Below are positions 1 through 55,588 of a stretch of DNA of 55,588 bases, one piece after another; positions within the stretch are counted from its first letter, which is position 1; every line of letters begins with the position of its first letter. Source of the stretch: Clostridiales bacterium (GTDB lineage: Bacteria; Bacillota; Clostridia; Oscillospirales; Oscillospiraceae). The notes under the pieces are model-generated. The model saw only the letters and a program-made list of their open reading frames with translations. It did no database searches and was not told the origin of the DNA. Location of the stretch: assembly GCA_021202515.1 (NCBI GenBank), contig JAJQCW010000070.1, positions 1 to 55,588 on the forward strand, given 5' to 3'. The translations under genes and the position numbers were made by a program.

Positions 1-53
1 TATTTTGTTGCTTGCGCAACAAAACTCCTGCGGAGGGCTCCTATAACTTTTCG
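1..53. repeat. 53-bp intergenic repeat, left copy
   Basis: This copy matches the reverse complement of 12259-12311 with three differences by eye. It holds a palindrome of TTTTGTTGC and GCAACAAAA around a 4-nt loop, followed by a second small hairpin, CTCC-TGC-GGAG. It begins at the window edge, so it may extend further left. It resembles a REP-like intergenic element rather than an insertion-sequence end, since no transposase is present. Confidence 0.75.
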
Positions 54-94
54 TTACACTTAATTCTGCTGGAAATGACTTTTTTGACAATCTG

Positions 95-129
95 AAGCGG
101 CGCTTCGTGAAAGAAGCGCCGCTTTTTTT
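95..129 (+). terminator. Rho-independent terminator of an upstream gene
   Basis: A perfect 12-bp stem (AAGCGGCGCTTC at 95-106 pairing with 113-124) around a GTGAAA loop is followed by a run of T. It would end transcription of a plus-strand gene lying left of the window. No gene is visible between it and ntpF, and 130-485 otherwise holds only promoter-like sequence. Confidence 0.75.
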
Positions 130-200
130 GCATCAAAAAATTCATTTTTCCATTCCTTCGACTTTTTTTAAGATTCATTAGTTTTAATTTTCGTAGTATG

Positions 201-229
201 TTGATTTTTATAAAATATGGTGGTATACT
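201..229 (+). promoter_or_regulatory. Sigma-A-type promoter upstream of the V-ATPase operon
   Basis: TTGATT (201-206) and TATACT (224-229) are separated by 17 nt. This is the best promoter in the AT-rich leader and would give about 250 nt of untranslated RNA before ntpF. A second, weaker candidate lies closer to the gene: TTGTGC at 349-354 and TACAAT at 373-378, with 18-nt spacing. Confidence 0.55.
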
Positions 230-485
230 ACCCAATAGTAACCGCGGATAACCTGTCCTCTTTTGCCATTTTGCCCATTGCGCTTGCCAATGGCTTTTTT
301 TGCACAACACTTTTTTTGATAATGTGCCAAAAAGAACAAAAATTGTCCTTGTGCAAAGGGTACAAATTGAGGTACAATAAGAACAGGCGAAATGTTGAGT
401 GGTACACACAAGATGTAGCATACCCATTTGTGGGTCCATCGAAGCAATTTGCGGAAAAATCTTAAGAACGAAAGGCGGTGAGACG

Positions 486-800
486 ATGTCTCTGGAAGCA
501 GTCAAACAGGTGAACCAGGCGGAAGAGGATGCCAGGGTCCAAAAGGCCCAGGCCGCTCAGGATGCCCGCAGGCTCGTTGCTGACGCAGAAAAAGCCAGCG
601 CCCAAAAGCTGGCCCAGGCCAAGGAGAAGGCCCGGGCGGAAAACGCGGCGCGGATGACCCAGGCGGAACAGAACGCTGCGGCCCATCTGGCGGCGGTGGT
701 CCGGGAAACCGAGGGTGCCTGCGATCAGCTTCGTGCCGAGGCCCAAGGACGGCTTGAAAAAGCAGCGTCACTGATTGTCAGAAGGGTGGTGGATGGCTAA
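486..800 (+). CDS. ntpF: V-type ATPase peripheral-stalk subunit (G/H type)
   Basis: This 104-residue protein is almost entirely one charged, Ala/Gln/Glu-rich helix with no membrane segment, as expected for the small stalk subunit (NtpF, or AhaH/subunit G) that pairs with subunit E and holds the catalytic head against rotation. The start at 486 follows AAAGGCGG. An upstream in-frame ATG at 399 has no ribosome-binding site and would add an atypical extension. It is the first gene of the ATPase operon, and its TAA overlaps the ATG of ntpI by one base, implying translational coupling. Identity rests mainly on position and coiled-coil composition, because the family is poorly conserved. Confidence 0.85.
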   Translation: MSLEAVKQVNQAEEDARVQKAQAAQDARRLVADAEKASAQKLAQAKEKARAENAARMTQAEQNAAAHLAAVVRETEGACDQLRAEAQGRLEKAASLIVRRVVDG

Positions 801-2767
801 TGTCCATCGTCAAGATGAAGCGCGTCAAGCTGTTGGCGTTGGCCTGCGACCAGGAAGCGCTTCTGTCCCAACTGGAGCGGCTGGGCTGCGTGGAGATCTC
901 CGAACCGGCGGACAAGCTGGCTGACCCGGACTGGACGGCCCTGTTGGGCCGGAACACCAGCGGCTTGGGCCAGGTGAAGGGCCAGCTCAACGAGCTGAGC
1001 GCCGCGCTGGACGCTCTGAAAAAGTACGCAGGCGTCAAGGGCAGCGCCCTGAAACCCCGCACCAAGATCCAGGAACAAGACCTCTTCGACCCAGACCGAA
1101 TGGAGGACGCCCTTGGCCATGCCAAGGCGATCAACGACAGCGTATCCGCTATCACCCAGCTCAACTCCCGGGAGAACCAGCTCAACGCCCAGCGCGCCAG
1201 CCTGGTTCCCTGGACAACGCTGGATCTGCCGCTGGAGACCGGCTCCACCGAAAACGTGGAGATCGTGATGGGGGCGTTGCCCGCCACCTCCTCCCTGGAC
1301 GACCTGCGGGGGGAACTGGACCAGGCTGCGCCGCTGTCTCAGGTCATCTCAGTCAGCGCGGACAAGGAGCAGCAGTACATCCTGCTCCTGTGCCACAAAT
1401 CCCAGTGGGCTGACGCTCAGGCGGCGATGAAGCCCTACTCCTTCACCGCCACCCGGTTTGATAAAAACATGACCGGGACGGCGACGGAAAACATCGCCGC
1501 AGTGGACCGGGAGCTGGCGGAGGTCGCCGCCCAGCGCCAGGCCGAAATCGAAAAAATCAAGACTCATTCCGACTGCCTCAACGCCCTACAGGTGATCACC
1601 GACCGCCTGAACCAGGACGCCGCCCGGGAAGCCGCCCGGGAGCGGGCCATGACCGACGGCACCGTCATCTTCCTGGAGGGCTGGGTCCCCGCCCCCAAGC
1701 TGAACAAGGTGCAAAAGGTGCTGGACTCCTTTGACGCGGCCTATTCCTTCCGGGACCCGCAGGAGGGCGACGACATCCCCACCCAGTTGGACAACCCCAA
1801 GTGGATGGACTGCATCAACATGGTCACGGAGATGTACTCCCTGCCCGCCTATAACGGCATCGACCCCAACCCCCTGTACTTTTTCTGGTACGTGTTCTTC
1901 TTCGGCTTCATGTTCGCCGACGTAGCATACGGTATCATCATCCTGGCGGCATGTCTGGCCATCATCAAAGTCCTTGACCCCAAAAAGACCATGGGACGGA
2001 TGTTCCACCTGGGCGTCTGGCTGGGAGGCAGCACCGCCTTCTGCGGTCTGTTCGTGGGCGGCTTCTTCGGCAACGCGCTGGAAGTCATCTACGAGAACTT
2101 TATCCCCGGCGGCACCGCCGCCATGCCCGGCTGGCTGGTGACCTTCTGCAACGGCATCATCGTCAACCCCGTGAACGACCCCATGACGGTGCTGATCATC
2201 GCCATCGTCATCGGCTGTTTCCACCTGCTCATGGGCCAGTGCATCCACATCTATATGGGCTTCCGGGACGGAACGCCGGTGGACGCGCTGCTGGACGTGG
2301 TCCCCTGGTGGATCGTCTTTGTGGGCATCGGGGCAATCGTGCTGGTCGGCACCCCTGTTGTGCTCATCGCGGGCGTTGTCGTCCTCATCTGCACCCAGGG
2401 CCGTCACGCCGCCAGCTTCTTCGGCAAGCTCTGGGGCGGCATCTCCAGCCTGTATGACATCACAAGCTGGCTCAGCGATGTGCTGTCCTACGCCCGTCTG
2501 ATGGCCCTGATGCTGGCCACCAGCGTCATCGCGCAGGTGTTCAACACCTTGGGCGCGCTCCCCCGGAACATCCTGGTCTTTATCATCGTGTTCCTCATCG
2601 GCCATGCGTTCAACATCGCCGTCAACCTCATCGGCACCTATGTCCACGCGGCCCGTCTCCAGTACCTGGAGTACTTCAACAAGTTCTATATTTCGGGCGG
2701 TATTCCCTTCCGTCCCCTGAAATACGACACCAAATACACCGACATTCTCACCAAGGAGGAAAATTGA
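800..2767 (+). CDS. ntpI: V-type ATPase membrane subunit I (a subunit)
   Basis: This 655-residue stator subunit forms the ion half-channels against the K ring. The N-terminal half (about 1-330) is cytosolic and helical, and the C-terminal half carries about seven to eight membrane segments. The segment with SYARLMALML places an arginine at 566, and AARLQYLEYF places one at 619. These look like the two essential arginines of the family's ion pathway (positions judged by eye). Length is typical for NtpI. It is followed after 2 nt by ntpK, preceded by AAGGAGG inside the end of this gene. Confidence 0.95.
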   Translation: MSIVKMKRVKLLALACDQEALLSQLERLGCVEISEPADKLADPDWTALLGRNTSGLGQVKGQLNELSAALDALKKYAGVKGSALKPRTKIQEQDLFDPDRMEDALGHAKAINDSVSAITQLNSRENQLNAQRASLVPWTTLDLPLETGSTENVEIVMGALPATSSLDDLRGELDQAAPLSQVISVSADKEQQYILLLCHKSQWADAQAAMKPYSFTATRFDKNMTGTATENIAAVDRELAEVAAQRQAEIEKIKTHSDCLNALQVITDRLNQDAAREAARERAMTDGTVIFLEGWVPAPKLNKVQKVLDSFDAAYSFRDPQEGDDIPTQLDNPKWMDCINMVTEMYSLPAYNGIDPNPLYFFWYVFFFGFMFADVAYGIIILAACLAIIKVLDPKKTMGRMFHLGVWLGGSTAFCGLFVGGFFGNALEVIYENFIPGGTAAMPGWLVTFCNGIIVNPVNDPMTVLIIAIVIGCFHLLMGQCIHIYMGFRDGTPVDALLDVVPWWIVFVGIGAIVLVGTPVVLIAGVVVLICTQGRHAASFFGKLWGGISSLYDITSWLSDVLSYARLMALMLATSVIAQVFNTLGALPRNILVFIIVFLIGHAFNIAVNLIGTYVHAARLQYLEYFNKFYISGGIPFRPLKYDTKYTDILTKEEN

Positions 2768-2769
2768 AC

Positions 2770-3255
2770 ATGGAAGAATTACTGGCTAACGGCGGTCTGT
2801 ATATCGCTGTCATCGGCGCGTCTCTCGCCGTAGGTTTGGCTTGCGCCGGCTCCGGCCGCGGCGTTGGTACGGTTGGCGAGGCCGCTGCGGGCGTCATCTC
2901 TGAGGACCCCGGCAAGTTCGCGTCCTGCCTGATTTTGCAGATCCTGCCCGGCACCCAGGGCCTGTATGGTCTGGTCGTCTGGTTCTACGCCCTGTTCACC
3001 CTGGGCATCATCGGCGGCACCCCCGCCACCCTGACCGTCGCGCAGGGCATCGGTTACTGCTTCGCCTGCCTGCCCATGGGCATCGGCGGCTACGTCACCG
3101 CAATCGCCCAGGGCCGCTGCGCCGCCGCCGGTGTCAACCTGGTGGCCCGCCGTCCGGAAGAAATGTCTAAGGGCATCATCATGGCCATCATGGTCGAGTT
3201 CTACGCCATCCTGTGCCTGCTGGCCTCCTTCCTGATGCTGCTGTTCATGGCTTGA
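2770..3255 (+). CDS. ntpK: V-type ATPase rotor subunit K, probably Na+ binding
   Basis: This 161-residue proteolipid has four hydrophobic helices (two fused c-subunit hairpins) and forms the ion-carrying rotor ring. Residues known to coordinate Na+ in the Enterococcus hirae rotor are all present by eye: Leu59, Thr62 and Gln63 in LPGTQG, Gln114 in AIAQG and Glu143 in MVEFYAIL. Only the second hairpin has the carboxylate, the usual V-type arrangement with one site per subunit. The ATG at 2770 is preferred to the in-frame TTG at 2764 because it follows AAGGAGG at good spacing and the TTG overlaps the ntpI stop. Confidence 0.95.
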   Translation: MEELLANGGLYIAVIGASLAVGLACAGSGRGVGTVGEAAAGVISEDPGKFASCLILQILPGTQGLYGLVVWFYALFTLGIIGGTPATLTVAQGIGYCFACLPMGIGGYVTAIAQGRCAAAGVNLVARRPEEMSKGIIMAIMVEFYAILCLLASFLMLLFMA

Positions 3256-3295
3256 TCCCATCCTGCCCACCATTGCAGAAAGGATGGATTGAACG

Positions 3296-3895
3296 ATGCA
3301 AGGTATTGAAAAAATCACTAGCCGCATCCGCAGCGACGCCCAGGTGGAGATCGACGCGATTTTGGCAAAGGCCAAAGAGGACGCCGCCGCCATCACCGCC
3401 AAGGGCGACGCCGAGGCCCGGCGTACCTATGAGGACCTGACCCGGAAGGGCCAGGCCGCCGCCCAGGAGCGGGAGGAGCATTTGGCTTCCTCCGCCCAGA
3501 TGGAGGCCCGGAAAATGACCCTGGCCGCCAAGCAGGAGATGCTGGACGCCGCCTTCGGTCAGGCGTTGCAGGAGCTGCGGGGGCTGGACGCCGCCGCCAA
3601 CACCGACCTGCTGGCGAATCTGGCTGTCCGGGCCAGCAGCACCGGCGCGGAGCAGGTGATCCTCTCCGCCAGGGACCGGGACGCCTGTGGCGCTCAGGTG
3701 GTGGCCCAGGCCAACAAGCTGCTGAAGGCGGCGGGCAAACCCGCGAAGCTGACCCTCAGCGACCAGACCGGCTCCTTTGAGGGCGGTCTGCTGCTGAGCG
3801 ACGGAGACGTGGAGGTCAACTGCACTTTTGAGACGCTGGTGCGGCTCACCCGGAGCGAGTTGGCGGGCCAGGTGGCAGAGGTCCTCTTTGCCTGA
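3296..3895 (+). CDS. ntpE: V-type ATPase stalk subunit E
   Basis: This 199-residue soluble protein has a long charged N-terminal helix (about 1-100, rich in Ala, Glu, Lys) and a compact C-terminal domain, the normal layout of subunit E, which with the small G/H subunit forms the outer stalk. The C-terminal end includes GGLLLSDGDVEVNCTFETLV, a typical E-subunit stretch in which a conserved GG-(x)-G segment precedes the final helix. The start follows AGAAAGGA. It sits 40 nt after ntpK and 74 nt before ntpC in the standard operon order. Confidence 0.92.
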   Translation: MQGIEKITSRIRSDAQVEIDAILAKAKEDAAAITAKGDAEARRTYEDLTRKGQAAAQEREEHLASSAQMEARKMTLAAKQEMLDAAFGQALQELRGLDAAANTDLLANLAVRASSTGAEQVILSARDRDACGAQVVAQANKLLKAAGKPAKLTLSDQTGSFEGGLLLSDGDVEVNCTFETLVRLTRSELAGQVAEVLFA

Positions 3896-3969
3896 GTCCA
3901 CAGCCAGCCGCGCTCCGAGTTCTGGCGGATGGGCTGCCTGCCCCGCCCGCCTGTGACAAGGAGGAACAA

Positions 3970-4971
3970 ATGGCGAACCAAATCAAAGACACCGATTATC
4001 TGTTCCTCTCGACCCGCATCCACGTCCTCCAGCGCGCCCTGCTGACCCAGGAGCGCATGGACCGGATGCTGGAAGCCCCCACCGACGCAGAGGCCGCCAA
4101 GGTATTGGTGGAATGTGGCTATCCCGAACTGCCCGTTGTGGACGTGGATAGCATCAACACCGCCCTGGCCACCGTGAGGGACAACCTTTATCGGGACCTG
4201 AACAACAACGCGCCCGATCCCAAGCTGATCGACGTGTTCAAACTGAAATACGATTACCACAACGCGAAAACCCTGCTGAAAGCCGAGGCCATGAAGACCG
4301 ACCCCGCCCGGCTGCTGGTGGAGGCGGGACGGTTCCCGTCCACGGTGGTGGCGGAGAGCCTGACCAACGGCAACTTCTCCGCGCTGACCCCCACCTTCGC
4401 CGCCGCTATCCGGGAGGCCCGCGAGATCCTCAGCACCACCCACAACCCCCAGCTCAGCGACTTTGCGCTGGACCGGGCGTACTTCGCGGAGATGCTCCAA
4501 CTGGCTAAGGACACCGGCTCCGACTTCTTGGTGGGCTATGTACAGTTGCTCATCGACGTAGCCAACCTGCGCAGTCTGGTACGGGTGCTCCGCATGGGCA
4601 AGAACGAGGACTACCTGAAAAACGTCCTCTTTGACGGCGGCACCGTGGCCGTCCGCCCGCTGCTGAACGCGGCCACCTCCGGCGGCGAGTTCGGCGCCAT
4701 CTACGGCGTGACCCCCCTGGCCCAGGCTGCCGAGGCGGGCGAAGCCGCCATCAAGGGCGGGTCGCTGACCACCTTCGAAAAGGACTGCGACAACGCCGTC
4801 ATGGACTACGTGTCCGCGGCGAAGTACGTCTCCTTTGGCGAGGCCCCTGTGGTGGGCTACCTGGTGGCCAGAGACAACGAGTTTACGGCGGTGCGGATCA
4901 TCATGACCGGCCGCCTGGCCGGGCTGAGCACCGACCTGATCCGAGAAAGGCTGCGTGAGGCTTATGTATAA
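3970..4971 (+). CDS. ntpC: V-type ATPase subunit C (d-type, rotor cap)
   Basis: This 333-residue, mostly helical soluble protein belongs to the V-ATPase C/d family, the funnel that joins the K ring to the central shaft. The stretch FKLKYDYHNAKTLLKAEA near residue 95 is characteristic of the family. The start is set by AAGGAGG seven nt upstream. The end overlaps the start of ntpG by 8 nt, so the two are probably translated in a coupled way. The 74-nt gap before it shows no clear hairpin. Confidence 0.93.
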   Translation: MANQIKDTDYLFLSTRIHVLQRALLTQERMDRMLEAPTDAEAAKVLVECGYPELPVVDVDSINTALATVRDNLYRDLNNNAPDPKLIDVFKLKYDYHNAKTLLKAEAMKTDPARLLVEAGRFPSTVVAESLTNGNFSALTPTFAAAIREAREILSTTHNPQLSDFALDRAYFAEMLQLAKDTGSDFLVGYVQLLIDVANLRSLVRVLRMGKNEDYLKNVLFDGGTVAVRPLLNAATSGGEFGAIYGVTPLAQAAEAGEAAIKGGSLTTFEKDCDNAVMDYVSAAKYVSFGEAPVVGYLVARDNEFTAVRIIMTGRLAGLSTDLIRERLREAYV

Positions 4972-5275
4972 AATCGCTGTGCTGGGCGACCGGGAGAGCG
5001 TACTGGGCTTCAAGGCGCTGGGTCTGGATGTCCACTCCGCCGAGACCCCTGCGGAGGCCAAAAAGATCCTCCATCAGTTGGCCCGCGACGGCGAGACCGC
5101 CATCATCTACCTGACGGAGCAGTACGCCGCCGAAATGCCCGACGAGATCGCCCGCTACAAGGACGAGGTCACCCCCGCCATCATCCTCATCCCCGGCAAG
5201 GCCGGCAGCCTTGGCATCGGGATGCAGAACATCACCGACTCGGTGGAACGAGCGGTGGGCGCCGACATTATCTGA
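4964..5275 (+). CDS. ntpG: V-type ATPase subunit F
   Basis: This 103-residue Rossmann-like protein begins MYKIAVLGDRESVLGFKALG, the typical opening of subunit F (NtpG in Enterococcus naming), a part of the central rotating stalk that modulates activity. The ATG at 4964 was chosen because homologues start at this motif. An in-frame GTG at 4955 would add three residues. The gene overlaps the end of ntpC and is followed by a 69-nt gap with a GC-rich hairpin before ntpA. Confidence 0.93.
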   Translation: MYKIAVLGDRESVLGFKALGLDVHSAETPAEAKKILHQLARDGETAIIYLTEQYAAEMPDEIARYKDEVTPAIILIPGKAGSLGIGMQNITDSVERAVGADII

Positions 5276-5282
5276 TTTTTCC

Positions 5283-5310
5283 CCCCGCAGCCTGTTCAGG
5301 TGCGGCGGGG
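5283..5310 (+). other. Intercistronic hairpin between ntpG and ntpA
   Basis: CCCCGCA (5283-5289) can pair with TGCGGCGGGG (5301-5310), with a nested CCTG/CAGG step. No T-run follows, so it is unlikely to be a full terminator. It may set mRNA stability or the expression of the membrane/stalk part relative to the catalytic part. Confidence 0.45.
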
Positions 5311-5344
5311 TTCCCCCCATCCTGTTTTGAAAGAAGGTTACCCT

Positions 5345-7114
5345 ATGGGCAAAATTGTCAAGGTTTCCGGCCCGCTGGTGGTGGCTACCGGTATGCTGGA
5401 CGCCAACATGTCCGACGTGGTCCGAGTGGGCGAAGACCGCCTGATCGGAGAAATTTTGAACATGACCGGCGACGCCGCCTCCATCCAGGTCTATGAGGAG
5501 ACCTCCGGCCTCGGCCCCGGCGCGGAAGTCGTCACCACCGGCGCGCAGCTCTCCGTAGAGCTTGGCCCCGGCCTGCTGGAAAACATCTACGACGGCATCC
5601 AGCGCCCCCTGGAGGGCATCATGGCCGTCTGCGGCTCCAACATCAAGCGCGGCATCGAAGTCCCCGCTCTGGACCGTGAAAAGAAGTGGACCTTCGTCCC
5701 CACCGCCAAGGTAGGCGACAAGGTCATCGGCGGCGACTTCCTGGGCGACGTGCAGGAGACCCCCTCCGTGGTGCAGCACATCATGGTCCCCGTGGGTGTT
5801 TCCGGCACCATCAAGTCCATCACCGGCGGCGATTTCACCGTCACCGAGACCATCGCCACCTTGGAGACCGACAGCGGCGAGACCAAAGAGCTGTGCATGA
5901 TGCAGAAGTGGCCCGTCCGTGTTGGCCGTCCCTACACCAAAAAGTTCCCGCCCAAGACCCCTCTCCAGTCCGGCCAGCGTGTCATCGACACCCTGTTCCC
6001 GGTGGCGAAGGGCGGCACCGCCGCCGTCCCCGGCCCCTTCGGTTCCGGCAAGACCGTCGTGCAGCACGCCCTGGCAAAGTGGTCTGACGTGGACATCGTG
6101 GTCTATATCGGCTGCGGCGAGCGCGGCAACGAGATGACCGACGTTCTGCGGGAGTTCCCCGAACTGATCGACCCCCGCACCGGCGAGACGCTGATGAAGC
6201 GGACCGTCCTCATCGCCAACACCTCCGATATGCCCGTGGCCGCCCGTGAAGCGTCGGTCTACACCGGCATCACCATCGCGGAGTACTTCCGTGACATGGG
6301 TTACGACGTGGCCGTCATCGCCGACTCCACCTCCCGCTGGGCCGAGGCCCTCCGTGAGATGTCCGGCCGTCTGGAAGAGATGCCCGGCGAGGAAGGCTAC
6401 CCCGCTTACCTGGCCTCCCGTCTGGCTCAGTTCTACGAGCGGGCGGGCGTGGTGCAGTGCGTCGGCTCCGACAGCACCCGCACCGGCTCCCTGACCGCCG
6501 TTGGCGCGGTCTCCCCTCCCGGCGGCGACCTGTCCGAGCCGGTCTCCCAGGGCACCATGCGTATCGTCAAGGTGTTCTGGTCTCTGGACTCCTCCCTGGC
6601 CTACCGCCGTCACTTCCCCGCCATCAACTGGCTCAGCTCCCACTCCCTGTATATTGACTCCCTGAAACCCTGGTACGATGAAAAGCTCGGCCCCGACTAT
6701 ATCAAAAACCGCAGTTGGGCCATGGCCGTCCTCCAGGAGGAGGCCAGCCTGAACGAAATCGTCCAGTTGGTCGGTAAGGACTCCCTCTCCGCCAAGGACC
6801 AGATGACCCTGGAGACGGCGAAGATGATCCGCGAGGACTTCCTCCAGCAGAACGCCTTTGTGGACGTGGACTCCTTCTCCACCTATCGCCGTCAGTACCT
6901 GATGCTGAAAATGATCAAGGACTACGACGCCAAGTGCCGCGCCGCACTGGAAAAGGGCGCCAACCTCTACGACCTCTTCGCCATCGACGCCCGCAACGGC
7001 ATTGGCCGGGCCAAGACGGTGCCGGAGGACCAGTACGAGGAAGTTTATGCCAAGATCTTCGCCGACATGGAAGCCCAGATCAACGAGGTGGCCGAGAGAG
7101 GAGAAGATGACTGA
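5345..7114 (+). CDS. ntpA: V-type ATPase catalytic subunit A
   Basis: This 589-residue catalytic subunit hydrolyses or makes ATP in the A3B3 head. The P-loop GPFGSGKT lies at residues 230-237, and the long non-homologous insert typical of A subunits (about 110-180) is present, as are the GERGNEM and [12 protein letters not shown] segments. Length matches the family (about 590). The ATG at 5345 was preferred over an upstream in-frame ATG because it follows GAAGG and begins [12 protein letters not shown] as homologues do. The TGA overlaps the ATG of ntpB by one base. Confidence 0.97.
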
Positions 7115-8496
7115 TGATCAAAGAGTATAAGACGATAGAAGAGATCTCCGGTCCTCTGATGGTGGTCCGCAAGGTCGCTGGCGTCACCTATGACGAACTG
7201 GTGGAGATCGAGCTGCCGGACGGCAGCATCCGCCGGGGCAAGGTGCTGGAGGTCAACGGCGACAACGCCGTGGTTCAGCTCTTCGAAGCCTCTGCCGGCA
7301 TCAACCTGCGGGATTCCAAGGTCCGTTTCCTGGGCCACCCCCTCCAGTTGGGCGTCTCCAAGGACATGCTGGGCCGGGTCTTCTCCGGCATGGGCGAGCC
7401 TATCGACGGCGGCCCCGAAATTCTGCCGGAGGCTTACCGGGACATCAATGGCCTGGCCATGAACCCCGCTGCCCGTGACTACCCCAACGAGTTCATCCAG
7501 ACCGGCATTTCTACCATCGACGGCCTGAACACCCTGGTCCGTGGCCAGAAGCTGCCCATTTTCTCCGGCTCCGGCCTGCCCCACAACCAACTGGCTGCAC
7601 AGATCGCGCGTCAGGCCAAGGTGCTGGACGGGGAGTCCAACTTCGCCGTGGTGTTCGCCGCCATCGGCATCACCTTCGAGGAGTCCGAGTACTTCACCCA
7701 GGAGTTCACCCGCACCGGCGCCCTGGAGCGCACCGTACTGTTCATCAACCTGGCCAACGACCCCGCCGTCGAGCGTATTTCCACTCCTCGTATGGCGCTG
7801 ACCGCCGCCGAGTACCTGGCCTTCGACCTGGGGATGCACGTGCTGGTCATCATGACCGACATCACCAACTACGCCGAGGCCCTGCGTGAGGTCTCCGCCG
7901 CCAAGAAGGAAGTCCCCGGACGGCGTGGCTACCCCGGCTACCTCTACACCGACCTTGCCACCATGTACGAGCGGGCGGGCCGTCACCTGGGTCAGCCCGG
8001 TTCCATCACCATGATCCCTATCCTGACCATGCCTGAGGACGACAAGACCCACCCCATCCCCGACCTGACCGGCTATATCACCGAGGGCCAGATCATTCTG
8101 GACCGGGAGCTGTACCGGAAGGGCATCCTGCCCCCCGTGGACGTGCTGCCGTCCCTGTCCCGTCTGAAGGATAAGGGCATCGGCGAGGGCAAGACCCGCG
8201 AGGACCACTCCGGCACCATGAACCAGCTCTTCGCAGCCTACGCCACCGGCAAGGAGAACAAGGAGCTGATGTCCATCCTGGGCGAAGCGGCGCTGTCCCC
8301 CACCGACCTGCTGTACGCCAAGTTCTCGGACGAGTTCGAAAAGCGCTATGTGGCCCAGGGGCCGGAGGAAAACCGCTCCATCGAGGAGACGCTGGACCTG
8401 GGCTGGGAGCTGCTGAGCATCCTGCCCGAAACCGAGTTGAAGCGGATCAAGCCCGAATATATCGAGAAGTATCTGCCCAAGAAGGATAAGACCTGA
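7114..8496 (+). CDS. ntpB: V-type ATPase subunit B
   Basis: This 460-residue non-catalytic partner in the A3B3 head has the fold of the A subunit but lacks an intact P-loop, carrying FSGSGLPHN where A has GPFGSGKT. This is the usual state for NtpB. Other family marks are [20 protein letters not shown] in the central domain and [19 protein letters not shown]. It is translationally coupled to ntpA through the TGATG overlap and followed by ntpD after 18 nt containing GGAAGGAGG. Confidence 0.97.
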
Positions 8497-8514
8497 GGGA
8501 AGGAGGGATCGTAA

Positions 8515-9210
8515 ATGCCTTCCGCTAACGTAAACGCCACCCGCATGGAGCTGACCAAGCAGAAGAAAAAGCTGCGCACCTCCGTCCGCGGCCACAAGCT
8601 GCTGAAAGACAAGCGCGACGAGCTGATGAAGCAGTTCCTGGAGATGGTGCGGGAGAACCGTGCCCTCCGCAAACGGGTGGAGGACTCGCTGATGCGCGCC
8701 CACGGCAGCTTTACCGTGGCCAGCGCTCTGATGAGCTCCGAGATGATGGAGCAGTCCCTGCTCTATCCCCAGCAGAGCGTCGATTTGGATATGACGTTCC
8801 AGAACATCATGTCGGTCAACGTGCCGCAGTACCACTTCACCACCAAAAGCTCCGACGCCGGGGAGATTTACCCCTACGGCTTCGCCACCACCAGTTGCGA
8901 GCTGGACGACGCGGTGGACGCCCTGTCCTCCGTGTTTGAAGATATGCTCAAGCTGGCCCAGATGGAAAAAGCCTGCCAACTGCTGGCCGAGGAGATCGAA
9001 AAGACCCGCCGCCGGGTCAACGCCCTGGAGTACGTGGTCATCCCCGACTGCGAGGCTAAAATCAAGTCCATTTCCATGAAGCTGGACGAGAACGAGCGCA
9101 ACAACACCATACGCCTGATGAAGGTCAAGGATATGATGCTGGCCGAGAGCATCGAGGAGCGCCGGAAAGAGACCGAAGAGGCCATCGCCGCGTCCCACGA
9201 CGCCAGCTAA
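8515..9210 (+). CDS. ntpD: V-type ATPase central shaft subunit D
   Basis: This 231-residue subunit D has long N- and C-terminal helices that form the antiparallel coiled coil turning inside the A3B3 head. The opening NVNATRMELTKQKKKLRTSVRGHKLLKDKRD is diagnostic (only part of it is needed: TRMEL, KLLKDKRDEL). The C-terminal helix includes RRVNALEYVVIP. The start follows GGAAGGAGG. It is the last gene of the operon, so a separate H/J gene as in Enterococcus is not present. A strong terminator follows. Confidence 0.96.
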   Translation: MPSANVNATRMELTKQKKKLRTSVRGHKLLKDKRDELMKQFLEMVRENRALRKRVEDSLMRAHGSFTVASALMSSEMMEQSLLYPQQSVDLDMTFQNIMSVNVPQYHFTTKSSDAGEIYPYGFATTSCELDDAVDALSSVFEDMLKLAQMEKACQLLAEEIEKTRRRVNALEYVVIPDCEAKIKSISMKLDENERNNTIRLMKVKDMMLAESIEERRKETEEAIAASHDAS

Positions 9211-9233
9211 GCGCATAGCACAACGTAATTAAC

Positions 9234-9276
9234 AAAAACGCTGAGGTTCCGGGAAAACCAGAATCTCAGCGTTTTT
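9234..9276 (+). terminator. Terminator of the V-ATPase operon
   Basis: A 12-bp perfect stem (AAAAACGCTGAG at 9234-9245 with 9265-9276) ends in a T-run and lies 24 nt after the ntpD stop. Its A-rich left arm means it could also work on the other strand. Confidence 0.85.
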
Positions 9277-9307
9277 CACATCAGGACAAAGACTGCCCGA
9301 AAAGCAC

Positions 9308-9339
9308 AGCCGCCTGCGGTGAAAACCGCAGGCGGCTGC
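9308..9339. other. Perfect GC-rich hairpin of unknown role
   Basis: A 14-bp perfect stem (9308-9321 with 9326-9339) closes a GAAA tetraloop. It lies 31 nt after the operon terminator and lacks a following T-run. It could be a backup terminator element or a stable RNA 3' end. The rest of 9340-9510 shows only an A/G-rich run and nothing I can name. Confidence 0.5.
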
Positions 9340-9514
9340 CTGTCAACAAAAAAAGAAAAGAGAGAGAGAGAAAAGAAGATGTTCTAAATGTCCACCCCTA
9401 AGATACCACACCGCCAGGAAAAAGAAGTCAACAAATTGCAACAAAAGTGTGAATCTTTCGTGAACAGCAGAGGATCGTTTACATGAAATAGTGGAATCGT
9501 TTACGGAATACCGC

Positions 9515-9543
9515 TTGCAAAGCGCCGTGAAATCAGATATGAT
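9515..9543 (+). promoter_or_regulatory. Promoter of the HAD phosphatase gene
   Basis: TTGCAA (9515-9520) and TATGAT (9538-9543) are 17 nt apart, about 36 nt before the start codon. An AAAAAAGGAG ribosome-binding site follows. Confidence 0.75.
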
Positions 9544-9578
9544 ATTACCAAACAGAGTAAAAAAAGGAGTGGGGCGCT

Positions 9579-10406
9579 ATGCCCAAAATCATCTTTTTAG
9601 ACATCGACGGCACCCTCTGCGAGCCGGGCAAGCAGGTTTCCCCGGCCACGGTGGACGCGCTGCACCGGGCGCAGGCCAGGGGACACAAGATTTTGATCGC
9701 CACCGGGCGCAACGTCCCCATCATCCCCCCTTTCATCCGGGACATCGGTTTTGACGGCATCATCGCCAGCGCGGGGGGATACGTCATCGTAGACGGCCAG
9801 GTGCTGGAGGACCGGGCCATGCCCCCTGCGCTGCTGGAGCGGGCGCTGGCCGTGTTGGGCAGATATGACATGAGCTACATGCTGGAAACCGCCGAGGGGA
9901 CCTTCGCGGACCGTGAGCGGTGCCTGGCGGCCTGGGCGCGGGGGATGTCCGACGCCAACAGCGAGCAGCGGCGGCTGATGCTCCAGCTCATCGACGGGCT
10001 GGGGGTGCTGCCCATGGAGGGCTTTCATGGCCAGCCGGTGTACAAGATTTGCTTCACCGCCGGTTCTGTGGAAGAATTGCAGGCGGCGGCGGACGAGCTG
10101 GGAGACGACTATTTCACGGTGACGAATTTGGTGCCCGGCAGCTTCGCCCTGAACGGCGAGACCATGGCCAGGGGTGTGGACAAGGGCAGCGCCGTCCGCA
10201 AGGTCTGCGCCCACTATGGCGTGGGCGTGGAGGACGCTGTCGCCTTCGGCGATTCCGGCAACGACCTGCCCATGCTTCTGGCCGCCGGGATAGGCGTAGC
10301 CATGGGCAACGCCGCCCCGAACGTGAAGGAGCAGGCCGACCTGGTCTGTGAGAGCTGCCAGGAGGACGGCGTCGCCCGGCAGCTCATGCGCATGGGCCTG
10401 GCGTAG
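9579..10406 (+). CDS. Cof-type HAD phosphatase (HAD-IIB)
   Basis: This 275-residue cytosolic phosphatase of the Cof/YidA group acts on small phosphorylated metabolites; the substrate cannot be told from sequence. Motif I is LDIDGT, with nucleophile Asp8 and acid/base Asp10. The C2 cap lies between motifs II and III (about residues 80-190), and the last motif is AFGDSGNDLPML near 222. Length is typical. It has its own promoter and is separated by about 240 nt from the carboxyltransferase gene, which also has its own promoter, so the two need not share a function. Confidence 0.9.
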   Translation: MPKIIFLDIDGTLCEPGKQVSPATVDALHRAQARGHKILIATGRNVPIIPPFIRDIGFDGIIASAGGYVIVDGQVLEDRAMPPALLERALAVLGRYDMSYMLETAEGTFADRERCLAAWARGMSDANSEQRRLMLQLIDGLGVLPMEGFHGQPVYKICFTAGSVEELQAAADELGDDYFTVTNLVPGSFALNGETMARGVDKGSAVRKVCAHYGVGVEDAVAFGDSGNDLPMLLAAGIGVAMGNAAPNVKEQADLVCESCQEDGVARQLMRMGLA

Positions 10407-10536
10407 CTCCATCCATAAATTTGCGCAGAGACCGTTCTCCATCCGCCCAAATGGGGGAATCTCCCCATATTGAGGCGGATTTTGCGTTTTCTTTTCGGTT
10501 TTGCACACAGATTTCATCCGCTCCCCGGAAAAGCCC

Positions 10537-10566
10537 TTTACATCTCCCGTTTTCCTATGCTATAAT
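10537..10566 (+). promoter_or_regulatory. Promoter of the carboxyltransferase gene
   Basis: TTTACA (10537-10542) and a perfect TATAAT (10561-10566) are separated by 18 nt, with TATG just upstream of the -10 box. The transcript would have about 75 nt before the start codon, with AAGGAG in front of it. Confidence 0.8.
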
Positions 10567-10646
10567 GTAGTACTGATGAAAATTATGCTACGGCAGGAGG
10601 CTGCGACGCGGCTTCGCCCTGCTTTTTATGAAGGAGCATTTGCGTT

Positions 10647-12164
10647 ATGGATTCCCTGCAAGAACTTGAACAACAGCGCCGGATTCTGCAAAACAGCAGC
10701 AACGCTGACCGGCAGCATTCCAAAGGTAAGCTCACCGCCGACGAGCGCCTGGCTTACCTGTTTGATAAAGACACCTTCATTGAGCTGAACGTCTTTCAGA
10801 ACCGGGGGCAGTCCGTTGACAAGCCCCCCAAGCGGGACGGCGTCATTGCTGGGTTCGGCAAAATCAACGGCCGGTTCGCCTACGCCTACGCCCAGGACTT
10901 CACCGTCCAGGGCGGCAGCCTGTCCTCCTCCAACGCCCGGAAAATCATCAAATGCCAGCAGGCGGCGCTGAAAGCCGGCGCACCCATCATCGGCCTGATG
11001 GACTCCGGCGGCGCGAAGATTCAGGACGGCATCCAGGCCCTGGCCCAGTACGGCACCATCTTCCAGAACAACGTGAACGCCTCCGGCGTCATCCCCCAGA
11101 TCACCGCCATCATGGGTCCCTGCGCAGGCGGCGCGTCCTACTCCCCCGCCCTACAGGATTTCATCTTCTTTGTGGAGGGCACCGGCGAGATGTTCGTCAC
11201 CGGCCCCGACGTGGTCAAGGAGGTCATCGGCGAGGACATCTCCATGCAGGAGTTGGGCGGCGCAGATGTGCATATGCGCAAAAACGGCGTGGCCCACGTC
11301 CGGGCGGCCAACGACCAGGACTGCCTGGACAAAATCCGCAACCTGCTGACCTACCTGCCCCAGAACAACAAGAGCCTGCCCATCCCCCGGGCTAAGTACA
11401 AATCCCGCTGGCAGCGGGGCATTGAGAACATCGTCCCCGAAAACAAGCGGAAAATCTACGATGTGAAGCGGGTCATCGACTACCTGGTGGACACCGACTC
11501 CTTCTTTGAGATCGAGCCGGAGTTCGCCGCCAACGTGGTCACCTGCTTTGCCCGGGTCAACGGCCACACCATCGGCGTGGTGGCCAACCAGCCCGCCGTC
11601 ATCAGCGGCTGCATGGACGTGAACGCTAGTTGCAAGGCGGCCCGGTTCGTCCGCACCTGCGACTGCTTCAACATCCCCCTGCTGACGCTTGTGGACGTGC
11701 CTGGCTTCTTCCCCGGCTCCGACCAGGAGTATTCCGGCATCATCCGCCACGGCGCGAAGGTCCTGTACGCCTACTCTGAGGCCACGGTGCCCAAAATCAC
11801 CCTGGTGCTGCGGAAAGCCTACGGCGGCGCTTATATCGCCATGTGCTGCAAGCAGTTGGGCGCGGACGTGTGCTGGGCCTGGCCCACGGCGGAGATCGCC
11901 GTCATGGGCGCTGAGGGCGCGGTGAAGATCATCAACCGCAAGGACCTGAAGGCCGCCGGAGACGACTACAAAAAGGTGCTGGACGAGAAGGTCAAAGCCT
12001 ATCAGGATACGCAGTTGAACCCCTTCGTGGGGGCCAAGCTGGGCTATATCGACGATGTGATCGCTCCCCAGGACACCCGCCGCCTGCTGGAGCAGACGCT
12101 GGAGGCGCTGATTTCCTTCCAGGACCCCAAGACGAAGCCCACCCACGGGAATATCCCCCTCTGA
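10647..12164 (+). CDS. Acyl-CoA carboxyltransferase (MmdA/PccB family)
   Basis: This 505-residue biotin-dependent carboxyltransferase has two crotonase-like halves (about 1-255 and 290-505). The oxyanion-hole glycines lie in GPCAGGASYSPAL and in KAYGGAYIAMCC. The family includes propionyl-CoA carboxylase beta, methylmalonyl-CoA decarboxylase alpha and glutaconyl-CoA decarboxylase alpha, all about this length. No biotin carrier, biotin carboxylase or membrane decarboxylase subunit is adjacent, so the partner must be encoded elsewhere and the substrate cannot be assigned. The start follows AAGGAG. Confidence 0.88.
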   Translation: MDSLQELEQQRRILQNSSNADRQHSKGKLTADERLAYLFDKDTFIELNVFQNRGQSVDKPPKRDGVIAGFGKINGRFAYAYAQDFTVQGGSLSSSNARKIIKCQQAALKAGAPIIGLMDSGGAKIQDGIQALAQYGTIFQNNVNASGVIPQITAIMGPCAGGASYSPALQDFIFFVEGTGEMFVTGPDVVKEVIGEDISMQELGGADVHMRKNGVAHVRAANDQDCLDKIRNLLTYLPQNNKSLPIPRAKYKSRWQRGIENIVPENKRKIYDVKRVIDYLVDTDSFFEIEPEFAANVVTCFARVNGHTIGVVANQPAVISGCMDVNASCKAARFVRTCDCFNIPLLTLVDVPGFFPGSDQEYSGIIRHGAKVLYAYSEATVPKITLVLRKAYGGAYIAMCCKQLGADVCWAWPTAEIAVMGAEGAVKIINRKDLKAAGDDYKKVLDEKVKAYQDTQLNPFVGAKLGYIDDVIAPQDTRRLLEQTLEALISFQDPKTKPTHGNIPL

Positions 12165-12184
12165 TACGAGTTTTCGACACAAAA

Positions 12185-12217
12185 GGGCGCGCACCCGAAA
12201 AAATTGGTTGCGCGCCC
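12185..12217. terminator. Hairpin between convergent genes
   Basis: GGGCGCGCA (12185-12193) pairs with TGCGCGCCC (12209-12217). It lies 20 nt after the carboxyltransferase stop. There is only a short T-run on the minus strand, so its strength as a terminator is uncertain. Confidence 0.55.
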
Positions 12218-12258
12218 TCAAAATGTCAAAAAAACGCTTTCAAAGAGATACAACAGCG

Positions 12259-12311
12259 CGAAAAGTTACAGGAACCCTCCGCAGGAGTTTTGTTGCGTAA
12301 GCAACAAAATA
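12259..12311. repeat. 53-bp intergenic repeat, right copy
   Basis: This is the inverted partner of 1-53, with three mismatches by eye. It keeps the palindrome TTTTGTTGC/GCAACAAAA and the CTCC/GGAG mini-hairpin. It sits between the 3' ends of two convergent genes, where such elements are commonly tolerated. Confidence 0.75.
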
Positions 12312-12343
12312 AATTGAAATCCGTGATTTTGGGCAAAGGCCGT

Positions 12344-12934
12344 TCAGTAATCAAACGCAATATAATCATAGGCGTTGAGAATAGTGGTCTCCCCGTACTG
12401 GGTCTTTTTGGGTATCTTTACGCCGTAATTCTTGTGGATATGTCCGTGGACAAAGTACTTGGGTTTGTACTGGTCCAGCAGCTTGACGAACACCTTGAAC
12501 CCCCGGTGGGTGCGGTTGTCCATGTCGTTGATGTGGTAGGCGGGGGCGTGGGTCACCAGGATATCGAAGCCGCCGTGCCACCACATCTGCAATTTCAGCC
12601 GCAGCACTCGGCGCTCCATCTCCCGGTCTGTGTACATATGGTTCCCATTCCGGTAGCGATAGGAGCCGCCCAGCCCCAGGATACGGACCCCCTGGTAGAC
12701 ATAGAGCTTGTCGTCTATGCAGATGCAGCCCTCCGGCGGGTCCGTGTCATAACTGTCATCGTGGTTGCCGTGGACATACAGCACAGGGCAGTGGGCCAGG
12801 GTGACCAGAAACTCCAGGTAAGACTTGTGCAGGTCCCCACAGGCCAAAATCAGGTCGTATTCGTCCAGTCTTCCCGGCGCATAATAGTCATAGAGGTATT
12901 TTGCCTCTTCATCCGCCACCGCCAAGATCCGCAT
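12344..12934 (-). CDS. Calcineurin-like metallophosphoesterase
   Basis: This 196-residue predicted cytosolic phosphoesterase of the Icc/YfcE-like superfamily carries the metal motifs GDL near 33, GNHDD near 56, THAP near 129 and HGHIH near 164. The first motif, usually DxH, reads ADEE here, with Glu where His is normal. A closely related branch of clostridial proteins appears to share this, so the enzyme may still be active. The substrate is unknown. It has no obvious operon partner, and a bidirectional hairpin separates it from the upstream gene. Confidence 0.85.
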   Translation of the reverse strand: MRILAVADEEAKYLYDYYAPGRLDEYDLILACGDLHKSYLEFLVTLAHCPVLYVHGNHDDSYDTDPPEGCICIDDKLYVYQGVRILGLGGSYRYRNGNHMYTDREMERRVLRLKLQMWWHGGFDILVTHAPAYHINDMDNRTHRGFKVFVKLLDQYKPKYFVHGHIHKNYGVKIPKKTQYGETTILNAYDYIAFDY

Positions 12935-12983
12935 GATTCTCTCTCCCTGTGTCTATGGTCGTCAAATCCCTCATGAACGCATC

Positions 12984-13024
12984 AAAAGGAACCGCCACGG
13001 TTGAAGCCGGAGCGGTTCCTTTTT
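12984..13024. terminator. Bidirectional terminator-like hairpin
   Basis: AAAAGGAACCGC (12984-12995) pairs with GCGGTTCCTTTT (from 13012). There are T-runs on both strands. On the minus strand it lies about 150 nt after the ParB/BMP gene and could end that transcript. Confidence 0.7.
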
Positions 13025-13171
13025 GAATGCGAACGAAATAAAATTCACGAAATCGCTATCGGAAAGCGCCCAGCCCTCAGAAAAATCACCCATAGGATAA
13101 CACAATTTTCTGTCAGATGCAACCGAAACCGTTACCAAAACCGTTTTTCCACAAATTCTGACTGATATTGT

Positions 13172-15085
13172 CTACTTTTTTCTGGCTCGGTCGATGCCCA
13201 CCACATCCACCGTGGCCTGGGCCTCCGGGCCGAGCTGGTCGTAGGTGGGAATGGACCCGATGACGTTCTCCGCCAGCCAGTCCATGTTGATGACCTGTTC
13301 CGGGCTGAGAGAGTGGTCGCAGGCGCCGTCCACCGTCCACCCCTCCTGGGTGACGATGGGGCCGTAGAAGGGCTGACAAATGTTGGCGCAAATGGCGCTT
13401 TTCAGCACGTTGGCCAGCTTCTGGGTGCCACTGTGGAGCTTTTTGGAGCAAATGACATCCACCACACCGGCGGTCATACCCCAGTAGTAGTTCAGAGCCT
13501 TGCCTGTGACCTCGTCCTCATCCTGGAAGTTTCCTTTCAATACGCTGCGGATGATGCTCTCGTAGTAGACGCCCCAGTGCCACACGGGCATGGCCAGGTT
13601 CACCTGGCCGTCGCTGCTGACCTGGGCCAAACCGAAGTTGGGCCTGCCGTCGTCCGCCAGCTTCACCATGTCCTGGGAGGAGATCAGGTCGATGCCCCGG
13701 TCTGTGAGCCGCTGGGTAGCGGCTGCCGCGCCGCCCACGCAGGGCCACTCCAAGTAGACTTTGACCCTGGGATTGACCATCTGTGCGCCCCGGGCAAAGG
13801 CGTTGATGCCGGCGATCATGCCGTAAATGGGGTAGTCGCACAGGTACCCCACCCGGTCGTCCTCGGCCAGCGCCCCGGCGATGGCCCCGATGATGAACTT
13901 AGCCTCGTGGATGCGGGCGTAATAGGTGCGGATATAGCGGTGGGATTTGTTCAGGGAGCAGTTGAGGATGGTGACCTCCGGGTGGTCCACCGCCTGGCGC
14001 AGGCTGGCGGGCAGCAACTGGGGGGAGGTGGTAAAGAGCAGGGTATTCCCCTCGGCGATGGCGCGGGCAATGGTTGCGTCCGCGCCTTCGGCCACAGCGT
14101 TCTCGTAGGCGGTGGTAACCAACTGCCCCTTGAACACCCGTTGGACGTGCTGGCGGCCCAGCTCGTGGCTGTAGGTCCAGCCGGAGGTCAGGGCGGTCTT
14201 GTCGTGGATAAAGGCCGCCTTCAGCACCTTAGTGCCGCCCAGCTTGGGCAGCAGACGCTTCTTTTCCCCGCTGGGGTCCAACTTCAGGTCGATGGGCTGC
14301 TCCTCCTGCTGGAGGGTGATCTCCTCCCAGACCTTGGCCACGGAGCGCTTCATCTCCTCGGCGTTCAGGGCGCGCAGGGCCTGGTAGCCGTAGATGCGCA
14401 TATAGGCCAGCATGGCGTCCCCCACGGTGGAGCGCAGCTTTTGGCCACCGTTGGCCAGGTATGCCTTGCGGAAATAGTGATAGGTGGTGCTGAATGCGTT
14501 GCGTTCCTCGTCCGTCCAGGGTTCCTCTGGGGCCTTGCCCAGCAGAGACTGGAGCATGGCATAGCTGCCCCGCTTGCTGAACTCCAGGAAGTTCACTTTG
14601 CTGTATTTGTAGAAGCTGACGAACTCGTAATAGATATCCACGTCCTTCGAGCCGTCTTTCACCGGCAAAATGCGGGTGACCTGGGCGGGGATGGCCACTG
14701 CGCCGAAGTATTTCAGCACGCTGACCCGCTTGTTGCCCTCTTCCACGTAGAAGCGGTTTTTGTACTCGTAGACCTTGATGGGGTCCCGGATGCCCTCTTT
14801 CAGGTGGGCGTTGCACAGTCTTTTCCATTTGAGGGCGAACTCCGTGTTCTCCGGCAGCAGCGGCATAAAATTCCGGGCAAAAGAGGTGGTGCGGCCTGCC
14901 GTCCGGGTGCCCATGATGAACTCTACCGGGATTTGAATAACACCCAGGTCGGTCCCCATCGACACACGCTCTTGGGGGACCAGGTCGTCCAAAATCGGCA
15001 GATAGGGGCTGATCCCCTTGGCGATGCAGGCGCGCTGCTCCCGCTGCGCCAGCCGCTGAGCGTCCTTATAATACTGTTCAGGCAT
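13172..15085 (-). CDS. Cytosolic ParB-like / BMP (PnrA-like) fusion protein
   Basis: This 637-residue protein has no signal peptide or lipobox. Residues 99-140 (DPIKVYEYKNRFYVEEGNKR then VSVLKYFG) look like the core of a ParB/sulfiredoxin-type domain, with Gly117-Asn-Lys-Arg120 matching the GxxR nucleotide-contact motif. From about 285 on, the chain resembles BMP-family substrate-binding proteins (GWTYSHELGRQ, NKSHRYIRTYYARIHEAKF, GYLCDYPIYGMIAGINAFA), which usually bind nucleosides outside the cell. A middle helical region links the two. A BMP domain inside the cell recalls Bacillus Med, so a nucleoside- or nucleotide-sensing regulator is an inference. It is flanked by unrelated single genes. 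The start has GAAAGGA upstream. Confidence 0.75.
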   Translation of the reverse strand: MPEQYYKDAQRLAQREQRACIAKGISPYLPILDDLVPQERVSMGTDLGVIQIPVEFIMGTRTAGRTTSFARNFMPLLPENTEFALKWKRLCNAHLKEGIRDPIKVYEYKNRFYVEEGNKRVSVLKYFGAVAIPAQVTRILPVKDGSKDVDIYYEFVSFYKYSKVNFLEFSKRGSYAMLQSLLGKAPEEPWTDEERNAFSTTYHYFRKAYLANGGQKLRSTVGDAMLAYMRIYGYQALRALNAEEMKRSVAKVWEEITLQQEEQPIDLKLDPSGEKKRLLPKLGGTKVLKAAFIHDKTALTSGWTYSHELGRQHVQRVFKGQLVTTAYENAVAEGADATIARAIAEGNTLLFTTSPQLLPASLRQAVDHPEVTILNCSLNKSHRYIRTYYARIHEAKFIIGAIAGALAEDDRVGYLCDYPIYGMIAGINAFARGAQMVNPRVKVYLEWPCVGGAAAATQRLTDRGIDLISSQDMVKLADDGRPNFGLAQVSSDGQVNLAMPVWHWGVYYESIIRSVLKGNFQDEDEVTGKALNYYWGMTAGVVDVICSKKLHSGTQKLANVLKSAICANICQPFYGPIVTQEGWTVDGACDHSLSPEQVINMDWLAENVIGSIPTYDQLGPEAQATVDVVGIDRARKK

Positions 15086-15190
15086 AACATTTCGTCCTTT
15101 CCTGTTGATGGCAGCAGGCTCCAGGTCTCTGCTCTGTGACAGTGTCCGGTTGGTTTCAGGATAGCACAGTTTTTCACCGGATGCAACCGG

Positions 15191-16156
15191 TCATTCGTGT
15201 GATTCTGCGGTGTTTTCCGCCGCCGCGCCGTTGGTCTGGAGTATCCAGTCGATGAGAAAACGATAAATCTCCTCGTGCTGCGCTTCGCGGAGGACATCGT
15301 GGCGCAGGCCGGGATACAGTCTGACACTGACCCGGCGCACCCCCTGGCGGGCCAAAAACCGCTGGGTCCGGGTGACGCCCTTTCCGAAGTCCCCCACCGG
15401 GTCATCCGCTCCGGACAGCAGCAGCATGGGCAGTTCCGGGTCCATGCGCCGGACCCGCTTGGGGTCGATGCAGCGGCGCATCCCGCGCAGCAGCTCCCGG
15501 AAGGCTCCCACAGTGAAATCCTCGCCCCGCAGCTCGTCCGTGAGGAACTCCCCGCGGGTCTGCTCGTCCGCCAGCAGCCAGTCGAACTTGGACTGGTTTG
15601 GCGCGAATTTTTTGTTGTACCCATCATAGGTCAACTGAGTAATGCGCTCGGTAGGCACGTCATAGCCGTGTTTGGCCGCCTCCCGGTCCGCGATATATGC
15701 CGCGATGGAGAGGGCCGCAGCGGACTGTTGCCCCGTGCCGACCAGAACGGCGGCGTCCGCGTCCGCGGGATACTGGGTCAGAAAGTCCCGCACCACAAAG
15801 GAGCCAAGGGAGAACCCCAGCAGGCACAGCGGCAGACCGGGATACTGCCCCCGAATGGTATCGTTCAGTGTTTTGGCGTCCTTCACCAGAAAGTCCCAGC
15901 TTCCCTTTGGCCCGAAGTAGGTGCGGATGGGGTTGTCGGGCGGCAGGGACAGGCCGTGACCGATGTGGTCGTTGCCGCAGACCAGCAGCCCCTGGGCGGT
16001 GCAGGCTTCCGCCAGTTCTTCATACCGGCCAATGTGTTCCGTGATACCGTGGGAAATCTGCAAAATCCCCACCGGCTGCGTCTTCGGCAACCAAATAATT
16101 GCGTGGATGGGGGTTTTCCCGTCCGCGGACCGATAGGACAGCTCTTTTTTGTTCAT
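15191..16156 (-). CDS. Alpha/beta hydrolase, monoacylglycerol lipase-like
   Basis: This 321-residue hydrolase of the serine aminopeptidase S33/lysophospholipase family has nucleophile Ser116 in GFSLGS, an acid in SGADDPVGD (about 250) and a His in GLRHDVL (about 290). HGITEH near 36 forms the oxyanion-hole segment. There is no signal peptide, so it should act in the cytosol on a lipid ester or similar. The start follows GAAAGGCAAGAC. It is separated by 105 nt from the downstream fusion gene. Confidence 0.87.
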   Translation of the reverse strand: MNKKELSYRSADGKTPIHAIIWLPKTQPVGILQISHGITEHIGRYEELAEACTAQGLLVCGNDHIGHGLSLPPDNPIRTYFGPKGSWDFLVKDAKTLNDTIRGQYPGLPLCLLGFSLGSFVVRDFLTQYPADADAAVLVGTGQQSAAALSIAAYIADREAAKHGYDVPTERITQLTYDGYNKKFAPNQSKFDWLLADEQTRGEFLTDELRGEDFTVGAFRELLRGMRRCIDPKRVRRMDPELPMLLLSGADDPVGDFGKGVTRTQRFLARQGVRRVSVRLYPGLRHDVLREAQHEEIYRFLIDWILQTNGAAAENTAESHE

Positions 16157-16193
16157 TGTCTTGCCTTTCTTCCGAGGATGGGGCCGGGTGAAA

Positions 16194-16222
16194 GCTGTTC
16201 GCCATTAGCCGTTAGCTATTAG
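16194..16222. repeat. Degenerate 7-bp tandem repeat (GCNNTTA)
   Basis: Four consecutive heptads read GCTGTTC, GCCATTA, GCCGTTA, GCTATTA. It lies in the 210-nt gap between the hydrolase start and the transpeptidase stop. A shorter, inverted set (TAAAGGC, TAACAGC at 16337-16350) sits at the other end of the same gap. Confidence 0.6.
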
Positions 16223-16366
16223 TCAGGTGCTGCCGGTCTAACGCGAACAGCGAAAAAGAAAGCTGAGAGAAAAACTGGCCGTTTGTTAAGAAATCCAAAC
16301 GGTAAGCGCAACACAAAAAAGCCAGCACTTTCAAGCTAAAGGCTAACAGCTCGGCGGCTCCGCCGC

Positions 16367-17806
16367 TCAATACACGAACACCGCCACGCCCACGTTGACC
16401 GTCTCGTAAATCTTCTTTGCCGCCTCATAGGGGGTGTTGACGCAGCCGTGAGAACCGTTGGTCAGGTAGATGTCCCCGCCGTAGCTGCTGCGCCAACTGG
16501 CGTCGTGGATGCCCACGTTGCCGGTGAAGGACATCCAGAAGTTGACGTAAGAGCTGTAGCCCATGGTGACATAGGTTCCCAGGGTGGCGGGGCTTTTGTG
16601 GCAGTCAAAGGCCCAGACGCTGCCGCTGGGGGTGCCGTTGCCCTTGTTGGGGTTGCCGGTGACCACCGGGGTCTCCACCACCACCTCATAGTCTTTGTAA
16701 CACCACATGGTCTGCTCAGAGATACTGACCTCCACGTAGGTGCCGCCGATGTCGTCCACTCCCCGCTCCTGGGCGGTGTAGAGGTAGGCGGGTTCCAGCT
16801 CGCCCACTGTCCCCGCCTCCACCGCTTCCATCAGGGCCTCGGTGGTGGTGGGCCGGTCAATGCACCAGCCGTAGTCCCCGCCGGTCAGGGTGATGGTCTC
16901 GCCGCTGTGGGTGGTGACCACGTGGGTCAGGCCAAAGGTGTCGTACTGGTAAGCAAGAGTGGTCTTGACCCAGTCAAACACCAGGTCGTAGTCCAGGGCA
17001 TAGGTGCCGTCCTCCTGCTGAGCGACCCAGTCCTTGATGACGGTGTTGTCCGCCACCTCCAGCCGCCCGTCCTCAAAGTCGTAGGTGATCTCCGCCTGGA
17101 GCCAGCCATCAATTTTTTCCAGCTCCCGGTTCAGTGTCTCGTCGTCCTGGAGGACGGTGGGGGCCAGATAGCAGCCCTCTGCATCCAGGTCGATTTCCGT
17201 CTGGTGGGTGGTCAGGGCGTCCAGCAGGAGCTGGGTGGTCTTTTCCTGGTCCAACTCTGTGCCCTGCTCCTCCGCCTGAATGTAAAATCCCTGGTCATTT
17301 TTTTGCAGGCAGGCATCCTGCACCTTGGTCACAAAGAGGGGGCTGAAACAGTTCAGGTCGGCGATTTCCTGCTCCGCCTTGGTCTGGCTGTATGTAGTGT
17401 CGTCAGAGGCGGTAAGCGCGTCCTCTGTGAAGTAATAGGTGACCCATAGAGCGGGATCATACTGCTCCAACAGACGGGCCACATCGCCGGTGTCGTCGTA
17501 GGCCAGGTCGATGTCCCTGGCCCGGATGACTTCGGTGACGCCGTCCCGCTCCACAACGGTCAGGGTGTACTCCTGCACCTGGCGGTTCAGGGCGGCCACC
17601 GCGTTGGCCTCGGTCAGGTTGCTGACATCCACGCCGTTGATGGTGGTCTTGTTGGGGAACCGATCTGTGTAGTACCAGGCGGCCAGAGCGTAGAAAAAGG
17701 CCAACAGCGCCAGAAACAGCGCCACGATCAGCACATAGACCATTGGTCCGGTTTTCCGTTTCTTTCTGCGCTTGACAACTGCGGCCCGTTTGGGTGCCTG
17801 CTCCAT
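16367..17806 (-). CDS. Membrane-anchored L,D-transpeptidase (YkuD)
   Basis: This 479-residue envelope enzyme likely makes 3-3 crosslinks in peptidoglycan. After a basic start, one membrane helix spans about 22-46, leaving the rest outside. Residues about 50-330 hold putative peptidoglycan-binding repeats opening with INGVDVSNLTEANAV. The catalytic YkuD domain follows (about 355-479) with GIHDASW and SHGCVNTP, catalytic Cys455. This architecture is typical of clostridial L,D-transpeptidases. The gene appears monocistronic. Confidence 0.92.
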   Translation of the reverse strand: MEQAPKRAAVVKRRKKRKTGPMVYVLIVALFLALLAFFYALAAWYYTDRFPNKTTINGVDVSNLTEANAVAALNRQVQEYTLTVVERDGVTEVIRARDIDLAYDDTGDVARLLEQYDPALWVTYYFTEDALTASDDTTYSQTKAEQEIADLNCFSPLFVTKVQDACLQKNDQGFYIQAEEQGTELDQEKTTQLLLDALTTHQTEIDLDAEGCYLAPTVLQDDETLNRELEKIDGWLQAEITYDFEDGRLEVADNTVIKDWVAQQEDGTYALDYDLVFDWVKTTLAYQYDTFGLTHVVTTHSGETITLTGGDYGWCIDRPTTTEALMEAVEAGTVGELEPAYLYTAQERGVDDIGGTYVEVSISEQTMWCYKDYEVVVETPVVTGNPNKGNGTPSGSVWAFDCHKSPATLGTYVTMGYSSYVNFWMSFTGNVGIHDASWRSSYGGDIYLTNGSHGCVNTPYEAAKKIYETVNVGVAVFVY

Positions 17807-18150
17807 GCTCTCACCTTCTGTCTGTGTCTAAAGCGTACTGTCTGAGTAATACAGCTCACCTCTTATACTCTACCACAGAGCAGGGAGAAACACAAGCAAA
17901 AAATCCAAAAGAAGGAACGAAATGAGATAAAACTTCTTTTCACAAACTACAAAGCGGAATTTTTGCGCGCAGACGCAGGTTTTCCCACAGCTTACCGGCT
18001 TCGTCTCGGCTCTGCACTGTGATTTTTGGTTTTTCCGACGAAGGGGCAGCGGTTTACCGCCTCCTTACACCGGACAAAGAGAGAGGCCGGGAACGAGCCA
18101 GCAGTGAGGGCGGCGGGGACCAAGCAAGCGGAACAGACTTCCAAAAAAAG
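17807..18150. other. Non-coding gap upstream of the transpeptidase
   Basis: About 340 nt between the transpeptidase start and the LysR terminator. It should hold the transpeptidase promoter (TATAAG-like box near 17862 on the minus strand, no clear -35). The short open frames here have no ribosome-binding site, and I see no further feature. Confidence 0.4.
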
Positions 18151-18174
18151 AGGGACCGTTCAAAGGCGGTCCCT
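18151..18174 (-). terminator. Terminator of the LysR gene
   Basis: AGGGACCG (18151-18158) pairs with CGGTCCCT (18167-18174). On the minus strand it is followed by seven T. It lies about 55 nt after the LysR stop. Confidence 0.85.
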
Positions 18175-18227
18175 CCTGTTGGTCATTTCTGTCTTTTTGC
18201 CGGGTCAAACGACGCGCTGCGGGGTGT

Positions 18228-19139
18228 TCACTGCCCGCCCTCCAGCCGGTATTCCTGATGAACAAACTGCACCATCTGCCGGGCGGTGCGGAACAGCTTC
18301 CGGTTGGTGCGGTAGGTCAGAAAGATGTCCCGGCTGCTGGTCAGCCCCTCCAGGGGGACTTCCGCAATGCGGTCCCAGGGCAGGTCGTCCACCCGGGCTA
18401 AAATCGCCACTCCCATGCCCTCCGCCACCAGGTTTGCAATGGCCGGTTCATTGTAGGCGTAATGGCACAGGTCGGGCTGGGCATGTTGCTGCTGGAGGTA
18501 ATCCATAATGGGCTTGTGCATGGGCGAGCGTTCAAAATAAGTCACCATCGGCGTGCCGTTCATCTCGATCCCCGCCAGGGGGACCCCCTCCTGCCGGTAT
18601 TTTTGCTCCATCCAGTGGCCTTTTGGGACGATGAGCACCAGGGGCTGGCGGAGAATGGGGATCTGGGTCAGCTCATTGTGGCCGTCAATGGCGGAGCTGA
18701 ACGCCAAATCCACCGTGTTGTTTTGCAGAGCCTGGATGATTTCGCCGGTGTCCATCTCCACGGATTTCAAATGGGCGGAGGCGGCCCGGCCAGAAGCCTG
18801 GAACGCCCGGAACAGTTGGGGCAAAAAATGCTCCGACAGGGGGTTGATGTAAGCGATGGTCAGCGTGTCCTCCGCCTGGTCTTTCAGGCGCTTCATCTCC
18901 CGGGTGGCTGCGTCCACATCCCGGATAATCTGTCGGGCGTGGTAGAGGAATACCTCCCCCTCGGCGGTCAGGGCAATGCCCCGCCCCCGCTTTTCGAACA
19001 GGGGGACCCCCAGCTCGTCCTCCAGCTTGCTCAGCGACATGCTCAGGCTGGGCTGGGCGATCATCAGCTCCCTGGCAGCGCTGGCCATGTGCATTCGCTC
19101 CGCTGTTTTCTCGAAATAGATGATTTGATTCAGCGTCAT
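18228..19139 (-). CDS. LysR-family transcriptional regulator
   Basis: This 303-residue regulator has a winged-helix domain at 1-60 (QIIYFEKTAERMHMASAARE then QPSLSMSLSKLEDELG), a linker helix, and a periplasmic-binding-like effector domain at 90-300. The ligand is unknown. It is not divergent from an obvious target: the upstream neighbour on the same strand is a ferredoxin-like gene ending 120 nt away, so it may regulate itself or that gene. The start lies next to a TATATAGG-rich AT stretch. Confidence 0.92.
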   Translation of the reverse strand: MTLNQIIYFEKTAERMHMASAARELMIAQPSLSMSLSKLEDELGVPLFEKRGRGIALTAEGEVFLYHARQIIRDVDAATREMKRLKDQAEDTLTIAYINPLSEHFLPQLFRAFQASGRAASAHLKSVEMDTGEIIQALQNNTVDLAFSSAIDGHNELTQIPILRQPLVLIVPKGHWMEQKYRQEGVPLAGIEMNGTPMVTYFERSPMHKPIMDYLQQQHAQPDLCHYAYNEPAIANLVAEGMGVAILARVDDLPWDRIAEVPLEGLTSSRDIFLTYRTNRKLFRTARQMVQFVHQEYRLEGGQ

Positions 19140-19258
19140 ATCTCGTCTCTCTTCCTGTCGATCTCAAGCCCTCTTTTACGTATATAGGATAAATCAATTT
19201 TTACTATTAGTCAAGAGATTTAAGTGATGAAACCCTGGCATGATTGCGGATTTTGTCC

Positions 19259-19540
19259 CTATCCGGCGCTGTTTTTCTCCCGTCCGGGGAACATACAGAG
19301 TATATATTCCCGAAACACATAGTCCGCGTTGGCCGGGGTTACGCCCGTATACAGATTCGCCCCGATTTGGACGGTGACGCCGTCCACCCTGCATAGCCCC
19401 AGGCAGGGAGAGGGCAGCGCCGTCACCTGCTCGGTCAGGTTGTTTTCCCGAATCAGCGTCTGAAACCGCGCCAAAATCTCCTCTGCCACCTGCTGCTTAC
19501 ATTCACCATTCGATTCCGTACAGACCAATACTTCAAACAT
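19259..19540 (-). CDS. Thioredoxin-fold [2Fe-2S] ferredoxin-like protein
   Basis: This 93-residue small electron carrier starts MFEVLVCTESNGEC and has a second Cys pair in SPCLGLCRVDG. The four cysteines (C-x6-C and C-x3-C) match the [2Fe-2S] ligand pattern of NuoE-like and stand-alone thioredoxin-like ferredoxins, which often serve hydrogenases or dehydrogenases. The start at 19540 has AGGAGG upstream; an earlier ATG at 19573 lacks one. It is preceded by a long, structured leader and a strong promoter. Confidence 0.8.
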   Translation of the reverse strand: MFEVLVCTESNGECKQQVAEEILARFQTLIRENNLTEQVTALPSPCLGLCRVDGVTVQIGANLYTGVTPANADYVFREYILCMFPGREKNSAG

Positions 19541-19575
19541 AACAAACCTCCTACCTTTTCGACACGGGAACAACA

Positions 19576-19621
19576 GCGCCCGCAGGAGACGCAGAACGCC
19601 GTTCTGTCCTCCTTCGGGCGC
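19576..19621 (-). promoter_or_regulatory. Long hairpin in the ferredoxin-gene leader
   Basis: GCGCCCG (19576-19582) pairs with CGGGCGC (19615-19621), with inner CTCC/GGAG-type and AGAACG/CGTTCT steps making one long stem. It lies 35 nt upstream of the start codon, inside a leader of about 215 nt. There is no T-run after it, so it is not a simple terminator. I do not recognise a known riboswitch. Confidence 0.6.
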
Positions 19622-19763
19622 AACATTCAGGGCAACACTGCCGTGAAGTAACCTGTTTTATTTTGGAAAATGTACGTACGTATTGCGTTTTGCCTCTTCC
19701 TGCGGCGGGAGATTCTCCGCAGTCTTGCGCAGAACCCCCAAAGCGACAACGCCGCTAATCTTT

Positions 19764-19792
19764 ATTATAGGAAAGCGTCACCCAAAAGTCAA
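19764..19792 (-). promoter_or_regulatory. Promoter of the ferredoxin-like gene
   Basis: On the minus strand, TTGACT (19792-19787) and TATAAT (19769-19764) are 17 nt apart. This would start RNA near 19757 and give a leader of about 215 nt. The rest of 19793-20061 shows no feature I can support. Confidence 0.75.
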
Positions 19793-20061
19793 TTGCAAAC
19801 TGAAACTTTCGGGCGGATAACTTGCAATTTTAACATTCTGTACACATTTTTCCGTCACATTTCCGCAGTTTTGCACGGTTTTTACATGAGAAAGCTCTCA
19901 TACAATGACGCCGGATGGCCGGGCGTTGTCGTCGCAAACTCCACATTCCCCGCCCTGCGCTCTGTCAGCCGGGCGCCTTTTGTGCCCCGCATCTCTGAAC
20001 GGCAAGCGCAGCGCCCGTGGCAAAAGGCCGCAGGCATTTTGATCCTCTCCTCGTCAAGCGC

Positions 20062-20622
20062 TCATTGCTCCTCCATCATCTGCGGGCGATACCAGTTGTC
20101 AAACAGCTTTTGGATGATGTCCAACAGATCTTCATCCGAAAGGGCGTTTCTGCTTTGCAGGTTGACCGATATGGCGTGGAAAATGCCGTAGAAATACATG
20201 TCCCGCACGACCCGCTTTTTTGGCGTGTCGTTGCCAAATCGCTGGAGATGGTTTGCGATATTTTCCTCGATCCGCCGTAAAAAATGCGAACGGTTCTGCT
20301 CCGACAGCAAAATAGAGACTCGCTCCCTGTTCTCCTGGAAGCATTTGATGACTGTCTCGAAAAACTGCCGCTCCCCGGTGGCCGTTGGTCCATACTGCTC
20401 TTCCATTACTATCCGTGTATTTTGCAAGATTTTATCCTCTTCGTATTCAATCAAGGCGTAAATATCTTCAAAATAACGGTAAAAAGTCGTGCGGTTGTAC
20501 CCGGCCAGGTTGGTGATCTCCCGAACGGTGATTTGCTGGATGTTTTTGATTTTTGCCAGCCGAAAGAAGGCTGTAACGAATGCCTCTCTGGTTGCGTCTG
20601 TGATCTCCGGTTGTTTTTTCAT
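20062..20622 (-). CDS. TetR-family regulator
   Basis: This 186-residue regulator has a helix-turn-helix at about 12-60 (TVREITNLAGYNRTTFYRYF) and a divergent all-helical ligand domain behind it, like the TetR/DhaS group. The start at 20622 has AGGGAGG upstream. It lies just after the terminator of the ABC operon but is transcribed from its own promoter (20693-20721). The GTCGAA-centred motif shared by this promoter region, the ABC operon and the nitroreductase operon makes it the best candidate regulator of all three; this is inference. Confidence 0.88.
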   Translation of the reverse strand: MKKQPEITDATREAFVTAFFRLAKIKNIQQITVREITNLAGYNRTTFYRYFEDIYALIEYEEDKILQNTRIVMEEQYGPTATGERQFFETVIKCFQENRERVSILLSEQNRSHFLRRIEENIANHLQRFGNDTPKKRVVRDMYFYGIFHAISVNLQSRNALSDEDLLDIIQKLFDNWYRPQMMEEQ

Positions 20623-20692
20623 GTTTTTCCTCCCTGATGCGCAGCATTTTCCAGTGGAATGACGTTTCCGCTGCAATACATCTCTAAGACAA

Positions 20693-20721
20693 ATTATACA
20701 ACAAGTGTCGCTTTTTGGCAA
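20693..20721 (-). promoter_or_regulatory. Promoter of the tetR-like gene
   Basis: On the minus strand, TTGCCA (20721-20716) and TATAAT (20698-20693) are 17 nt apart. CGACACTTGT lies between the boxes and resembles half of the shared operator motif. Confidence 0.7.
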
Positions 20722-20739
20722 GCGAAAAAATGACATGAT

Positions 20740-20763
20740 GCAACATTCGTCGAACATAGTTGC
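20740..20763. promoter_or_regulatory. Candidate TetR operator upstream of its own gene
   Basis: This is a 24-bp near-palindrome beginning GCAACA and ending GTTGC with core GTCGAA. The same frame, GCAACAnTnGTCGAA then nAnnGTTGC, recurs at 26376-26399 in front of the nitroreductase promoter. It lies 19 nt upstream of the -35 box of this gene. Confidence 0.5.
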
Positions 20764-20822
20764 CGGATGGGCGGCAAAAGCGGAAAACATCTGTCCCCTC
20801 TGTCCGGCACAAAATGACAAAA

Positions 20823-20841
20823 CCACCCGTCGAACGGGTGG
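20823..20841 (-). terminator. Terminator of the ABC importer operon
   Basis: CCACCCGT (20823-20830) pairs with ACGGGTGG around a 3-nt loop. On the minus strand TTTTG follows. It lies about 35 nt after the last permease gene. Confidence 0.8.
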
Positions 20842-20874
20842 CTTTGCCAGGATGTATAAACAGATGCTTGCAGT

Positions 20875-21807
20875 TTACTTGATGACCTGGATGGACTCAC
20901 GGTCGCTGAACAGGAACACCACGATCAGGAACACGATGCCCTGGATCAACTGCTGCATAGCAGTGGTGAAGCCCAGCATGACCAGGCCGGTGGTCAGGAA
21001 CTTGTAGAGCAGGACGCCCACGATGATGTTGGTGAACCGGGACTTCGCGCCGCCGGAGATGGGCATACCGCCCAGCACCAGCGCGATGAGGATCTGGGTC
21101 TCCAACTGGTTGCCGCCGGTGGAGGTGACGGAGCCGACCTTGATGGCGTTGATGAACGCCGCGAAGCCGGTGATGCAGCCAGCCGCTACATAGACCAGGA
21201 ACTTGGTCTTTTCGACCTTGATGCCCGCAAAACGGGCCGCCTTCTCGCCTGCACCGATGGCTTTCAGGTTGGAGCCAAGGCTGGTGAACTTGTAGAAGAA
21301 GAACCCGATGGCCAGCACCACCAGGGTGATGGTCAGCATGAAGGGCATGGTGTTCAGGTTGGAGATGGTGCTGACAGCGTACACCGGGGACTTGGTGGTC
21401 AGGTAGGCCACCACGCCGCGCAGGGCGTACATCATACAGTTGGTAACGATGAAGGACGGGATTTTACGGACCACATGGAAGTAGCCGTTGACCGCGCCCA
21501 GCAGACCGCCCGCGACGATGCCGCCGATGATGGCCAGGAACAGGTTGATGTTGGACAGGTAGCAGACCACGATACAGGTCACGCCCATCAGGGAGCCTTG
21601 GGAGAAGTCCAGGCAGCCCATGCTCATGACGAAGAACACGCCCATGCAGGCGATAGCCAGCATATAGGTCTGGCTCAACAGCAGTTTCAGGTTGGTGGGG
21701 TTGACGATTCGTCCCTCTGTCAGGATGGCAAACAGGACGATGACGAAGACCAGCCCGGCTACGGGAAGGATTTCCCGAATCGTTGAACGATTGATTTTGT
21801 TTTTCAT
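20875..21807 (-). CDS. Sugar-type ABC transporter permease (second)
   Basis: This 310-residue inner-membrane permease of the ribose/galactose (BPD_transp_2) family has about nine to ten hydrophobic helices. The family loop GAGEKAARFAGIKVEKTK couples to the ATPase. It ends the operon binding protein - permease - ATPase - permease and is presumed to pair with the other permease as a heterodimer. It starts 12 nt after the ATPase stop. Confidence 0.92.
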   Translation of the reverse strand: MKNKINRSTIREILPVAGLVFVIVLFAILTEGRIVNPTNLKLLLSQTYMLAIACMGVFFVMSMGCLDFSQGSLMGVTCIVVCYLSNINLFLAIIGGIVAGGLLGAVNGYFHVVRKIPSFIVTNCMMYALRGVVAYLTTKSPVYAVSTISNLNTMPFMLTITLVVLAIGFFFYKFTSLGSNLKAIGAGEKAARFAGIKVEKTKFLVYVAAGCITGFAAFINAIKVGSVTSTGGNQLETQILIALVLGGMPISGGAKSRFTNIIVGVLLYKFLTTGLVMLGFTTAMQQLIQGIVFLIVVFLFSDRESIQVIK

Positions 21808-21819
21808 GTCCCCGCCTCC

Positions 21820-23310
21820 TTAAACCATCTTGTCGATCAGGGACTCTTCAGACAGGTCCGGGCTTCTGGTAAATTCGCCGCTGACCTTTCCGTCGCGCAT
21901 GATAACGATGCGGTCGCTCATGCCCAGCAGCTCCATAATCTCCTCGGAGATCATCAGCACTGACTTCCCTTCTTTTCTCATGCGGTCCATCAGGTCGTAG
22001 ATGTCCGCCTTCACCATCACGTCGATGCCGCGGGTGGGGCTGTCCAGGATCAGGATGTCCGACCCCTTGCCGATCCACCGGGCCAGCACCACCTTCTGCT
22101 TGTTGCCGCCGGACAGATTGGAGACAAACTGGTCCACGTTGACCATCTTGACGCTCATCATCTTGGCATACTTGTTGGCGAACTCCTTCATCTTCTTGCC
22201 GGAGAGCAGCTTGCCCATGTCCCGCATGGAGGGCAGGGTGATGTTGTCCTGGATGGTATCGTTGATGACCAGAGACTCGTTATCGCGGTCCTTGGAGGCG
22301 TAGGCCACGCTGTGGTCGATGGCGGTGTTGATGTCGTTGATGGGGGTGCCGTCGCCCAGGGTGACGGTACCGGTGCGGTCATAGGACGCGCCGAAGGCCG
22401 CCTTGCCCAGCTCGTGCATACCGCAGTCGCTCAGGCCGCCGATGCCCAAAATCTCGCCCTTGTGCAGGTCCAGGTTGACGTGGTCCAGCTCGCCGGGGAC
22501 GGAAACGTCCTTCAGGGAGAGCACCACCTCGTCGGAGACCTTCTCGCCGTAATCGGTACGATAGTAGCGGTCGCCCAGCTCACGGCCCACCATCAGGCGC
22601 TTCAGCTCGTCCTCGTTCACGTCGTCGGCGTTGACGGTGGCAATGAAGTCGCCGTCGCGGAGGATGGAGATGCGGTCAGAGTAATGCAGCACTTCGCCCA
22701 GATCGTGGGAAATGAAGATAACGCAGCTCCCCTCGTCCCGGATGCGGAGCATGTGCTTGAACAGCTCGTCACGGCCGCTCTGGTTCAGGGCGGTGGTGGT
22801 CTCGTCCACGACCACGATCTTCGGGTGGAAGTAAGTGGCCTTGACGATCTCGATGAGCTTGCGGTCCTCGAAGTTGTAATTGTCGATGACGGCTGTGGCC
22901 GAAATGCGGCTGAAACCGTACTCATTCAACAGCTCCTGGGCCTTTTTGTTCATGGCAGCGGTATTCTTGATGCCGAACTTGATGAACTGGTCCTCGTTGC
23001 CCAGGAAGATGTTCTCCGCCACCGTCAGGCCGGACAGAGTGCCCAGCTCCTGCACGATAATGGCGATGCCGTGGTGGTTGGCGTCCACCTGGTTCTTGGG
23101 GTGGACCTCCTCCCCATCCAGGGTGAAGGTGCCGCCGTCCATGGTGTAGATGCCGCAGAGCATGTTGGTGAAGGTGGACTTGCCGGAGCCGTTTTCACCG
23201 ATCAGCGCGTGGATTTCTCCCTTGTTGAACTCCAGCGACACGTTTTTGACCGCGTGGGTGAGACCGAAGGACTTGTCGATATTTTCGGCTTTTAATAACA
23301 GTTCTCCCAT
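21820..23310 (-). CDS. Sugar-type ABC transporter ATPase (two NBDs)
   Basis: This 496-residue double ATPase is of the RbsA/MglA type. The first domain has P-loop GENGSGKST near 38, but its signature motif reads YNFEDRKL in place of LSxxQ. The second has a degenerate P-loop (GLSDCGMHEL) but an intact signature NLSGGNKQ. Such complementary decay is usual in this family. The ATG at 23310 follows AAGGGGTG; an in-frame GTG at 23319 is possible. It lies between two permease genes. Confidence 0.92.
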   Translation of the reverse strand: MGELLLKAENIDKSFGLTHAVKNVSLEFNKGEIHALIGENGSGKSTFTNMLCGIYTMDGGTFTLDGEEVHPKNQVDANHHGIAIIVQELGTLSGLTVAENIFLGNEDQFIKFGIKNTAAMNKKAQELLNEYGFSRISATAVIDNYNFEDRKLIEIVKATYFHPKIVVVDETTTALNQSGRDELFKHMLRIRDEGSCVIFISHDLGEVLHYSDRISILRDGDFIATVNADDVNEDELKRLMVGRELGDRYYRTDYGEKVSDEVVLSLKDVSVPGELDHVNLDLHKGEILGIGGLSDCGMHELGKAAFGASYDRTGTVTLGDGTPINDINTAIDHSVAYASKDRDNESLVINDTIQDNITLPSMRDMGKLLSGKKMKEFANKYAKMMSVKMVNVDQFVSNLSGGNKQKVVLARWIGKGSDILILDSPTRGIDVMVKADIYDLMDRMRKEGKSVLMISEEIMELLGMSDRIVIMRDGKVSGEFTRSPDLSEESLIDKMV

Positions 23311-23323
23311 TCTTCTCACCCCT

Positions 23324-24274
23324 TTACTTGACGACCGCGCCCTTGACCGCCTTGGTCGTCATGGTGACGATGACCAGGAGGGTCAGGCCGGTAACGATGT
23401 TCTGCACCGTGGTCGGTGCGCCCAGCACCACGAAGCCGTTGAACAGCAGGGAGACCACCATCTGGCCCACCACTACGGCGACCACGGGATGGCCGTACTT
23501 CTTGAAGGCCACGCCGAAGAACGCGCCCATCAGGGGGGTGAAGTTCCGGCTCATGGAGCTCATGTTGGAGGCGGAGGTCATGGAGGTGCCATAGCTGATG
23601 GTCAGCAGGGCCATGATGCCCGCGAACATGCCGCACAGGGTAAAGGAGATGACCTTGTACTTGTTCACGTCCACGCCCATGTTCTTGGCCACGAACTCGT
23701 TGCTGCCGATGGCGTTGCTGTAGGTGCCGACCTTGGTGTATTTCAGCAGGCCCGCGCACAGCAGGTAGGCGATGACGGCGACGATCAGGTTATAGGGATA
23801 GGAGCCGAAGGCTCGCAGGGAGCTGTCCAAAATCTTCTCCGAGCCACCGGCGGCGAACACGCTCAGGCTCTCATAGATGAGCGCCAGACCGGTGGTGACG
23901 ATCATGGACGGGATGCGCAGCTTGACATAGACGATGCCGTTGATGACGCCCATCAGGGTGCCGCTGATGATGGGGGCCAAAATCAGGCCCACGTAGCCGA
24001 GGTACTGGCTGGCCGACACCGCGATGACGGCGGACAGCACGATATTCGCGCCGATGGAGAAGTCGAACAGGCCCATTGAGACGATGAAGTAAAGGCCGCA
24101 GCCGCCCACCGCGTAGATGATGGCGGTCTGTGCGTAGAGGATCAGCTTCTGGGGCGTGCCGAAGGTGGCGGGCCGCAGAATCTTGAAGAACCCCCAGAAC
24201 ACCAGCAGCAGCAGAGCCAGCAAAACCAGGCCGTACCACTGTGATGTCTTAAACTTGTCAAATTTTTCTTTCAT
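23324..24274 (-). CDS. Sugar-type ABC transporter permease (first)
   Basis: This 316-residue hydrophobic permease of the BPD_transp_2 family has about ten membrane helices and the cytosolic loop GSNEFVAKNMGVDVNKYK. The start at 24274 has AGAAAGGAG upstream; a longer in-frame reading to 24334 would include the intercistronic hairpin and is rejected. It is the second gene of the importer operon. Confidence 0.92.
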   Translation of the reverse strand: MKEKFDKFKTSQWYGLVLLALLLLVFWGFFKILRPATFGTPQKLILYAQTAIIYAVGGCGLYFIVSMGLFDFSIGANIVLSAVIAVSASQYLGYVGLILAPIISGTLMGVINGIVYVKLRIPSMIVTTGLALIYESLSVFAAGGSEKILDSSLRAFGSYPYNLIVAVIAYLLCAGLLKYTKVGTYSNAIGSNEFVAKNMGVDVNKYKVISFTLCGMFAGIMALLTISYGTSMTSASNMSSMSRNFTPLMGAFFGVAFKKYGHPVVAVVVGQMVVSLLFNGFVVLGAPTTVQNIVTGLTLLVIVTMTTKAVKGAVVK

Positions 24275-24323
24275 AGTTCTCCTTTCTGCGTATATGTCTC
24301 TGCCCAGCGGGGGCTGGTATGGA

Positions 24324-24350
24324 GAAAGGGACATGCGAGATGTCCCTTTC
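24324..24350 (-). other. Intercistronic hairpin after the binding-protein gene
   Basis: GAAAGGGACAT (24324-24334) pairs perfectly with ATGTCCCTTTC (24340-24350). It sits between the binding-protein stop and the first permease. In other importer operons such hairpins cut read-through or protect the upstream mRNA, giving more binding protein than membrane subunits. Confidence 0.7.
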
Positions 24351-24412
24351 CCCCTGCATATACGAGCGGTAAAAGATTACTCGATTTCTCGTGCGGTTGG
24401 GTTTTCCGTAAC

Positions 24413-25597
24413 TTAGCTGGCGTGGCGCTCCATAACGTCCTCGATGGAGAGGCTGGTGGCAGCTTCCTTCAGAGCGTCGAAGTCATAGGTGGCCAGCTCC
24501 AGGATCTCGTCGGTGGTGTAAGGAGAGTCATCGACGAAGTAGGTCTCATAGTTGGCATAGTCCTCAGCGGAGGAGACGTACACATAGGGGAACTCGATCT
24601 CATAGCCGAACTCGCCAGCGGTGACGGTCAGGTCGCCGGTGCAAGCCTGATAAGCCATCAGGAAAGCGTACAGCGGGTCGCAGAAATGGCCGCCGGACTC
24701 AGCGAACATACCGCCGCTCTCCAACTGGTCGCCCAGGTCCTCCAGGAAGTCGGTGGAGACCACGTCGATGGTGCCAGTCAGGCCCAGGTTCTCAATGGCG
24801 CCGATGGAGCCAACCAGGGGATCGCCGCCGCCGCCGGCCACGATTAGAGCGTCCATATCAGGATAGGTGTTGATAAAGCTGGTGGTGACCTGCGCGCCTT
24901 CCTCAGAGGAGGTGTTGGCATAGACGGGATCGGTCATGGTCGCCTGGTCGTCGGGGTTGGCCTCGTTCCAGTCCGCCAGCGCAGCCTGATAGCCTTCCCA
25001 GCGCTGCTGGAAGGTAGCGTCGCCCACGGTCCAGCCTTCCAGGCAGATGTTCCGGTCGCCGTTCTCCAGCAGCAGGTTCATCAGGGTGTAACCGTTGCCG
25101 TACTCGTCCTCATGGACAGCGCCCACATAATAGCTGGAGTTGACAGCGGTCTGATAGACTTCGGGGCTGTTCTCTTCGCTGATGATGCGGTAGAACTGCA
25201 CCAGATAGGTGCCGTACTCGTCGCAGGTGTTGATGGCGGAGGTCATCTCGGAGTCGGCGGAGTTGCAGATGATGATGGCGTCACAGCCGGCGGCGCAGAG
25301 GGTTTCGACGGAGGCGGTGACCTGCTCAGAAACGTGACCCTGGTCCACAAAGACCACTTCCACGCCCAGAGCGTCGGCGGCGGTCTGGATGATGTCGGCG
25401 CTCAGAGAGCCAAGCACGTCGGTGGAGCTCCAGATGGAGACGCCGATCTTGATATCGGTGGCTTCGACAGTGGTGCTATCGCTGTCGGTGGCGGTGGACG
25501 AGTCGCTGTCTCCGCTGCTGCTGCTTGAGCTGCCGCAGGCAGCCAGGCTCAGCACCATGGCCAGCGCCAGGAACAGCGCGATGAGTTTTTTCTTCAT
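24413..25597 (-). CDS. ABC importer substrate-binding lipoprotein
   Basis: This 394-residue extracellular binding protein of the periplasmic-binding type 1 (RbsB-like) family has a lipoprotein signal at 1-20 with lipobox LAAC, lipidated Cys21, followed by a Ser/Asp linker. The two-lobed domain runs from about 47 (TDIKIGVSIWSSTD). The ligand is probably a sugar or sugar-like compound but cannot be named. It is the first gene of the importer operon. The start follows AGGAGGAAAA. Its transcript would have a leader of about 200 nt. Confidence 0.92.
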   Translation of the reverse strand: MKKKLIALFLALAMVLSLAACGSSSSSSGDSDSSTATDSDSTTVEATDIKIGVSIWSSTDVLGSLSADIIQTAADALGVEVVFVDQGHVSEQVTASVETLCAAGCDAIIICNSADSEMTSAINTCDEYGTYLVQFYRIISEENSPEVYQTAVNSSYYVGAVHEDEYGNGYTLMNLLLENGDRNICLEGWTVGDATFQQRWEGYQAALADWNEANPDDQATMTDPVYANTSSEEGAQVTTSFINTYPDMDALIVAGGGGDPLVGSIGAIENLGLTGTIDVVSTDFLEDLGDQLESGGMFAESGGHFCDPLYAFLMAYQACTGDLTVTAGEFGYEIEFPYVYVSSAEDYANYETYFVDDSPYTTDEILELATYDFDALKEAATSLSIEDVMERHAS

Positions 25598-25804
25598 GTG
25601 TTTTCCTCCTTGAATCGGTTAAATGGGACTTACAGCCTGTCCGACACGGGCAGGCTCTGGCGATGAGATGAAATAAACCGACTTGGGACCAACGGAACGC
25701 CTTTCCAAAGAAGATTGCAAAGAGACGGCAGACATCCTGCAATCCTTACCCGCACTTTTCCGAAAGGTCAAACCATTTAGCTACAAGTCTCTTCCTATTT
25801 CACT

Positions 25805-25840
25805 TGTATAAATTGTACAACCTTTTTGTCGAAAAGACAA
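25805..25840 (-). promoter_or_regulatory. Probable promoter and operator of the ABC operon
   Basis: On the minus strand, TCGACA (25832-25827) and TATACA (25810-25805) are 16 nt apart. The -35 region lies inside a palindrome TTGTC-GAAAA-GACAA (25826-25840) that carries the TTGTCGAA core also found at 26376-26399. A second palindrome, TTGTA/TACAA, spans the -10 side. Confidence 0.45.
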
Positions 25841-26375
25841 CTCTTTTTTCCTTGAAACACAAAATTCGGCGGATAGAACAAAACAAATTCCATGTCTGTT
25901 TCCATTTTTCCATATAACTTTTGCGTCACTTTCCGCAAAGACGTGATTGTAAGGAACTGCCTACGGCCCTTTTACGGTTCGAAGGAAGGGACCGTCGCCC
26001 CTGCATTTGCCGTCTGTTCTCTGTCCCGCGCAGGGTCGATTTGACGCGCCGTCGAAAAAGAGCGTCATTTTCCCGGAAAACCGCTGTTTTTTCACACCTG
26101 GCAGATAAAAACTGCGCCAACCAGCACCACCGCCGCCAGCAGGAAGCATTGCCAGTTCTCTGCCGCTGTTCCCCTCCCCCGCCTGTCTGTCCCCTCCGGC
26201 GGAGACCCTGTTCTGCCGCTGTCCGCCGACAAGTCATCCCTTAATTTGTATAGGTCTATCCAAAACGTTCTCCCAAAATTGTATTGTTTATTTTCACGAA
26301 ACCGCCCCACAAGCCGCCTGCTGAGCGCTGCGGCTGTGGGGCAACGCAATCAGACGGATGGCGAAGGATCACCGT
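25841..26375. other. Non-coding gap, no gene recognised
   Basis: About 535 nt between the two divergent operons. The open frames at 25926-26240 on both strands lack ribosome-binding sites and give Arg/Pro-rich nonsense typical of GC-rich shadow frames. I see no RNA gene. It is AT-rich near 25841-25930. Confidence 0.5.
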
Positions 26376-26428
26376 GCAACACTTGTCGAATACTGTTGCT
26401 TGATTCTGTCAGTCCTGTGCGGTATACT
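26376..26428 (+). promoter_or_regulatory. Operator and promoter of the nitroreductase operon
   Basis: A 24-bp near-palindrome at 26376-26399 (GCAACA ends to TGTTGC, core GTCGAA) abuts a promoter with TTGATT (26400-26405) and TATACT (26423-26428), 17 nt apart. A third, related stretch, CAACACCTGTCG, begins at 26437, just past the start site. The arrangement fits repressor control. Confidence 0.6.
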
Positions 26429-26497
26429 ATATAAACAACACCTGTCGTGTGTCAGCAGGCAACACACTCGGATGTTTGAAATGGAGGGATTTGTCAA

Positions 26498-27022
26498 ATG
26501 GAAAATGTGGCATTGGAAAACCTGAAAACGCGCAGAAGCGTCCGCAGTTTCAGCAGCAAACCGGTCGAGCAGGAAAAGCTGGATGCGATCCTGGAAGCGG
26601 CCACCTATGCGCCGACCGGAATGGGCAGTCAATCCCCGGTGATCGTGCTTGTCCAGTCGCCGGAAATGGTGAAAAAAATCAGCAAGCTGAACGCCAGGGT
26701 GATCGGCAGGGAAACCGACCCCTTCTATGGCGCGCCGGCGGTAGCGGTGGTGTTTGGCAACAAGGCGTCTGTGCCGACCTGGTTTGAGGACGCCTGTCTT
26801 GTCGCAGGAAACCTCTTGAACGCCGCCCACGCAGTCGGCGTGGATTCCTGCTTCGTCTACCGGGCAAAGGAAGTGTTTTCTTCCAGGGAGGGGCTTGCTC
26901 TGCTGAAGGAGTGGGGCCTCAATGAAAACTACGTTGGCGTTGCCAACTGCGTTTTGGGATATGGCGTCGGAGAGGCTCCGCAGCCAGCCCAGCGCAAGCC
27001 GGATTATATCAAAATCGTGTAA
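26498..27022 (+). CDS. Nitroreductase-family flavoprotein
   Basis: This 174-residue FMN-dependent NAD(P)H oxidoreductase opens with TRRSVRSF, the FMN phosphate-binding motif of the family, and has YAPTGMGSQSP near 42. The short length (usual range about 165-220) places it with compact clostridial members. The native substrate is not predictable. The start follows GGAGGG. It is the first gene of a three-gene operon with its own promoter and candidate repressor site. Confidence 0.88.
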   Translation: MENVALENLKTRRSVRSFSSKPVEQEKLDAILEAATYAPTGMGSQSPVIVLVQSPEMVKKISKLNARVIGRETDPFYGAPAVAVVFGNKASVPTWFEDACLVAGNLLNAAHAVGVDSCFVYRAKEVFSSREGLALLKEWGLNENYVGVANCVLGYGVGEAPQPAQRKPDYIKIV

Positions 27023-27040
27023 GGGAATCAGGAGGTCATG

Positions 27041-27709
27041 ATGACATTACAGGAAGCAATGCACGCACGGCATAAAGTGAGCAAATACCAGAACAAGCCG
27101 CTGCCGGCGGATGTGATTCAGCAGCTCAACGACAGGATCAAGGCGCAGAATGAGGAATATAACTTGAACATCCAGCTTGTAACGGAAAGCAAGGATGCGA
27201 TGCCGGGGATCATCGCGAAGCTGATGTCCAAAGGCGTTCAGAACTTCATCATTCTCGCAGGCCCTGATACACCGGACGTTGACGAAAAGCTGGGGTACAG
27301 CAGCGCCGATTTGATGCTTTACGCGCAGACGCTGGGGCTGAATAGCTGGTGGATCGGCGGAATGTACAGCCGCAAGGGAGCAAGAAAGAACTCTGTCGCA
27401 GGAGAGGACGCGAAAATCATCGGGATCGTCGTTGTTGGCTATGGGGAAGACCAGGGGGTCCCCCACAAATCCAAAGCCGCGTCAGACGTATCCTCCTATG
27501 ACGGGACTGCCCCGGAATGGTTCCAGGCGGGCGTCTCCGCCGCTCTGTTAGCGCCAACGGCGATGAATAAACAGGCGTTTACCATCCAAGGAAAAGGCAA
27601 TCAGGTGAGCATGACCTGCAACAACGGCTCCTATTCCGGCGCCGACCTCGGCATTTGCAAATATCATTTTGAGCTTGGCGCAGGAAAAGAAAACTTTCAT
27701 TGGGCGTAA
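27041..27709 (+). CDS. Second nitroreductase-like protein
   Basis: This 222-residue protein is related to nitroreductases of the TM1586-type group: it opens with ARHKVSKYQNKPL in place of the usual RRSxR motif, so FMN binding may differ. The stretch GYSSADLMLYAQTLGLNSWWIGG fits the family core, and LLAPTAMNKQ near 180 echoes the usual APSxxNxQ loop, here C-terminal. The second of two adjacent ATGs is taken because it has the better spacing from AGGAGG. The operon is shared with the first nitroreductase, 18 nt upstream. Confidence 0.75.
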   Translation: MTLQEAMHARHKVSKYQNKPLPADVIQQLNDRIKAQNEEYNLNIQLVTESKDAMPGIIAKLMSKGVQNFIILAGPDTPDVDEKLGYSSADLMLYAQTLGLNSWWIGGMYSRKGARKNSVAGEDAKIIGIVVVGYGEDQGVPHKSKAASDVSSYDGTAPEWFQAGVSAALLAPTAMNKQAFTIQGKGNQVSMTCNNGSYSGADLGICKYHFELGAGKENFHWA

Positions 27710-27730
27710 GACCGTCGGGAGGTGTACAGA

Positions 27731-28042
27731 ATGTGGTTCCGCATCCTGAAAGCCTGGCTCAAGTGGCGCAAGGACTGGGACTCATTGTGTCACTGCTGCG
27801 GAAAGTGCTGTTACACCCGCTCTGTGGGCACCGGCGGAAGGGTCATCATCCATTACAACGACCCCTGCGAGCATCTGGATACCAAAACCCACCTGTGCAG
27901 GATCTATGAGGATCGATTTCGGAAGTGTCGCTACTGCGGTAAGGTCAATTTGTTCACGGCGCTCTTCAACCCCTCCCTGCCGAAAGACTGCGCCTATGTG
28001 CAGACGTTCCGTCTGTGGGCCAGGCAGAAGGATACCGATTGA
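27731..28042 (+). CDS. YkgJ-like Cys-cluster protein
   Basis: This 103-residue protein has eight Cys, arranged as CHCCGKCC near 23-30, then CEH, CRIY, CRYC and a last Cys near 90. This matches the zinc- or iron-binding YkgJ-type cluster domain. The function of this family is not established. The start at 27731 follows GGGAGGTG at 7-nt spacing; a GTG at 27722 overlaps that site. It is the last gene of the nitroreductase operon and ends before a bidirectional terminator. Confidence 0.65.
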   Translation: MWFRILKAWLKWRKDWDSLCHCCGKCCYTRSVGTGGRVIIHYNDPCEHLDTKTHLCRIYEDRFRKCRYCGKVNLFTALFNPSLPKDCAYVQTFRLWARQKDTD

Positions 28043-28115
28043 ACGGGCAAAGCGCCGCTATGCGAGGCCATTTGCAGGGCATTTAGCCCCCTAAACTCCC
28101 ACACTTCATACGTCG

Positions 28116-28157
28116 AAAAGGGCTGTATCAAAACCGAGGTTCTGATACAGCCCTTTT
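28116..28157. terminator. Bidirectional terminator between convergent operons
   Basis: A 15-bp perfect stem (28116-28130 with 28143-28157) has A-runs and T-runs on the two sides. It serves the nitroreductase operon on the plus strand and the Rnf operon on the minus strand. Confidence 0.92.
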
Positions 28158-28181
28158 GTGTTTTTTGTTGTCGCTACCGAT

Positions 28182-28973
28182 TTACCGCAGACGGATGATC
28201 TTCGCCGGGCACTTCTCCGCGCACTTGCCGCAGCCAATGCACTTGTTGTAGTCGATGTGGGCGACGTTGTCCTTCAGGGTGATAGCGCCCTGCTCGCACT
28301 GACGCACGCACAGACCGCAGCCCAGGCAGCCCACGTCGCACAGCGCCTTGACCGTCTTGCCCTTCTCGGTGCTGCTGCACCGGACGGCGTAAGTGCTGCG
28401 GTCCGGCACCAGCTCGATGAGGTTCTGGGGACAGGCTTTCACGCAGCTTCCGCAGGCCACGCACTTGGAACGGTCCACCACGGCCACGCCGTTGACCACA
28501 TGGATGGCGTCGAACTGGCAGGCTTTGACGCAGCTACCGTAGCCCAGGCAGCCCTGCTGACAGGCGCGGACGCCCTTGCCGGGCAGGGAGCCTGCCGCTT
28601 CGCAGCTCTCGATGCCAAAGTAGTTGCACTTGACCTTCATCACGTCGCAGGTGCCCGCGCACTTGACAAAGGCGACCATTTTTTCGGTGCTGTCGGCGCT
28701 GATGCCCATGATTTCGGAAATCTTATCCGCCACAGGCGCGCCGCCCACCGGACAGGCGTTGACCGGAGCCTCGCCCTTGACGATGGCAGCCGCCACCGCG
28801 TCACAGCCAGCGTAGCCGCAGCCGCCGCAGTTGTTGCCGGGCAGACACTCCCGGACGGCGGCTTCCCGCTCGTCCACTTCCACGTGGAAGGTCTCGCTGA
28901 CGAACACCAGCATCAGGCCCACCAGCAGGCCAATGACCGCGAGGATCAGGATACTGGAAACAATCAATGTCAT
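28182..28973 (-). CDS. rnfB: Rnf complex subunit B, Fe-S protein
   Basis: This 263-residue subunit takes electrons from reduced ferredoxin. An N-terminal membrane helix (about 5-25) is followed by the CLPGNNCGGCGYAGC cluster motif (about 43-57) and then several [4Fe-4S] ferredoxin motifs, including CVACGSCVKACP, CLGCGLCVRQC and CIGCGKCAEKCP. Length is in the normal range. It is the last gene of the minus-strand array, following rnfA after 18 nt, and lies just before the shared terminator. Confidence 0.95.
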   Translation of the reverse strand: MTLIVSSILILAVIGLLVGLMLVFVSETFHVEVDEREAAVRECLPGNNCGGCGYAGCDAVAAAIVKGEAPVNACPVGGAPVADKISEIMGISADSTEKMVAFVKCAGTCDVMKVKCNYFGIESCEAAGSLPGKGVRACQQGCLGYGSCVKACQFDAIHVVNGVAVVDRSKCVACGSCVKACPQNLIELVPDRSTYAVRCSSTEKGKTVKALCDVGCLGCGLCVRQCEQGAITLKDNVAHIDYNKCIGCGKCAEKCPAKIIRLR

Positions 28974-28991
28974 CGTTCAGTCCTCCCTTTC

Positions 28992-29570
28992 TCAAGCCAG
29001 GCCGCTGAAGCCGCAGAACGCAATGGCCATCAGCGCGGCGCTGAGCAGCACGATGGGTGCGCCCTGGAACGCCTTGGGGATGTTTTCGTTGTACGCCAGC
29101 CGCTCCCGGATACCAGCCAGGACGACGATGGCGATGGTGTAGCCAACGGCGGTGCCAAAACCAGCCAGAACGCTCTGGATGAAGTTATAGCCGTCGGTGA
29201 CGTTGTTCAGCGCCACACCCAGCACCGCGCAGTTGGTGGTGATGAGGGGCAGGTAGATGCCCAGCGCGCTGTGGAGGGCGGGGACCGCCTTTTTCAGGAA
29301 CATCTCCACCATCTGCACCAGGGCTGCGATGACCAGGATGAACACGATGGTCTGCAAATAGCTCAGGCCCAGGGGGTCCAACACGAAGTCATAGAGCAGG
29401 TTGGCCACGCCGGAGGCGATGGTGATGACGAAGATGACCGCAGCGCCCAGGCTGCCCGCCGTCTCGATCTGCTTGGAAACGCCCAGGAAGGAGCAAAGCC
29501 CCAGGAACTGGTTCAGCACCACGTTATCGACGAAGGCGGCGGTAATCACGATCATAAACAGCGATGTCAT
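28992..29570 (-). CDS. rnfA: Rnf complex subunit A
   Basis: This 192-residue membrane protein has six helices. It opens LFMIVITAAFVDNVVLNQFLGLCSFLGVS, in which the conserved Cys of NQFLGLC lies in a half-membrane helix. RnfA and RnfE are paralogues and together hold the intramembrane [2Fe-2S] site in the family. The second Cys-bearing segment is TTNCAVLG near 112. The start overlaps the rnfE stop by 4 nt. Confidence 0.95.
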   Translation of the reverse strand: MTSLFMIVITAAFVDNVVLNQFLGLCSFLGVSKQIETAGSLGAAVIFVITIASGVANLLYDFVLDPLGLSYLQTIVFILVIAALVQMVEMFLKKAVPALHSALGIYLPLITTNCAVLGVALNNVTDGYNFIQSVLAGFGTAVGYTIAIVVLAGIRERLAYNENIPKAFQGAPIVLLSAALMAIAFCGFSGLA

Positions 29571-30268
29571 ACGGTTTCACCCTCCTTTGTCTCAGCGGTC
29601 TCCTGCTTGGGAGTGGCGCAGGGCTGGCCGCAGGTGGCGCAGCAACCGTCGCAGCTCTCCACCTTGTCGTTGGCGGCGGTGTCGATCTGCGCGCCGTTCA
29701 TAATGGCGATGATGATGGCCAGCACCAGGAACGCGCCGGGCGCCTTGGTCAGAATGGCCACCGGCTCATAGAAGCCGGGCATGACCTGCACACCGAACAG
29801 GGTCCCCGCGCCGAACAGCTCGCGGACGATGCCGATGAGGGTCAGGGCCAGGGTGAAGCCGAGGCCCATGCCCAGGCCGTCCATGACGGACAGCAGGGGC
29901 GGGTTCTTGGCGGCATAAGCCTCCGCCCGGCCCAGGATGATGCAGTTCACCACGATCAGCGGGATGTAAATGCCCAGCGCATCGTAGAGGAAGGGAATGT
30001 ACGCCTGAATCAGCAACTGGATCACCGTCACCAGCGAGGCCACGATGACGATGTACGCCGGCAGCCGGACCTGGTCTGGAATGACCTTCCGCAGGGCGGA
30101 GATGATCAGGTTGGAGAGGATCAGCACCGCCAGAGTGGAGACGCCCATGCCGAAGCCGTTGATGGCCGACGTGGTGACCGCCAGGGTGGGGCACATGCCC
30201 AGCATCATGATAAAGGTGGGGTTTTCCTTGACGACGCCGTTATAAATACGCTCTGTATATTTGTTCAT
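29567..30268 (-). CDS. rnfE: Rnf complex subunit E with Cys-rich tail
   Basis: This 233-residue RnfA paralogue has six helices, with family segments MMLGMCPTLAVTTSA and VVNCIILGRAEAYA. The normal membrane part ends near 200. A further tail follows, with five Cys in ESCDGCCATCGQPC and then a Glu/Lys-rich end. The tail is not needed for the usual role and resembles a metal- or cluster-binding patch. The start at 30268 has GGAGGGG upstream; a longer reading to 30286 overlaps the rnfDG stop. Confidence 0.92.
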   Translation of the reverse strand: MNKYTERIYNGVVKENPTFIMMLGMCPTLAVTTSAINGFGMGVSTLAVLILSNLIISALRKVIPDQVRLPAYIVIVASLVTVIQLLIQAYIPFLYDALGIYIPLIVVNCIILGRAEAYAAKNPPLLSVMDGLGMGLGFTLALTLIGIVRELFGAGTLFGVQVMPGFYEPVAILTKAPGAFLVLAIIIAIMNGAQIDTAANDKVESCDGCCATCGQPCATPKQETAETKEGETV

Positions 30269-30282
30269 CAATATTCCCCTCC

Positions 30283-31830
30283 TCACTGAATGTAGTTGGC
30301 GTAGAAGTCGATGGCGGCATTGACCGCGTTGACCACCGCGCCGGAGGTGGTGGAAGCGCCGGAGACGGAGTCGATCTCATCGTCCGCCGTGGAGCCGCCG
30401 CTCTTGTTCAGGGTGAAGGATTCCACCTGGACGCCCACGAACTGCTCCTTGAAGCTGTCCTCATCCACGCGCATACCCATGCCCGCAGTCTCGTTCAGCT
30501 CGGTAAAGGCGATGCCCAGGATGGTGCCGTCAGTGTCGATGCCAACCGTCATGGTGATGTTGCCGTCGAAGCCGTCGGCGGTGGTCACGTTGATGCCGTA
30601 GCCCACCACGTTGCCGGAGGCGTCGGTGCCGACCACCACGTCATTGATGTAGACATTGCCGTAGGTGCCACGGCCATAGACATCCTCCGCGAACTCTTCC
30701 ACGTTGGCGGAAATCGCGTCGTCGTAGCCGAACTCCTCCGCCAGCGGCACGACCTCCGCATAGGCAGCGGCGTTGGCGGCAATGGCCTGCTGCTCGATGG
30801 TCTCGGCAGTCATGGCGTTGACGCCGCCCAGGGCCAGGCCAGCCAGCAGGGTGATGACCGTCAGGGCAACAGCAGCCTTGGGGATCTTGGGCTTGGGCTT
30901 CTTGGCGTTGTCGCCCACGCCGAAGGGCTTGGGAATGGAGATCCGGTCGATCAGCGGGACCACCAGGTTGCCCAGGATAATGGCGTAGCTGACGCTCTCG
31001 GTGGAGCTGCCATAGGTGCGGAAAATGGCGGTCAGCAGGCCCAGCACCACGCCGTAGTAGATTTGGCCGCGGGAGGTGATGGGGCTGGTGACGGGGTCGG
31101 TGGCCATGAACAGCGCGCCGAACATCAGGCCGCCGCCGCACAGCTCTGCCAGCAGGAACAGGGGGTCGAAGCCCTGCCCGCCGAACAGCCCCATGAAGAT
31201 CACGAAGCTCAGCAGGTAGGAGCCGGGAATGTGCCAGGTGATGCCGCCGACGATGAGCAGGTAGACCGCGCCCACCAGCATGGCCGCGCAGCTAACGCCG
31301 ATGGTGCCGTCGGTGAAGCCCAGGAACATCTCGGTGATGTTCACCGTGCCACCGTTGGCCAGCACCGCCAGGGGGGTGGCGCTGGAGACGCCGTCGATGC
31401 CGAAGTCGGACATCACGGTGCTGAAGGAGATCAGCAGGAAGCAGCGGCCCGCCAGAGCGGGGTTCATAAAGTTCTGGCCCAGGCCGCCGAACACGCACTT
31501 GACGAACAAAATGGCGAACAGGCTGCCCAGATAGGGGATGTACAGCGGCACCGTGGGGGACAGGCACAGGCCCAGCATCAGTCCGGTGACCACGGCGGAG
31601 CCGTCTTTGACGGTGTTCTCCCGGTGGGTGATGTAGTCAAAGATAAACTCCGTCATCACCGCGGTCAGCACGCTGACCGCCAGAATCATGAAGGCGTGGA
31701 AGCCGAAATGCCAGATACCAAAGAGGGTGACGGGCATCAGGGCCAGAACCACGTCGTACATGGCGTGACCGGTGGACAGGTAAGGCTCTCTCAGGTGGGG
31801 AGAGGAGGAGACGTTAAGCAGTTTTTCCAT
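30283..31830 (-). CDS. rnfD-rnfG: Rnf subunits D and G fused in one protein
   Basis: This 515-residue chain has about nine to ten membrane helices of RnfD at residues 1-325, with the flavin-attachment motif DGVSSAT (146-152, Thr152). A Lys/Pro linker (KKPKPKIPK) then leads to a single helix (about 340-360) and an extracellular FMN-binding RnfG domain to 515. Its attachment motif reads DSVSGAS, so the residue at the acceptor position is Ser493 rather than the usual Thr. Usually D and G are separate genes. ApbE would load both FMNs. The start follows GAGGAGGGA. The operon order C-DG-E-A-B is otherwise standard. Confidence 0.93.
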   Translation of the reverse strand: MEKLLNVSSSPHLREPYLSTGHAMYDVVLALMPVTLFGIWHFGFHAFMILAVSVLTAVMTEFIFDYITHRENTVKDGSAVVTGLMLGLCLSPTVPLYIPYLGSLFAILFVKCVFGGLGQNFMNPALAGRCFLLISFSTVMSDFGIDGVSSATPLAVLANGGTVNITEMFLGFTDGTIGVSCAAMLVGAVYLLIVGGITWHIPGSYLLSFVIFMGLFGGQGFDPLFLLAELCGGGLMFGALFMATDPVTSPITSRGQIYYGVVLGLLTAIFRTYGSSTESVSYAIILGNLVVPLIDRISIPKPFGVGDNAKKPKPKIPKAAVALTVITLLAGLALGGVNAMTAETIEQQAIAANAAAYAEVVPLAEEFGYDDAISANVEEFAEDVYGRGTYGNVYINDVVVGTDASGNVVGYGINVTTADGFDGNITMTVGIDTDGTILGIAFTELNETAGMGMRVDEDSFKEQFVGVQVESFTLNKSGGSTADDEIDSVSGASTTSGAVVNAVNAAIDFYANYIQ

Positions 31831-31843
31831 TCCTGATCCCTCC

Positions 31844-33178
31844 TCACAGCTTGCCCTGGCGCTGGAGGTCCAGCACAATGGGCTTGGTTTGTTTGAACAT
31901 CTGGGTCAGCGGGCGCTTGGCCGGGCAGATGTAGGCGCAGCAGCCGCAGCCAATGCAGTCCAGGCCGTGGAGCTTCACATAGCGCTCGTACTCCTTGGCG
32001 GTGGCGGCCTGAGCCATCATCTGGGGCACCAGACCCACCGGGCAGGCCCGGACGCACCGCCCGCACCGGATGCAGGCGGTCTCCTTGATCTCGCAGTCCT
32101 CCACCGGGTCGTGGGTCATGCAGACCAGGGCGTTGTAGCTCTTGGCGATGGGGATGTCCAAGTCGGTGATGGCCATGCCCATCATGGGGCCGCCGATGAG
32201 CACCTTTTTCGGCTCGGCTTTCAGGCCGCCGGCGGCCTCCAGAATTTCACTACAGGAGGTGCCGATCTTCACCAGGAAGTTATGAGGCTCTGCCACCGCG
32301 TCGCCGGTGACGGTGAAGCCCTTCTCCATCAGCGGCTCGTTCAGGCAGACGGCGTGATAGATAGCGGCCAGGGTGGTCACGTTGTTGACGATGCAGCCCA
32401 GGTTGGCGGGGGTATCGTCCGAGGTCATTTTCCGTCTGGTGACGGCGTGGACCAGGTTGCGCTCGCTGCCCTGGGGGTACTTGGTCTTGAGGACCATGAC
32501 GGACATCTTCCGCTCGCCCTCGATGGCCTTTTGCATGGCGGCGATGGCGGCGGGCTTGTCGTCCTGGATGGCGATGACCGCGTCGGCGGCGGGGAACATC
32601 TGCATCAGGACCTTCAGTCCGCTGACGATCCAGCCGGGCTGCTCCTGCATGAGACGGTCGTCACAGGTGATGTACGGCTCGCACTCCGCGCCGTTGGCGA
32701 TGATGTGGTCGATCTCCTCCGGCTGCTCCGGGCAGAGCTTGATGTGGGTGGGGGTGGCTGCGCCGCCCAGACCGACCACACCTGCGGCCTGGACCTTGGC
32801 CACGATCTCCTCGTTGGTCAGCTTGGTGTAGTCACAAGGCTCTCCCACGCCGGGGGCCAGGTTGTACTGCCCGTCGTTGTCGATGACGATACACGGGGCC
32901 ATGACGCCGGCGGAGGTCATGCGGGATTCGATGGCCTTGACCTTGCCGGAACCGGAGGTGATGATGTTGGCGGACTCGAATCCGTCCGCCTTGGCGATGA
33001 TCTGCCCTGCCAGGACAGCTTCGCCTCGTTTTACAATGGGGATGGCGGGCTTGCCAACGTGCTGGTTCAGGGGGAACACCAGTTCTCCCTTCGCCTGATG
33101 GAACACAATCGGCACATTGGCGCTCAGGTCTTTATAGCCCTTTAAGCGTACGCCGCCCCGGAATGTCAGTTTTGGCAT
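31844..33178 (-). CDS. rnfC: Rnf complex subunit C
   Basis: This 444-residue soluble subunit binds FMN and NAD(H) and carries two [4Fe-4S] clusters. The N-terminal barrel is followed by a Complex I 51-kDa-like Rossmann region with the Gly-rich GVVGLGGAATPTHIKL near 132. Two cluster motifs, CIRCGRCVRACP (about 365) and CIGCGCCAYICP (about 405), are present. Length is typical for Firmicutes. It is the first Rnf gene and starts 39 nt after the last reductase gene, on the same strand and without a visible terminator between them. Confidence 0.96.
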   Translation of the reverse strand: MPKLTFRGGVRLKGYKDLSANVPIVFHQAKGELVFPLNQHVGKPAIPIVKRGEAVLAGQIIAKADGFESANIITSGSGKVKAIESRMTSAGVMAPCIVIDNDGQYNLAPGVGEPCDYTKLTNEEIVAKVQAAGVVGLGGAATPTHIKLCPEQPEEIDHIIANGAECEPYITCDDRLMQEQPGWIVSGLKVLMQMFPAADAVIAIQDDKPAAIAAMQKAIEGERKMSVMVLKTKYPQGSERNLVHAVTRRKMTSDDTPANLGCIVNNVTTLAAIYHAVCLNEPLMEKGFTVTGDAVAEPHNFLVKIGTSCSEILEAAGGLKAEPKKVLIGGPMMGMAITDLDIPIAKSYNALVCMTHDPVEDCEIKETACIRCGRCVRACPVGLVPQMMAQAATAKEYERYVKLHGLDCIGCGCCAYICPAKRPLTQMFKQTKPIVLDLQRQGKL

Positions 33179-33217
33179 AAATGCTTTCCCTCACTTTCCT
33201 AAAGCAGAAATGGAAGC

Positions 33218-35323
33218 TTACAGGGAGGCAACTTCCTTTCCGGCTACGTAGCCATAATACATAGCCATAGAATGGGACACGCCTTTCAGCGTGATGGGAT
33301 ATTCAGCGGCAAAGCGGCTGCCCTGCACGTTGCCGGCCACATACAGGCCGGGGATAATGTTGCGGTTTTCGTCAAAGGTGTGGCAGTTTTCATCCGATTC
33401 CAGGCCGCCGCAGATGACCAGCAGCAGGGCTGTCTCGAACTGGTCGGCGTAATAGGGCGGGTTCTCCAGCGGCCACATCCGGCTGGCGGTCTTGCCGAAG
33501 TCGGCGTCGAAGCCGTCCTCTGCCAGCTCGTTATACCGCTCGATGGACTCCAGCGCCGTGGCCTGAGCGTCCTCATCGTCGGGGTACATCAGGGCCACCA
33601 GCTCCTCCAGGGTGTCGGCGGTGACGCAGCGTCCGTCATCGATGGCGGCCTGGAGCTGATAGGGACTCTTGTAGTTCCGGTAGGTGGTGTTGTTGGCGGG
33701 GCCTTCGTCCTCGCTGGCGTAGTCCTCGTAGTAGCAGGCGCCGCCGTGCTCCGCGGGCATATAGGGCAACTGTTCCGGCCAGTTGGCGTCGAAGATCTGC
33801 CAGGACTTGCGGTCCTTTTGTAGCTCGATCTGGTTCTCGATCTGCTGGCCGGGGAGGTCCTCGTTCATAAAGCGCTTGCCGTTCAAATCCAGATTCAGGA
33901 AACCGGCGATGCCCATGACACCGACGCCCTCCAGGTCCGCGCCGCCGCCCATGTGGTGGATCATCGGCGCGTGAGCCTGCTGCACCTGCGCGCCGGCCCA
34001 CATACCCAGCTTGATGCCGTCGCCCATGTTGGTGAAGTTGCCCTCCACGTCCACGTTGGTGAACATCCGGGTGATGCCGTTCTCAATGACATCGGGGCAG
34101 AAGTGCTGCACCATGGCCTCGTTCTGGGAGTAGTCGCCGGTGGCGAGAATGACGCCCTTGGAGGCGTTGACGCGGAAATACGTCCCCTCGTTGGCGTCGC
34201 GGATGTACGCGCCCACACATTTGCCGTCCTCCATGATGAGCTTCTCGGCGAAGCAGCCATAGTGGGCGTCCACGTTGCCAGTGGCGACAGCCGCGTCCAT
34301 GTTGGCGTTGAAGTTGACGCTCTGGTCGGGCTTGAACTCCACAGAGGTGGGGTAACAGGGGAACCGCTCCTGGGTCCAGTCGTAGGCTTCGGGCAGGGGA
34401 TAGAAAATGGGAATCAGGAAGTTATCCGCGCTCTCGTCGGGAATGGCGGAACGGGTCTCCGGGGCGATGTACAGGCTGGTGTTGGGCTCCACCCACCAGT
34501 CAAAAACATCGCCGATGTTGTTGGCCCACTTGGTCATAATGGCCTGCTTGACCTTGTAGCAGGATTCCTGCACATGGAAATCAGAAATGGCGTTGATTTG
34601 CTCTTTCGTCCAATAATCCCGGTTCCAGTTGGCCTGCACGTTGCCGTTGATGACGGCGTACTCACCGCTGCGGCACTGGGGGCTGTCGGCCTTCTCGATG
34701 GAGATGACCTGCGCGCCCTCCTCGGCGGCAGCGCGGACAGCGGCCACGCCAGCGACGCCGCAGCCAATGACCAGCACCTCGCACTCCAGGGTCTCGGAGC
34801 AGTCGTCGTCGGTGATGTCGGGTTCCTCGCCCAGCCAGTCGTCGTCGCTGGAGGAGGTGGAAGTTTCCTCGGCGGCGGCAGTTGCGGTGCCCTGGGCCTG
34901 GGCGATACAGTCGGCGGCGGCAGTGCGGATGGCGTTGCTGGTCAGGGTCGCGCCGGAGACGCCGTCGATGTCGGCGGACTGAGCCTCCAGAATGGCGGCG
35001 GCCATGTCCTCGCCGATGGCTCCGCCGATGTCGGCGGTCTCGTTGGAAACGTCGATCTGCACATCGGTGATGCTGGTCTCGTCGAAGGTCATGGTGACGG
35101 TGACCTCGCCCAGGCCGGTGGCAGTGGCGGAATAGGTGCCGGGGGTGTACCCGCCGGAGCTGGCAGCAGTCGCGGCGGCGCTGGTGTCGCCGGTACTGGC
35201 GGCGGCGGTGCTGCTGGAGGTAGAGTACTCACAGGCGTTGAGGATGCCCAGCGTGGCGACGCTGGCCGCGCCAGCAGCCATGCCTTTGATGAAGTCTCTG
35301 CGTGAAATCGGTTGTTTTGCCAT
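33218..35323 (-). CDS. Tat-exported FMN/FAD reductase lipoprotein (third)
   Basis: This 701-residue extracellular flavoprotein has a Tat signal SRRDFIK (7-13) with lipobox LNAC, giving lipidated Cys31. An FMN_bind domain (about 60-140) carries the flavin-attachment motif DGVSGAT with acceptor Thr126. A FAD_binding_2 domain follows from about 185 (VLVIGCGVAGVAAVRAA). It belongs to the fumarate-reductase-like superfamily, but after GKRFMNE the TTRD-type segment with the catalytic Arg is missing, so the acceptor is probably not fumarate. It is clearly more distant from the other two reductases than they are from each other. A leader hairpin precedes it. AGAAAGGAAG lies before the start. Confidence 0.9.
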   Translation of the reverse strand: MAKQPISRRDFIKGMAAGAASVATLGILNACEYSTSSSTAAASTGDTSAAATAASSGGYTPGTYSATATGLGEVTVTMTFDETSITDVQIDVSNETADIGGAIGEDMAAAILEAQSADIDGVSGATLTSNAIRTAAADCIAQAQGTATAAAEETSTSSSDDDWLGEEPDITDDDCSETLECEVLVIGCGVAGVAAVRAAAEEGAQVISIEKADSPQCRSGEYAVINGNVQANWNRDYWTKEQINAISDFHVQESCYKVKQAIMTKWANNIGDVFDWWVEPNTSLYIAPETRSAIPDESADNFLIPIFYPLPEAYDWTQERFPCYPTSVEFKPDQSVNFNANMDAAVATGNVDAHYGCFAEKLIMEDGKCVGAYIRDANEGTYFRVNASKGVILATGDYSQNEAMVQHFCPDVIENGITRMFTNVDVEGNFTNMGDGIKLGMWAGAQVQQAHAPMIHHMGGGADLEGVGVMGIAGFLNLDLNGKRFMNEDLPGQQIENQIELQKDRKSWQIFDANWPEQLPYMPAEHGGACYYEDYASEDEGPANNTTYRNYKSPYQLQAAIDDGRCVTADTLEELVALMYPDDEDAQATALESIERYNELAEDGFDADFGKTASRMWPLENPPYYADQFETALLLVICGGLESDENCHTFDENRNIIPGLYVAGNVQGSRFAAEYPITLKGVSHSMAMYYGYVAGKEVASL

Positions 35324-35337
35324 AGCTTTTCTTCCTT

Positions 35338-35380
35338 TCTGCTGCACAGGGAGGGCAGGGTTCCCCACACAGCGGGTAGA
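35338..35380 (-). other. Leader hairpin before the third reductase gene
   Basis: On the minus strand, GCTGTGTGGGGA (near 35377) can pair, with several G-U pairs, with TCCCTGTGCAGC just before the ribosome-binding site. The same layout and similar sequence occur before the second reductase gene (37585-37620). The rest of the 231-nt gap (35381-35554) has another imperfect hairpin near 35415-35446 and no gene. Confidence 0.45.
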
Positions 35381-35554
35381 ATTTGCAGCCGTCCACGGCA
35401 AAAGGGCCGGAAGCGGTTCAGAAACGAAGTTCTACGTTCCGAACCTTCTGCCGCAGACGATTTTGAAACAACGCTGTAAAAAACAGGCTGTTTCGAGGGT
35501 TGTTATTTCATGCGGCGCGTCCCAGACAAGACGCACCGCTGGAATACGAAAGGA

Positions 35555-37570
35555 TTACAGGGCCGCCACGATCTGGGCCGCGCGGCGGCCAAAGGTCATG
35601 GTGCGGCCACAGGCCAGGCCGGTGAACAGGTTGGGATAGGTGTTGCCGAAGAAACCGCCGGAGCAGTCGCCGGTGGCGTACAGGCCCTCGATGGGGGTGC
35701 CGTCCTCCTGGATGACCTGCATATCGGTGTTGATGAGACAGCCGCTCAGGGTGGTCAGGTGCCAGGCGCAGGTGCGGACGCCGTAGAAGGGAGCGGTGTC
35801 CACCGGGGTCATGCGGTGGGTCTCCTTGCCGTAATCGGAATCCTTTCCGGCCTCGCACAGCTCGTTATAGCGCTCCACGGTGGCCACAAAGGTCTCGGCG
35901 GGGATGTTCAGCTTCTCGGCCAGCTCCTCCAGGGTGTCGGCCTTCTGGATGTAACCCTCTTCGATCAGCGTTTCGTTGGACGCCCAGCAGGACTCGAAGG
36001 TACTGTTGGACAGCGCCCCGTTGGGGAAAGCGAACAGGCGGCAGCAGCCCACTTCGTCGAACTGCTCGGCGTACTCCTCACAGTTGGCGTCGAAGATGTC
36101 GCAGTAGGTGTGGTAGGGCTGCATCCACATGGAGTGGAGCATGAACTCGTAGGGGCCGGACTCGTTGCAGAACCGCTCGCCGTTCAGGTTGACCTTCAGG
36201 AAGGGCTGCTCACCGAACCAGAACCACTTGCCGGTGGTCTTGTAGCCGGCGGTCTCGTCGGGCTTGACGCAGCAGCGGTTGAACATCATGGAGGCGTGGA
36301 CCGGGCTGAACTTGGCCCCCGCCCACAGCATGGCCTTGATGCCGGAGCCGTCGCAGGTGGAACCGATGGTGTAGTTGACCTTCATGTCCAGGGTCTGGGG
36401 CTGGAGGGCCTTCATCATCTCGGTGTTGGTGGCGTAGCCGCCGGTGCACATGATAACGCCCTTGCTGGCGTTGACGCGGACATAGTGGTCGTCGGTCTGG
36501 TCCTGGGCGATGATGCCGGTGACCTTGCCGCTGTCGTCCTGCTCCAGCTTGACCAGGGCGGTGGACAGCTTCCACTCCACACCCAAGTCGTCGCAGTGGG
36601 CCTGGAAAGTGGAGTTCAGGGTGGTGTCCTCCGGCGCATCGTCGGTCAGGTGGGGGCTGTGGCCGGTGGCGTAAGCCTTGTCCCGGCCAGGGTCGCTGGT
36701 GTCACCCACGCCGCCTTCCAGGCTCATGTACCAGTTGCCGGTACTCTCCAGCAGCTCGGTGAGCCAGTCCACCATCTCGCCGCTGTTGTCCTCCCAGCAG
36801 CGGATCAGGTCGGAGTTGACGTAGCCGGAGCCATAGCGGACGATGTCCTGGAGGGCTTCCATCTTATTGATTTCAAACTCCGGGTACTCCTCAAAGGATT
36901 CCTGCTGGAGCTTGGAGTTGATGGAGCCGATGTCCTCACGGGGACCGGTGGGAGAGTCCTTCTTCTCCACCACCAGCACCTTCGCGCCCTCTTCGGCGGC
37001 GGTCATAGCGGCGATCCAGCCGCCGGAGCCGCAGCCCACCACCAGAACCTCGGTGTCCAGGGTCTCGGTGATCTCGTCCTCGGAGATTTCGGGGGCCTCG
37101 CCCAGCCAGTCGGAGGAACCGCTGTCCTCTTCCTCGCTGACGGTGACGGTGGTGCCGCTGGCTTGGGAAATGCAGTCGGCGGCGGCGGTCTTGATGGCGT
37201 TGCTGGTGACGGTGGCGCTGGAAACCGCGTCCACATCGCAGGACTGAGCGTCCAAAATGGCCTGAGCCATCTGGTCGCCAATCGCGCCGCCGATGTCGGC
37301 GGTCTCACCGGAAACATCGATCTCCACCGCAGTGATGCTGGTCTCGTCGAAAGTCATGGTGACGGTGACGTCGCTGGCAATACCGGCAGCGCTGGCGGAG
37401 TAGGTGCCGGGGGTATAGGTCAGGGAGCCAGCGGCACTGGCGGCGCTGGTGTCCGCGTCGCTGGCCAGAGCGATTTCGCTGCCGCCGAGCGCGCCCATCG
37501 TCGCCACGCTGACAGCGCCCGCAGCCATACCTTTGAGGAAGTTTCTGCGGGAAATAGGTTTATTTGCCAT
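35555..37570 (-). CDS. Tat-exported FMN/FAD reductase (second, no lipobox)
   Basis: This 671-residue flavoprotein has a Tat signal SRRNFLK (7-13), but the end of the signal lacks Cys: it reads GALGGSEIALA-SD, more like a signal peptidase I site. The FMN_bind domain has attachment motif DAVSSAT with Thr120. The FAD domain begins near 165 (VLVVGCGSGGWIAAMTAA). Sites following GERFCNE read SGPYE, without the fumarate-reductase Arg. It is very similar to the gene at 37650-39695, including 501 identical nt. AGAAAGGAAG precedes the start. Confidence 0.9.
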   Translation of the reverse strand: MANKPISRRNFLKGMAAGAVSVATMGALGGSEIALASDADTSAASAAGSLTYTPGTYSASAAGIASDVTVTMTFDETSITAVEIDVSGETADIGGAIGDQMAQAILDAQSCDVDAVSSATVTSNAIKTAAADCISQASGTTVTVSEEEDSGSSDWLGEAPEISEDEITETLDTEVLVVGCGSGGWIAAMTAAEEGAKVLVVEKKDSPTGPREDIGSINSKLQQESFEEYPEFEINKMEALQDIVRYGSGYVNSDLIRCWEDNSGEMVDWLTELLESTGNWYMSLEGGVGDTSDPGRDKAYATGHSPHLTDDAPEDTTLNSTFQAHCDDLGVEWKLSTALVKLEQDDSGKVTGIIAQDQTDDHYVRVNASKGVIMCTGGYATNTEMMKALQPQTLDMKVNYTIGSTCDGSGIKAMLWAGAKFSPVHASMMFNRCCVKPDETAGYKTTGKWFWFGEQPFLKVNLNGERFCNESGPYEFMLHSMWMQPYHTYCDIFDANCEEYAEQFDEVGCCRLFAFPNGALSNSTFESCWASNETLIEEGYIQKADTLEELAEKLNIPAETFVATVERYNELCEAGKDSDYGKETHRMTPVDTAPFYGVRTCAWHLTTLSGCLINTDMQVIQEDGTPIEGLYATGDCSGGFFGNTYPNLFTGLACGRTMTFGRRAAQIVAAL

Positions 37571-37584
37571 AGTTTCTCTTCCTT

Positions 37585-37620
37585 TCTGCTGTGCGGAGAG
37601 CGCAGGGGTCTCCACACAGC
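37585..37620 (-). other. Leader hairpin before the second reductase gene
   Basis: On the minus strand, GCTGTGTGGAGA pairs with TCTCCGCACAGC (one G-U pair), directly before AGAAAGGAAG. It sits in the 79-nt gap after the first reductase. The matching element before the third reductase suggests a duplicated gene-plus-leader unit. Confidence 0.55.
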
Positions 37621-37649
37621 GGGACGGTTTTACAGCCTTGCGCGGCAAA

Positions 37650-39695
37650 TCACAGAGCCGCGACGATTTGCGCCGCACGGCGGGCAAAGGTCATGGTACG
37701 ACCGCAGGCCAGGCCGGTCATCAGGTTGGGATAGGTGTCGCCGAAGAAGCCGCCGGAGCAGTCGCCGGTGGCGTACAGGCCCTCGATGGGGGTGCTGTCC
37801 TCCCGGATGACCTGCATATCGGTGTTGATGAGGCAGCCGCTCAGGGTGGTCAGGTGCCAGGCAGTGGTCCGGACGCCGTAGAAGGGAGCGGTGTCCACCG
37901 GGGTCATGCGGTGCTTCTCCTTGCCGTAATCGGTGTCCTCACCGGCCTCGCACATCTCATTGTAGTGCTCCACGGTGGCCACGAAGGTCTCGGCGGGGAT
38001 GTTCAGCTTCTCAGCCAGCTCCTCCAGGGTGTCGGCCTTCTGGATGTAACCCTCTTCCATCAGAGCCTCGTTGGACTCCCAGACCGCCTCAAAGGTGTTG
38101 TTGGACAGCGCACCGTTGGGGAAGGCGAACAGGCGGCAGCAGCCCACTTCGTCGAACTGCTCGGCGTACTCCTCACAGTTGGCGTCGAAGATGTCGCAGT
38201 AGGTGTGGTAGGGCTGCATCCACATGGAGTGGAGCATGAACTCGTAGGGGCCGGACTCGTTGCAGAACCGCTCGCCGTTCAGGTTGACCTTCAGGAAGGG
38301 CTGCTCACCGAACCAGAACCACTTGCCGGTGGTCTTGTAGCCGGCGGTCTCGTCGGGCTTGACGCAGCAGCGGTTGAACATCATGGAGGCGTGGACCGGG
38401 CTGAACTTGGCCCCCGCCCACAGCATGGCCTTGATGCCGGAGCCGTCGCAGGTGGAACCGATGGTGTAGTTGACCTTCATGTCCAGGGTCTGGGGCTGGA
38501 GGGCCTTCATCATCTCGGTGTTGGTGGCGTAGCCGCCGGTGCACATGATAACGCCCTTGCTGGCGTTGACGCGGACATAGTGGTCGTCGGTCTGGTCCTG
38601 GGCGATGATGCCGGTGACCTTGCCGGTGTCGTCCTGTTCCAGCTTGACCAGAGCGGTAGACAGCTTCCACTCCACGCCCAGGTCGTCGCAGTGGGCCTGG
38701 AAGGTGGAGTTCAGGCTGGTGTCCTCCGGAGCGGTATCGGTCAGGTGGGGGCTGTGGCCGGTGGCGTAAGCCTTGTCACGGCCGGGGTCGCTGGTGTCGC
38801 CCACGCCACCTTCCAGGCTCATGTACCAGTCGCCGGTGCTTTCCAGCAAATCGGTCAGCCAGTCGATCATCTCGGCGCTGTTGTCCTCCCAGCAGCGGAT
38901 CAGGTCGGAGTTGACGTAGCCCGCGCCGTAGCGGACGATTTCCTGAAGGGCTTCCATCTTGTCGATCTCAAACTCAGGATACTCATCGAAGGATGCCAAC
39001 TGGAGCTTAGAGTTGATGGCGCCGATATCCTCACGGGGCCTGGTGGGGGATTCGTTCTTTTCCACCACCAGCACCTTCGCGCCCTCTTCGGCGGCGGTCA
39101 TAGCGGCGATCCAGCCGCCGGAGCCGCAGCCCACCACCAGAACCTCGGTGTCCAGGGTCTCGGTGATCTCGTCCTCGGAGATTTCGGGGGCCTCGCCCAG
39201 CCAGTCGGAGGAACCGCTGTCCTCTTCCTCGCTGACGGTGACGGTGGTGCCGCTGGCCTGGGAAATACAGTCGGCAGCGGCGGTCTTGATGGCGTCACTG
39301 GTGACGGTGGCGCTGGAGACGCCGTCCACGTCGCAGGACTGGGCGTCCAGAATGGCCTGGGCCATATCGTCGCCAATCGCGCCGCCGATGTCGGCGGTCT
39401 CGCCGGAAACGTCGATCTCCACCGCAGTGATGCTGGTCTCGTCGAAGGTCATGGTGACGGTGACGTCGCTGGCAATACCGGCGGCGCTGGCGGAGTAGGT
39501 GCCGGGGGTGTAGCTCATGGAGCTGGCAGCGGTAGTGCCGCCGCTGGAAGCAGCCGTCGAGCTGCTGGTCGAGGCGGTAGTACTGGACATGCCACTCTCA
39601 CAGGCCTGGAGTACGCCAAGGGTCACGACGCTGGCTGCGCCTGCCGCCATGCCCTTGATGAAGTCCCGGCGGGAAATGGGCTGTTTTTTTGCCAT
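37650..39695 (-). CDS. Tat-exported FMN/FAD reductase lipoprotein (first)
   Basis: This 681-residue extracellular flavoprotein has Tat signal SRRDFIK (9-15), lipobox LQAC with lipidated Cys32, and a low-complexity Ser/Thr linker to about 60. The FMN_bind domain has motif DGVSSAT, acceptor Thr130. The FAD_binding_2 domain starts near 175 with GCGSGG and ends with GLYATGDCSGGFFGNTYPNL-like sequence (here GDTYPNL). It lies 97 nt after tatC on the same strand. It is the nearest relative of the second reductase, and the two probably arose by tandem duplication. GGGAGGAAA precedes the start. Confidence 0.92.
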   Translation of the reverse strand: MAKKQPISRRDFIKGMAAGAASVVTLGVLQACESGMSSTTASTSSSTAASSGGTTAASSMSYTPGTYSASAAGIASDVTVTMTFDETSITAVEIDVSGETADIGGAIGDDMAQAILDAQSCDVDGVSSATVTSDAIKTAAADCISQASGTTVTVSEEEDSGSSDWLGEAPEISEDEITETLDTEVLVVGCGSGGWIAAMTAAEEGAKVLVVEKNESPTRPREDIGAINSKLQLASFDEYPEFEIDKMEALQEIVRYGAGYVNSDLIRCWEDNSAEMIDWLTDLLESTGDWYMSLEGGVGDTSDPGRDKAYATGHSPHLTDTAPEDTSLNSTFQAHCDDLGVEWKLSTALVKLEQDDTGKVTGIIAQDQTDDHYVRVNASKGVIMCTGGYATNTEMMKALQPQTLDMKVNYTIGSTCDGSGIKAMLWAGAKFSPVHASMMFNRCCVKPDETAGYKTTGKWFWFGEQPFLKVNLNGERFCNESGPYEFMLHSMWMQPYHTYCDIFDANCEEYAEQFDEVGCCRLFAFPNGALSNNTFEAVWESNEALMEEGYIQKADTLEELAEKLNIPAETFVATVEHYNEMCEAGEDTDYGKEKHRMTPVDTAPFYGVRTTAWHLTTLSGCLINTDMQVIREDSTPIEGLYATGDCSGGFFGDTYPNLMTGLACGRTMTFARRAAQIVAAL

Positions 39696-39791
39696 AAAAT
39701 TTCCTCCCAAAAATAAAGTCTCTGGTTTTGTGCAGGGGTTTTATTCCAGCGGCCCGACCTGTGGCCGCAGGATAGATAAGATGAATGGGGG

Positions 39792-40580
39792 TCACGCTTC
39801 TCCGGCGGATTCTTCCTCGTCCTCCTCGTCAAGGTGCCACAGCTTTGTGCAAATTTTGCACAGGAAGATGCTCAGCTCTAGCAGAGCCATCATGGGGAAC
39901 GCAACCATGATTTGGGACAGGATGTCCGGCGGGGTGATGATGGCGGCCAGCACGAAGATGAGGACGAACAGCACCTTCCGGGACTTGGCCAGCCACTGGG
40001 GTTTGAGCAGCCCGATGCGGGTCAGCAGAACGGACACCACCGGCAGCTCGAACACTGCGCCGAACACCACGAACACCGTCAGCAGGAAGTTGACATAGCT
40101 CTGGATGCTGACGGCGGCGGATACGTCGGTCCCCACGCTCAGGTCCATAAAGAAGTAGAGCATAAAGGGGACGCTGATTTTGTAGGCAAACAGCACGCCC
40201 ACGCAAAAGCACACCGCGCCAAAGCCCACGGCCAGCAGGAAGAACAGCCGTTCCCGCTTTTTCAGGCCGGGGGCGCAAAAGGCGTAGATGTGGTAGAAGA
40301 TCACAGGCGAGCTGATGACCAGGCCGCCGATGGCGGCGATGGACAGTTGGACCGTCAGCAGCTCCTGGGGGGCGATGTAGACGAACTTGTAGTCGTAGTC
40401 CTCGCCCAGGTCGGTGAACAGCTCCACCAACTGGGGGGCGAAAAACAGACACACCAGCACCGCGGCCACCAGAAAGACCACGCAAATGACGATGCGATTG
40501 CGCAGTTCTTTCAGGTGTCCGCTCAGGCTCATCTCCCCGTTGTCGGGCACGGACGGGGCTTTTTTCTTACGCCTGTTCAT
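39792..40580 (-). CDS. tatC: Twin-arginine translocase subunit TatC
   Basis: This 262-residue membrane protein with six helices is the receptor for Tat signals. It opens with the typical [19 protein letters not shown], has [21 protein letters not shown] in the second loop region and ends with a charged cytosolic tail. Length is normal. It overlaps the small tatA gene by 14 nt and precedes the three genes whose products carry SRRxFxK signals, so the translocase and its likely cargo share one transcript. Confidence 0.96.
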
Positions 40581-40752
40581 CCTGGGGCTTGCTCTCCTCC
40601 TGCTGCTCGGACTTGTCGTCGTCCTTCATGCCGTCCCGGAAGTTCTTGATGCTGCTGCCCAGCATTTTAGTCAGCTTGGGGATCTGCGTGGGGCCAAACA
40701 AGACCACTACGATCAGCAGAACAACGATCAGCTCAGTTGTACCGATTTTCAT
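40567..40752 (-). CDS. tatA: Twin-arginine translocase subunit TatA (short)
   Basis: This 61-residue protein has a short extracellular start, one membrane helix ([13 protein letters not shown]), then an amphipathic helix ([15 protein letters not shown]) and an acidic tail. This is the pore-forming TatA pattern with the FGP hinge. Its start overlaps the end of the longer TatA/B-like gene by 4 nt and its end overlaps tatC by 14 nt. Confidence 0.95.
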
Positions 40753-41252
40753 GTGGTTTCTCCTCCTTTATTTTGGTTTAACGTGGCGTCCTCCGCCATT
40801 GGAGGAACCGCTTCCGGCTCCTCTGATGCATCGGGCGCGACAGCCGGGGGAGCGGTTACCGCTTCCGGGGCCTGCACCGGTTCCGGCGCCGCCGTCTCCG
40901 CTGCCGGGGTCTCCGGCGCTTCGGCGGCAGGAGCCTGCTGCGTCTTTTCCGCAGCGGGCTTTTTCTTCGGCTTTCCGATGCTATTCAGAGAGGTTTTCAC
41001 CTCTTTGACGCTGTCTTTGATCTCCTTGTCCATCTCCTCCAGAGGCTCCATGGCCTCCCGGATGGGAGCCTGGGCCTCCTCCAGAGGCTCCACCACGTTC
41101 TCCCGGATCTCCGAGGTCAGGTCGTTGGTGGCCTCCCGGAAGGCCCGCAGGCCCGCGCCCAGTTTTTTGGCGAACTCCGGGAGTTTGTCCGGCCCGATGA
41201 CCACCAGGGCCACGATGAAGATGACCACCAGTTCCATAAAGCCAATTTTCAT
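40749..41252 (-). CDS. TatA/TatB-like protein with long acidic tail
   Basis: This 167-residue protein has the TatA/B N-terminus: [26 protein letters not shown], with GP hinge and amphipathic helix. The cytosolic part is longer than in TatA, with a helical charged region to about 90 and a Pro/Ala/Glu-rich unstructured tail. Length and Glu content fit TatB better, but Firmicutes usually have only TatA types, so the name is left open. It is the first gene of the array, 177 nt from the divergent MerR gene; GAAAGGAGAG precedes the start. Confidence 0.88.
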
Positions 41253-41355
41253 GTGCTGTCTCTCCTTTCACAGGGCTGTCCGCCCGGGCCGGGCGGCAGC
41301 AGGACCGGATGCACGGCGCGAACCGTCTGATTCCGGTAAAAATCGAAAAAAATGA

Positions 41356-41384
41356 TTGAAAAGCGTCTCTCTTTCCGCTAAACT
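41356..41384 (+). promoter_or_regulatory. Probable promoter of the merR-like gene
   Basis: TTGAAA (41356-41361) and TAAACT (41379-41384) are 17 nt apart, 45 nt before the start. The 177-nt divergent region should also hold the tat operon promoter, but I could not pick a convincing one on the minus strand. Confidence 0.45.
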
Positions 41385-41429
41385 ATAGGAACAAAGGGAT
41401 AAATAAAAACGAAACAGGAGCGAACCCCT

Positions 41430-42254
41430 ATGGCAAAGCAAAAAACATATCGCATGGGCGAATTTTCCCAACGGCTGGGCGTCACCCGGGACCTGATCAA
41501 GCACTACGAAAAGCAGGGCATCCTCACCTCCCGGCGGGAGGAGGGCAACCAGTACCGGTACTATTACCACTCGCAATATCCGGCCATTCTCATCAGCAAG
41601 AAGCTGCAAAACACGGGCTACTCCCTGCGGGAGATCGGCCACCTCCTCAACGAGGCCAGCCTGGAGGAATACACCGACGAAAACGCCGGGCGCATCGCCG
41701 CGCTGGAGCGGGAGCAATTGCTTCGGGAGATGGCATTGGAGAACCTTCGGTTCGTCTACGCCTGCCAGCAGAAAGCGCTGGAGGGAACGCTGCTAGGCAG
41801 TTGGGAACTGAATGATCAGCCCGGCCTGGTCTTTTTCCCCTTCTCCGGGATGAACGAGTTCCTGCCCCTCTCCCCGGAGGACATCGACGCCATGGCGAAC
41901 TGGACCGACGCCACCCCAGCGGTGGAGTATTGCAGGCTGATCCGAGATGGCAAGGTGATCTTCGGTTTTACCGCCTCGGCGGAGCAGGCCCGGCTGCTTG
42001 GGCTGCATGGCAGTCAGGTGGAGCAGCTCCCCGCCTGCCGCACCTTCTGCTACTACCTGAAATTTCCCCGTTCCACCATCGGCGGTCAGGCAAACACCGA
42101 CGAGGAGGAAATTCAGAAAATGCTCCCCCCGGCGCTGGCCGCGCTGGAGGCGCAAAACCTGACGGCGGCAGGGCCGATCCTGATCCGGCACCTGTTTGAA
42201 GCGTCGGAGGCCGGGAGCTTTTACTATTACTGCCAGGCGAGCATCCCCATTTGA
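41430..42254 (+). CDS. MerR-family regulator
   Basis: This 274-residue regulator has a winged-helix DNA-binding domain at 1-75 (YRMGEFSQRLGVTRDLIKHYE then GYSLREIGHLL), a coiled-coil dimer helix at about 80-115 and a C-terminal domain of about 150 residues, perhaps GyrI-like, for an effector. There is no metal-site Cys pattern at the C-terminus. It is divergent from the tat-reductase-rnf array and followed by apbE, so control of the respiratory module in response to a small organic ligand is the natural guess. AGGAG precedes the start. Confidence 0.87.
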   Translation: MAKQKTYRMGEFSQRLGVTRDLIKHYEKQGILTSRREEGNQYRYYYHSQYPAILISKKLQNTGYSLREIGHLLNEASLEEYTDENAGRIAALEREQLLREMALENLRFVYACQQKALEGTLLGSWELNDQPGLVFFPFSGMNEFLPLSPEDIDAMANWTDATPAVEYCRLIRDGKVIFGFTASAEQARLLGLHGSQVEQLPACRTFCYYLKFPRSTIGGQANTDEEEIQKMLPPALAALEAQNLTAAGPILIRHLFEASEAGSFYYYCQASIPI

Positions 42255-42478
42255 GTCAAACCCCTACGCCGCCACTTTAAATATTACTAACAGATGTATT
42301 ATAAAGTTGAGTGTAACACACAGGTCAATAGGCTTTGTCAAATTTGCCGTCTTTTTCTGGTTTCTTTTATTCTTTTTTGTCGATTTAGGGAAACGCTGAT
42401 TGATGACAAAGTTGAAAGTGATTGCGATGTGAAAGTCATTGACCGTTGGCACAAAGCGCTAAAACAGGGAGAATTAAA

Positions 42479-43519
42479 ATGAAAAAATGCAAACAGCTTC
42501 TCTGCTGCCTGCTCTCAATGTTACTGCTGGCCGGCTGCTCTGCCGGGGCAGCAGAGCCTGACCCGGAGGCGGCGGAGTCCAGTACCCAGTATATGGACGC
42601 CATGGACACTTTCATGACCCTGACCGCCTACGGCAGCAACCGGGACGACGCCCTGAACGCCGCCGTGGAGGAAATTCAGCGGCTGGAGGCCCTGTGGTCC
42701 GTGGGCAGCGAGGACAGCGAGGTCTCCCAGTTGAACCGGGAGGGGACCGCCGTCCTCTCGGAGGACACCGCCGCCCTGGTCGAACGCGCCCTGGAGATCT
42801 ACGACAGCACTGGCGGAGCCTTCGACATCACCGTTTACCCCCTGATGGAGCTGTGGGGCTTCACCACCCAGGACTATCAGGTGCCGGAGGCGTCCGACCT
42901 GCAAGCCGCCCTGGCCCTTGTGGGCGCGGACCGCGTTACCTATGACAGCTCCACCTCCACCGTCACCCTGGGCGAAGGCCAGTCCATCGACCTGGGCGGC
43001 ATCGCCAAGGGCTACACCTCCCAGCGTATCATGGAGCTGTTCGAGGAGATGGGCGTGACCTCCGCCATGGTCTCCCTGGGCGGCAACATCCAGTGTCTTG
43101 GGACCAAGCCCGACGGCTCCCTCTGGCGGGTGGGCATCCAGGACCCGGTGGGCAGCGAAGGGGCCATCGTCGCGGTCATCGAGGTGGAGGACCAGGCGGT
43201 CATCACCTCCGGCTCTTACGAGCGGTACTTCACCGATGAGGCCACCGGCGAGACCTACCACCACATCATCGACCCCGCCACCGGTTACCCGGCGGACAGT
43301 GGCCTGATCTCCGTCACCATCGTCACCGACGACGGCGCGTTGGGCGACGCCCTCTCCACTGCCCTGTTCATCATGGGCCTGGAGGAGGGGACCGCCTACT
43401 GGCAGGCCCACAGCGACGAATTTCAGGCCGTGTTCATCACCACTGACAGCGAAATTTACGTCACCGCAGGGTTGGAGGATTCCGTCACCGCCGACGCGGG
43501 GTACACCCTGCTCACATAG
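42479..43519 (+). CDS. apbE: ApbE flavin transferase lipoprotein
   Basis: This 346-residue FAD:protein FMN transferase links FMN to Thr/Ser of [S/T][G/S]A[T/S]-type motifs outside the membrane. A lipoprotein signal ends in LAGC, lipidated Cys20. Family marks: MDTFMTLTAYG near 38, the GGAFDITVYPLMELWGF stretch near 112, IDLGGIAKGYTSQRI near 172 and HHIIDPATGYPADSG near 262. Length is normal. It lies downstream of merR on the plus strand. Its likely targets are RnfD, RnfG and the three reductases next door. The 224-nt gap before it is AT-rich with no clear promoter. Confidence 0.95.
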   Translation: MKKCKQLLCCLLSMLLLAGCSAGAAEPDPEAAESSTQYMDAMDTFMTLTAYGSNRDDALNAAVEEIQRLEALWSVGSEDSEVSQLNREGTAVLSEDTAALVERALEIYDSTGGAFDITVYPLMELWGFTTQDYQVPEASDLQAALALVGADRVTYDSSTSTVTLGEGQSIDLGGIAKGYTSQRIMELFEEMGVTSAMVSLGGNIQCLGTKPDGSLWRVGIQDPVGSEGAIVAVIEVEDQAVITSGSYERYFTDEATGETYHHIIDPATGYPADSGLISVTIVTDDGALGDALSTALFIMGLEEGTAYWQAHSDEFQAVFITTDSEIYVTAGLEDSVTADAGYTLLT

Positions 43520-43589
43520 CTTTTCGCCAACGGCTGCTGGTAAAACCTTCTTTTTCTGCCTTTTCATAATCTTCCCGGAAGCGCAAATA

Positions 43590-43657
43590 CTACCTCCACG
43601 ACATCGTTCCGGCGGCGCGGTAAAACCGTCGTCGCCATGATCCCAATTTGGAGGTAG
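43590..43657 (+). promoter_or_regulatory. Possible ribosome-site-masking stem before spoVT
   Basis: CTACCTCCA (43590-43598) is perfectly complementary to TGGAGGTAG (43649-43657), which contains the GGAGG ribosome-binding site of spoVT. The 50-nt loop has its own GC-rich imperfect hairpin (GGCGGCGCGGT with ACCGTCGTCGCC). It could limit translation or be a folded leader. Confidence 0.45.
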
Positions 43658-43663
43658 AGAGAT

Positions 43664-44206
43664 ATGAAAGCGACAGGAATTGTGCGGCGAATCGACGACC
43701 TGGGCCGTGTGGTCATCCCCAAGGAGATACGGCGGACCATGCGTATCCGGGAGGGCGACCCCTTGGAGATTTATACAGACCGAGACGGTGAAGTGATCTT
43801 CAAAAAATACTCCCTGATGGGCGGTCTCAGCGACTTTGCCGGTCAGTTCTGCGAGACACTGTACAAAACCACCGGCCATCCGGCGGTCATCACCGATCGG
43901 GACGCGGTGATCTCCGTCTCCGGCCTGCCCCGGCGGGAGCTGATGGACAAGCGCATCTCCCTTCCCCTGGAGAACATCATGGAGGGACGACAGATTTACC
44001 AGTACCGCCCCGGGGAGGCCCGACTGCCCCTGACAGACAGCTATCCGGAGGCCGCAGTATTCACCGCCGCCCCCATCCTCAGCGAGGGAGACGTGCTGGG
44101 CTGCGTGGTGTTTTCCGGCAAAGAGGCGGACAGCCCCATGGGAGAGACGGAGTACAAGCTGGCTCAGACCGTGTCCGGCTTTCTGGGACGGCATATGGAA
44201 AACTAA
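43664..44206 (+). CDS. spoVT: Sporulation regulator SpoVT
   Basis: This 180-residue AbrB-type regulator has a swapped-hairpin DNA-binding domain at 1-50 (KATGIVRRIDDLGRVVIPKE, then IRRTMRIREGDPLEI) and a GAF-like domain at about 60-178. This two-domain layout and length are typical for SpoVT, which adjusts forespore gene expression late in sporulation. It marks the host as belonging to a spore-forming lineage. GGAGGT precedes the start and may be masked by an upstream complement. Confidence 0.92.
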   Translation: MKATGIVRRIDDLGRVVIPKEIRRTMRIREGDPLEIYTDRDGEVIFKKYSLMGGLSDFAGQFCETLYKTTGHPAVITDRDAVISVSGLPRRELMDKRISLPLENIMEGRQIYQYRPGEARLPLTDSYPEAAVFTAAPILSEGDVLGCVVFSGKEADSPMGETEYKLAQTVSGFLGRHMEN

Positions 44207-44332
44207 AAGCCGGCGTCGGCCCCTGGCGGGCCGTCCTCGTCGCCACTCCCTTCGCTATCGGAGCTGTGCTGTCGAACAAAGGCAAAACGTCCCCCTTCAC
44301 CGGCAGAACGCCAGCGGAGGGGGTCAAATCTG

Positions 44333-44710
44333 TTATTCACTTTCCGCTTCCGCGGCGGGGATGGTCTGGCAGGCCAGCAGGTTGGCCCCCGTCCCGGCCA
44401 GGTCCCGCACCAATACCTGGCTGACCGTGACCGGGGCCTTGATGACCAGCTCGCTGAGGGCCTGAGCGATGTTCCCCAGGGTCTCCATGGGGATGACCCG
44501 GTCGGTTTTCACCCGGCAGCGGTCCAAAATCCCGCCGGTGACCCGGACTTCCCCCTCTACCCGGCGCTTGGGGTTGGTCAGCTCGTGGATGGCGAACGCC
44601 TCGCCGTTGCTGCACCCGTTGCCGGTGACAGCGTTGCCATTGGTCTCGTCCACCAGCACATGGCACTCGTTGGGGCAGCAGGGGCAGATAACTTCTGTGA
44701 TTTTTCTCAT
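44333..44710 (-). CDS. DUF1667 Cys-motif protein
   Basis: This 125-residue protein matches DUF1667: it opens EVICPCCPNEC, with further Cys in GNGCSNGE and DRC, and ends in a conserved VTVSQVLVRDLAGTGANLLA-like stretch. In many clostridia this family lies next to FAD-dependent glycerol-3-phosphate/hydroxyglutarate-type dehydrogenases and a second Cys/FAD protein, but these are not adjacent here. The Cys may hold a cluster or zinc. No proven function. A heptad repeat lies just upstream. Confidence 0.8.
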   Translation of the reverse strand: MRKITEVICPCCPNECHVLVDETNGNAVTGNGCSNGEAFAIHELTNPKRRVEGEVRVTGGILDRCRVKTDRVIPMETLGNIAQALSELVIKAPVTVSQVLVRDLAGTGANLLACQTIPAAEAESE

Positions 44711-44729
44711 AGGGGGCCTCCGTTTTTGA

Positions 44730-44758
44730 GCTGTTCGCTATTAGCCGTTGGCTGTTAG
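44730..44758. repeat. Degenerate 7-bp tandem repeat (GCNNTTA)
   Basis: Heptads GCTGTTC, GCTATTA, GCCGTTG, GCTGTTA follow in order, just upstream of the DUF1667 gene. The first heptad is identical to that at 16194. Further units (GCTAAGA, GCGATAA, GCTAAGA) lie at 44780-44800, and a reversed pair at 44966-44977. Confidence 0.6.
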
Positions 44759-44883
44759 TAACGCACTTCCCTGCCAAGCGCTAAGAGCGATAAGCTAAGA
44801 ATTATTTGACACAAAAATAGCACAAAAGGGGCCTCAGGTCAAGGGGTGTTAGCTGTTTTGACTTTCCCCTTACATATACAAGG

Positions 44884-44919
44884 AACCCCTGCGTCACAAC
44901 AAGCGGCGGCGCAGGGGTT
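44884..44919 (-). terminator. Probable terminator region after the EIIC-like gene
   Basis: AACCCCTGCG (44884-44893) pairs with CGCAGGGGTT (44910-44919). It lies about 110 nt after the EIIC-like stop on the minus strand. The T-run is weak. The remainder of the 44759-45025 gap holds heptad units only. Confidence 0.5.
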
Positions 44920-45025
44920 TGCAATATGGATTGGTTAAAAAGGACATCGCATGAGCCAGCAGTCGTAAGCTAACAGCTACAGGAGAAGCGCAGCTTCGGA
45001 AGTACCGCTTGACGGTAATAACTCA

Positions 45026-46114
45026 TCAATCCGGCAATTTCAGGTCGTTCTCCCCGATCCAGCCAATTTTCCGCAGGACTTCACAGAAGATCCAGGACAG
45101 CAGACCGGGCAGCACGAAGCAAATCAAAATCAGCCCCGCCCAGTCGAAGGCGGTGATGACGTGGCCGGTGCTGACCCAGCCGGTGTAGACGCCGATCTGA
45201 CCCACCAGGCCGCAGGTGCCCATGCCGGAGGAAACGGCGGAACCGTCCATGGTCAGCTTGAAGAAGCAGGTGGCAATGGGGCCGGTGATGGCAGCGGTCA
45301 GCGTGGGGGGGATCCAGATGCGGGGGTTGCGGACGATGTTGGGCATTTGCAGCATAGAGGTGCCGAGGCCCTGAGAGACCAGGCCACCCACGCCGTTCTC
45401 CTTGAAGGACATGACGGCGAAGCCCACCATCTGGGCGCAGCAGCCCGCCACAGCCGCGCCGCCGGCTAGGCCGGTCAGCCCCAGGGCGGCACAGATGGCG
45501 GCGGAGGAGATGGGCAGGGTCAGCGCCATACCCACCAGCACGGACACCAAAATACCCATCAGGAAGGGCCGCAGGTCGGTGGCCCACATGATGAGCTGGC
45601 CCACGGCGGAAGCTGCCGCGCCGATAGGCGCGGCCACCAGCGCGGCCAGGCCGATGCCCACAAAGATGGTGACGATGGGGGTGACAAGGATGTCGATTTT
45701 CGTCTCCTTAGAGACCGCTTTGCCGAACTCCGTGGCGACAATGGCCACCACCAGCACGGCCAGCGGGCCGCCCGCTCCGCCCAGCAGGTTGGTGGCGTAG
45801 CCCACCGGGATCAGGGAGAACAGCACCAGCGCCGGTGCGCCCAGGGCGTTGCCTATGGCCGCCGCCATTGCCGGGCCGACCATAGCCGAGGCGCAGCCGC
45901 CGATGGTGTAGGACACACCAGCCGTGGCGTCCAGCACGATGAAACTGTCAGTCAGAAAAGCGATGTGGAACTGGGTGCCGATGGTGTTCAGGATGGTCCC
46001 CACCAGCAGGGTGCAGAACAGGCCCTGGGCCATGGCGCCCAGCGCGTCCACGCCGTAGCGCTTGGCGGAAATCACAATGTTTTTCCGCTTGAGAAAGGCT
46101 TTGAAGTTTTCCAT
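45026..46114 (-). CDS. PfoR-like PTS EIIC-family membrane protein
   Basis: This 362-residue protein has about ten hydrophobic helices, rich in Gly and Ala, of the PTS EIIC_2/PfoR type. No EIIA or EIIB domain is fused or adjacent, so transport by phosphorylation is not shown, and the substrate is unknown. Conserved-looking features are GPAMAAAIGNALGAPALV and GMGTCGLVGQIGVYTGW. It is controlled by a consensus promoter with a palindromic operator. With NiaR encoded 840 nt away, a role in niacin uptake is conceivable, but this is inference. Confidence 0.72.
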   Translation of the reverse strand: MENFKAFLKRKNIVISAKRYGVDALGAMAQGLFCTLLVGTILNTIGTQFHIAFLTDSFIVLDATAGVSYTIGGCASAMVGPAMAAAIGNALGAPALVLFSLIPVGYATNLLGGAGGPLAVLVVAIVATEFGKAVSKETKIDILVTPIVTIFVGIGLAALVAAPIGAAASAVGQLIMWATDLRPFLMGILVSVLVGMALTLPISSAAICAALGLTGLAGGAAVAGCCAQMVGFAVMSFKENGVGGLVSQGLGTSMLQMPNIVRNPRIWIPPTLTAAITGPIATCFFKLTMDGSAVSSGMGTCGLVGQIGVYTGWVSTGHVITAFDWAGLILICFVLPGLLSWIFCEVLRKIGWIGENDLKLPD

Positions 46115-46154
46115 TTTTCTCCGTCCTCTTTTCGAGATGTATGGGATGTATCGT

Positions 46155-46188
46155 ATGCTTTACAGGTGTCTTGACATCTGTAAAGCAT
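46155..46188. promoter_or_regulatory. 34-bp palindromic operator
   Basis: Two 17-bp arms (46155-46171 and 46172-46188) match at 15 of 17 positions. Each has the core TTACAG[G/A]TGTC. It starts right after the -10 box of the minus-strand promoter and would block transcription if bound. The TACA-nn-TGT half-sites suit a dimeric winged-helix repressor; NiaR, encoded at 46954, is the nearest candidate. Confidence 0.75.
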
Positions 46189-46216
46189 ATTATAGACCCT
46201 TTGCGCCTTTTGTCAA
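46189..46216 (-). promoter_or_regulatory. Consensus promoter of the EIIC-like gene
   Basis: On the minus strand, a perfect TTGACA (46216-46211) and a perfect TATAAT (46194-46189) are 16 nt apart. A promoter this strong in front of a membrane protein gene is expected to be repressed. Confidence 0.85.
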
Positions 46217-46301
46217 CGGTGGTTTTCCCCAATTCCTGCGGGGTGCGAAGGGGTTCTCCCATGAAAATGACCGGAAAGGTAGGGCACGGCTGAAAAACGC
46301 A

Positions 46302-46330
46302 TTGACGAAACGCCTTTTTTTGAGTATTCT
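46302..46330 (+). promoter_or_regulatory. Promoter of the csoR-like gene
   Basis: TTGACG (46302-46307) and TATTCT (46325-46330) are 17 nt apart. The leader of about 150 nt carries heptad units GAACAGC, TAACAGC, TACCAGC at 46445-46465. Confidence 0.6.
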
Positions 46331-46487
46331 ATGGGTGTTAGCTGTTTGCTTTTCGTGAACGGACAACAGCGAAAATAAGGGGTTCCCTTGCGTCGGATTC
46401 ACCAATTTCCGTCACATTTTGCACCATACAAAACGGAACCTAACGAACAGCTAACAGCTACCAGCGAAAAAGCGAGGTGTCCCCTTC

Positions 46488-46808
46488 ATGGACAAGCAGG
46501 AACACGAGGCCCTCCACAGTGCGGGTACGCCCCACGCACATGAACACAACCACACCCAAACCAAAGCGGTGCTGAACCGCCTCTCCCGAGCCATCGGCCA
46601 CTTGGAGGCCGTCCGGCAGATGGTGGAGGACGGGCGGGACTGCTCTGAGGTGCTGATTCAGTTGGCGGCGGTGCGTGCCGCTCTGACCAGCACTGGCAAG
46701 GTCATCCTCAAGGACCACATCGAGCACTGCATTGTGGACGCTGTGGAGGAAGGGGACACCCAGGCCATTCTGGACCTGGAAAAGGCCATCGACCAGTTCA
46801 TCAAGTGA
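46488..46808 (+). CDS. CsoR-type metal-sensing repressor
   Basis: This 106-residue all-helical repressor of the CsoR/RcnR/FrmR (DUF156) family has Cys52, His77 and Cys81, reproducing the 25- and 4-residue spacing of the Cu(I)-binding Cys-His-Cys set of CsoR. A His-rich leader (HAHEHNH, 16-22) precedes the fold and may add a second metal site. No copper pump or chaperone gene is adjacent, so the target is elsewhere or the sensed ligand differs. The start follows AGCGAGGTG. The gene appears monocistronic. Confidence 0.87.
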   Translation: MDKQEHEALHSAGTPHAHEHNHTQTKAVLNRLSRAIGHLEAVRQMVEDGRDCSEVLIQLAAVRAALTSTGKVILKDHIEHCIVDAVEEGDTQAILDLEKAIDQFIK

Positions 46809-46823
46809 CGGTTTTCCGGTGCC

Positions 46824-46853
46824 TTGACGAAACACTTAAAAAGCGACTATAAT
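46824..46853 (+). promoter_or_regulatory. Promoter of niaR
   Basis: TTGACG (46824-46829) and TATAAT (46848-46853) are 18 nt apart. Downstream, GGGTGT-TGG-ACACCC (46912-46926) forms a small palindrome whose GTGT/ACAC arms faintly resemble the 46155 operator, so self-control is possible. Confidence 0.7.
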
Positions 46854-46953
46854 AGATTCTGCCCCTTTGAATCAGCCTTATCAATCATTCCAGCCCACGG
46901 CTGAGCACAAGGGGTGTTGGACACCCAAACCGCATTTTCAAGGAGGCGAACCC

Positions 46954-47472
46954 ATGAAAGCCACAGAACGTCGGGAGCAAATTTTATCCTATCTTCAGCA
47001 CCAGACCGCTCCCGTCAGCGCCTCCGCCCTGGCCCGGCAGTTTTCCGTCAGCCGCCAGATCATCGTGGGGGACGTGGCGTTGCTCCGGGCGGGGGGCGCC
47101 ACCATCTCCGCCACCCCCAGGGGCTATCTGCTCGCCCAACGCCAGAGCGGGCTGCTGCGGCAAGTGGCCTGCCTCCACACAGGGGACCAGATGGAGGACG
47201 AGTTGAACCTCTGTGTCGATCAGGGGTGCAGCGTACTGGATGTCATCGTAGAACACCCGGTTTACGGACAACTGGTGGGTCAGCTCCAGCTTCACTCCCG
47301 GTACGATGTCCAGCAATTCGTCCAGCGAGTGAAACAGGAGAGCGCCCACTCTCTGTCCGAGCTGACCGATGGCATCCACCTGCACACCCTCCGCTGTCCC
47401 AGCGAGGACGCCTACCAGCGGGTCTGTAAGGCGCTCAACGAAGCAGGTTATCTGCTGAAAGAAGAGGAATGA
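46954..47472 (+). CDS. niaR: Niacin-responsive repressor NiaR (3H domain)
   Basis: This 172-residue regulator has a winged-helix HTH_11 domain at 1-60 (ERREQILSYLQHQTAPVSAS) and a C-terminal 3H domain with the three conserved His regions VEHPVYG, QLHSRYD and GIHLHT. Family members repress NAD-precursor genes when niacin is present, with a metal bound by the His residues. The ATG at 46954 has AAGGAGG upstream; a longer reading from 46867 lacks one. The nearest plausible target is the palindrome at 46155-46188. Confidence 0.92.
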   Translation: MKATERREQILSYLQHQTAPVSASALARQFSVSRQIIVGDVALLRAGGATISATPRGYLLAQRQSGLLRQVACLHTGDQMEDELNLCVDQGCSVLDVIVEHPVYGQLVGQLQLHSRYDVQQFVQRVKQESAHSLSELTDGIHLHTLRCPSEDAYQRVCKALNEAGYLLKEEE

Positions 47473-47486
47473 CCCGTTCCAATGAC

Positions 47487-47524
47487 AAAAAACGACCACG
47501 TCGTCTCCGGCGTGGTCGTTTTTT
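47487..47524. terminator. Bidirectional terminator at the prophage edge
   Basis: AAAACGACCACG (47489-47500) pairs with CGTGGTCGTTTT (from 47511), with T-runs on both sides. It ends niaR on the plus strand and the phage lysis genes on the minus strand. If the prophage boundary lies here, an attachment site should be nearby; none can be identified from one side alone. Confidence 0.85.
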
Positions 47525-47538
47525 CTATGTCTGCGGCT

Positions 47539-48201
47539 CTACTCGCTCAAAATCGCGCCCCAAGTGTTCGGCCCACAAATGCCGTCCACGGTCAGCCCCT
47601 GGGCCTCCTGGTACTGCATCACGGCCCCTTCCGTCTTGTTGCCGAATTTGCCGTCCGTGTCCAGGTCACACCCCAGCGCGCCATTCAGCAGAATTTGCAA
47701 CACCGTGACCTGCTGGCCTTCGTCACCCTTTTGCAGCGTGTCCATATCGTGTGTCACCTCCGTCAAATACAGTTCCCGTTCCGCCCTGCGGCGGCTGGTC
47801 AGGCCGGACAGCACTTTTCCTCCCGCCTTGTTGTAGAGCAGCAACGCTTCCCCGATTTCCGCGATGGTGCGGCCCGCGCACAGGGTTTTCAGGCTGTCCT
47901 GTCCGCAGTTGTAGGCGAAGCTGGTCAGAGCGGAACGTTGGTTCTCGTTCATCTGCACCGCCAGCGGCACATAGTCGCTGTTGTTGGCGTAGGCCCAGAA
48001 TTTCGCCACGTCATCCCTCAGCAGACTGTCCGCCTTGCTCGTGGTGATTTTCATACCCTTACAGGCCGCTTTGCCGTCCACCTTCCCGGTGTGTCCGTAC
48101 CCGATGGTCCAAATCCCCGCGCTGTCCTGATAGGCGGTCAGACGCAGGCCCTCAAACCGTTTGATGAGGGCAAGCCCCGCGTCGTTGATGGTGTCACGCA
48201 T
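47539..48201 (-). CDS. Phage endolysin: GH24 lysozyme with PG-binding domain
   Basis: This 220-residue lytic enzyme has an N-terminal T4-type lysozyme domain (1-140) with the catalytic set Glu17 (FEG), Asp26 (YQDSAG) and Thr32 (WTIGYGHT). The C-terminal peptidoglycan_binding_1 domain (about 150-220) has VLQILLNGALGCD and DGKFGNKTEGAV. It cuts glycan strands after the holin opens the membrane. The ATG at 48201 follows GGCGGTGGGGG; an in-frame GTG lies 9 nt upstream. It overlaps the holin gene by 8 nt. Confidence 0.94.
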   Translation of the reverse strand: MRDTINDAGLALIKRFEGLRLTAYQDSAGIWTIGYGHTGKVDGKAACKGMKITTSKADSLLRDDVAKFWAYANNSDYVPLAVQMNENQRSALTSFAYNCGQDSLKTLCAGRTIAEIGEALLLYNKAGGKVLSGLTSRRRAERELYLTEVTHDMDTLQKGDEGQQVTVLQILLNGALGCDLDTDGKFGNKTEGAVMQYQEAQGLTVDGICGPNTWGAILSE

Positions 48202-48535
48202 CGCCCCCACCGCCTTTCAGGTTGCCAAACAGCGCCACCAGCTTATCCGGCATCAGGTCGGGGGCAATTTTACAGATGTTTTCAACAGAACTTCCCGTCT
48301 CCATCACGCAGATATAACCACAGACCGCCCCGGCGACTGGGACTGTGACCCCCATATCTACATACCCCTGCGCGTAGTCAATGAGGACGCCCAGGAAGAT
48401 GATAAGGACAATTCCGACCTTGTGAAACAGCCCCTCCCGCATGACGGAGGACGCGAAGGTTTTGGTAGCGAGGGCCTGCACCAGCCCGGTGATAAAGTCC
48501 AGCGCAATAAAGGCGCAGGTGATAAGGTAAATCAT
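48194..48535 (-). CDS. Phage holin, phi-Cp1/toxin-secretion type
   Basis: This 113-residue protein has two to three hydrophobic segments (about 1-20, 40-58, 62-85). The pattern ALDFITGLVQALATKTFASSVMREGL is the typical opening of the phage_holin_4 family, in which a short Lys/Arg stretch with SxxxREGL separates helices. It lies between the SH3 protein and the endolysin, as expected. The second of two overlapping ATGs is taken as start because it gives the better spacing from AAAGGG. Confidence 0.9.
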   Translation of the reverse strand: MIYLITCAFIALDFITGLVQALATKTFASSVMREGLFHKVGIVLIIFLGVLIDYAQGYVDMGVTVPVAGAVCGYICVMETGSSVENICKIAPDLMPDKLVALFGNLKGGGGDA

Positions 48536-48539
48536 AACA

Positions 48540-49295
48540 TCAACCCTTTCTGTCGTTGGGCAGGATGACCACCAGAATGGGGCTGTTAAAACAGTACCCG
48601 GAGGTCAGCCGCACCTGGTCGTACTTGCCGTTTTTCATCTGCTTTGACCAGTTGTGGCAGGCGTAGATGGAGCCGTCGCCGCCGCAGACGGCGATGTTGC
48701 TGTCCTGAACGAAGATGGCCCCGGCTTTTTTATACCTGCCGGGAAGAGCAGCGTAGTTCTTCGCCCCCACATAGGTCACAGTACACTTGGTCAGGTCCAA
48801 ATCATCATACCCGTTCATGGACTTGGCGATGGTGGTCTTGGTAGTCAAAATGTTGGTGGATACGGCGGCTTTGTGGCTGATGCGCTTTCCGTCCGGCAGG
48901 ATACCAGCCAGGGTCGCCACGCGGGACGCGGGGATGGCGCAGTTGACTTTTTTGTCGCTCATGGCCGCAGCCCAACTGTAGGAACCGGAGACGTGCCGAC
49001 AGCCGATGCAGCTTGCATACACATCCTCCAGGTCCAGCGCCGCCAACCCCAGCGGGGTCTCCTCGTATTCCGCAAAGTTGCCCGCAGCCGCCCAGCGGCG
49101 CACCCCGTCCACCACGATGGGCAGATAGACAGTGCTGGTGCCGCCCCGCGTGTTGGTATAGACGCCGGAGCTGTCCGCCTCCACGATGTCGCCCTTGTGC
49201 AGGGTGGTGACAATAGCCCCGGAACTGCTGTCCGGAAACTTGCGGACGTTGGCCGACTCGCCGGTGACGATGTATTTTTTCGTGTCATATTCCAT
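48540..49295 (-). CDS. SH3 / degenerate NlpC/P60-like phage protein
   Basis: This 251-residue protein has an N-terminal SH3b-like domain (about 8-78: GESANVRKFPDSSSGAIV). The rest resembles an NlpC/P60 cysteine peptidase: Cys119 in VNCAIPASRVATLAG sits like the catalytic Cys, and PGRYKKAGAIFVQDSNIAV, then GDGSIYACHNWSK, mimics the His-bearing strand region. The expected His (before VGIY-type sequence) is Asn200, so it may be inactive or differently arranged. It lies between the tail-tip gene and the holin, a position used for cell-wall enzymes. GAAAGGAAG precedes the start. Confidence 0.65.
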   Translation of the reverse strand: MEYDTKKYIVTGESANVRKFPDSSSGAIVTTLHKGDIVEADSSGVYTNTRGGTSTVYLPIVVDGVRRWAAAGNFAEYEETPLGLAALDLEDVYASCIGCRHVSGSYSWAAAMSDKKVNCAIPASRVATLAGILPDGKRISHKAAVSTNILTTKTTIAKSMNGYDDLDLTKCTVTYVGAKNYAALPGRYKKAGAIFVQDSNIAVCGGDGSIYACHNWSKQMKNGKYDQVRLTSGYCFNSPILVVILPNDRKG

Positions 49296-49310
49296 GATTT
49301 TCTTCCTTTC

Positions 49311-51875
49311 TCAATAAACCGCGATCCAATGCACCCGGACAGTGCCGCTTCCGCTGCTGTACACATACACAGTGAACCCAGTCGTGCTGATGCTCAGCAC
49401 GCCAACGGCCCGGTTATCCGGTACGCTGGTCTGCACCGTGGCTGTAACGGTGGGAGTGCCGGAAAACACCGTATCAAACGTGACCTCTGCGCTGGTCCTC
49501 TCGCCCGCCGCGCTGGGGGTCACATCGACATAACCGTGCTGGACCTCCGGCACTCGGAAGTTGTTGACGGTGGTTTCTCCGGTCACATCCAATGTGCCGT
49601 TGATGGTGACGGCCTTGGACGGGTTATAAAGACGGAACCAAGGTCCGTCGCTGGCGTCGAGGGTGCCGGGATATCCATATATTCCGGTTGCTGTAAGGTG
49701 CAGGCCGCCCAACTGACTGGCGCGCAGGGCCGTTTCATATGCGTAGAGGTCAATGTTTCCTCCGTCCATATCGAAATATGGCTGGCCAGTGACCTCTAAA
49801 GAGCTGCCATCCCCCTCAAAATCAGGGATTTCAGCCATTACGGCAGTATTTCCCAGGCTGGTCACGATCCCGCCGGACAGCTTTGTATAGCCAAGCGCTC
49901 CAGTCGTAGTAAAGGTTGTTCCCGTGATGTCTCCTGCGGTCACAGTCCCCAGGTTCGCAGTAATAGCGGACAGCTCCGACACATTCAGCTTTTCCGCCGT
50001 CACCGCCCCGGCTACGAGCTTTGCGGCTGTGATGATACCGTCCCCCAGGGCGCTTGTCCCGAAGGGCGCAGCCACCCACTTATCACCGTCCCAGTAGTAC
50101 ATGGCGTAGTCCCCGCCGCTGGTATCAAACCACAGGTCATTGACGCTGAGGGTGTAGTCGTCGGCGGACGGCGCGGCGGCGGCGTAGTAAACGGCGTTTT
50201 TACCCAGAGCCAGCACCTTGGTATCGGCGACCTTGGTGGTCAGCTCCTTGATCTGCTGGGCCACCGGGCCGGACACCGCCGCGCTCTGCTGGCTCTCGCT
50301 CTCTCCCGCCGCCGTGATGGTGCTTTTCAGGCCTCCGTCATACTCCAGGGTGTGGGTCATGACGGGAACCAGGTAGATGCTCTCGTCGTCGTCCTCCGGT
50401 GCGGGGGTCCAGTCGGTGGCAGTACTGCCAAGTTCCAACTTAACTTTGCGCACCTGCATGGAATACAGACTGTAGTCGAAAATGCCGATGTAAAGCCGGG
50501 TATCATCGTCGATATCGCCGCTTCCGGAAGAAAAATAATCGTCAGACAGCGTCCCTGTAACGGTGATCCTCTGCCAGTCATCCGTCAGTACTGTGGTATA
50601 AAGGGAGCAGAAGCGGTACAAGGTGCGGGTGGCGTTGTCCGGACCACAGAGGTTGACAGTTACCGCAAGGCCCCGGTTTGTCAGGGCATTCAGCGCCTCA
50701 TAGTCGTCGCTGCGCACATCAAATGACAGCACTACGGACTGGCCTCGTACAAGGCTAAACTGGATGGGAGCGTTTGTGGTGTTTATCGCGTTCCACCCCA
50801 ACGTGGACGTTGCCGCCCAGGTCGCCACCGTGTAGCCCTCGTCGTCCTCCTCCAGCGTCACGTTGATGGCTTTACCCCAACCGTCCATTGTCCGGGTGTC
50901 AGCCAAGTAGTTTCGCCCGCCTGTCAGCGTGGGGACCCGCAGCACGTCTCCCACATCCACCGCCAACTGTCCCACTGCGGTCAGGGTGGCCGGGCGGTAG
51001 GTGAAGCCCTTCACCACGTCCCAGGCCGTGTCGATGTTGTCCTCGGTCATGAGCGGGTTCGTCAGGGCGATGCTGCCCCCGGAGGCCCCGGTGGTGCGCT
51101 CCACCTCTGTCGTCTCGGTGGTGGTCTCCCCGTCGTCACCAGTGGTCTCAGTCTCCAGCGTGTTGGTCAGGCTTGCCACGGTGAAGTCGCTGGTTTTGAA
51201 CACCATGCCGCCGCTGTAACAGTCGTCGGTCCCCAGCACCTGGCCGCTCTCCTCGAACTGCCGGAATGCCAGGCACCCGTCCCGGTCTATACAGGCGTTG
51301 GCTCCCAGCAAAGCCGCTAAATACCCAATGGCAGTGGAATAGGTCAACCCCGTGGGCATTCCCGCAATGGTCAAGCCGCTCACGTCGATGCCATTGACCG
51401 TTTGGGCTGCGGCATTTCCGTGGAACCCCCACTCCAGCTTGTCGCACACATCCGCCAGCGCATCATAAAAGGTACATGTCCCAGTTACGCTGCTGTCCGG
51501 GGTATAGCTCCCCCCGGCGAAGTACAAATCGTCCCACGCCTCCACCGTCAGCTTGTCCTCGGAAATTTCCGCCTTGGTGCCGGTGAAGATACCCATTGGC
51601 GCCCACTCTACCGCGCCGTCAAACTCCTGCCCCAGGTACAGGGTAAAGCGCCGATTTTCCAGCGCTGTCCCCGACTCCAGAACGATGGTGGCGCAGGCGG
51701 CGTTGACGCACCCAATGGACACGCTCTCCGACCCGCAGAGGGTGGAAGAGATGCTGATGCTGGTAATCCCCACCGCGTCGTCCCCGTAGTTGGTCAATAC
51801 GGTCCCGTCGTCCAGTTCCAATTTGGCGTAGTATTTCCGCCCTGCTACCGTTTCGTTCGTCAATTTATCGTACAT
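49311..51875 (-). CDS. Phage tail-tip / receptor-binding protein
   Basis: This 854-residue protein has an N-terminal part (1-330) resembling the baseplate hub/tail-associated proteins of siphoviruses (YYAKLELDDGTVLTNYG, DDLYFAGGSYTPDSS). A middle galactose-binding-like jelly-roll region (about 335-480) may bind carbohydrate, followed by a region with helix and beta repeats. The C-terminal 75 residues (VTFDTVFSGTPTVTATVQTS up to RVHWIAVY) resemble an H-type lectin. Together this suggests host recognition. It ends 15 nt before the SH3 gene. AAGGGGG precedes the start. Confidence 0.8.
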   Translation of the reverse strand: MYDKLTNETVAGRKYYAKLELDDGTVLTNYGDDAVGITSISISSTLCGSESVSIGCVNAACATIVLESGTALENRRFTLYLGQEFDGAVEWAPMGIFTGTKAEISEDKLTVEAWDDLYFAGGSYTPDSSVTGTCTFYDALADVCDKLEWGFHGNAAAQTVNGIDVSGLTIAGMPTGLTYSTAIGYLAALLGANACIDRDGCLAFRQFEESGQVLGTDDCYSGGMVFKTSDFTVASLTNTLETETTGDDGETTTETTEVERTTGASGGSIALTNPLMTEDNIDTAWDVVKGFTYRPATLTAVGQLAVDVGDVLRVPTLTGGRNYLADTRTMDGWGKAINVTLEEDDEGYTVATWAATSTLGWNAINTTNAPIQFSLVRGQSVVLSFDVRSDDYEALNALTNRGLAVTVNLCGPDNATRTLYRFCSLYTTVLTDDWQRITVTGTLSDDYFSSGSGDIDDDTRLYIGIFDYSLYSMQVRKVKLELGSTATDWTPAPEDDDESIYLVPVMTHTLEYDGGLKSTITAAGESESQQSAAVSGPVAQQIKELTTKVADTKVLALGKNAVYYAAAAPSADDYTLSVNDLWFDTSGGDYAMYYWDGDKWVAAPFGTSALGDGIITAAKLVAGAVTAEKLNVSELSAITANLGTVTAGDITGTTFTTTGALGYTKLSGGIVTSLGNTAVMAEIPDFEGDGSSLEVTGQPYFDMDGGNIDLYAYETALRASQLGGLHLTATGIYGYPGTLDASDGPWFRLYNPSKAVTINGTLDVTGETTVNNFRVPEVQHGYVDVTPSAAGERTSAEVTFDTVFSGTPTVTATVQTSVPDNRAVGVLSISTTGFTVYVYSSGSGTVRVHWIAVY

Positions 51876-51893
51876 AACATTCCCCCTTCGCTA

Positions 51894-51963
51894 ATGCCCT
51901 GGCGGTATTCGCTTACACGTCAGGGCATCATCTGCCATCCCTCGCCATCAAGCGACGGCAGAT
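51894..51963. other. Paired hairpins between two tail genes
   Basis: ATGCCCTG (51894-51901) pairs with CAGGGCAT (51921-51928), and ATCTGCC (51930-51936) with GGCAGAT (51957-51963). They occupy the 139-nt gap between the tail-tip start and the preceding gene, next to the heptad repeat at 51981. Phage tail genes are usually packed without such gaps. Confidence 0.55.
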
Positions 51964-51980
51964 TGACCGTTTTTCGCCAA

Positions 51981-52012
51981 ATTGCACATTGCTCATTGCA
52001 AATTGCTAATTG
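51981..52012. repeat. Degenerate 7-bp tandem repeat (TTGCNNA), copy 1
   Basis: Units TTGCACA, TTGCTCA, TTGCAAA, TTGCTAA follow in order. The same 32 bp occur unchanged at 54801-54832. Both copies lie 2 to 4 nt after the stop codon of a minus-strand tail gene. Confidence 0.75.
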
Positions 52013-52014
52013 GT

Positions 52015-52395
52015 TTACTGCTCAATGCCGTCCACGGTCACGTCCTTCACGTACTGGAACCCGTCTGCCCCGCTGTAGAGGGTGTACGTCGGCGTTCCAA
52101 AATACATGGTCTTGGTCACGGTGGTGCCGGTCATGTCGGTGTATTTCACCGTCACAAAGGGGTCGTCCGCATCGCTGACCGCGCTCTCGATGGTCTGGAC
52201 CTGGTCGAAGGTCAGCACCGGCCACTTGATGGTGATCTTGCTCTTGATGGCCACGATGGTGCCCAGCATTTTGCCGCTGGAGCTACGCCCCGTGTCGCTG
52301 GACCACACTTTTTCCCGGGTGATGGTCACACCCTCAAGGGCGGGGGTGGGCATTTGCACCCCGCCGATGTAAAGCTCAGATACGGTAATACTCAT
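52015..52395 (-). CDS. Small phage tail protein (DUF6711-like)
   Basis: This 126-residue beta-rich protein opens SITVSELYIGGVQMPTPALEG. Similar small proteins lie between tape measure and tail-tip genes in clostridial siphoviruses, and I tentatively place it with DUF6711. Its position is where a Dit protein would lie, but it is too short for a classical Dit. The start at 52395 follows AAGGGGGG, and it begins 13 nt after the tape measure stop. The reading upstream to 52539 is a shadow of the tape measure gene. Confidence 0.65.
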   Translation of the reverse strand: MSITVSELYIGGVQMPTPALEGVTITREKVWSSDTGRSSSGKMLGTIVAIKSKITIKWPVLTFDQVQTIESAVSDADDPFVTVKYTDMTGTTVTKTMYFGTPTYTLYSGADGFQYVKDVTVDGIEQ

Positions 52396-52408
52396 GCGCC
52401 CACCCCCC

Positions 52409-53833
52409 TTACGTATACGCCGCCCAGGGCAGCTCCCCAGTGGCTCTGGCCTGGCTGATGGCGTAGTCCGCCGACGCCTTGCCCACCACCTTGCCGTCCA
52501 GGGTGACATAGGTGTTGATGGTGACGGTCTGATTCCCACCGCTGGAAGAGGCCAGCTTGTTGGCGATTTGTGTCGCCACGATGTCCGCCCACTGGGTATT
52601 GCGCTCCAGCGGCACGATGGCCTCCTGCCCGGCCTCGCCCGCTACGGTGTTCCCGAACAGGGTCGCCCGGTCCACGATGCCGCCGCGGGCGGCGAATTTG
52701 ATAGTAGGCCAGCCTTTCAGCCCCAGCGCCTTGTAGACCGCCTTTTTGACCGCGCCCACGTTGGTGGAGTAGGTGATGGTCAGGCTCAGCGTCTTGTTTT
52801 TCCAGCCGGATTTGAATTTGCTCCAGAGGTCCGCCGCTGTGTTTTTCAGGCTGTTGGTGATGCTCACCGACCGGGTCCCCCACTTCTCCTTGAACGTACT
52901 CCACAGGCTGCTGGCAGAGGTTTTCAGGCTGTTGACAATGGAAACCGCCCGGCTGCCCCAGTCGTCCTTGAAGCTGCTCCACAGGCTGCTTGCCGTACTT
53001 TTCAGGCTGTTGGCGATGCTCACTGCCACACCGGAGAGCTTGCCCCAGGCCGTTTTGAAGGCGTTCCACACCTCGCTGGCCGTTTTGGAGAGTGTGACAC
53101 TGATGCTCACCGCCAAATCCGATTGCAGCAGGTCGTTTACGCCATCAGCTACGCCCTCCATCTGCTCCGCCAGCCGCGTGAAGCCCTCGCCCAGCCCTTC
53201 GATGACTGCCACAATACCCTCACCGGCCCAAGCCGCCAGCGGCGACAAAAAGGTGTCCCAAATGGCCTGCCCGATGGGGGCCAGCACGTCCAGCGCCGCC
53301 GAAACCAGGGAAAACGCCCCGGCCAGCGCCTCAATCACCGCCGGAACCGCCTCGTCCAGCGCCCAGTTCGCCAGGGGCTTGAGGACGTTTTCATACCCCC
53401 ATTTCAGCCCGCCGCTGAGCTGCTTCGCCAGCTTTTCCGCCACCGCTTTCAGGTCCTGGAAGGCCGTCACCACCTTCCACCCCTTCAGCGCCCAGAGCTT
53501 TTTCAGCGGCGACAGCAGCCGACTGGCGATTTTCCGCACCTTTTCCAGCCATTTCGCCAGCCGCTGCAACATCGTCAACCGAGATTTCCCGCCAGAGCCG
53601 GAACTGCCGCTTTTCCTGTTGCCGCTGCTCTTTCTGCCGCTGGAACTGGAACCTGTCGCCGCCTTGCTGAGCTTGTTGATTTCATCAAAGTTCAACACGT
53701 CCCGGACGGCTTTTTTCAGGCTCGTCACGCTGGCTGTGGCGGCGCGGGTGGCCTGGGTCAGCTTGGTCAGCGCGTTGGATACGTCGCTGAGCTTTTTCGT
53801 GCCGTTGGTCAATTCATACGTTTCTTCCGCCAT
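52409..53833 (-). CDS. Phage tail tape measure protein (short)
   Basis: This 474-residue protein has a helical N-terminus (1-55), a Ser/Gly/Lys linker (57-80), a hydrophobic middle (about 150-230) and three to four 26-residue repeats (about 255-375) with pattern VSIxNSLKxxAxxLWSxFKxxW. Tape measure proteins set tail length, roughly 1.5 angstrom per residue in known phages, which would suggest a tail near 70 nm. It follows the chaperone pair, as in most siphoviruses. GAGGGGG precedes the start, which overlaps the chaperone stop by 20 nt. Confidence 0.85.
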   Translation of the reverse strand: MAEETYELTNGTKKLSDVSNALTKLTQATRAATASVTSLKKAVRDVLNFDEINKLSKAATGSSSSGRKSSGNRKSGSSGSGGKSRLTMLQRLAKWLEKVRKIASRLLSPLKKLWALKGWKVVTAFQDLKAVAEKLAKQLSGGLKWGYENVLKPLANWALDEAVPAVIEALAGAFSLVSAALDVLAPIGQAIWDTFLSPLAAWAGEGIVAVIEGLGEGFTRLAEQMEGVADGVNDLLQSDLAVSISVTLSKTASEVWNAFKTAWGKLSGVAVSIANSLKSTASSLWSSFKDDWGSRAVSIVNSLKTSASSLWSTFKEKWGTRSVSITNSLKNTAADLWSKFKSGWKNKTLSLTITYSTNVGAVKKAVYKALGLKGWPTIKFAARGGIVDRATLFGNTVAGEAGQEAIVPLERNTQWADIVATQIANKLASSSGGNQTVTINTYVTLDGKVVGKASADYAISQARATGELPWAAYT

Positions 53834-54158
53834 TGTTGCCCCCTCTCTGTGTTTTCGTCTGTGAACCGGCGTGCCGCTCCATCATCCGCCGGTACTTCTC
53901 CACCTTCCGCACTCGAATTTCCTCTTCGTTCCAGTAGGGAAACACCTCATAGACCTCGTCCAGCCGCCCTTCCGTCAGGGCCTGGGCGATGAGACCCGCC
54001 TGCTGCCAGGCAATAACTGCCTGCCGCTGGGCCACCCGCCGCTCCCGCTCCCGGTGAGCGCGGACGACCTCGGCCACCTCTCCCCAGGTCAGGTCCTCCA
54101 CCTCCCAGGGCGACAGCCCGGCAATTTCCCCCTCCTGTACCAGCTCGTCCAGTGTCAC
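53814..54158 (-). CDS. Tail assembly chaperone, second part (GT-like)
   Basis: This 114-residue helical, charged protein (EEEIRVRKVEKYRRMMERHA) can start at the GTG at 54158, which overlaps the TGA of the gene upstream. The frame stays open further back to a CCCTTTT slip site, so it is more likely the C-terminal half of a -1 frameshift product, as in lambda G/GT. The TLDELVQEGEIAGLSPWEVEDLTWGEV start is typical of clostridial phage chaperones (only the LSPWEV core is needed). Tape measure follows. Confidence 0.75.
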   Translation of the reverse strand: MTLDELVQEGEIAGLSPWEVEDLTWGEVAEVVRAHRERERRVAQRQAVIAWQQAGLIAQALTEGRLDEVYEVFPYWNEEEIRVRKVEKYRRMMERHAGSQTKTQRGGNNGGRNV

Positions 54159-54586
54159 TCCGCCGGAAAAGGGCGCGCCTCCGTCTCCGCCTCTTCAGGG
54201 GCCTCCTGGTCGTCCTCCAGCATCTGGAACGCCTGCTCCACCGCCTGGGCGACGCTGCGTTTCAGTTGCTCGGCCTGCTGTTCGCTGACCAGGCCCGACT
54301 GGGCCGCGATGTCGAAGGCCAGCGCCCCGAACCGGGCCTGTCCGCTCCAACCCTCGTCCACCAGCAGGTCGTAAAGGGCCTCCCCGTCGGTGATGCCGTT
54401 ATCATTGCCCCGCCAGTTCAGGGCCTCCTCCAGCAGAGCGGCCATCCGCTCGCCGTCTGTGGCCGCTGACAAAATGATTTGCAGCGGCTCCTCGCCAAAT
54501 TTCTCCCGCAGCGCCCGCTGTCCCGCCACAGTCAGCCGCAGCCGGAACTTCTGCCCGTCCAGCCGCAGAGTATAGGTTCGTTTCAT
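54155..54586 (-). CDS. Tail assembly chaperone, first part (G-like)
   Basis: This 143-residue protein begins with a beta-rich ubiquitin-like stretch (KRTYTLRLDGQKFRLRLTVA) and continues with helices and an acidic tail (EDDQEAPEEAETEARPFPAE). Its place between tail tube and tape measure, and the probable frameshift to the next frame, match phage tail chaperones. The start at 54586 has AGGAGAAGG upstream; the longer reading to 54769 crosses the intergenic repeats and is rejected. Confidence 0.8.
   Translation of the reverse strand: MKRTYTLRLDGQKFRLRLTVAGQRALREKFGEEPLQIILSAATDGERMAALLEEALNWRGNDNGITDGEALYDLLVDEGWSGQARFGALAFDIAAQSGLVSEQQAEQLKRSVAQAVEQAFQMLEDDQEAPEEAETEARPFPAE
54167..54173 (-). 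promoter_or_regulatory. Probable -1 frameshift site (CCCTTTT)
   Basis: On the minus strand, C-CCT-TTT lies in frame near the end of the first chaperone gene (Arg-Pro-Phe codons). A -1 slip gives CCC-TTT and then TCC-GGC-GGA-GTG-ACA, running without a stop into the second chaperone frame. It fits the X-XXY-YYZ rule exactly and lies 10 nt before the zero-frame TGA. Confidence 0.7.
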
Positions 54587-54707
54587 TGTTTTCCTTCTCC
54601 TTCTGTTTGAGTGATTCGTAGCTAGTGGAGTACTTTTGAATGACATAAATGTGTTTTTTTCGTCAAAGCAAGCGCTCTCCAAAGAGAACATCGGTAAAAA
54701 ATCGACC

Positions 54708-54764
54708 ACCCCTCTTGCCTCCCCTGAAAGGGGAGGGGGACCATGCGAAGCATGGTGGAGGGGT
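54708..54764. repeat. Three-stem intergenic hairpin element
   Basis: Outer arms ACCCCTC (54708-54714) and GAGGGGT (54758-54764) enclose two perfect hairpins: CCTCCCC/GGGGAGG (54718-54736) and CCATGC/GCATGG (54741-54755). Elements with this look are common between genes in gut Firmicutes. Here it sits inside the phage late operon, between tail tube and chaperone genes. Confidence 0.7.
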
Positions 54765-54800
54765 TTCACGCCGCCGGGCAGGGCGGACGGGCGGTCACTT

Positions 54801-54832
54801 ATTGCACATTGCTCATTGCAAATTGCTAATTG
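54801..54832. repeat. Degenerate 7-bp tandem repeat (TTGCNNA), copy 2
   Basis: Identical over 32 bp to 51981-52012. It lies 4 nt after the tail tube stop codon. Confidence 0.75.
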
Positions 54833-54836
54833 ATTG

Positions 54837-55247
54837 TCACGCGGGGTTTGTCACCGTCCAGTCGCTCTGGAGCATCACCACCAGCATGGCGGTGATGAGT
54901 TCGTCCACCTTGGCCCCCACCACGTAGGTGCTGACGTAGCCGGTGGAGGCGAACACCGTGCCGTCCGGCAGCGTCACCGCCACGGGAACGACGCTCTTGG
55001 CATCCTGGAGGGCTTTCAGCTTCCGGTAGTCGGAGCTGGCGTCGGCGTTGTCGAACAGGTACGTGATCTCATACGCCTGGGTATCCTGCACGCCGGGAAC
55101 ATAATGCTTCATGCTGTCCTTCATGCAGGTGGCGTCCAGCTCGGAGGGTGCGCCGCCGATGTCGCTGATCTCCTGCACGTAGTTCATCTCCACGTCGTTG
55201 ACCTTCACGGTGATGCCGATGCTGGACAGGCCTTGTACAGTTGCCAT
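54837..55247 (-). CDS. Phage major tail (tube) protein
   Basis: This 136-residue beta-rich protein contains VNDVEMNYVQEISDIGGAPS, then ELDATCMKDSMKHYVPGVQD, the typical pattern of short siphovirus tail tube proteins in which an E-(x)D(x)T segment follows the first strands. Length suits the family. It is the first gene of the visible late operon; the head and connector genes should lie beyond the right edge. The start ATG at 55247 lies inside the first copy of the 164-bp tandem repeat, with GGAAGGA upstream. Confidence 0.85.
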   Translation of the reverse strand: MATVQGLSSIGITVKVNDVEMNYVQEISDIGGAPSELDATCMKDSMKHYVPGVQDTQAYEITYLFDNADASSDYRKLKALQDAKSVVPVAVTLPDGTVFASTGYVSTYVVGAKVDELITAMLVVMLQSDWTVTNPA

Positions 55248-55588
55248 ATTTTATCCTTCCCTTCTCTTATTTCATCGTTATGTGTTTTCTCTTGCACTGT
55301 TGGAACGACCACGGCAACTGTACAGGAAAGGAGCGCCTGCGGCGTTTATCCCACTCGCCCGGAAACGTGCCACCGGCACGTTTCTTTTTCGGGCTCACCC
55401 TGCGTTGCCATATTTTATCCTTCCCTTCTCTTATTTCATCGTTATGTGTTTTCTCTTGCACTGTTGGAACGACCACGGCAACTGTACAGGAAAGGAGCGC
55501 CTGCGGCGTTTATCCCACTCGCCCGGAAACGTGCCACCGGCACGTTTCTTTTTCGGGCTCACCCTGCGTTGCCATATTTTATCCTTCC
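55241..55588. repeat. 164-bp tandem direct repeat at the window edge
   Basis: Units start at 55241, 55405 and 55569 (period 164), the third cut off after 20 nt by the window end. Copies look identical by eye. Each holds the tail gene's ribosome-binding site and ATG region, a perfect hairpin AAACGTGCC/GGCACGTTT and an A-rich part. The second copy's ATG opens only a 21-codon frame. It may be real or an assembly-end artefact. Confidence 0.85.

Follow-up and report, generated by a model that had tools for sequence, protein, structure and literature searches.

A Tat–flavin reductase–Rnf gene row in a clostridial genome, probably a respiratory module

To our knowledge, many gut and rumen Clostridia carry Rnf but no recognised respiratory chain. 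A contig of Clostridiales bacterium (JAJQCW010000070.1, assembly GCA_021202515.1), a gut member of the Clostridia, raises the question of whether Rnf may itself serve as one, as twin-arginine translocation (Tat) genes, three predicted flavin reductases and an rnf cluster stand there in a single row that looks like a short respiratory chain without quinones. We analysed the whole 55,588-nt stretch (the window), to which all positions refer; start codons are our choice. A sequence-only reading had described a minus-strand row of tatA/B-tatA-tatC, three reductases and rnfC-DG-E-A-B, with a MerR gene and apbE divergent from it. All of these genes were found in that order on the minus strand, and MerR and apbE both on the plus strand:

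40749..41252, minus: tatB/tatA-like gene (TatA_B_E), 167 aa; Pfam PF02416, 3.5e-17
40567..40752, minus: tatA, 61 aa; Pfam PF02416, 3.3e-15
39792..40580, minus: tatC, the sole TatC match in its own genome; Pfam PF00902, 1.2e-60
37650..39695, minus: Red1, 681 aa, FMN_bind + FAD_binding_2 reductase of the Tat lipoprotein type; lipobox LQAC from sequence
35555..37570, minus: Red2, 671 aa, a near-copy of Red1 whose Tat signal has no lipobox
33218..35323, minus: Red3, 701 aa, a divergent reductase of the Tat lipoprotein type (41% to Red1)
31844..33178, minus: rnfC (NADH/FMN and 4Fe-4S subunit); TIGR01945, 495.7 bits, cut-off 245.95
30283..31830, minus: rnfD-rnfG fusion, single ORF, 515 aa; PF03116 and PF04205, PDB RnfD/RnfG matches
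about 30307-30573, minus: FMN_bind domain of rnfDG
29567..30286, minus: rnfE; TIGR01948 above cut-off
28992..29570, minus: rnfA; TIGR01943 above cut-off
28182..28973, minus: rnfB; TIGR01944, 105.2 bits, cut-off 68.7
41430..42254, plus: divergent MerR-family regulator; Pfam MerR_1
42479..43519, plus: apbE, FMN transferase with a lipoprotein-like signal LLAGC (by eye); Pfam PF02424, 3.8e-93
41253..41429, no strand: divergent intergenic region between tatB and MerR, from sequence read

Neighbouring genes of the array overlap by at most 14 bases, and the widest gap, Red2-Red3, spans 231 bases. A consensus scan found no terminator-like minus-strand sites in the gaps between array genes, which weakly suggests a single transcript. 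Within the window no riboswitch or other Rfam RNA reached the gathering threshold, and MerR, whose C-terminal region is unassigned, matched no effector family. TatC and TatA-family proteins lie at the locus along with twin-arginine cargo, which identifies a Tat translocase.

Each reductase combines FMN_bind carrying D-x-x-[ST]-[GS]-A-[ST], FAD_binding_2 and an export signal, and is thus predicted to be a flavinylated extracytosolic enzyme. The flavinylation motif reads SSAT in Red1 and Red2 and SGAT in Red3; alignment bore out the residues predicted earlier (T130, T120 and T126, respectively), and of the 49 rows of the family alignment, 44 have T at the FMN site and 5 have S. Three exact twin-arginine patterns occur in the window against a mean of 0.05 in shuffles, and the Tat signals of the three reductases exceed chance. 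Consensus Tat signals at long-ORF starts numbered four in this genome, all on FMN_bind/FAD reductases, the fourth being a Tat-type reductase on a different contig. The description of the three as lipoprotein reductases held for Red1 (LQAC) and Red3 (LNAC) but not for Red2, which has no cysteine there and, by eye, an ALA-S cleavage-like site instead of the lipobox. Red1 and Red2 have near-identical bodies and different export signals in three genomes (ungapped columns only). Lipobox-like signals were matched by a regular expression in 20 of 77 related reductases, the starts of L140 and L141 lying at the wrong Met; some rows of alignments A1 and A2 carry extra residues ahead of Met.

The tat-reductase-rnf order is conserved in relatives. 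In the window's genus the reductase adjoins rnfC in 21 of the 23 genomes with RnfC, and Tat lies upstream in 17 and is hidden by contig ends in 4; only reductase scars are left next to rnf and apbE in 2. G194 has lost tatBAC along with five sixths of the reductase at the locus, and has no TatC match. Clostridiales bacterium NK3B98, one carrier in this genus, is probably a cultured isolate; its tatC is located away from the row. Beyond the genus, related loci were chosen by two peptide patterns of the reductase family, and the best 80 of 92, close kin included, form 13 clusters at 80% identity, 7 of them with Red-RnfC adjacency. Among these best 80 of 92, TatC stands directly before the reductase in 36, RnfC directly after it in 32, and both in 28; where flanks of 4 kb or more are present on both sides (46 loci), Tat adjoins in 25, RnfC in 20 and both in 20. 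Neither Tat nor Rnf occurred within the available sequence in 32 of the best 80, some cut by contig ends, and adjacency is therefore not needed. The reductase-Rnf linkage recurs in another Rnf lineage (L168) and, with no Tat at the locus, in L237 and L238; in G163/G095 Tat is convergent to an unfused Rnf.

Tat also co-occurs with these reductases across genomes. Of the 80 genomes that carry a related reductase (best 80 of 92), 74 had a TatC match, versus 13 of 300 family genomes over the cut-off, the two samples not being matched; in the order, 10 of 394 genomes were over the cut-off. Among the best 80 of 92, TatC lies within the locus in 44 and elsewhere in the genome for 30 of the other 36, including one copy with an internal stop (G658) and one cut (G667). 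The remaining 6 of those 36 genomes gave no TatC match, and in five of the six the twin-arginine signal is present, cut or variant. The twin-arginine pattern was absent in 5 of the best 80 of 92 loci: a contig end cuts the reductase in L132, L171 and L182, the frame of L146 lacks the N-terminus, and L143 has an SRK variant in a genome without a TatC match. Sec-type reductases of the same class occur in same-family genomes without TatC. The notion that Tat is always there for flavin reductases in this family was discarded, as G275, G230, G116 and G090 carry Tat but show no gene of this kind in the stretch read. In G230 a twin-arginine Fe-S protein lies near Tat.

We then considered Rnf as the electron source. 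Subunits A, B, C, D, E and G are all present, with A–E above TIGR cut-offs; the RnfG part scored 96.0 bits against a cut-off of 102 and is backed by FMN_bind and PDB RnfG matches. Unidirectional NQR/RNF-like systems have an RnfD-like protein joined to a NAD-binding NqrF domain (PF00175); the Rnf ORFs gave no Pfam match to PF00175 and D is fused to G, so the row does not fit that type. Of the 250 family genomes that gave a match, at least 15 have a full-length, in-frame RnfDG fusion, and there were two further fusions, G225 and G189, at 34-40% identity among the matches listed. TatC matches were absent in ten of the at least 15 fusion genomes; of the 11 fused loci read from ten of the fusion genomes, only L237 has a reductase beside Rnf, and the other ten showed none within the stretch read. 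The fusion was accordingly rejected as a mark of reductase-coupled Rnf, since rnf operons that lack Tat have it as well. The RnfC NADH-site motif has its usual form in most module loci, so the NAD+ branch of Rnf is probably intact. The window's own RnfC has GAATPT instead of GAGFPT; this alteration is confined to its close kin, and a degraded NADH site as a trait of the module was dismissed.

The kept NADH-site motifs also suit a different donor: electrons from NADH could run outward through RnfC-RnfD-RnfG, bypassing the Na+-pumping RnfA/E, which would make the row an NAD+-restoring electron sink and not an energy-conserving respiration. The physical fusion of RnfD and RnfG fits this, and two-subunit NQR/RNF-like systems have been proposed to run outward likewise (accessible parts of PMC8238504 and PMC10979944). 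In the genus, however, C and DG are followed by A, E and B in every locus whose sequence extends far enough to show them, and the altered motif of the window's RnfC counts against it too; we consider this alternative unlikely, if the strongest of the rivals.

As for other donors, quinones would need UbiA, the quinone prenyltransferase. UbiA had no match in the window's own genome or in 19 of 20 other genus genomes, while 14 of 14 controls were matched. The Listeria-type extracellular electron transfer (FLEET) route is quinone-dependent; with no UbiA match in this genome, the row does not fit that route unless quinones are taken up, which is possible. The neighbourhood might also reflect history or shared regulation with no wiring between Rnf and the reductases, electrons coming from a multi-FMN surface protein or another membrane donor: a second apbE lies on contig C60 of the same genome, together with 3-FMN and 1-FMN proteins, the reductase lies away from Rnf in many relatives, and Rnf occurs without the reductase. 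Against this stand the close spacing of Red and rnfC, which recurs in 32 loci from the best 80 of 92 (-37 to 194 bases), linkage found repeatedly across Rnf lineages and modes of export, and the lack of UbiA, and we regard it as distinctly improbable. Of the sequence-only reading, the conserved Tat-cargo-Rnf unit stood, and synteny, co-occurrence and the quinone gap make Rnf the likely electron source. A "self-contained" or "dedicated" Rnf was not supported: RnfC was matched in 264 of 300 family genomes, and Rnf is not dedicated because it persists where Tat and the reductase are gone from the locus. These results indicate that the locus is probably a Tat-reductase-Rnf respiratory module.

The active site bears on the acceptor. 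In an alignment with FccA-type fumarate reductase, whose reference residues we take to be a catalytic Arg and a substrate His/Arg, the catalytic Arg is Tyr in Red1 and Red2 and Gly in Red3, and other substrate-site positions hold T, V or A and a YPN loop. Of the 3-ketosteroid dehydrogenase key residues Y119, Y318, Y487 and G491 (accessible part of PMC5348764), Red1 and Red2 have counterparts of KSTD1 Y318, Y487 and G491, numbered by hand in the printed alignment; the Y119 region was not aligned. Their best NCBIfam match is vinyl phenol reductase VprA (NF053717), at 215.8 (Red1) and 213.5 bits (Red2) against a cut-off of 600. Because the FccA residues are missing and three of four 3-ketosteroid dehydrogenase residues are present, enones or vinyl-phenols are more plausible as predicted acceptors than fumarate. 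The same tyrosines and glycine could point to dehydrogenases that feed RnfG and drive Rnf backwards. With such couples as donors, the reduction of NAD+ or ferredoxin would be steeply uphill, which counts against that direction. The characterised FMN_bind relatives named in the accessible part of PMC8238504 are moreover reductases, and we give this option very little credence.

Under the preferred, outward reading with Rnf as donor, the reductases would acquire FAD as they fold in the cytosol and then exit via the neighbouring Tat, and ApbE would attach FMN outside the cell to T130, T120 and T126 and to the RnfG site. Electrons would pass from ferredoxin to RnfB, RnfA/E and the RnfG flavin, with Na+ pumped at the RnfA/E step, where the model of PMC11889175 places pumping. 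They would then jump from RnfG to the reductase FMN domain and on to its FAD, where an organic C=C acceptor would be reduced extracellularly. Electron flow would branch at RnfG, leading to NAD+ via RnfD/RnfC or to the outside acceptor; if the RnfG flavin feeds the exported reductases, part of the Rnf electron flow would therefore end outside. Lipidated Red1 and Red3 would sit beside Rnf, and Red2 would be the Red1 enzyme, released or differently anchored. The transfer from RnfG to the reductases, their covalent FMN and the acceptor are what we infer. Tentatively, and with rather less confidence than in the module itself, we suggest a quinone-free, possibly cytochrome-free anaerobic respiration in which Rnf is the whole chain: electrons from ferredoxin would drive Na+ pumping, exit through RnfG and pass to a set of C=C reductases that Tat exports and that carry covalent flavin, uncoupling Na+ gain from NAD+ supply. 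Gene conversion would keep one enzyme body in two places, lipid-bound and free. The conserved reductase-Rnf locus makes Rnf a candidate donor for flavinylated outside reductases. If so, the energy yield of Rnf would not necessarily be limited by NAD+, and sodium-motive force could come from plant or host enones and phenylpropenoids.

Several known systems share parts of this arrangement. Listeria fumarate reductase and Shewanella UrdA likewise join FMN_bind and FAD_binding_2 in one exported protein with an ApbE site, proposed as a terminal reductase; here, in contrast, Tat genes and Rnf lie in the same array and UbiA is missing. Unlike in fumarate reductase, the presumed catalytic Arg and His/Arg are replaced in Red1-3. 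Red1 and Red2 resemble 3-ketosteroid dehydrogenase and VprA in the residues and family match above, but fall far below the VprA cut-off, are predicted to be exported and carry a flavinylation motif. All six functions of Rnf, the ferredoxin:NAD+ oxidoreductase, appear to be encoded here too, in the order C-D-G-E-A-B; the differences from the usual complex are the D-G fusion, the reductases and Tat upstream in the array, and the proposed outward exit. In Methanosarcina acetivorans, Rnf is thought to pass electrons to the outside protein MmcA with Na+ pumping (accessible part of PMC6703419), a precedent for an outward exit; the partner there is a multiheme cytochrome, whereas here it would be covalent FMN reductases. 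For Rnf clusters with multi-flavinylated RnfG, a second exit to outside acceptors has been proposed (Meheust 2021, PMC8238504, accessible part), the main text of which, in that part, does not contain the word Tat; the exit suggested here would instead lead through separate substrate reductases with their own Tat.

The array (41252 to 28182) runs tatB, tatA, tatC, three reductases, rnfC, rnfDG (RnfD and RnfG forming a single ORF), rnfE, rnfA and rnfB. All of these genes are on the minus strand, with no switch of strand between them, and MerR and apbE genes diverge from the array. Its order, strand and coordinates had been given correctly by the sequence-only reading, as had the flavinylation threonines of the reductases. 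A twin-arginine signal, FMN_bind with a flavinylation motif and FAD_binding_2 were found in each of the three. Their description as lipoproteins held for two, which carry a lipobox, and failed for Red2, which has none. Two nitroreductase-family genes (26498-27709) lie convergent with the rnf end. The reductases of this class in the window's genome are as follows.

Twin-arginine FMN/FAD reductases of the window's own genome
37650-39695, minus strand: Red1, in the array
35555-37570, minus strand: Red2, in the array
33218-35323, minus strand: Red3, in the array
L049:9830-12007, on contig C26: fourth reductase, ~37% to Red1, adjoined by a class II aldolase gene

The array is real and conserved. 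Among 32 genomes of the genus, 23 (the window counted) carried RnfC at E <= 1e-40, and the neighbourhood comparison proposed earlier bore out the gene order: a reductase lies directly upstream of rnfC in 21 of them (1-3 copies, not all of them whole, as some are broken or cut), 17 have upstream Tat genes, and in four (L244, L245, L249 and L251) the contig ends before any Tat gene. Two of the 17 loci (L250 and L258) have only TatA-type genes, with TatC elsewhere in those genomes. Split genes were also seen, with tatC in two ORFs at L255 and one reductase copy in two ORFs at L257. The genomes G194 and G710 have neither Tat nor an intact reductase beside rnfC. When G194 was compared with G134, the flanks matched on both sides of a ~3.2 kb gap that removes tatBAC along with roughly 5/6 of the reductase; because a ~50-base colinear remnant of the tatC region persists inside the gap, one or two adjacent deletions are indicated. 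No TatC match was found in the G194 genome, and the scar is the only reductase match listed for it (3 of 7 candidates scored). At the G710 locus, which has no Tat, a decayed signal and a C-terminal reductase piece are left. Rnf and apbE persist in both; thus, at this genus locus, Tat disappears together with its cargo and Rnf has its own use.

Beyond the genus, we compared 80 loci of relatives selected by two peptide patterns of the Red1/Red2 family (the best 80 of 92), whose carriers include NK3B98 as well as MAGs from rumen, 'Lapin' and horse faeces. The reductase ORF contains a twin-arginine motif at 75 of the 80 loci, and RnfC is present at 36. TatC directly precedes the reductase at 36 loci, RnfC directly follows it at 32 and both hold at 28, while neither Tat nor Rnf occurs within the stretch covered at 32. 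When the count is restricted to the 46 loci that extend 4 kb or more on both sides, Tat adjoins the reductase block in 25; RnfC does so in 20, and every one of these 20 has both neighbours. Reductase-RnfC gaps range from -37 to 194 bases. The D-G fusion was found at 31 of the 36 RnfC-bearing loci, separate genes at one (L168), and four were cut or not reached. In a tree of 49 RnfC proteins, a single clade holds 35 of the 36 module Rnf (those of the reductase loci), nine plain operons being nested within it, and L168 lies in another lineage; the module label changes at least four times on starred branches, so linkage of reductase and Rnf has been gained or lost on more than one occasion. Other arrangements include Tat convergent to an unfused Rnf operon (G163 and G095), a reductase divergent from rnfC with no Tat at the locus (L238), and a reductase with two flavinylation motifs directly before rnfC-rnfDG (L237:3727-9927). 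By eye, the L237 reductase has a hydrophobic N-terminus and the catalytic-Arg motif; there is no Tat at the locus. After rnfDG no E or B was recognised, just an ORF of 356 aa that matches RnfA weakly (25 bits) and matches no Pfam family.

TatC is single-copy in the window's 2.63 Mb genome (97.6% complete). A cargo search of this genome with the consensus Tat pattern alone gave 9 places versus 10 in a reversed control. Four of the nine begin long ORFs with a signal-like continuation, and all four are the FMN_bind/FAD reductases listed; the other five are short frames or have no preceding start codon. TatC is rare in samples of the family (over the cut-off in 13 of 300 genomes) and of the order (10 of 394), each of which includes the window's genus. 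By contrast, it was matched in 74 of the 80 genomes bearing a Red1/Red2 relative: 44 have it in the locus, and of the other 36, 30 have it elsewhere. This is an association between samples that differ in taxa. Within the same family, Sec lipoprotein-like starts were recognised by eye in six reductases of the class: five from G089 and G214, genomes in which TatC was not matched, and one from G116, which does bear TatC. The flavinylation pattern matched in four of these six. A weaker TatC match with one internal TAA (E ~1e-21 to 1e-22) occurs in G651, G652, G654, G655 and G658 (L123, L124, L126, L127 and L130), in four of which it accompanies a full TatC elsewhere.

Red1 and Red2 (35555-39695) evolve in concert, export signals excepted. 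In three genomes (the window, L111 and L112), paralogs share 0.60-0.65 DNA identity over the first 60 columns versus 0.87-0.97 for orthologs; beyond column 60 paralogs reach 0.91-0.96, as similar as orthologs (0.915-0.93), and in L111 172 codons are base-identical between the two. The lipobox is present in Red1 and absent from Red2 in all three. This pattern fits gene conversion that acts on the body and leaves the signals distinct.

For the electron source, the only full RnfC of the genome is that of the array. Quinone pathways require UbiA-family prenyltransferases; no UbiA match was found in this genome, nor in 20 of the 21 genus genomes searched, this one included (positive controls, 14/14), and quinone uptake may still supply these cells. 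Electrons would leave at RnfG. In the structural model of PMC11889175, Rnf moves Na+ at the RnfA/E cluster while the electron is still on its way to RnfG, so exit at RnfG could keep pumping. The main rival supply is an NADH route through RnfC-D-G. Elsewhere in the genome, contig C60 (L050:4373-13829) bears a second apbE with a 3-FMN_bind protein, a 1-FMN_bind protein and an 1802-aa FIVAR/fn3 surface protein, a cluster that looks like a cell-wall flavin wire.

An alignment of 49 reductases (its numbering used here) places Red1 Y485 with KSTD1 Y318 and with the catalytic Arg of FccA; the column is Y in 45 rows and G in four (Red3 type). The Red1 YPN..TG loop aligns with KSTD1 Y487 and G491, its Y present in 49/49 rows and its G in 48/49. 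KSTD1 residue roles follow PMC5348764. Among named families, Red1 and Red2 come nearest to vinyl phenol reductase, but they score far short of its cut-off. We tentatively suggest, at well below even confidence, that the acceptor is an alkene conjugated to a carbonyl or a phenol.

The most likely reading of the array is a set of exported reductases that Rnf feeds with electrons. The word 'Tat' is absent from the main text of PMC8238504, PMC10979944 and PMC12052999, and no title on a Tat-reductase-Rnf locus was found in the literature searched (most subscription journals and supplements lying outside it), so an earlier description may exist. All of the part types were already known; their combination is new.
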